A program made the position numbers and the translations under genes. A stretch of 22,978 bases of DNA from a virus: positions 1 to 22,978 of the IMG/VR virus record IMGVR_UViG_3300048440_000256; one strand, 5' to 3'. Below are positions 1 to 22,978 of this stretch, in pieces. Numbering within the stretch: the stretch's first letter is position 1; every line of letters starts with the position of its first letter. Below the pieces are notes generated by a model. The model ran no database searches. It was given only the letters and a program-made list of their open reading frames with translations, and had not been told where the DNA came from.

Positions 1-2
1 AT

Positions 3-602
3 GAATACGAAGCACTCCTACATATAAACCACGAGTCTTTGCCAGAAATAATAGATTATAACAATGGCAGACTTATTAAAGAATGGGTTGAAGGAGAGCC
101 ACTTGATTGTGTACATATTACACCAACTAAAGAACTTATAAGAAATTTTACAAAATACACTAAAGAGTTATTTGATATTGTTCATAGTAGTAATTACGTT
201 TTATTAGACTATACTCTTAAAAACATAGCTTATAACGAAGGCCAGTTTAGGTATTTTGATTTTGATGCTTCAGTGCGTTTTGATGTAATTCTCACACCTT
301 TGTTAGGATCAGGTAGACATTTTAGTAGACCATATGAAAGTTTACTAGCTAACGTACACTATACAGATGATTACTTTGCGTATGCCTGTGTAATATATAC
401 TTGCATGATAGGTAGTGTACCATATTTAAATGATGAGAAAAATTCAGAGTTAGCCAAGAAAAATTATCAAACAACTTACAAAAATATAGTACCAAAATTT
501 ACGACAAAACTTTTAGAAACAGGATTGAGCAAAAAGGAAGTAGACTTTATCATAGCGTGTCTTAATCCTTTTCAAACCAATAGACCTACAAGTTTTTTAT
601 AA
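3..602 (+). CDS. Serine/threonine protein-kinase-like protein, C-terminal part (5' end outside window)
   Basis: The reading frame is open to the left edge of the window, so this is the C-terminal part of a longer protein; a TTG at 39 is not a convincing start. About 199 codons are visible. The pattern follows the C-lobe of eukaryotic-type kinases. A catalytic-loop-like VLLDYTLKN (Asp near nt 207) is followed by FDFD, a DFG-like metal-binding motif, then RPYESLL in the place of the APE motif. YTDDYFAYACVIY and a terminal GSVPYL resemble the helix-F and later segments of the fold. The usual His-Arg before the catalytic Asp is missing. It converges tail to tail with the next gene, overlapping it by six bases. 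Substrate and role are unknown. An inactive or small-molecule kinase is possible. Confidence 0.7.
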   Translation, partial: EYEALLHINHESLPEIIDYNNGRLIKEWVEGEPLDCVHITPTKELIRNFTKYTKELFDIVHSSNYVLLDYTLKNIAYNEGQFRYFDFDASVRFDVILTPLLGSGRHFSRPYESLLANVHYTDDYFAYACVIYTCMIGSVPYLNDEKNSELAKKNYQTTYKNIVPKFTTKLLETGLSKKEVDFIIACLNPFQTNRPTSFL

Positions 603-1175
603 GAGATCGTTGTAAATCGCCATTGCTGATGTAATACGAGTTGACTTACGTATAGAAGACTTAATTGATTTGTCAGATTTTTTAACCACGTCTTGTTCTA
701 ATGCCCAAAGTTTAAACTTAAAGAGTTCTTCTTTGCTTTCGTTATTGTCGCGAATAAAGTCATACACTGCGTGGTCAACTTTGTTTGTTTTTACTTTAAC
801 ATCTTGGTCAAGGCTTAATAGTTGATTTTCTTTTTCTTGTGTCTGTTGGTCTAGCTCAGCTGTTTGCTTTTCGAGAATTTCTTTACGTTCCATAAGGAAA
901 CGCATTCCTAGCATTTCCTCTGCCAAGGCTTGCGCTTGCGCATTAACTAATTCACCAAATTCACGAGCGCTTTCTCTTTTAAATTCTGAAGTAGTTTCAA
1001 CAAGCTTTTCTGGATCCCAACCTTCTGAAACTAACGCATTATAATCTGCATTGTCTCCTACTTCAACCATGTAATTAACTTTTTCGTTATTAGGATTTGT
1101 ATATACAACTTCAATTAAGCTGTAGTTTTCATCCATGTAATACGCCGCGTCAACCGCGCCACTAAATTCTGCCAT
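597..1175 (-). CDS. Hypothetical protein, probable virion-associated, coiled-coil
   Basis: This is a 192-residue acidic protein with no signal peptide. Residues 1-60 look globular with beta-strand character. Residues about 75-135 are a long Glu/Gln/Lys-rich helix likely to form a coiled coil (ERKEILEKQTAELDQQ). The start has an AAGGA ribosome site and lies 11 bases after the upstream gene. It is the last of three co-directional genes behind a T4-type late promoter (2408-2415). I infer a structural or assembly role from that context only; I do not recognise the family. Confidence 0.75.
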   Translation of the reverse strand: MAEFSGAVDAAYYMDENYSLIEVVYTNPNNEKVNYMVEVGDNADYNALVSEGWDPEKLVETTSEFKRESAREFGELVNAQAQALAEEMLGMRFLMERKEILEKQTAELDQQTQEKENQLLSLDQDVKVKTNKVDHAVYDFIRDNNESKEELFKFKLWALEQDVVKKSDKSIKSSIRKSTRITSAMAIYNDLL

Positions 1176-1186
1176 AATATAAATCC

Positions 1187-2188
1187 TTAGTTAGTTAATG
1201 TTGCTTTTAATGTATAAGAGTTGATTGTTGTGGGAGTACCATTAGGAAACTCTTGTGTTCGATAATCAGACGTACTTACAAATCTTTGTGTATAACCAGA
1301 AGCTGATGAACCACTTAATCTTGTATCAGCCATTACTGAACCCATAGTATTACCAGATCCATTTAAGTTATATCTTAAAACTGAATCAAAACCCGCTATG
1401 CCTGTTCCGTTCACTGCAGCGTTTTGTATCATTGGTCCAAATATATCGTCAAACATAGATAAAGACATTTCTCTTATATCGCTATTTGCGTAACTCCAAT
1501 ATACTGGCATAAAGCTAGGCGTGTTGGCTGCCGGAGTAACTTTATGTAAATAATAATTACTAACAGTCGTAGGTTGGTCCTGAGTTTCACCAATGCCTCC
1601 CGCAGTGTACGCGGCAGCATTTGCTCTAGTATCAATGAATACCGGTGTTGATGATATTAGTGTTGAACCGGAAACACTGCTTGATGAAGATATATGATAC
1701 ATGCCACCCGAGTTGGCATCTACTGTTCCGTTTTGAATAATTGCCATTGCTGGTGCAATAAAGAATTCGTAGCAATCAGCCAAGTCCATAGACTGAAGAT
1801 CGCCAGCAGTTGGAGTCATAAGCAATGGAAACCTATGCAAGTCTGTATCAGTAGGTAATGCAGGAGGAGAACCGCTTACTGATTGGCTAATACGAGCGTA
1901 TGTACCGCCTGCGACGGTGGATATGTCAGGTGTATTGCCTGAGGTAGCAAAGCCACCTTGAGCTGCAGTTGTAGATGTACTTGCACCAGCCTGCATTCTT
2001 GTGTCAGAACCTATCGTACCTAAATTTCCACCAGAATTAACTACCGATAAATTAACGGTGGTATTTAAAGAATACAAATAAGCAATTCTTCGTAATACCT
2101 GACCTTCATACGGGTCAAAGGCTGGGTTTGGCATATCAAGGCCAACGCCAGCTCCCGTTAAATCACCTTGTAATATCCAACCTGCCAT
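1187..2188 (-). CDS. Putative virion structural protein (fibre or decoration-like)
   Basis: A 333-residue protein very rich in Gly, Ser, Thr and Asn, with long low-complexity beta-type segments in residues 50-110 and 160-200. No signal peptide or membrane segment is seen. This composition is typical of phage tail-fibre or head-decoration proteins. Its ATG overlaps the stop of the upstream 60-residue gene (TAATG) and has only a weak ribosome site, so translation is probably coupled. Late promoter control and neighbours support a virion role. The exact family is not recognised. Confidence 0.7.
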   Translation of the reverse strand: MAGWILQGDLTGAGVGLDMPNPAFDPYEGQVLRRIAYLYSLNTTVNLSVVNSGGNLGTIGSDTRMQAGASTSTTAAQGGFATSGNTPDISTVAGGTYARISQSVSGSPPALPTDTDLHRFPLLMTPTAGDLQSMDLADCYEFFIAPAMAIIQNGTVDANSGGMYHISSSSSVSGSTLISSTPVFIDTRANAAAYTAGGIGETQDQPTTVSNYYLHKVTPAANTPSFMPVYWSYANSDIREMSLSMFDDIFGPMIQNAAVNGTGIAGFDSVLRYNLNGSGNTMGSVMADTRLSGSSASGYTQRFVSTSDYRTQEFPNGTPTTINSYTLKATLTN

Positions 2189-2370
2189 TACGCTGGCAAG
2201 CCGTAAATTCTAAAAGTTTCATTACCAGCTGAGTCACGTATAATAAGTTTGTGGTCAACAGCTTTAATGAAATCAATAATTGTGGTTTGGGTAACTGTAT
2301 CCATCGTTGCGATGTTTTGCATTTGTAATGCGTTATCTATGACAGTTGTCGTCGATACTTTAATGGCCAT
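2188..2370 (-). CDS. Small virion-type protein with MAIKVS...VID N-terminus
   Basis: A 60-residue protein. An AAGGAG site directly abuts an upstream ATG at 2376, so the ATG at 2370 is the better start. It also gives the N-terminus MAIKVSTTTVIDN, which resembles the opening of many short structural or fibre-associated proteins in marine T4-like phages (family memory, not a search). It is the first gene after the late promoter, with a predicted leader of about 32 bases. Its stop overlaps the start of the next gene. Function is unknown; a virion component is the best guess. Confidence 0.7.
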   Translation of the reverse strand: MAIKVSTTTVIDNALQMQNIATMDTVTQTTIIDFIKAVDHKLIIRDSAGNETFRIYGLPA

Positions 2371-2407
2371 GTTCATCTCCTTTGCTAAATTGACTAGGCA
2401 TTACAGT

Positions 2408-2415
2408 TATTTATA
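2408..2415 (-). promoter_or_regulatory. T4-type late promoter (TATAAATA)
   Basis: The leftward strand carries an exact TATAAATA, the box recognised by gp55 with host RNA polymerase in T4. The expected start near 2402 gives a leader of about 32 bases to the ATG at 2370. It would drive the three leftward virion-type genes. Confidence 0.75.
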
Positions 2416-2422
2416 ATAAATA
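2415..2422 (+). promoter_or_regulatory. Possible late promoter, variant box AATAAATA
   Basis: AATAAATA on the rightward strand has one mismatch to the late consensus and directly adjoins the leftward box at 2408-2415. Expected start is near 2428, giving a 44-base leader to the gene at 2472. A second near-match at 2450-2457 (TATAAATT) would begin transcription inside the ribosome site and is less likely. Confidence 0.4.
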
Positions 2423-2471
2423 AAAGTATTGAAGTCTTTGTAATGCGCATATAAATTTAATGGAGAATAAC

Positions 2472-2801
2472 ATGGCAGACAAGACAACTATCGATGCAGA
2501 AGCAGCGGCAGCTATTGACGTGAACGGAGACGGTCATATCTCAGCTGAAGAAATGGCAATGCATTTAGAATTCAAACGCAAAGCATTAGAGGATAAAGAC
2601 GCTCAGCGTGACGCTATCCGTAAAATGGCTTGGTTTTCACTTATTGGATTATTAGTATATCCATTAGCAATCATTTTAACTTCTTGGTTAAACTTAGACA
2701 CAGCGGCTGGATTAGTTGCTGATATTGCACCAACATACTTTGCATCAATTGCGGTATTGGTTTCAGCATTCTTTGCTGCTGATGCAGTAGGCAAAAAATA
2801 A
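2472..2801 (+). CDS. EF-hand calcium-binding membrane protein
   Basis: A 109-residue protein. The start at 2472 is chosen over the ATG at 2460 because GGAG (2462-2465) precedes it at normal spacing. Residues about 16-27 form a canonical EF-hand loop, DVNGDGHISAEE, with all expected acidic ligands. A charged helix follows, then two predicted transmembrane helices (about residues 48-70 and 78-100). The EF-hand would face the cytoplasm or the periplasm depending on topology, which I cannot tell. It converges with the leftward early block at a shared terminator. Function is unknown; membrane-linked calcium sensing is only a structural inference. Confidence 0.8.
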   Translation: MADKTTIDAEAAAAIDVNGDGHISAEEMAMHLEFKRKALEDKDAQRDAIRKMAWFSLIGLLVYPLAIILTSWLNLDTAAGLVADIAPTYFASIAVLVSAFFAADAVGKK

Positions 2802-2805
2802 AACA

Positions 2806-2839
2806 AAAATAGGGAGGCTAAATTAATAACCTCCCTATT
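2806..2839 (-). terminator. Rho-independent terminator ending the leftward early/tRNA transcript
   Basis: A perfect 10-base-pair stem, AATAGGGAGG (2808-2817) with CCTCCCTATT (2830-2839), closes a 12-base loop. Reading leftward the stem is followed by a T-rich run (TTTTTGTTTT), the classic intrinsic terminator layout. It may also slow rightward transcripts from the EF-hand gene, but no T-tract lies on that side. Confidence 0.85.
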
Positions 2840-3253
2840 ACTCGGGTCTTCTATGTGATCTTTAGGCTGTGTGTTACACCTCTCCTAGGCTGATCCTGCC
2901 AATTGGTCAGGGTAGCTGGACTTGAACCAACGACCTTCGCATTCCAAGTGCGACACTCTACCATACTGAGCTACACCCTGTTAAACTATATTAATCTGCG
3001 CCTTGGTTCTTTGACGATATTGTCTGGCAAAGTTTAGGTCCGGTTCCCTCATTTGCAAGACGCAGGTTAATATAGTTTTCGTGGGAGAGACTTTCTGCAG
3101 TGCCTCTCCCCTTATCTACAATCTCGTTAGTAGCAAACGTCCGGGTTTCCTTCGGTACCGGCGATTATACCCACCTAACAAAACCTTGTACATTGGCTGT
3201 TAGGCTTTTCATTGGCCGATATTAGTCTTTACTCTCTAATACCCGCCTCTGAA
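2840..3253 (-). ncRNA. Putative structured non-coding RNA with embedded tRNA-Pro
   Basis: This 414-base stretch lies between the stop of the 3254-3580 gene and a terminator, and has no convincing reading frame apart from the tRNA. Several inverted repeats suggest a folded RNA on the leftward transcript. The longest has arms of 23 bases (2983-3005 and 3056-3078), with one mismatch and one wobble, ending two bases before the tRNA. Others are 3083-3089 with 3104-3110 (7 bp), 3174-3180 with 3198-3204 (7 bp), and 3220-3225 with 3236-3241 (6 bp, extended by GGC/GCC). A repeated motif GTCCGGTTCC (3038-3047) / GTCCGGGTTTCC (3139-3150) occurs in two loops. It would be made by transcription from the promoter at 3789-3817. 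I cannot assign an RNA family. Confidence 0.6.
2904..2980 (-). tRNA. tRNA-Pro (anticodon UGG)
   Basis: A full cloverleaf can be drawn. The acceptor is CAGGGTG with TACCCTG (one G-U pair). The D arm is GCTC/GAGT, with a G-U pair closing. The anticodon stem is TCGCA/TGCGA with loop CTTGGAA, anticodon TGG. The T arm is GTTGG/CCAGC with loop TTCAAGT. The 3' CCA is encoded. It reads CCA and probably other CCN codons. It is 77 bases and sits in the middle of the structured non-coding region. Confidence 0.93.
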
Positions 3254-3580
3254 TTATGCTCGAGTGTACTTTACGTTCCACTCGTCTTTGTCGGACCACG
3301 TTCCTCGGCTTTCAAAAAACTTTCCTACAATCCCAGGAAATGTTTCTAATAGACGATCCTTTGGCATTAACATTTGATATTCAATTAACTCTTTCGAGTA
3401 TACTGGTGTGGAAGAGCCAAGTTCCCATACTTCGCCAGTTTTAACATTTTCCATCAAAATATTTTTTGCTTCAATAGCATACTGACCTTGGTCTAGTGTT
3501 TTAAACACTGCCTTTGCACGATTGTTTGGCTTATGTGTTAGTGTGCTTCCAACGTCACTTGCTTTAATTACTGTTTTCAT
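3254..3580 (-). CDS. Hypothetical early protein
   Basis: A 108-residue soluble protein, basic in its first third (KPNNRAKAVFK) and acidic/aromatic near the C-terminus. No recognisable domain, signal peptide or membrane helix is seen. An AAGGAAC ribosome site precedes the ATG. It follows the 52-residue gene by 18 bases and shares its sigma-70 promoter, so it is probably an early takeover protein. The structured RNA and tRNA-Pro lie directly downstream. Confidence 0.75.
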   Translation of the reverse strand: MKTVIKASDVGSTLTHKPNNRAKAVFKTLDQGQYAIEAKNILMENVKTGEVWELGSSTPVYSKELIEYQMLMPKDRLLETFPGIVGKFFESRGTWSDKDEWNVKYTRA

Positions 3581-3598
3581 AATATAGAGTTCCTTTAT

Positions 3599-3757
3599 TT
3601 ATATTTCCATCATAGCGAATTTAGCAGCAATGCGAAATTCTTTTTTAGTTGCCTGAGAAAAATCAAAACCTTCAATTTCCATTTGCTCTTCAATGTTAAG
3701 TGCAACTTTGTCTGAGCATTTACAAACTTTCATAATGTCTTTAATTACGATACGCAT
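3599..3757 (-). CDS. Small hypothetical early protein (52 aa)
   Basis: A 52-codon frame begins MRIVIKDIMKVCKCSDK and ends at 3599. The start has GGAAAGAGAATCAAA upstream, with purine-rich GGAAAG at normal spacing. It is the first gene after the early promoter at 3789-3817. Residues 12-14 form a CKC pair that could bind metal. A helical C-terminal half follows. The family is unknown. Its reality rests on the promoter, ribosome site and tight packing with the next gene. Confidence 0.7.
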   Translation of the reverse strand: MRIVIKDIMKVCKCSDKVALNIEEQMEIEGFDFSQATKKEFRIAAKFAMMEI

Positions 3758-3788
3758 TTTGATTCTCTTTCCATTTGTTTATATAATC

Positions 3789-3817
3789 AATATAACTGAT
3801 TCTAAGGAGAATGTCAA
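3789..3817 (-). promoter_or_regulatory. Early sigma-70 promoter P1
   Basis: The leftward strand reads TTGACA, 17 bases, TATATT, with AGAATCAG in the spacer just before the -10 box. It precedes the 52-residue gene at 3599-3757. The same cassette recurs at 4088, 14161 and 14389. Confidence 0.85.
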
Positions 3818-3820
3818 TAG

Positions 3821-4060
3821 TTAATTTTGATATATTGAAGTTTTGATAAATTCAATGTCTGTATTTACTCCCAAGACTTGAGAAGCCAATTCATCAAGAT
3901 GGTCAAAATTATCAGATTGAAATAGGTAAAGTGGATTACCACCAGCAGGACCATTAGCTTGTAATAGAGTTGCCGAACACCCGTGATCTTTTGCGAATTG
4001 CTGAACCTCTTCGTTAGTTGGTTCGTGAGATATGTCAAGCTCGATATTGTAAGTTGTCAT
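3821..4060 (-). CDS. Hypothetical early protein (79 aa)
   Basis: A 79-residue acidic soluble protein starting MTTYNIELDISHEPTNEEV. It alternates predicted strands and helices, consistent with a small alpha/beta fold, but no family is recognised. An AAGGAAAATACT ribosome site precedes the ATG. It has its own consensus promoter (4088-4116), and promoter P1 of the next gene lies directly after its stop. Confidence 0.75.
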   Translation of the reverse strand: MTTYNIELDISHEPTNEEVQQFAKDHGCSATLLQANGPAGGNPLYLFQSDNFDHLDELASQVLGVNTDIEFIKTSIYQN

Positions 4061-4087
4061 AGTATTTTCCTTTGTTTATTTAATTCT

Positions 4088-4116
4088 AATATAACTGATT
4101 CTAAAGAGAATGTCAA
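4088..4116 (-). promoter_or_regulatory. Early sigma-70 promoter P2
   Basis: TTGACA, 17 bases, TATATT on the leftward strand, with AGAATCAG before and AGAATTA after the -10 box. It drives the 79-residue gene at 3821-4060. Confidence 0.85.
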
Positions 4117-4124
4117 TAGTTAAA

Positions 4125-4496
4125 TTAGGCTGCTAATTTTGGAAAATACGCAAAAGCTACAAAACCTGTTGGAGCAACAACAACCATTGTACCTTCGTCG
4201 TCAACAATTATATCACCTATTGATACGGATGCCATACGTGAAAATCTTTCGATGTTTGACTCTGGACCAATGTTACCAATTTCAAAAACTTGGTTAAAGT
4301 CTTCAGCAGTAATAGTTGAAACATGTGTGTAATACTCTTCAGCAAAAGCATCACCGGCTAAGTTACCGATGTTAGTTCCTCTTAAATCCATTGACATTTT
4401 CATCTTTGCTGAATATGCAGGTACTGTTTTACCAGCATTAACCGCATCAACGATTTCGTTTGTCATTTGGATTTGATATAGTTTAAACTTTTTCAT
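4125..4496 (-). CDS. Hypothetical early protein (123 aa)
   Basis: A 123-residue protein starting MKKFKLYQIQMTNEIVDAV. The middle is mixed helix and strand. The C-terminal third (SVSIGDIIVDDEGTMVVVAPTGF) resembles a small beta-barrel or SH3-like strand set. No signal peptide is seen. It has its own promoter (4523-4551) and an AAGGAATATGTT ribosome site. Function unknown. Confidence 0.75.
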   Translation of the reverse strand: MKKFKLYQIQMTNEIVDAVNAGKTVPAYSAKMKMSMDLRGTNIGNLAGDAFAEEYYTHVSTITAEDFNQVFEIGNIGPESNIERFSRMASVSIGDIIVDDEGTMVVVAPTGFVAFAYFPKLAA

Positions 4497-4522
4497 AACA
4501 TATTCCTTTATTTGTTGATTCT

Positions 4523-4551
4523 AATTTACCATATTAGAACAGGAATGTCAA
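4523..4551 (-). promoter_or_regulatory. Early sigma-70 promoter P3
   Basis: TTGACA, 17 bases, TAAATT on the leftward strand. AGAATCAA follows the -10 box near the expected start point. It drives the gene at 4125-4496. Confidence 0.8.
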
Positions 4552-4570
4552 TAGTTAATTTAAGTTTATT

Positions 4571-4888
4571 TTAATTATATTCGTCTTCAGCAACTTGGTT
4601 TTTACCAGATTCACCAGTTACAATCATTTCACCTTCTTCGTTTTCACCATATGTAGGGTATGTATGTACAACGTCTTCCGCAGTAATTAATGAATTTATA
4701 TTAATTGTAAATCCAGAAGCCCCGCGATCGGTTATATAAACGTGTCCATTGTCGCCGTCAGTATCTGTTGCATCGTATACGCCTTCGCCTGATGCATTCA
4801 TATGTACGTAAACTGCTGACGCTAAAATAGTACCAGTACTTAAGTTGTCAACCATTTCTTGTAATTCTGCTAACGTAAAGTTATCCAT
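4571..4888 (-). CDS. Hypothetical acidic protein
   Basis: A 105-residue, strongly acidic protein (MDNFTLAELQEMVDN at the start, ending in a Glu/Asp-rich tail). No cysteine, signal peptide or membrane helix is seen. Its start overlaps the end of the nuclease gene by eight bases, so the two are probably translated together from the divergent late promoter at 5417-5424. Asp-rich DATDTDGDNG near residues 40-49 could bind a divalent ion, but it is not a complete EF-hand. Function unknown. Confidence 0.7.
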   Translation of the reverse strand: MDNFTLAELQEMVDNLSTGTILASAVYVHMNASGEGVYDATDTDGDNGHVYITDRGASGFTININSLITAEDVVHTYPTYGENEEGEMIVTGESGKNQVAEDEYN

Positions 4889-5363
4889 TCTTTTTCGCCT
4901 TCTTTTCCATAATTTTTACTGCTTTGTCGTATGCTTCTTTTGATACAACACCTTCGCTCAATAAACGTTTTCTATTCGCCTCGTGTCCTGCTTGTGTATC
5001 TTCTTTAGATCCACCCATATAAGGAACGCAGTGTCCAGTTTCTGCCATGATATCGGTAATCATTCTACCATCTTCAGCAATAAAATCGCCAAGGATACGT
5101 CCAAATTTACCTTTCATATCCTCACCATTACGCGCAATTTGTGTTTTAAGAATACATTGTTTACCTAATAATTTCTTTAACTGTTCTTTGGCTGCTAGAC
5201 CAAAAACCTTTTCGACTTTATCTGATGTTCTCGATTCTGGTGTATCAATACCCATAATTCGCACTCTTTCATCAGCTAAAACCACGCCGAAGCCCAATTC
5301 AATATCACAGTCTACTGTGTCGCCGTCGACTACTCTATTAATGTTTGCTCTATACTCGTACAT
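4881..5363 (-). CDS. Staphylococcal-nuclease-like (thermonuclease) protein
   Basis: A 160-residue SNase-fold protein, about the size of mature Staphylococcus nuclease. The catalytic set is present: VVDGDT with Asp15, then RIMGIDTPES with Arg35, Asp40, Thr41 and Glu43, and KFGRILGD with Arg89. These match the known calcium-binding and catalytic residues of the family. The family cuts DNA or RNA in a calcium-dependent reaction giving 3'-phosphates. No signal peptide is seen, so it would act inside the cell. It is the first leftward gene from the palindromic late promoter at 5417-5428. A role in host nucleic-acid breakdown is likely but inferred. Confidence 0.9.
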   Translation of the reverse strand: MYEYRANINRVVDGDTVDCDIELGFGVVLADERVRIMGIDTPESRTSDKVEKVFGLAAKEQLKKLLGKQCILKTQIARNGEDMKGKFGRILGDFIAEDGRMITDIMAETGHCVPYMGGSKEDTQAGHEANRKRLLSEGVVSKEAYDKAVKIMEKKAKKNG

Positions 5364-5416
5364 AATTGTTACACTCCCAATTCGATTTCATTTAAATTCT
5401 CTGTTGAATACGCTAA

Positions 5417-5424
5417 TATTTATA
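5417..5424 (-). promoter_or_regulatory. Leftward half of divergent late promoter
   Basis: An exact TATAAATA on the leftward strand forms half of a perfect 12-base palindrome (TATTTATAAATA, 5417-5428). The expected start near 5411 gives a 48-base leader to the nuclease ATG at 5363. Confidence 0.75.
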
Positions 5425-5428
5425 AATA
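5421..5428 (+). promoter_or_regulatory. Rightward half of divergent late promoter
   Basis: An exact TATAAATA on the rightward strand shares four bases with the leftward box. The expected start near 5434 gives a 61-base leader to the gene at 5495. I see no other clear promoter in the following 5.6 kb, so it may drive the whole exported/membrane block. Confidence 0.8.
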
Positions 5429-5494
5429 AAAGGAATAGCAAAATTTGGCTGCGCGGTTGTGCCTTAATCGCATGTATTAATTTGGAGAAAGATT

Positions 5495-6082
5495 ATGTTT
5501 GTTAAAAAAGCAATGGTATGGTTATACGCAATATGTTTGATCGCGATTTTCATTACTATGGGAACGATAGCTTCAGCAGAAGATGTTGAATGTCCAACAG
5601 GTTACGTATGTACAAAATCAGGTACTGACAGTAATATCAATTCTACTGGTACGATGGAAACTACAATTAACCAACCACCTCCTACAGCAATCTCCCCACA
5701 ATTTTCAGCAGGCAATAATACGGACTTATGTACTATCGGCGTATCAGCTGCGGTTCAAACGCAGATCCTAGGTATTTCTGGTGGTGGTACATTCACTGAA
5801 GAAAATTGTCAGAGATTAAAGAATGCAAAAACATTATATGATATGGGAATGAAGGTGGCAGCGGTATCCGTGATGTGTCAGGATACTGGTGTTTTTGACG
5901 CAATGATGCAAGCCGGAACACCCTGCCCGTACGATGGACAAATTGGTGAGGCTGCCAAACTTGGTTGGGAAACTCACGTAGCAGAAACTAAAAAAGAACT
6001 TAAATTAATGGGACCTATAGATGCAGAAAAAGTTGCTCCTGCTGTTGGCGCTGGCATTCTGGCCTTCTTACTCTTCCTCTGA
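5495..6082 (+). CDS. Exported cysteine-containing protein with C-terminal hydrophobic tail
   Basis: A 195-residue protein with a Sec-type signal peptide (about residues 1-29, probable cleavage after IASA). The mature part has several cysteines in short motifs (CPTGYVC, DLCTIG, ENCQ, VMCQD, TPCPYD), suggesting disulfides in the periplasm. Residues 50-75 are Thr/Pro/Gln-rich. The last 15 residues (APAVGAGILAFLLFL) are a short hydrophobic tail that could anchor it. GGAG precedes the ATG at normal spacing. It is first in the late block, and its 3' end overlaps the next gene by 62 bases. Family not recognised. Confidence 0.8.
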   Translation: MFVKKAMVWLYAICLIAIFITMGTIASAEDVECPTGYVCTKSGTDSNINSTGTMETTINQPPPTAISPQFSAGNNTDLCTIGVSAAVQTQILGISGGGTFTEENCQRLKNAKTLYDMGMKVAAVSVMCQDTGVFDAMMQAGTPCPYDGQIGEAAKLGWETHVAETKKELKLMGPIDAEKVAPAVGAGILAFLLFL

Positions 6083-6938
6083 GGAGACTAAGAGCATTGC
6101 GCCATATTATGGTTATACTGGAAATGCAGTAGCAGACCAAGCTTTACAATGGTCTATGCCTGACCTTTTGCCACAAGGGGTTCCTGGGATTGATATACAA
6201 AACGTAATATACCGCTATACGATACAAAAAGAAACTGGCGAATGGGTAACCGTTTATGTTCAGAATGAAAGAATAGATGGAAATGGATATATATTTAGAG
6301 AAAGAGATGATTGGAAGCCGGGTTCTATATCCGGTATGGAAATTAGTAAAGCTGTTCCTGTAGGTAATATACCAAGAGAACTATGGGGAATGGGAAGTAT
6401 TGAAGTAGTTGGAGAAGGTAAGGTTGAAGGCGCAAGTGTTGTTTATACATATAAAGTTACACCGTGTTATGATCCGCAATATGATCCAAACTGCCCAGGA
6501 TATAAAAAGCCAGTTCCTGAAATAATAGAATATGATTTAGACGATATATACGACGTGACAAAAGATGGAGATGTTGAACTCAACGATCAAGCAGAGGTCC
6601 AAGAAGACGCTGATGATTTAGAGGATGCTGATAGTAGAAAAGAAGCTGAGATGAAAGAGGATAAGAGATCAAAAATGAGATTGGAAGATGCAATGGCTGC
6701 GGGAGAAACCGCAACTTACTTTGCTGAAAATCAACGAATTAGTATAATGAATGACATTGCGCAAGCTGCATTGAATAGATCTTATCTTAACGTAACTATA
6801 CCGGGTGGTACATATAACGAAGTTATTAATATACCCGATGGTAAAATGCCTGATGCAAATAGCGGCGCACGGGTTGGTCTCGCACAGCAATTATTACACC
6901 AACAAATGGTTGGTATGCAATATAATTTAAACAATTAA
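6021..6938 (+). CDS. Exported protein, unknown family
   Basis: A 305-residue protein whose first 20 residues (MQKKLLLLLALAFWPSYSSS) make a signal peptide, encoded in a second frame over the tail of the previous gene. No other start lies upstream of the conserved-looking mature region, so this start is preferred although its ribosome site is weak. The mature part contains DDWKPGS, a CYDPQYDPNCPGY cysteine pair near residue 155, a strongly acidic linker (residues 170-215) and a helical C-terminal domain. I do not recognise it. Its place between two other exported proteins suggests a shared complex. Confidence 0.75.
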   Translation: MQKKLLLLLALAFWPSYSSSEETKSIAPYYGYTGNAVADQALQWSMPDLLPQGVPGIDIQNVIYRYTIQKETGEWVTVYVQNERIDGNGYIFRERDDWKPGSISGMEISKAVPVGNIPRELWGMGSIEVVGEGKVEGASVVYTYKVTPCYDPQYDPNCPGYKKPVPEIIEYDLDDIYDVTKDGDVELNDQAEVQEDADDLEDADSRKEAEMKEDKRSKMRLEDAMAAGETATYFAENQRISIMNDIAQAALNRSYLNVTIPGGTYNEVINIPDGKMPDANSGARVGLAQQLLHQQMVGMQYNLNN

Positions 6939-6952
6939 TTAGGAGACAAAAA

Positions 6953-7468
6953 ATGTTAAGTAAAAAGATTTTTGGATTAGGTGCGATAGCAGCTATGACA
7001 ATTTCCTCAACAATGGTCTTAGCTAACGACACGCCTATTAACGGAACAGTACAATCACGTTGTGTTATTCAAACAGATACTGCAGGTACATATGGTAACC
7101 CTAATGCGTATACTCTTACTACAACACCATCAGACGGTGGTGAATTAGCAGTAATTCGTTTTGATGTTTCATTGGCTGATGCGTACTATGCCCAAATCAC
7201 TGCGCCAAGCAGTTTTTCATCAGCACCAAGTTTACCTGATGTTGTAACATGGACTGGTGATACAGTTGTGCAAACAGTGTCAGACTCTACAGGTATGAGT
7301 GCTTATGAAACTAACAAGGTTGAAATTGGAATGATGGATCGCTACGATCTAACAGCGACAGGATCAACTTGGTTTAAGACTTCATCATCAGCAGTTATGG
7401 GTGGTAACAAAGCCTTCGCTGGTGGTAATTATACGGCTATCGTTGTAGCGGAGTGTATCGCTCAATGA
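6953..7468 (+). CDS. Exported pilin-like / spore-coat-U-like beta protein (possible UGA read-through extension)
   Basis: A 171-residue protein with a clear signal peptide (about 1-24, cleavage near LAND) and AGGAG at good spacing. The mature part is Thr/Ser/Val/Gly-rich. It opens with INGTVQSRC and ends with GGNYTAIVVAEC, a Cys pair at both ends of a predicted beta sandwich. This recalls fimbrial subunits and the spore coat protein U family, but only in outline. After the TGA the frame stays open for 21 more codons to TAA at 7532, encoding a Ser-rich linker and a two-Cys tail. It lies within the exported cluster, before a possible chaperone gene. Confidence 0.75.
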   Translation: MLSKKIFGLGAIAAMTISSTMVLANDTPINGTVQSRCVIQTDTAGTYGNPNAYTLTTTPSDGGELAVIRFDVSLADAYYAQITAPSSFSSAPSLPDVVTWTGDTVVQTVSDSTGMSAYETNKVEIGMMDRYDLTATGSTWFKTSSSAVMGGNKAFAGGNYTAIVVAECIAQ

Positions 7469-7565
7469 AATGGTGGGAGCAGTAGTTCAAGTTCATCTGG
7501 TGCAAGTTGTAGAAGATGGCCTGGGTGTCCATAACTGGAGCTCTTAAATAAAGGTGGAAAAGATT

Positions 7566-7964
7566 ATGAAAAAAAGATTGATATTCGTTATAAGTATAGT
7601 TTTGATTACAATATCCGCTGCAGCCTCGTCTCACGAAATGGTTCCAACTTATCCTAAGATTAGTGGTTCCTATATAGACGGGCTGCAGAAGACTACCATG
7701 ACTATGTTTAATAAAAGAGCAGACGTTGAATATTATGAAATAGGTGTATTCACTGAAGATTGGAAACCTATTCCATTTGTTTCGCAATATAAAGTTTGGA
7801 AGATACCTTATTTAAGTACTGTTTCGTTTGATATTTTTATAAGAGACCAAGACGCAAAAATAGTAACATATATTTGTTCTCAGTCTAAACTTAAAAAAGA
7901 CAATACGATACGTACTGCGGTAAGTTCAAGAATTTGTTCTAGAGTGAAAAAGGTTGGTGAATAA
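7566..7964 (+). CDS. Exported beta-rich protein, possibly chaperone-like
   Basis: A 132-residue protein. ATG 7566 is preferred over a GTG at 7554 because AGGTGG (7552-7557) precedes it and the signal peptide then begins MKKRLIFVIS. Cleavage is expected near AASS. The mature part alternates short strands (TTMTMFNKR, YYEIGVFTED, STVSFDIFIRD), vaguely like the immunoglobulin fold of periplasmic pilus chaperones. Two cysteines sit near the C-terminus (YICSQSK, SRICSR). Its stop overlaps the next start (TAATG). The chaperone reading is a weak structural guess. Confidence 0.7.
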   Translation: MKKRLIFVISIVLITISAAASSHEMVPTYPKISGSYIDGLQKTTMTMFNKRADVEYYEIGVFTEDWKPIPFVSQYKVWKIPYLSTVSFDIFIRDQDAKIVTYICSQSKLKKDNTIRTAVSSRICSRVKKVGE

Positions 7965-8377
7965 TGAAACGTATTATAACATGTATATTGTTGATGCCAT
8001 GCATGGCGAATGCTGATAGTAGTTCTATAGGATTATCGCTCCCAGGGATGGGTGCCACGTATGGTCAAGATAGTATTAGTACTGGAGATTTAGATTGTAA
8101 AAACTCTATTGGTGGTGCAACGAATTTTGAGTTTGGCGTTACTGGAGTTATTGATAATTATTCAAGCCCCTTTAGTGGCAGCGGAACTGATACAAAAGAT
8201 GTTGGTGTATATGCACGAATTACTATACCACTTGATAAACCAAAAGAAAGAATTAATTGCAATTCATTATATCAATTAGAATTGCGTAAAAAGAGATTAG
8301 AAGTTTTAAAACTACAACAAGAATTAGAACAACTAAGAAAATTAAACGAGTCCGGCAATTCTGGATTTGAAAACTAA
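7964..8377 (+). CDS. Exported protein with C-terminal coiled coil
   Basis: A 137-residue protein with a signal peptide (about 1-17, cleavage near ANA-D). The Gly/Ser-rich mature domain (LSLPGMGATYGQDS, GDLDCKNSIGG, NFEFGVTG, VGVYARITIPL) looks like outer-membrane-type beta structure. A second Cys (INCNSLYQLELRKK) leads into a helical Leu/Glu-rich coiled coil (residues 103-128). The two cysteines may pair. It is translationally coupled to the preceding gene (TAATG). Family unknown. It is the last of the run of secreted proteins. Confidence 0.72.
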   Translation: MKRIITCILLMPCMANADSSSIGLSLPGMGATYGQDSISTGDLDCKNSIGGATNFEFGVTGVIDNYSSPFSGSGTDTKDVGVYARITIPLDKPKERINCNSLYQLELRKKRLEVLKLQQELEQLRKLNESGNSGFEN

Positions 8378-8387
8378 GGAGAGCAAC

Positions 8388-9062
8388 ATGGCCGACAAAG
8401 ACTTAGGCGAAGGCATTGAGAATTTTGAAGCTGAGGTAGAGAATTTAAAAAATACCAAGATGAAATTCTTAGGTATTACTATGACTCCCACAACGATCGG
8501 TATGTTGTTCGCTTTAATCAGTTCTATTTTAGGTGGACTATACGGCGCTTTCCAAGTGTATGATGATTACATGGGCATGAAAGAGATTGTGCGAAATATT
8601 GATGTTGATGTTATTGAAACAAGAAATCAAGAAATAGAAGCATCACTAGCAAATGTTAATAAAGAAATTACTATTCAGTTAACTGCAATTCAAAAACAAA
8701 TTGATGATGCTGAAAAACGAAATAGAGAAGGCAAAGTTGATACTCGAGACCAAATGAATAATTTGGACGCGCAAGTTAGAAGAGTTGAAAAATTAGTACG
8801 AGATTTAGAAGCAGACGTAAGACAGATAATTCAAAATGCTGAAGAACGTTTTGATAATAAACGTGATGCATTACAAAACCAATACGACAATAAAGCAAAC
8901 AACCTTAGAGATTCCAACGACAGTCGTATGACTGATTTGGAAGGTAAGGTTGAACGCGATAACGAAGCTTTAAGATCATCAATCAAAAGAGAAATGACTG
9001 AACTCGAAACAACATTAATGAATAAATTACAGAGAGCATTAGACAACCCGTTAGCAAACTAG
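8388..9062 (+). CDS. Membrane-anchored coiled-coil protein
   Basis: A 224-residue protein. The start at 8388 follows AAGGAGAG; an upstream in-frame ATG at 8367 lies inside the previous gene and lacks such a site. One transmembrane helix (TPTTIGMLFALISSILGG region, about residues 32-53) is followed by about 150 residues of heptad-rich coiled coil (EIEASLANVNKEI through SIKREMTELETT). Topology suggests a membrane-tethered rod. It follows the exported genes and could link them to the inner membrane, but this is inference. Spanin-like rods are an alternative. Confidence 0.8.
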   Translation: MADKDLGEGIENFEAEVENLKNTKMKFLGITMTPTTIGMLFALISSILGGLYGAFQVYDDYMGMKEIVRNIDVDVIETRNQEIEASLANVNKEITIQLTAIQKQIDDAEKRNREGKVDTRDQMNNLDAQVRRVEKLVRDLEADVRQIIQNAEERFDNKRDALQNQYDNKANNLRDSNDSRMTDLEGKVERDNEALRSSIKREMTELETTLMNKLQRALDNPLAN

Positions 9063-9071
9063 GAGAAACAT

Positions 9072-9224
9072 ATGCAAGGACCATCAAGAACATGTCAAAC
9101 GTGCGGACATAAATGTCATTGTTATAGACCAGATTGTGATGAATGCCACAACGATGTTTGTACTAAATGTAAATGTAAAGAAACAGAAACAGACGCACGA
9201 TCATGGGATGGATACTTAAAATGA
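9072..9224 (+). CDS. Small cysteine-rich, probable zinc-binding protein
   Basis: A 50-residue protein with eight cysteines and three histidines in its first 35 residues: CQTCGHKCHC, DCDECHNDVC, TKCKC. The spacing fits one or two small zinc sites. AGGAG precedes the start at 9072. Its TGA overlaps the ATG of the next gene (ATGA). Function unknown. Confidence 0.72.
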   Translation: MQGPSRTCQTCGHKCHCYRPDCDECHNDVCTKCKCKETETDARSWDGYLK

Positions 9225-9382
9225 AATGGTTTTTATTAGTACTAGGAGTTGTAATGGGAGCTATTGTCTGCCATGTATACCAAGAAACTGTAATGAAGAG
9301 TAAAAATTACTGGGAAAACGTTGGACCTATTATGGATGAGCGCTTAAACCCAACTCATTACAATAACGATAAGGTAGATTAA
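9221..9382 (+). CDS. Small single-pass membrane protein
   Basis: A 53-residue protein. Residues 3-19 (WFLLVLGVVMGAIVCHV) form one membrane helix or an uncleaved signal anchor, followed by a polar C-terminal tail. Cys16 is not in a standard lipobox. It overlaps both neighbours by one to four bases (ATGA and TAATG), so it belongs to the same coupled unit. Function unknown. Confidence 0.7.
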   Translation: MKWFLLVLGVVMGAIVCHVYQETVMKSKNYWENVGPIMDERLNPTHYNNDKVD

Positions 9383-9585
9383 TGTTTAGTAAAAAATGTA
9401 AAGCTCATCTAGAAGATGTTGGTGAAACTGGTTTAGAACATGCAAAAGGCGCGGTAAAAGCTGCTATTAAATTACAAGGATTAGTTCCTATATTATTAAT
9501 ACATGCAATTGCACCTCGTCTGTTTATAAACACTGCAACTAAAACAATGCAAGACATTCTAAAGGATAGACAAAATGGAAAATAA
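9382..9585 (+). CDS. DUF6356-like small membrane protein
   Basis: A 67-residue protein. The pattern HLEDVGETGLEHAKGAVKAA followed by a Gly-Leu-Val hydrophobic helix, HAIAPRLF and TATKTM closely follows my memory of the DUF6356 family (SVGE..EH...A, LVHAL.P.LF). The family is small, membrane-associated and of unknown function. It begins at the stop of the preceding gene and overlaps the lipase start by 11 bases. Its pairing with a lipase may suggest a lipid-related role. Confidence 0.75.
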   Translation: MFSKKCKAHLEDVGETGLEHAKGAVKAAIKLQGLVPILLIHAIAPRLFINTATKTMQDILKDRQNGK

Positions 9586-10306
9586 ATGTTCATTAATGGC
9601 GCAATGCGCACAAATAGCATATATGGATGGAAAAGAAGCCAAGGCTGCATATAAAAAAGTTGGTTACACTTCGCACAAATTTATTGAAAACGATGGAGCT
9701 CAAGTTCATATCGTTTCAAATAAAAGCGAAATAGTATTATGTTTCCGAGGTACTGAGCCTTCTGAGTTTTCTGATATTAAAGCAGACTTAAATGCTTTAC
9801 CAGATAAAGCAGCAAATGGCTATGGATATGTTCATAATGGTTTCCAAACAGAAATTGAAAAAATCTGGGATGAAATTAGAACAGCCATGGCAAAAATGAA
9901 ATTAGAAGGAAAGATGTTTTATATAACTGGGCATTCACTTGGTGGAGCAATGGCTACTATTGCAGCGAGCCGACTGCCTGACGTATGTGATGCGTTATAT
10001 ACATATGGATCTCCAAGAGCAGGAACACGAAAATTTGTTAAAAGCTTTAATCATATTCCTCACTATCGGCATGTCAACAATAATGATATCGTACCAAAAG
10101 TACCGTTCGCATTCCTCGGGTATAGACATACTACCGCTCCGCGTTATATCAATTACTACGGAAAAATTAGAAAAGCTTCCAAATGGCAACGAGTTAAAGA
10201 CCAATGGAGAGGTCGTTGGAGGGCACTGAAAAAAGGAATGCCTTTTGATGGAGCATACGATCATGGTATGAACCATTATTGTAAATATACAAAGGGAAAT
10301 GAATAA
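9575..10306 (+). CDS. Class 3 lipase (alpha/beta hydrolase)
   Basis: A 243-residue protein of the Lipase_3 family. The nucleophile elbow GHSLGG (residues 119-124) holds Ser121. The Asp is probably Asp171 in NNNDIVP, and the His is probably His230 in YDHGMNHY. FRGTEPSEFSD (57-67) and VHNGF (86-90) are typical family segments. The family hydrolyses ester bonds in triacylglycerols or phospholipids. No signal peptide is seen, so it may act on the inner membrane from inside or be released at lysis. The C-terminal region (195-225) is very basic. Both ends overlap neighbouring genes, placing it in the late unit. Confidence 0.9.
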   Translation: MENKCSLMAQCAQIAYMDGKEAKAAYKKVGYTSHKFIENDGAQVHIVSNKSEIVLCFRGTEPSEFSDIKADLNALPDKAANGYGYVHNGFQTEIEKIWDEIRTAMAKMKLEGKMFYITGHSLGGAMATIAASRLPDVCDALYTYGSPRAGTRKFVKSFNHIPHYRHVNNNDIVPKVPFAFLGYRHTTAPRYINYYGKIRKASKWQRVKDQWRGRWRALKKGMPFDGAYDHGMNHYCKYTKGNE

Positions 10307-10623
10307 TGTGGGAAATGTTATCTAATATGGCAGGAGATCGTTTATGGATCTATACTGCGATAGGCGGGTCTATTATTGGACTCGCGTTTTCGACATGGTT
10401 CAGCACCACGCGAATGGCTTTATGGTTATACGCTCGATTTGATAGAGGAATGGATTTCTTGGTTGAACGTTGGGGTTGGACATGGTTAGAGCAGCCGGAA
10501 AATGCTTGGCGTAAAAAGTATCCAAAAATCACTCAAAAGATTGACGATATGGAAATGCGTCTAAAACACTTAGAAACCAAATCTAATACTAAGATTATTA
10601 GACAGAAGGGAACAAAAAAATGA
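10306..10623 (+). CDS. Small membrane protein, unknown
   Basis: A 105-residue protein with one N-terminal transmembrane helix (about residues 14-34, IYTAIGGSIIGLAFSTW). An aromatic amphipathic stretch (RMALWLYARFDRGMDF) and a basic helical C-terminus (KITQKIDDMEMRLKHLE) follow. The start overlaps the lipase stop (TAATG) and the end overlaps the next gene (ATGA). A role with the lipase in host membrane change or lysis is possible but unproven. Confidence 0.75.
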   Translation: MWEMLSNMAGDRLWIYTAIGGSIIGLAFSTWFSTTRMALWLYARFDRGMDFLVERWGWTWLEQPENAWRKKYPKITQKIDDMEMRLKHLETKSNTKIIRQKGTKK

Positions 10624-10778
10624 GCTGGATTAAAAACAGACTAAAAGAAAGAACCACATGGGACGGCGGAGTGTGTATTGCGCTTGGTCTTATGATTTTA
10701 TTTATGGCACCATTGGCTAAAATTGCAGCAGGCGTTGCGATTGCTTGGGGTGCTTGGACTATGTGGAAATCTGAATGA
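10620..10778 (+). CDS. Small membrane protein (52 aa)
   Basis: A 52-residue protein starting MSWIKNRLKERTTWDGG. A basic amphipathic N-terminus precedes two closely packed hydrophobic segments (about 18-31 and 33-47). ATGA overlaps link it to the genes on both sides. I recall similar small proteins in other phages but cannot name a function. A holin-like topology is possible on size alone, with no further support. Confidence 0.7.
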   Translation: MSWIKNRLKERTTWDGGVCIALGLMILFMAPLAKIAAGVAIAWGAWTMWKSE

Positions 10779-11059
10779 TTTTAAATGTCACTGATAGAGC
10801 AAAAGACTATTTAAAGAAAGTCGGTAAGCCAAATGTATCACTTAATGTAAAAGGTGGTGGCTGTTCTGGATTTCAGTATGAGTGGGGAGTTACCGATAAG
10901 GAAGCGACCGTTGATAACTTATGGCTTGACCCAATGGCAGAAATGTTTGTTTTTGGATGTACAGTTGATTACATCGAGGAACTTGGCGGATCTTATTTGA
11001 AGGTGGTAAACCCTAACGCAACTGCATCATGTGGTTGTGGCGAAAGCTTCGCTGTTTAA
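10775..11059 (+). CDS. IscA/HesB-type iron-sulfur cluster carrier
   Basis: A 94-residue A-type carrier. The three conserved cysteines are present: Cys30 in GGGCSGFQY, and Cys86 and Cys88 in the C-terminal SCGCGESF. IscA, ErpA and SufA use these to bind and hand on Fe-S clusters. The length is slightly shorter than bacterial IscA (about 107). The start overlaps the preceding stop (ATGA), so it is part of the late unit and the last gene before a hairpin. Phage homologues are known in marine T4-like viruses. The recipient protein is unknown. Confidence 0.92.
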   Translation: MILNVTDRAKDYLKKVGKPNVSLNVKGGGCSGFQYEWGVTDKEATVDNLWLDPMAEMFVFGCTVDYIEELGGSYLKVVNPNATASCGCGESFAV

Positions 11060-11087
11060 AAAGTATGGCTCCCATTGGGAGTCGTAC
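11056..11087 (-). terminator. Hairpin terminator between convergent genes
   Basis: GTATGGCTCCC (11063-11073) pairs with GGGAGTCGTAC (11077-11087): 11 pairs with two G-U or equivalent wobbles and a 3-base loop. Reading leftward it is followed by five T, so it should end the epimerase transcript. It may also mark the end of the rightward late block, but no T-run is present on that side. Confidence 0.7.
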
Positions 11088-11088
11088 A

Positions 11089-11943
11089 CTAAGCTAGATT
11101 ATATTGGTCTAGGCACATATCATCAAGTGTTTTAGTAAGCTCACACAATTCCGATAAATTATCAACAATACATGAAGTTGCATCACCTGCTCTTCTATCT
11201 GTTAAAACCTTTTTAAGTTTTTTACCAGTAACTCTTTCCATTGAATCAATTACATCTAATACCGAATACCCTTGCGCAGAACCAAGGCATTCATATGGTG
11301 TATTTGTTGGACCGGTTTCTACTGCTTTTACGATAGCGCTACAAAGATCACTAACATGTATATAATCACGTATGCAAGTCCCATCACGAGTAGGGTAGTC
11401 TGTGCCAAAGATTTTAATATCGGGTAATTGTCCGTGAGCAACCAAACTAGCCACGCGAATAAGATGACTTGGAACACCGAGCTGCCGTAATGTCCCATTA
11501 GTGCCAGAAACATTATAAAAGCGAAAAATAGTGTGCCCATTGGCTTTCTCCTTAATTATATCCTCAGCTGCTACTTTGCTACGAGCATATGGCGATGCCA
11601 TTTCAAATGCCGAGCTAGTACTGGCGAATATAAAGTTTGGTGTTTTAACTTTTTTAAGTAAATGGTCAGTACCCATTGCATTTACTCTATAATATTCAGA
11701 TGGCTCTTTAAGACTTTGTGGTACTATACTTCTACCAGCAAGATGAACAACGGCATCAAACTTTTGTTCATTATACATTATGTTTGTAATGTCTACCTTT
11801 TCAAACAAGTCAATAAAAGATACGTCGTTATACTCACCATGGAAATTAATATCCCAGCCTTCAACATAGTGTCCATTTTGTTTCAGTTTGTAACAAACAT
11901 GTGATCCGATATAACCCGTTGCGCCTGTAACTAAAACTTTCAT
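11089..11943 (-). CDS. NAD-dependent UDP-sugar epimerase (GalE-like)
   Basis: A 284-residue short-chain dehydrogenase of the extended type. GATGYIG (residues 7-13) is the NAD-binding loop. HLAGRSIVPQS and STSSAFEM carry the active-site Ser region, and YARSK holds catalytic Tyr119 and Lys123. RFYNVSG and GTCIRDYIHVSDL closely follow UDP-glucose 4-epimerase. It is about 50 residues shorter than typical GalE (about 338), with loss between the Rossmann segments and at the C-terminus. It probably interconverts UDP-hexoses in the cytoplasm, for surface sugar change or nucleotide modification. AAGG precedes the ATG. A late-type box AATAAATA (leftward, 11969-11976) may drive it. The exact substrate is uncertain. 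Confidence 0.88.
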   Translation of the reverse strand: MKVLVTGATGYIGSHVCYKLKQNGHYVEGWDINFHGEYNDVSFIDLFEKVDITNIMYNEQKFDAVVHLAGRSIVPQSLKEPSEYYRVNAMGTDHLLKKVKTPNFIFASTSSAFEMASPYARSKVAAEDIIKEKANGHTIFRFYNVSGTNGTLRQLGVPSHLIRVASLVAHGQLPDIKIFGTDYPTRDGTCIRDYIHVSDLCSAIVKAVETGPTNTPYECLGSAQGYSVLDVIDSMERVTGKKLKKVLTDRRAGDATSCIVDNLSELCELTKTLDDMCLDQYNLA

Positions 11944-11951
11944 TATAAATA
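11944..11951 (+). promoter_or_regulatory. T4-type late promoter with almost no leader
   Basis: An exact TATAAATA lies seven bases before the ATG at 11959. By T4 spacing transcription would begin near 11957, giving a leader of about two bases and no room for a ribosome site. An in-frame TAA at 11950 excludes an earlier start codon. Confidence 0.6.
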
Positions 11952-11958
11952 ACCTTGT

Positions 11959-12507
11959 ATGAAAAATGTATTTATTATAATTACGACACTATTATTTTTG
12001 TCAGGATGTGTAGGTGAGAATGTTCCTATACAACACGTACACATCCCTACTAAACATACATTAACTCACAAAGCCTTTGCATACCATAAACTCGAAGAAG
12101 TAAAAGATCGTAATATTATTTACCAATTACTTGGTGTAGATCCTGTAACAACTGAGTGGTGTGCAGCGTTTGTCAATATGATTTTAGAGCAAAACGGACA
12201 CCCTACTTCTTCTGAAGTAAGCCAATATCCGTTAATGGCTCGTTCGTTTTTAGAGTGGGGAAACCCAGTTAATAAACCTCAGCAAGGCGATGTAGTCATT
12301 TTTACACGTGGGAATAGTGGGTGGCAAGGGCATGTCGGATTCTATGTAAGTACCAAGATTGTGAATGGCCAACCACATTATTCCGTGCTCGGAGGGAATC
12401 AAGACGACGCCGTTTCTATTAAACAGTACCCAGTATCAAATTTAATTGGCATTCGTCGTTCTCCTGTATTGGTACCCGCGGCCGGACTCGAACCGGCAAA
12501 ACTTTGA
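11959..12507 (+). CDS. Lipoprotein with NlpC/P60- or CHAP-like peptidase domain
   Basis: A 182-residue protein. Residues 1-17 form a lipoprotein signal ending in lipobox LSGC, with Cys17 as the lipid-modified residue. The domain has TEWCAAFVN with probable catalytic Cys68, GDVVIFTRG, GHVGFYV with His125, and VLGGNQ. This matches the TIGR02594-type cysteine peptidase group that cuts peptidoglycan peptides. It would sit on the outer membrane facing the periplasm, an unusual place for a phage muralytic enzyme. The last 12 residues (171-182) are read from the antisense of tRNA-Leu and are probably a non-native extension. Only a leaderless late start is visible. Confidence 0.82.
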   Translation: MKNVFIIITTLLFLSGCVGENVPIQHVHIPTKHTLTHKAFAYHKLEEVKDRNIIYQLLGVDPVTTEWCAAFVNMILEQNGHPTSSEVSQYPLMARSFLEWGNPVNKPQQGDVVIFTRGNSGWQGHVGFYVSTKIVNGQPHYSVLGGNQDDAVSIKQYPVSNLIGIRRSPVLVPAAGLEPAKL

Positions 12508-12546
12508 TTTTAAGTCAAATATGTATACCAATTCCATCACGCGGGC
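12470..12546 (-). tRNA. tRNA-Leu (anticodon UAA) with short variable loop
   Basis: The acceptor is GCCCGCG/CGCGGGT (one G-U pair). The D arm is a 3-bp stem (ATG/CAT) with loop GAATTGGTATA, as in leucine tRNAs. The anticodon stem is TTTGA/TCAAA, loop CTTAAAA, anticodon TAA. The T arm is GCCGG/CCGGC with loop TTCGAGT, and CCA is encoded. The variable region is only five bases (GTTTT), whereas bacterial tRNA-Leu has a long variable arm. It overlaps the 3' end of the lipoprotein gene on the other strand. Confidence 0.88.
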
Positions 12547-12555
12547 TAACAGTCT

Positions 12556-12738
12556 CTATGTAGACTGAAGGTTTATGCAAACTGCTTGTTGTCCGGGTTT
12601 AAAATACCCAGCGCCTTTTCCAACTTCATCAGCCAATGCTTCTCTACCTCTAAAGCATTCAGTCATTGAAGTATATACGTCATATGTTTCTACGTATGGT
12701 GTTGAGTCATAAAAATATATAAAGACTAATACCCACAT
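12556..12738 (-). CDS. Small hypothetical protein between tRNA genes
   Basis: A 60-residue protein. AGGAAAC precedes the ATG at proper spacing. The N-terminus MWVLVFIYFYD is hydrophobic and aromatic. The rest has a conserved-looking core, TECFRGREALADEVG, ending GQQAVCINLQ, with two cysteines. I recall relatives in other marine phages but no function. It sits between tRNA-Leu and tRNA-Gln and must be co-transcribed with them. Confidence 0.75.
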   Translation of the reverse strand: MWVLVFIYFYDSTPYVETYDVYTSMTECFRGREALADEVGKGAGYFKPGQQAVCINLQST

Positions 12739-12754
12739 TTTGTTTCCTATTATT

Positions 12755-12829
12755 TGGCTGGAACGATAGGACTCGAACCTATACTCTGCGCTACCAAAAA
12801 GCGATGCATTACCATTATGCTACGTTCCA
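12755..12829 (-). tRNA. tRNA-Gln (anticodon UUG)
   Basis: The acceptor is TGGAACG/CGTTCCA, matching the weak first pair seen in tRNA-Gln. The D arm is GCAT/ATGC with loop AATGGTA. The anticodon stem is TCGCT/AGCGC with an unpaired outer position and loop TTTTGGT, anticodon TTG. The T arm loop is TTCGAGT and the encoded end is GCCA. It reads CAA and CAG. Confidence 0.9.
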
Positions 12830-12838
12830 TTATTGATT

Positions 12839-12916
12839 TGGTGATTCCTGTAGGACTCGAACCTACGACCTAGTGCTTAGAAGGCACTTGCTCTAATCCG
12901 GCTGAGCTAAGGAACC
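12839..12916 (-). tRNA. tRNA-Arg (anticodon UCU)
   Basis: The acceptor is GGTTCCT/AGGAATC with one G-U pair. The D arm is GCTC/GAGC, the anticodon stem AGTGC/GCACT with loop CTTCTAA (anticodon TCT), and the T arm GTAGG/CCTAC. CCA is encoded. It reads AGA, the codon favoured in AT-rich phage genes and rare in many hosts. Its first base is shared with the stop codon of the upstream 55-residue gene. Confidence 0.93.
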
Positions 12917-13083
12917 TATGCTGCTTTTACTTTAGCTTTCAAAACTTCAGCAACCTCATTGGCTGCCTCTAATGTTTCAAACTTTAAGTCAACTACTTTT
13001 GACTCTCTAAAGTTATCGTTTGTTGGTCCAACCATTATAATATGCTGAACCACACTCTTGTTGCGAAGTAATATGTATGGCAT
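12916..13083 (-). CDS. Small hypothetical protein (55 aa)
   Basis: A 55-codon frame starting MPYILLRNKSVVQH and ending in a Lys/Ala-rich helix (EVLKAKVKAA). AAGGA precedes the start. Residues 5-35 look like two or three beta strands, then a helix, as in small nucleic-acid- or protein-binding folds. It overlaps tRNA-Arg by one base at its stop. Family unknown. Confidence 0.68.
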   Translation of the reverse strand: MPYILLRNKSVVQHIIMVGPTNDNFRESKVVDLKFETLEAANEVAEVLKAKVKAA

Positions 13084-13179
13084 TTATTTGTCTATTTCCT
13101 TTTGTATTATCATGTAAGGAATTGATCCTACTGTAATATATATTGTCCAAAAGATAATGTTATAGATTAATATTTCCAT
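13084..13179 (-). CDS. Very small membrane peptide (31 aa)
   Basis: A 31-codon frame whose ATG overlaps the stop of the glycine-zipper gene (TAATG), ending directly before the next small gene. Residues 3-24 are hydrophobic (ILIYNIIFWTIYITVGSIPY), followed by QKEIDK, so it looks like a single-pass membrane peptide. Support is the tight packing and membrane-like sequence; there is no independent ribosome site. Confidence 0.55.
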   Translation of the reverse strand: MEILIYNIIFWTIYITVGSIPYMIIQKEIDK

Positions 13180-13670
13180 TAACGTTGAAACCTTAGAGCG
13201 TATTCTTGTCCACCAGATCGGAAGTGAATAATAGAATGACTATATACTTCGCGTTCTTTGTTAACATATGTAGTGCGCGTTCCACATTGACGTTCGGTTT
13301 CATATCCAACAATGCGTTGCTCTGTTCGAGTTTGACCTTCATTCGCGCCAATAACTCCTCCTAAGACCGCACCGGCGGCTGCCCCTCCATCATCTCCGGT
13401 TACCCCTTTGCCAAGGATACCTCCGAGGATCATACCGAGTAAGGCGCCACCACCTGCATCACCTTGTGTAGTCACAGATGAGTAGATAGGTACTTTAACG
13501 TTTTCACAGACCTCTTGTGTACTTGGTACTGATGTTACTATGGTCTTATTGTAATCAACAACTCGCACTTTGCTTGGTTGTTCAGCCATAGATATGGTAG
13601 GCGCCGCCAGTGCGGTCACTAGAACTAGTGAAGCAATTGCCGCACTAGTATTCTTTAAACTATTATTCAT
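13179..13670 (-). CDS. Exported glycine-zipper (2TM) protein
   Basis: A 163-residue protein. The ATG at 13670 is preferred over 13685 because GGAG lies between them at good spacing. A signal peptide (about 1-30) ends in SMAEQ. Residues about 65-110 contain GGGALLGMILGGILGKG and GAAAGAVLGGVIG, the paired glycine-zipper helices of the 17 kDa surface antigen/2TM family, with a Gly/Asp spacer. The C-terminus (ERQCGTRTTYVNKERE) is basic with a Cys; another Cys is at QEVCENV. The family inserts in or spans envelope membranes. An early role in altering the host envelope, for example exclusion of other phages, is possible. Confidence 0.85.
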   Translation of the reverse strand: MNNSLKNTSAAIASLVLVTALAAPTISMAEQPSKVRVVDYNKTIVTSVPSTQEVCENVKVPIYSSVTTQGDAGGGALLGMILGGILGKGVTGDDGGAAAGAVLGGVIGANEGQTRTEQRIVGYETERQCGTRTTYVNKEREVYSHSIIHFRSGGQEYALRFQR

Positions 13671-13899
13671 AAGGTTGTTCTCCATATGTAGTTTCTAAAT
13701 CAACGATTGGTTCTGACCCTTCAGCTTCTAAAATAAGGTCAAGTTCATTACCTTCCCAAACGGAAGTTTTGTTATCCCAATATTTATCTGTTAAATCAGT
13801 TAACGACATAGAGAAGCTATCCTCAATGTTATCTATACCCCAGTCTCTAATATCAGAGATTAGCATATCTTCAAAAGATGGTGAGTAATCAATATTCAT
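13663..13899 (-). CDS. Hypothetical acidic early protein (78 aa)
   Basis: A 78-residue very acidic protein (DMLISDIRDWGIDNIEDS, LDLILEAEGSEP). No membrane or signal segment is seen. The start overlaps the previous stop by one base and the end overlaps the glycine-zipper start by eight bases. It shares the promoter at 14161. Such acidic proteins can mimic DNA, but nothing specific supports that here. Confidence 0.7.
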   Translation of the reverse strand: MNIDYSPSFEDMLISDIRDWGIDNIEDSFSMSLTDLTDKYWDNKTSVWEGNELDLILEAEGSEPIVDLETTYGEQPYE

Positions 13900-14129
13900 T
13901 ATAAAACCTTCCGTGCATACTTAATAACTTGAATATCTACAGGTAGTAGATTTTTCATTGAGCCTGTTTCAGCCATTTCCTCACCGATACGTGAGAAAGC
14001 ATTTAGAATTTCTAAAGGTACATTCATATTCAATCCATCTTCCGAAAAACTCATCATCTTACGACCAAATGCAGCGATACGTCTTTGTCTTGCAGTTTGC
14101 TCGAAGAATGTTAGATTAATTGAAGCCAT
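13899..14129 (-). CDS. Hypothetical early protein (76 aa)
   Basis: A 76-residue, mostly helical protein starting MASINLTFFEQTARQRRIAAFG. A basic patch (RQRRIAAFGRKM) lies near the N-terminus and an amphipathic helix (LEILNAFSRIGEEMAE) in the middle. GAAAGAG precedes the ATG. It is first behind its own consensus early promoter. Family unknown. Confidence 0.72.
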   Translation of the reverse strand: MASINLTFFEQTARQRRIAAFGRKMMSFSEDGLNMNVPLEILNAFSRIGEEMAETGSMKNLLPVDIQVIKYARKVL

Positions 14130-14160
14130 ATTGATTCTCTTTCTGTTTGTTTATTTAATT

Positions 14161-14189
14161 AATATAACTGATTCTATAAAGAATGTCAA
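14161..14189 (-). promoter_or_regulatory. Early sigma-70 promoter P4
   Basis: TTGACA, 17 bases, TATATT on the leftward strand with AGAATCAG before the -10 box. It is likely to drive five small genes and the tRNA-Arg, -Gln and -Leu genes downstream. Confidence 0.85.
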
Positions 14190-14197
14190 CAGTTAAT

Positions 14198-14362
14198 TTA
14201 CACAAATCCTAAAAAAGCTGCACCTAAACAACCTGCGATAACACCAACTAGGGCCCAAGCAAGCATACCAAGTTCTCCTTCAGGAGTTTTAGTATCACTA
14301 ATGAATTGTGCTCCAATTAACATTCCAAGAGTTGACCCTATAATTATCGTTGCAAAAAACAT
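14198..14362 (-). CDS. Small two-helix membrane protein (54 aa)
   Basis: A 54-codon frame starting MFFATIIIGSTLGMLIGAQF. Two glycine-rich membrane helices (about 2-20 and 33-53) are joined by a short polar turn (SDTKTPEGE). AAGGAATTACAC precedes the ATG and a consensus promoter lies directly upstream. GxxxG-type spacing in both helices suggests tight packing. An early membrane protein, perhaps of superinfection exclusion type, is only an inference. Confidence 0.72.
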   Translation of the reverse strand: MFFATIIIGSTLGMLIGAQFISDTKTPEGELGMLAWALVGVIAGCLGAAFLGFV

Positions 14363-14388
14363 GTGTAATTCCTTTATTTGTTGATTCT

Positions 14389-14417
14389 AATATAACTGAT
14401 TCTATATCAAATGTCAA
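14389..14417 (-). promoter_or_regulatory. Early sigma-70 promoter P5
   Basis: TTGACA, 17 bases, TATATT on the leftward strand. AGAATCA occurs on both sides of the -10 box, 15 bases apart, as a direct repeat. It drives the 54-residue membrane protein gene. Confidence 0.85.
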
Positions 14418-14420
14418 TAG

Positions 14421-14804
14421 TTAAAGTGCAATTAAATTAGTAAATCTTGTCACTAACGGAATTGCATTTGAAAAAGCTTCTTCTTCCCACCAACGATCTG
14501 CATATGGCATATCAACGTTTTCGTCTAGTAAACGTCCAAGGTTTTGAGTCATATATTGTTTGACATGGATCATTTCGTGAGCAATCGTTGTAAACATATG
14601 ACCAAGATCTCTATTGTCTTTTACTAATATAGTAAACTTACCATCAGGCTCGTCAAAGCACATACCATTGTTTCCAACTAAATCATGTGCCTCAACAGAA
14701 ACTTTTCTTGGTAATATTCCATACTCTTTGCATATCCATTTAACGAACCGAGCTGCAAGATCATTTAGAGCAGAGTCTTCAGAAATGTATACGTCAATAA
14801 TCAT
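14421..14804 (-). CDS. HExxH metallopeptidase-like protein, copy 2
   Basis: A 127-residue protein with HEMIHVKQY (zinc ligands His76 and His80, catalytic Glu77) and a later WWEEEAF (105-111) that may give the third ligand. This is the SprT/zincin-like layout in a very small domain. The upstream gene encodes a paralogue with the same two motifs. Starts and stops overlap by four bases. No signal peptide is seen, so it acts in the cytoplasm or as a virion part. Substrate unknown. Confidence 0.78.
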   Translation of the reverse strand: MIIDVYISEDSALNDLAARFVKWICKEYGILPRKVSVEAHDLVGNNGMCFDEPDGKFTILVKDNRDLGHMFTTIAHEMIHVKQYMTQNLGRLLDENVDMPYADRWWEEEAFSNAIPLVTRFTNLIAL

Positions 14805-15220
14805 CTAAGTCTTTTCTTTAGTATTTCAGTTGAAAAAATTGCCCACATGGCAGCTTCAGTTTCATATGCTTCACGTTCCCACGGTAAATCCCAATAGTTA
14901 TCTCCTTTAATTGGTTTACCAAACCAACGCGACGGTTTCTTTCCTACGCCAGAAATAAGTTCGCCTTTAATATATTGTTTGGCATGTACCATTTCGTGGA
15001 ATAGAGTTTTACATATTTCAGTTCTACTTAATGTTGGTTTAATACCTATGGTAATACCTTCCTCATTGTAATTACAGTAACCACACTCTTCGTCAAAGTC
15101 GTCCTCAAAGTCAATCTCAATTGTTTCATCAATCTCTAAAAAGTCGGCTGCAAATACTACCATCTTATCCATTAAAGGATTTGATACTTTTTTTGGTTTA
15201 CCGTAGGTTGAGTAATACAT
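14801..15220 (-). CDS. HExxH metallopeptidase-like protein, copy 1
   Basis: A 139-residue protein with HEMVHAKQY (His75, Glu76, His79) and WEREAYE (114-120) as probable third ligand, the same scheme as its downstream neighbour. The acidic middle (DFEDDFDEECGYCNYNEE) contains a CxxC pair. It begins at the stop of the preceding gene (TAATG). Part of the gp52 transcription unit. Substrate unknown. Confidence 0.78.
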   Translation of the reverse strand: MYYSTYGKPKKVSNPLMDKMVVFAADFLEIDETIEIDFEDDFDEECGYCNYNEEGITIGIKPTLSRTEICKTLFHEMVHAKQYIKGELISGVGKKPSRWFGKPIKGDNYWDLPWEREAYETEAAMWAIFSTEILKKRLR

Positions 15221-15402
15221 TAGTTCTTTTCAATCAGTATGTCAAGTTTTGACTCAATAGAATCTAATCTGTCTAAGACAAGGTCAAATGATTCTTCTAA
15301 TGTTAACTCAGGTTGAACTGGGTTTTGTGTTAAACCAGTTACAAAGTCCATATCCATTTCCATGGGTTCTTCGGCAAGTGGTTTTTTAAACATATTAAAC
15401 AT
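15220..15402 (-). CDS. Small hypothetical protein (60 aa)
   Basis: A 60-residue protein. The ATG at 15402 is preferred over the TTG at 15411, since AAGGAA sits nine bases before it and it follows the gp52 stop by one base. The C-terminal half (ESFDLVLDRLDSIESKLDIL) is a likely coiled coil. The N-terminus is Met/Pro-rich. Function unknown; co-expressed with gp52. Confidence 0.68.
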   Translation of the reverse strand: MFNMFKKPLAEEPMEMDMDFVTGLTQNPVQPELTLEESFDLVLDRLDSIESKLDILIEKN

Positions 15403-15403
15403 A

Positions 15404-16753
15404 TTACTCAATTCCTTCTAAATCTAAAATAAACTGTTTCTTTGGCGTTGTATTTGTCCAGTAACGAACATCCTTTTCAGCCTTTGCGATTTCTTTAGCA
15501 AGTTCTTTGACCATCTCGTCAGTCAAACTCATAATGTTAATACGAAGCAGCCGGTCTACATCGGCATCAGTTGCTTCAGTGTTAGCTAGGATTTGTACGC
15601 CAACAGCTTTTTTCTTTTGGTTTTTAAACTTAATCTTATCATCAAGAACAGCTTGAATAAACTGCATTTTAATTTTTAACCAACGAATTTCCTCGGCAGC
15701 TTCAACCAATCGCAATTCAATTCTCTTTTGTAATACACCAATACGGAATTCACAAAAGTCTTTAATTAAATCACGTTCATCTTCGTACTCACGTAGTCTA
15801 CCATTCTCATCAATTACCGTAAGGTTTTCAGATAACGGTTTAGTCAGTTTAAACTTACGAATAATACGTTCATCTGTCCAAGCATTTGCTGAAGCCAGTT
15901 TTAACTTGATTTCAAACTTAAAACCTTGCTTATCGCATTTGTCCTCATAAGAGACGATATCGTTGTCATCTTCCAATCTATTCAATACTTTAACGTATGA
16001 CTCACGATCATACCCATATGGTACTTCAGTAATGGTTAGTACTGTCTTACTGTTACGTACAAAGGTGCCATTCACAATAAAGCGTTTGTTTTCAATATCA
16101 TACGTGACAGAACCACCAAATTCAGGGAATGACACTGGAAGCCTGTTCGCTATATTACCGTTCAGCAAATATTCACGAACTGCACGAGAGAGATCATTAG
16201 GGGACCGTGGAAGGATGTTGGTAGCAAATCCAGTAGCAATACCCTTAGTTCCGTTAGCCAATACTAGAGGGATTACTGGTAGATAGTATGAAGGAGGCTC
16301 ATGCTCAGGATCATCGTGTACTGGTGATAGATCCATATCTTTAACGTATTTTTCAAAGTTATTATGAACTCGAGTATAAACATAACGTGCAGCTCCGGGT
16401 TCCTGTACTAATCGAGTACCAAAAGAACCTCTACCTTCAACCAAACAAACATTGTTGTTCCATGTAGCTGCCATAAGTTGACCGGCACCTGCAGCCGATG
16501 CTTCACCGTGGTTATATCCATAATCTGAAATGATACCAGCAACTGCTGATACCTTTTTAAAATCTCTTTTGGAATTCAATAGAGAACTATAAAGATAAAA
16601 ACGTTGAACTGGTTTTAAACCATCAATCATATTTGGAATGGCACGTGATTCAACCGTGTACATGGCAAATGAAAGCCATTCGTTTTTAGCTACGTGGCTG
16701 ATTGGATAATCATTAGTATTAACGTCATCCTTAGTAAATTCTAATATACTCAT
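15404..16753 (-). CDS. 52: DNA topoisomerase II medium subunit (gp52)
   Basis: A 449-residue protein, close to T4 gp52 (442). It is the GyrA-like DNA breakage and rejoining subunit. RYVYTR carries the active Tyr124 after Arg123, within EGRGSFGTRLVQEPGAARY, the GyrA-type active-site segment. IDGLKPVQR near residue 43 is the usual entry motif. The C-terminal third is helical coiled coil. It works with the gp39/60 product to relax and decatenate DNA during phage replication. The start follows AAAGGAC and a sigma-70 promoter at 16782. The C-terminal DNA-wrapping domain of GyrA is absent, as in T4. Confidence 0.96.
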   Translation of the reverse strand: MSILEFTKDDVNTNDYPISHVAKNEWLSFAMYTVESRAIPNMIDGLKPVQRFYLYSSLLNSKRDFKKVSAVAGIISDYGYNHGEASAAGAGQLMAATWNNNVCLVEGRGSFGTRLVQEPGAARYVYTRVHNNFEKYVKDMDLSPVHDDPEHEPPSYYLPVIPLVLANGTKGIATGFATNILPRSPNDLSRAVREYLLNGNIANRLPVSFPEFGGSVTYDIENKRFIVNGTFVRNSKTVLTITEVPYGYDRESYVKVLNRLEDDNDIVSYEDKCDKQGFKFEIKLKLASANAWTDERIIRKFKLTKPLSENLTVIDENGRLREYEDERDLIKDFCEFRIGVLQKRIELRLVEAAEEIRWLKIKMQFIQAVLDDKIKFKNQKKKAVGVQILANTEATDADVDRLLRINIMSLTDEMVKELAKEIAKAEKDVRYWTNTTPKKQFILDLEGIE

Positions 16754-16781
16754 AAAGTATTGTCCTTTTTGATTCTATAGT

Positions 16782-16810
16782 ATTCTATCACACTTTTAAC
16801 GTAATGTCAA
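16782..16810 (-). promoter_or_regulatory. Early sigma-70 promoter P6 for gp52
   Basis: TTGACA, 17 bases, TAGAAT on the leftward strand, followed by AGAATCAA. The block TGTGATAGAAT also occurs in the uvsY promoter, marking a subclass of this promoter family. Confidence 0.82.
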
Positions 16811-16816
16811 TAAACA

Positions 16817-18640
16817 TTATGCAAACATATATTCTTTGCGTAAAGAACTATCTTTCCCAAACATCATTTGGAATATGGAAGCATCATCAACTGTTACAGT
16901 ATCATATTGTGGTTTATTAATAATCACGTCATATTCTTCTTCGGTAAGTGATCCGAGACCTTTAATGTAACGATGTTTCCAACCTGCTTGATTGTCAGTC
17001 TTAAACTTAGATGCTGTTTCATAGTTATAAAACCACTCGACTTTATCACCTTTAGATGAAATCATAATTGGTGTACGAGTAATCTTTACATGTTTTTCAG
17101 TTAACAAACGTGGCCAAAACTTATAGAAGAAAGCAATAAGCAGCGGACTAATATGACCAATACCATCGTGGTCAGCATCAGTTAGTGTAGCAATATTCTC
17201 ATATGTCATATCATCAACACTATTTGGATCATTGATATTTAATCCAAGAACATTAACCAATTCTGACAACTCTTTGTTTTTAAGTACATCAGCAGGTTTC
17301 ATATCCCACGTATTCATAATCACACCTCGGAGAGGGTAAGCACCAACTTTATCGGCATCTCTTACTTTTAACAAGAAGCCCATCGCTGAGTCACCTTCAA
17401 CGATTTTTAATGTAGCATCGTTTCGATTTGCTGAGATATGTTTAGCAACCTTAACTCGTTGAAGTTTTTTCTGAGCCATCGTGGCTGCTCGTTTGTCGGC
17501 TGCTATCTTTTTAGCCAACTGAGCCTCAATGATTGGATCAATAATATCTGGATTATTAATAATCTTACGAGCATAGAATTGGAAGTCTTTACAATCAGCA
17601 CCTTGAAAGTGCTCACGAACGTTAGTCATTGGATTTGTTAGACGTTCTTTAGTTTGTGAGTCAAACTTTGGATTAACGAAATTACGAGCGAATAGTACAA
17701 AGGTTAATCCACCTTTAATAGTATTCTTTGCGACTTCAACTTTATATTTACGTTTGACCATTGTTACCAATTCGTCAACAATACCATTCACTACGAAATC
17801 AACATATGTACCACCCATTCGAGTATTCACACCATTAATAAAAGAGTTAGTTCGGAAACCATCCTCTGATGTAGTAAAGAAGAATGAAACGTTTTCAGAC
17901 TTTTCAATTACAACATTTGGATTAAACAATGCTGAATACTTTTTCATATCGGATACTGAAATCTTTTTCTTATTGAAAGAGAACTTGATTTCAGGAAAAG
18001 CCATTTGTAGACTCATTAAACGATCTTCGAGTAATTCAATAGTATCCAAGTTGGCAAGACAATCAGTTTCAAAACAATCGAAGTCTGCAACGAACGATAC
18101 TTCAGTACCAGAACCATTCTTATCTCGTGTAGTAACTTTAACATCTTCGCCGCCATTTTTACAAGTAACCATAATCTGATTACCTTTTGACCACGTTTTA
18201 CCAGTAAACTTTGATGAAAGAAAGTTGGTAGCAGCTGAACCGACACCGTTAGTACCGATTGTTACACGTTCATCATCAAACGATGTACCGGCATTTACTC
18301 GAGTCCAAGCAGCCACTGGTCGAAGGATTTGTTCCTTACTGGTTTCGTCGTATATCTCATCTTGTGGAATACCACGACCGTTATCAGTAACGGTTACCAT
18401 ATCCATATTAATAGATACATCAATTTTATTCGCATGTTTAAAGTTAGTACGAATTGCCTCGTCAATCGAGTTATCAAGTATTTCGTCAATCATTTTAGAA
18501 AGCGCAGGTACATACTTTGATGTTTTCCATTCGCCTTTCACAAAACGTTCAACCGATTCTTGAGAACTTGAACCAAGGTACATACCAATACGTTCTCTAA
18601 CGTGTTGACGTGCTGTTAAAATTCTAAAGTCATTACTCAT
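16817..18640 (-). CDS. 39: DNA topoisomerase II large subunit (gp39 and gp60 in one chain)
   Basis: A 607-residue ATPase subunit. The GHKL ATP site has EILDNSID (Glu53 as base, Asn57 binding Mg), DNGRGIP (86-92) and GTNGVG (129-134); QTK (329-331) is the ATP-sensing loop. The TOPRIM domain has EGDSA with Glu415 and DADHD (488-492). In T4 itself the TOPRIM part lies in separate gene 60, while here both halves form one continuous chain, the common state in other T4-like phages. It pairs with gp52. The end lies close to the gp52 promoter. The start has GGAGC at normal spacing. Confidence 0.96.
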   Translation of the reverse strand: MSNDFRILTARQHVRERIGMYLGSSSQESVERFVKGEWKTSKYVPALSKMIDEILDNSIDEAIRTNFKHANKIDVSINMDMVTVTDNGRGIPQDEIYDETSKEQILRPVAAWTRVNAGTSFDDERVTIGTNGVGSAATNFLSSKFTGKTWSKGNQIMVTCKNGGEDVKVTTRDKNGSGTEVSFVADFDCFETDCLANLDTIELLEDRLMSLQMAFPEIKFSFNKKKISVSDMKKYSALFNPNVVIEKSENVSFFFTTSEDGFRTNSFINGVNTRMGGTYVDFVVNGIVDELVTMVKRKYKVEVAKNTIKGGLTFVLFARNFVNPKFDSQTKERLTNPMTNVREHFQGADCKDFQFYARKIINNPDIIDPIIEAQLAKKIAADKRAATMAQKKLQRVKVAKHISANRNDATLKIVEGDSAMGFLLKVRDADKVGAYPLRGVIMNTWDMKPADVLKNKELSELVNVLGLNINDPNSVDDMTYENIATLTDADHDGIGHISPLLIAFFYKFWPRLLTEKHVKITRTPIMISSKGDKVEWFYNYETASKFKTDNQAGWKHRYIKGLGSLTEEEYDVIINKPQYDTVTVDDASIFQMMFGKDSSLRKEYMFA

Positions 18641-18665
18641 TCAAAAGCTCCATTATTTCGCTATA

Positions 18666-18713
18666 TTATATATAACCTATCCAGTGTGTGCTATCATCGC
18701 AAGGATCATCCAT
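18666..18713 (-). CDS. Possible 15-residue leader peptide upstream of gp39
   Basis: A short frame, MDDPCDDSTHWIGYI, has a strong AAGGAAGA site six bases before its ATG and ends 26 bases before the gp39 start. The very acidic peptide has no known relatives that I recall. The ribosome site is better than that of many real genes here. It could be a regulatory leader or chance. Confidence 0.3.
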   Translation of the reverse strand: MDDPCDDSTHWIGYI

Positions 18714-18773
18714 GCAATCTTCCTTTGTTATTGCTGGGAATACTATTTATTTAGAATCAGTAAACCCTATTTA

Positions 18774-18781
18774 GATAAATA
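18774..18781 (+). promoter_or_regulatory. Possible late promoter, variant box GATAAATA
   Basis: One mismatch to TATAAATA. The expected start near 18787 gives a 36-base leader to the virion gene at 18823, the same spacing as the clearer late promoters in this window. Confidence 0.5.
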
Positions 18782-18822
18782 CTACCACAGTTCTAAACAA
18801 ATGTAAACAGGAAAATGATCCA

Positions 18823-19311
18823 ATGAACACTAATTTTTTATCTCCTATTGGTTTTACAGTCAATGTCAAACGATTACCTAACGTAGAATTCTTTACTCAA
18901 AGGATGCAAGTTCCGGGTGTAAGTGCTGGTGCAGCGGAAACGCCAAACCCTCTAAGTACTTTATATAATACTCCTGATAAGTTATTGTACCAAGAATTAG
19001 ATCTAAGCTTTATCGTAGACGAAAACATGGCAAATTATTTTGAATGTTTAGATTGGATAGAATCTATTACGTCTCCAGTAGAACTTGCTCAGTTTGCTAA
19101 ATTAGGTAAAACAGACGATGGAATTGTTTCTGATATTTCTATCACTATATTAAATAGCCACAAAAATCCTAACATATCATTTACGTTTTTAAACTGCTTT
19201 CCAGTATCGTTAAGTCAGATTACTTTAGACGTAACACAACAGGATATCGTATACCCAGAAGCGTCGATGGTATTCAGATACGACAGGTTTACTCATACAA
19301 AAATTGGTTGA
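18823..19311 (+). CDS. Tail-tube-fold virion protein (gp19-like)
   Basis: A 162-residue protein, the length of T4 gp19 (163). The N-terminus NTNFLSPIGFTVNVKRLPNV and the pattern PGVSAG...P....L, YQELDLSFIVDENM.NYFECLDWI match tail-tube-type structural proteins of marine T4-like phages as I recall them. Related copies serve as the tail tube or as baseplate/tube junction proteins; I cannot choose between these. AGGA precedes the start. A late-type box lies upstream. Its stop codon lies inside the -35 box of the uvsY promoter. Confidence 0.85.
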   Translation: MNTNFLSPIGFTVNVKRLPNVEFFTQRMQVPGVSAGAAETPNPLSTLYNTPDKLLYQELDLSFIVDENMANYFECLDWIESITSPVELAQFAKLGKTDDGIVSDISITILNSHKNPNISFTFLNCFPVSLSQITLDVTQQDIVYPEASMVFRYDRFTHTKIG

Positions 19312-19336
19312 CATTCTAACAAAACTGTGATAGAAT
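19308..19336 (+). promoter_or_regulatory. Early sigma-70 promoter P7 for uvsY
   Basis: TTGACA, 17 bases, TAGAAT on the rightward strand. The -35 box contains the stop codon of the preceding virion gene. It shares TGTGATAGAAT with the gp52 promoter. Confidence 0.82.
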
Positions 19337-19365
19337 TATAACTATATACATTATGAGAGGTTAAC

Positions 19366-19803
19366 ATGAGTACTGAAGACATTAGTGAAATCTGGGCTGG
19401 TGATGCCAAAATTGATGAAACTCAATTGGCACAAGAAGCAAAAAAGATTCCGCAGCTCCATTCTAAATACTATAACATGTACTATAAAGAAGCGCTTAAA
19501 GTTAAGAAGCTTAGGTATGATTATAAAATACTTGAAATGAACAAACGAGAATGGATTGACGGATCTATGGCTGAAGAAGATTTACGTGAGTTTGGATGGA
19601 AACCTTTTCAGAAAAAAGTCATACGTCAAGATATGGATAAGTATATCCAAGCTGATCCTGATATTATCAAATTAAGTTTAAAAATTGATTATCATAGCTG
19701 CAGGGCAAATTACCTTGAAGATATTGTTAAAACAATTCATAGTCGTAACTTCATTATTAATAATATTATAGCAGTGATGAAGTTCCAAGCCGGAGATTAC
19801 TAA
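19366..19803 (+). CDS. uvsY: UvsY recombination mediator
   Basis: A 145-residue protein, like T4 UvsY (137). The layout IDETQLAQEAKKIPQLHSKY near residue 16, a basic helical middle, DMDKYIQADPDIIKLSLKI, and the terminal pattern IHSRNFIINNI..MKFQAG closely follow UvsY of T4 and cyanophages. UvsY is a hexamer that loads the UvsX recombinase on gp32-coated single-stranded DNA. AGAGG precedes the ATG at 19366. It has its own early promoter, while uvsW downstream has a late one. No UvsX lies in this window. Confidence 0.9.
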   Translation: MSTEDISEIWAGDAKIDETQLAQEAKKIPQLHSKYYNMYYKEALKVKKLRYDYKILEMNKREWIDGSMAEEDLREFGWKPFQKKVIRQDMDKYIQADPDIIKLSLKIDYHSCRANYLEDIVKTIHSRNFIINNIIAVMKFQAGDY

Positions 19804-19915
19804 GATTCTTATTAAGCCTATCACACCAGTTTATAAACCAGTTATTCTACTCGACAAACGTAAAGAAATCGAGGACCGGATAGACTATATAAATAGTATT
19901 AAGAAAACTGATTAA
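19796..19915 (+). CDS. Possible small ORF downstream of uvsY lacking a standard start codon
   Basis: An open frame of 39 codons (ITKILIKPITPVYKPVILLD, then a charged helix KRKEIEDRIDYINSIKKTD) lies one base ahead of the uvsY frame and overlaps its end. It has no ATG, GTG or TTG after its upstream stop. CCGGAG precedes an ATT that could serve as a rare start; alternatively it could be reached by a +1 frameshift at the uvsY stop. The sequence looks protein-like. It also contains the uvsW late promoter. Confidence 0.35.
   Translation: MTKILIKPITPVYKPVILLDKRKEIEDRIDYINSIKKTD
19888..19895 (+). promoter_or_regulatory. T4-type late promoter for uvsW
   Basis: An exact TATAAATA; the expected start near 19901 gives a 31-base leader to the uvsW ATG. 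T4 uvsW is also a late gene, so function and position agree. Confidence 0.8.
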
Positions 19916-19931
19916 AGTGTAAGGTTATATT

Positions 19932-21425
19932 ATGTCTGATGTGATTAACGTTGAGCAAATCAACGCAGTGTATTTGAAAATCAATACAGAGTCAAGCGTT
20001 AAGTTTGAATTAGAAGCTTACTTCAAATTTCAACCCGCCGGATTCCAGTTTAACCCTTCATATAAGAATAGAATTTGGGACGGATGGATTCGTATTTTCC
20101 AACCACTCAAACCTGTACTTTATGTAGGGTTATTTAGTAAGCTGCGGAAGTTTTGTGAAGATCGTGGATATGAGTTAAATGCTCCTGCACATTTGATGGA
20201 AGGCGAAAAAGTTCCTGACGATTATGGATATGAGATTGCTAAGGAAGTAAACTGTAAGTTTGAGCCTCGTGATTATCAGAATCAATATATCGTTGATGCC
20301 ATACGTGATAGTCGTTCTTTATCTTTATCACCAACATCATCTGGTAAATCACTTATCATTTATTTAATTCAGCAGCATTATTATAGAGCGTTTGAACATC
20401 GTACTTTGATTATTGTTCCAACGATATCATTAGTACATCAGATGGCTGGCGATTTTATTGATTATGGTTGTGATCCATCTCACATATATAAAATCCAAGG
20501 TGGTATTGATAAAAACACAGATGCACCTATTGTTATATCGACTTGGCAGTCTCTTATTAAATTAAGGAAAGATTGGTTTAGTCAATTTAAAGTAGTACTT
20601 GGAGATGAAGCACATTTATTCCAAGCGAAATCATTACAAAAAATTATGGGAGGGCTTGACGAATGTTATTATCGACATGGATTTACCGGTACGTTAAAAT
20701 CGGAAGAGAGCAAAACGCATAGACTGGTCCTTGAAGGCTGCTTTGGTTCTGTTCGTAAGCATGTATCTACTAAAGATCTTATGGATGACGGTACTATTGC
20801 TGACTTTAATATAAAAGCAATTGTATTGTCTCATAGCGTTGAAAATAGAAAAGCGTTTAAAAAGGCAATAAGTAAAGTACAAAATACAAGTCAAAAGTAT
20901 CCTGCTGAAAGAGAATACATAACGAACCACGAGAAGCGAAATATATTCATACGAAATCTATTGTGGTCACTCAAAGATCAAAACAATTTGGTTCTATTTG
21001 ACTTAGTTGAAAAACATGGTAAAATATTAGAGCCAATGTTAAGAACAGAAGGTAGAGAATTACATTTCATTTATGGTGCAACAAAAGGCACAGAACGTGA
21101 AAGAATTCGCCATATGATTGAGAACGATCCTATTAAACAACATGATATCCTTGCGTCGTTTGGTACATTCTCAACTGGAATTAATTTAAAGAAACTTGAT
21201 AATGTTATATTCGCATCTGGATCTAAATCGGAAGTGAAAGTACTCCAATCAATCGGCCGTGCCCTAAGAAAGGGCAACGATGCCGATAAAGCTACGCTTT
21301 ACGATATTGCTGATGATTTGAGTGTTGGTGCCTACCAGAATTATACTTTACAACATTTTAGGAAACGGATTGAAATATATGGGTCCGAGCAGTTTAATGT
21401 AAAGATTTATACGGTGAACATATAA
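19932..21425 (+). CDS. uvsW: UvsW DNA/RNA helicase
   Basis: A 497-residue superfamily 2 helicase, matching T4 UvsW (503). Walker A is SPTSSGKS (133-140), motif II is DEAH (225-228), motif III is FTGT (251-254) and motif VI is QSIGRALRKG (439-448). The N-terminal 110 residues form the DNA-binding domain (NRIWDGWIRIF). UvsW unwinds R-loops and branched DNA, ending origin-dependent replication and supporting recombination-dependent replication. The late promoter upstream and AAGG before the start fit late expression. A consensus sigma-70 promoter just after its stop points back into it. Confidence 0.96.
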   Translation: MSDVINVEQINAVYLKINTESSVKFELEAYFKFQPAGFQFNPSYKNRIWDGWIRIFQPLKPVLYVGLFSKLRKFCEDRGYELNAPAHLMEGEKVPDDYGYEIAKEVNCKFEPRDYQNQYIVDAIRDSRSLSLSPTSSGKSLIIYLIQQHYYRAFEHRTLIIVPTISLVHQMAGDFIDYGCDPSHIYKIQGGIDKNTDAPIVISTWQSLIKLRKDWFSQFKVVLGDEAHLFQAKSLQKIMGGLDECYYRHGFTGTLKSEESKTHRLVLEGCFGSVRKHVSTKDLMDDGTIADFNIKAIVLSHSVENRKAFKKAISKVQNTSQKYPAEREYITNHEKRNIFIRNLLWSLKDQNNLVLFDLVEKHGKILEPMLRTEGRELHFIYGATKGTERERIRHMIENDPIKQHDILASFGTFSTGINLKKLDNVIFASGSKSEVKVLQSIGRALRKGNDADKATLYDIADDLSVGAYQNYTLQHFRKRIEIYGSEQFNVKIYTVNI

Positions 21426-21448
21426 TATTGTTTATAAGACATAAGTCT

Positions 21449-21477
21449 ATTATACCATACCTAAATAGTGATGTCAA
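21449..21477 (-). promoter_or_regulatory. Consensus sigma-70 promoter antisense to uvsW
   Basis: The leftward strand reads TTGACA, 17 bases, TATAAT: both boxes are perfect and the spacing ideal. It begins 24 bases after the uvsW stop and points into that gene. No leftward gene follows. An antisense RNA is the simplest product. Confidence 0.75.
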
Positions 21478-21511
21478 TAGAAAAATGTAGTAGTACTGAA
21501 AAAAGTTTTAG

Positions 21512-21540
21512 TTGACACCACGCGATTACTATGTTATTAT
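21512..21540 (+). promoter_or_regulatory. Early sigma-70 promoter P8 for the gp55 unit
   Basis: TTGACA, 17 bases, TATTAT on the rightward strand, followed by AGAATCAG near the start point. It drives the 67-residue gene, gp55 and gp47, and is back to back with the antisense promoter. Confidence 0.83.
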
Positions 21541-21567
21541 TATATAGAATCAGATAGGAATAATAGA

Positions 21568-21771
21568 ATGATTAAAGTAGGTGACTTGGCTTATTCTCGG
21601 CATGGTCTTGCTAGAATTACATCGATGGAAATTACAAAAGATGGTGGTAAGTATGGTGAAGATGTGTTATCTATTTCAGACGATTTAAAAGACTGGTGTG
21701 TATTTGACTTTGATAATGGTCACTGGGCTTATGGAACACAAGTTACATTAATTAATAAGGAGGTTGGCTGA
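21568..21771 (+). CDS. Small hypothetical protein upstream of gp55
   Basis: A 67-residue protein starting MIKVGDLAYSRHGLARITSM, ending in GHWAYGTQVTLINKEVG. It looks like a small beta-barrel (KOW/SH3-like: VGDLAY...GLARITS...VFDF.NGHWAYG). Similar proteins occur near gp55 in other marine T4-like phages as I recall. Function unknown. AGGAATAAT precedes the start. Its end carries the AGGAGG ribosome site of gp55. Confidence 0.75.
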   Translation: MIKVGDLAYSRHGLARITSMEITKDGGKYGEDVLSISDDLKDWCVFDFDNGHWAYGTQVTLINKEVG

Positions 21772-21775
21772 CCAT

Positions 21776-22321
21776 ATGGCAAAAAGAGCTAAAAGAAACT
21801 ATGTTAACAATGCAGACTTTTTAGAAGCATTAATTGCATATAAAAAAGCGTGTACCGAAGCAGAAGATGCCGGTGACGAAAAACCAAGGTGTCCAGACTA
21901 TATCGGTAAGTGCATCTATCAAATCGCAACAAGACTTGCGACAAAACCAAACTTTAGTGGATATTCATATAAAGATGATATGATTTCAGATGGTATTGAA
22001 AATTGTCTATTATATATGGGTAACTTTAATTCTGAAAAGTCTTCTAATCCATTTGCATACTTTACTCAAATTATTTGGTACGCATTCTTAAGACGTATTC
22101 AAAAAGAGAAAAAGCAAATGTATATTCGTTTTAAATCGTCACAAGTTATGGTTGCATCAGGCGGTACATATTCTGGTGATGAAGTAAATTTAAATCTTAA
22201 TACCAATGTTGATTATATGAATTCGTTTGTTCAAGATTACGAAGATAAGATTGCAAAAGATAAAGCGAAAAAGAAAGAATCAATCGAAGCAGCGGCTAAT
22301 GAAGAGGAATCTAAAGAGTGA
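21776..22321 (+). CDS. 55: Late-transcription sigma factor gp55
   Basis: A 181-residue protein (T4 gp55: 185). RNYVNN at residues 6-11, NFSGYSYKDDMISDGIENCL (about 62-81) and NPFAYFTQIIWYAFLRRIQKEKK (about 93-115) are the conserved core, equal to sigma region 2. It directs host RNA polymerase to TATAAATA late promoters, several of which occur here. ATG 21776 is chosen over an in-frame TTG at 21764, which overlaps AGGAGG; the resulting spacing of about 12 bases is a little long. The C-terminus is charged (ESIEAAANEEESKE) and lacks an obvious hydrophobic clamp-binding end like that of T4. Confidence 0.95.
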   Translation: MAKRAKRNYVNNADFLEALIAYKKACTEAEDAGDEKPRCPDYIGKCIYQIATRLATKPNFSGYSYKDDMISDGIENCLLYMGNFNSEKSSNPFAYFTQIIWYAFLRRIQKEKKQMYIRFKSSQVMVASGGTYSGDEVNLNLNTNVDYMNSFVQDYEDKIAKDKAKKKESIEAAANEEESKE

Positions 22322-22978
22322 AGGTTGCTATAATTACAGACATGCATCTCGGTGTGCGTGGCGATTCTAAGGTATTTCTGGATCATCAAGAAAAGTTTTT
22401 TAATGAAGTGTTCTTTCCACATTTAGATGAACATAACATTAAAACAGTATTGGATCTAGGCGATACCTTTGACCGTCGTAAGTACATCAATTATGTTACA
22501 CTTGATAGGGCTAAAAAGTTTTTCTTTGATGAACTACAAAAGCGTGACATTGAATACCATGCAGTTGTAGGTAATCACTCCGTATATTATACAAACACAA
22601 ATGAAGTTAACTCAATGAACTTGTTACTCCAAGAGTATACAAACTTCAACATATATCGTGAAGAACCTGTTGAGTTGACATTTGGGTCAACTAATGTTAT
22701 AATGGTACCATGGATTACGAAAACAAATTCTGAAGTATGTTTAGACGCCATACGTAAATCAAGTGCTCATATATGTATGGGTCACTTTGATATTATTGGT
22801 TTTGAAATGCTGAAGGGTGCGATTTGTGATCATGGTCTAACTAAAGAATTGTTTGGTAGTTATGAACAAGTTTATTCTGGTCATTTCCACCATCCATCTG
22901 AATATGGTAACATCAACTATCTTGGTGCTCCATATGAAATGACATGGTCTGATTATCAAGGTAAACGTGGCTTTCGTA
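22318..22978 (+). CDS. 47: Recombination endonuclease subunit gp47 (5' part, cut by window end)
   Basis: The first 220 codons of an Mre11/SbcD-like nuclease (T4 gp47: 339 residues). Metallophosphoesterase motifs appear in order: DMHLG, GDTFDRR, GNHSVYY, MGHFD and SGHFHH, giving the two-metal site. With gp46 it forms the phage Mre11-Rad50 complex that resects DNA ends and helps degrade host DNA. A GTG start at 22318 overlaps the gp55 stop, with GAGGAA eight bases upstream, so translation is likely coupled. Confidence 0.95.
   Translation, partial: MKVAIITDMHLGVRGDSKVFLDHQEKFFNEVFFPHLDEHNIKTVLDLGDTFDRRKYINYVTLDRAKKFFFDELQKRDIEYHAVVGNHSVYYTNTNEVNSMNLLLQEYTNFNIYREEPVELTFGSTNVIMVPWITKTNSEVCLDAIRKSSAHICMGHFDIIGFEMLKGAICDHGLTKELFGSYEQVYSGHFHHPSEYGNINYLGAPYEMTWSDYQGKRGFR

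Follow-up and report, generated by a model that had tools for sequence, protein, structure and literature searches.

Convergent promoters silence opposing units by transcription interference in phage 186 and at the helD and pps genes of B. subtilis (PMC12802891). The replication origins of phage T4 are regions of about 100 bp that combine a promoter with an A+T-rich unwinding element (PMC3016281). At the ops site, a non-template-strand DNA hairpin recruits RfaH (PMC5995543). T4-like cyanophages are without MotA and AsiA, and their early/middle control is still an open question in the field (PMC2984593). Two promoter surveys of interest here predicted sigma70 promoters by program, and the accessible portions of these papers make no mention of the element described below (PMC3037559, PMC9004378), which looks like an unrecognised control element of marine T4 relatives.

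The element, which we call P_L, is an antisense promoter in a viral DNA stretch of 22,978 nucleotides (IMG/VR record IMGVR_UViG_3300048440_000256; this whole stretch is referred to as the window). As in phage 186, helD and pps, a strong promoter opposes a sense unit, an arrangement that can silence without a protein product (PMC12802891). However, the antisense promoters of helD and pps lie near the sense promoter at the 5′ end of the gene, whereas P_L is found at the 3′ end, with about 1.5 kb between it and the late promoter, and it carries a covarying inverted repeat at its start site, unlike either of them. P_L also resembles oriF/ori(uvsY), oriG and oriE of T4 in being promoter-driven, in its probable non-coding function and in its position near uvsY-uvsW; oriF and oriG use MotA middle promoters with an unwinding element, and the accessible part of the source describes no start-site hairpin for them (PMC3016281). 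With RfaH/ops (PMC5995543) it may share a small non-template hairpin in the transcription bubble, functional in ops and a candidate in P_L, but ops is an elongation pause site of fixed sequence, whereas the P_L arms are free in sequence and the repeat sits on the start site. The T4-like cyanophage S-PM2 has the antisense RNA CfrI, but its locus is another one, at psbA and the gene for a homing endonuclease (cited in PMC2984593).

On the minus strand of the window, TTGACA (21477-21472) and TATAAT (21454-21449) are separated by a 17-bp spacer and match the consensus at 12/12 positions, exactly where a sequence-only reading had placed a perfect promoter antisense to the 3′ end of uvsW. A TG one base upstream of the −10 box makes it an extended −10. 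From sigma70 spacing, transcription is predicted to start at an A 7 nt past the −10 box (21442, minus strand). The inverted repeat AGAC-TTAT-GTCT abuts the −10 box at 21448-21437, from about −6 to +6, and is followed by an A+T-rich initial transcribed stretch, TATAAACAATATT (21424-21436, minus strand), which is conserved in the window family only. P_L faces the 3′ end of the gene for a uvsW-like DNA helicase (19932-21425, plus strand; PHROG 16, E 1.5e-88), which ends 24 bp beyond the P_L −10 box. The late promoter that the sequence-only reading had assigned to uvsW was found as a late-type TATAAATA at 19888-19895 on the plus strand, and a uvsY-like recombination mediator is encoded before it (19366-19803, plus strand; PHROG 231, E 7.4e-35). 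On the other side of P_L, a 34-bp gap with an A-tract, a possible UP element (21478-21511), separates its −35 box from that of P_R (21512-21540, plus strand, TTGACA-17-TATTAT). P_R is the promoter of a 67-aa ORF without assigned function (21568-21771, plus strand), of a gp55-like late sigma factor (21776-22321, plus strand; PHROG 234, E 6.6e-60) and of gp47.

We counted 84 promoter-like sites in window positions 3000-22978, compared with 79 in shuffles. Since weak sites are no commoner than in shuffled sequence, a single match proves little, and conservation is the proof. P_L had also been called the best promoter in the window; its perfect match stands, but it is only joint best among the 84 sites, tied with a second 12/12 promoter inside gp47 (22675-22703, plus strand). 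The latter occurs in several relatives too, and its conservation is ambiguous because the stretch is coding.

An IMG/VR search with the uvsW protein returned 67 loci and an alignment search added more, from which we took 36 non-redundant loci with uvsW 60-100% identical. Retention of the boxes in relatives had been set beforehand as a check on the sequence-only reading, and they are retained: the best antisense site downstream of uvsW scores 12/12 in 33 loci, 11/12 in two and 10/12 in one, with a spacer of 16 or 17, although only 0.007 sites of 12/12 are expected per 60-nt antisense window from the site density of the same loci. The P_L hexamer positions are 97-100% conserved (each −35 position at least 97% in 35 relatives), whereas most spacer positions are 34-74% conserved. 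Judged by this conservation, P_L is not a chance match. Its −10 box lies 7-42 bp from the stop codon of the last gene, whatever that gene is, with two exceptions at 120 and 200 bp. Among distant metagenomic relatives (uvsW 43-49%), P_L is common but not universal; many of them have no site of at least 10/12 within 480 bp of gp55, and extra genes explain some of these gaps. A second TTGACA lies 5-6 bp upstream of the P_L −10 box in L091, L092, L100, L126, L140, L142 and L423.

Cyanophages and pelagiphages rank among the most abundant viruses known. Of the 21 tabulated Kyanoviridae isolates, from about 20 genera, 20 carry P_L, placed between the uvsW unit and gp55. The S-N03 copy is weak (9/12), P_L was not recognisable in Melnitz-3, and Mosig is a further isolate with P_L beyond the 21. 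The cyanophages that carry it include S-PM2, P-SSM2, S-CRM01, S-SSM7 and P-SSM4, and the Pelagibacter phages HTVC008M (AGGC-ATGT-GCCT) and Mosig (AACGG-TGT-CCGTT) have both the promoter and the repeat. In S-PM2, P-SSM2, P-TIM68 and S-SZBM1, P_L is the sole TTGACA-16/17-TANAAT on the antisense strand of the genome. The conservation thus supports P_L as a real promoter of sigma70 type, strongly conserved and running antisense to the end of the late uvsW unit at its 3′ side; being of sigma70 type, it is probably early. One non-coding antisense promoter across the Kyanoviridae, laboratory isolates S-PM2 and P-SSM2 included, offers a concrete site for asking how these phages time early and late transcription in the absence of the MotA/AsiA system of T4 (PMC2984593).

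The promoter is only part of the feature, and the sequence-only description, right as to the boxes, had missed the covarying inverted repeat past the −10 box. Among relatives, the arms change together (AGAC-TTAT-GTCT, AGGC-TTAT-GCCT, AGCC-TTAT-GGCT, AGGG-TTATG-CCCT, CTGA-TTTA-TCAG, TCGA-TTTA-TCGA and others), but their sequence is otherwise free: 14 distinct stems occur. A perfect 4-bp stem is present in 21 of 25 distinct start regions of the window family, against an expectation of 1.8 of 25 in shuffles (maximum 6 in 1000) and 2.4 of 25 when arms are swapped between relatives (maximum 8 in 1000). These 25 regions came from loci picked by the uvsW protein only. They carry the statistic on which we rely, because some loci of a larger set of 68 elements were fetched with hairpin-shaped patterns, making that set partly hairpin-selected. 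Of the other strong promoters at these loci, 488 in number, 7% carry such a stem. Among the isolates (20 with Mosig added and Melnitz-3 and S-N03 omitted), 14 have a stem of at least 4 bp and six are without a 4-bp stem. The most constant part of the loop is a T-purine-T, with the purine 7 nt past the −10 box. Sigma70 promoters normally start about 7 nt past the −10 box. Given the extent of the repeat, about −6 to +6, the right arm alone would enter the RNA. Imperfect stems in the 68-element set contain T.G six times and C.A once, small numbers that point to a structure on the leftward, non-template strand. A possible interpretation of these patterns is a non-template-strand hairpin with the predicted +1 in its loop. 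The free single-stranded hairpins are weak, at −1.8 to −3.7 kcal/mol (−1.8 kcal/mol in the window), so any effect would need the open bubble.

Other accounts of the repeat fit less well. A dimeric repressor operator at the start site is unlikely, as arm sequence and spacing vary freely among close relatives while complementarity is kept. A structure in the rightward mRNA is disfavoured by the T.G wobbles on the leftward strand, few as they are. Read rightward, the repeat has no T run and is not among the predicted intrinsic terminators. With its free arms and 14 distinct stems, the repeat also does not follow the ops consensus. The virion RNA polymerase of phage N4 uses hairpin promoters with an inverted repeat of variable sequence. 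Those hairpins serve a single-subunit phage polymerase, lie upstream of the start and come with no −35/−10 boxes, unlike P_L. A limited search of the open-access literature gave no description of a covarying repeat with a sigma70 start site at its centre. Such a repeat would be unusual among promoters and of interest to work on promoter escape.

The pairing of P_L with uvsW is neither constant nor exclusive. The gene that it adjoins in cyanophages and pelagiphages is a 'methylamine utilization' or Sm-like gene, which in cyanophages lies between P_L and uvsW. In L148-L150, an extra small gene stands between uvsW and gp55, and after it the promoter, with its start-site repeat, is present twice in tandem at a distance of about 75-105 bp (L148:6733-6878); tandem copies also occur in L317 and L350. 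A 175-bp insertion parts uvsW from an intact element in L028 and L029. This insertion of about 175 bp (L028:7494-7720) contains two near-identical repeats of about 35 nt and also inverted GGCAACGATC/GATCGTTGCC arms. Pattern scans of the collection, whose counts are lower bounds, located the element in a second set of T4-like contigs too, where it occupies the end of an unrelated late gene, for a nucleotidyltransferase-cupin. This locus B is seen at L330:1700-1800 and in at least L162, L313, L316, L323, L333-L336, L339, L341, L343 and L357. Among the matches listed, the −10 box is 21-35 bp from the nucleotidyltransferase-cupin stop. Its back-to-back neighbour is the late-type TATAAATA promoter from which the following gene would be read, and at least two locus-B contigs carry the T4-type capsid gene gp23. 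uvsW is absent from all locus-B contigs searched, among the matches listed, so that loci A and B were not seen together in one genome. On the plus strand of L330 (6726-11002), also a T4-like contig, at least three genes in a row resemble radical SAM/SPASM maturases by eye. What stays constant is a near-perfect promoter, an antisense position at the end of a late unit and the start-site repeat.

The leftward direction, in which the sequence-only reading had seen no gene to serve, indeed yielded none. No leftward ORF that begins close to the P_L start is conserved among relatives, no terminator occurs within 700 nt leftward in 35 relatives, and no Rfam match lies leftward of P_L. The RNA sequence is not conserved past about +20, nor is it shared by loci A and B. 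A ribosome-binding site and a start codon follow the ordinary promoters of these phages about 30 nt downstream, whereas P_L has neither. A hidden leftward gene or sRNA was therefore set aside, and read-through into the topoisomerase genes 2.8 kb leftward was rejected as a general explanation because those genes mostly have their own promoters, although these promoters are weak in the window group. P_L thus has the placement of a cis-antisense or interference element, on the opposite strand, facing a sense gene and coding for nothing itself.

The element is secure; its function we infer. We tentatively favour, at somewhat less than even confidence, P_L as a dedicated non-coding convergent promoter that works by transcription interference as a gate or boundary between early and late expression. 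Early in infection, unmodified host RNA polymerase would occupy and fire P_L. The near-consensus boxes would favour tight binding and slow escape, and the small non-template hairpin in the initial bubble may further hold the polymerase or recruit a factor. Interference by the sitting or converging polymerase, with or without antisense RNA, would silence the late unit and read-through past its end until the late sigma factor gp55 takes the polymerase, and P_L would then be quiet. UvsW would be one beneficiary in the window family and not the sole target. Such a block could not be absolute. In L046- and L017-type relatives no promoter is evident for the next gene, which begins directly behind P_L; late transcription there has to cross P_L, which also makes a strict insulator or terminator unlikely. 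Each genome or contig showed P_L at only one or two positions, a small number if it were a general boundary device. To the broader proposal, that promoters with an initiation hairpin occur family-wide in marine T4-like phages, the non-template hairpin at +1 making a polymerase-holding gate (or an R-loop origin) that separates early from late, we give close to an even chance.

The main rival to the gate is an R-loop replication origin like oriF or oriG of T4, in which the leftward RNA remains hybridised, primes the leading strand and opens the non-template strand, to be removed later by UvsW. We consider it unlikely. T4 origins are promoter-driven and oriE uses an early-mode promoter (PMC3016281). 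An origin would account for a P_L that needs no gene product and whose non-template strand may be structured, and P_L shares with oriF a place in the uvsY-uvsW region. The T4 relative RB3 also has uvsY transcribed in the direction of the 3′ end of uvsW. The window is A+T-rich directly past the start, but this holds for the window family and, by eye, not for S-PM2, P-SSM2 or HTVC008M. The repeat reaches −6, where the initiation bubble opens but an R-loop does not start. A switch in strand composition is a common, though not strictly defining, sign of an origin, and T4 uses several origins. GC skew does not change sign at P_L in seven isolate genomes, weak evidence since the skew is dominated by the coding strand.

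The sequence-only reading suggested that P_L is aimed at uvsW, with early antisense RNA specifically blocking leaky uvsW expression until late. Its position, its strand and the late promoter of uvsW agree with this, as does T4 UvsW, which unwinds origin R-loops and acts late (PMC3016281); moreover, P_L stays at the uvsW 3′ end in L043, L046 and L051 although extra genes separate it from gp55. The uvsW target region shows no synonymous-site constraint (observed/expected 1.17-1.27 at the 3′ end), but a perfectly complementary cis-antisense RNA would need none. The specific aim at uvsW did not hold up, since the same element adjoins the locus B gene, the cyanophage Sm-like gene and the L148-L150 extra gene and is parted from uvsW by the L028 insertion. 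As this account also leaves the start-site repeat unexplained, we regard it as quite improbable. P_L might instead mainly serve P_R, as its divergent partner, by competing for polymerase or by providing negative supercoils, given that the −35 boxes stand back to back, with 34 bp between them in the window and about 5 bp in S-PM2. That is very doubtful, for P_L is still present when P_R is missing or another gene has displaced it (L016, L017, L046), and its neighbour at locus B is a late-type promoter. There is only a slim chance that P_L makes a short trans-acting RNA or peptide: the promoter is strong and early and the first 20 nt or so are conserved in the window family, but the conservation stops there, and ORF, terminator and Rfam match are all missing.

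Elsewhere in the window, a TAGAATCA motif recurs at 3789-3817, 4088-4116, 14161-14189, 14389-14417, 16782-16810 and 21512-21560. It lies in or just past TTGACA-17-TATATT/TAGAAT/TATTAT promoters of several genes and may be an early/middle control motif common to them. The minus strand also carries four tRNA genes (Rfam RF00005), at 12473-12916 and 2907-2980.
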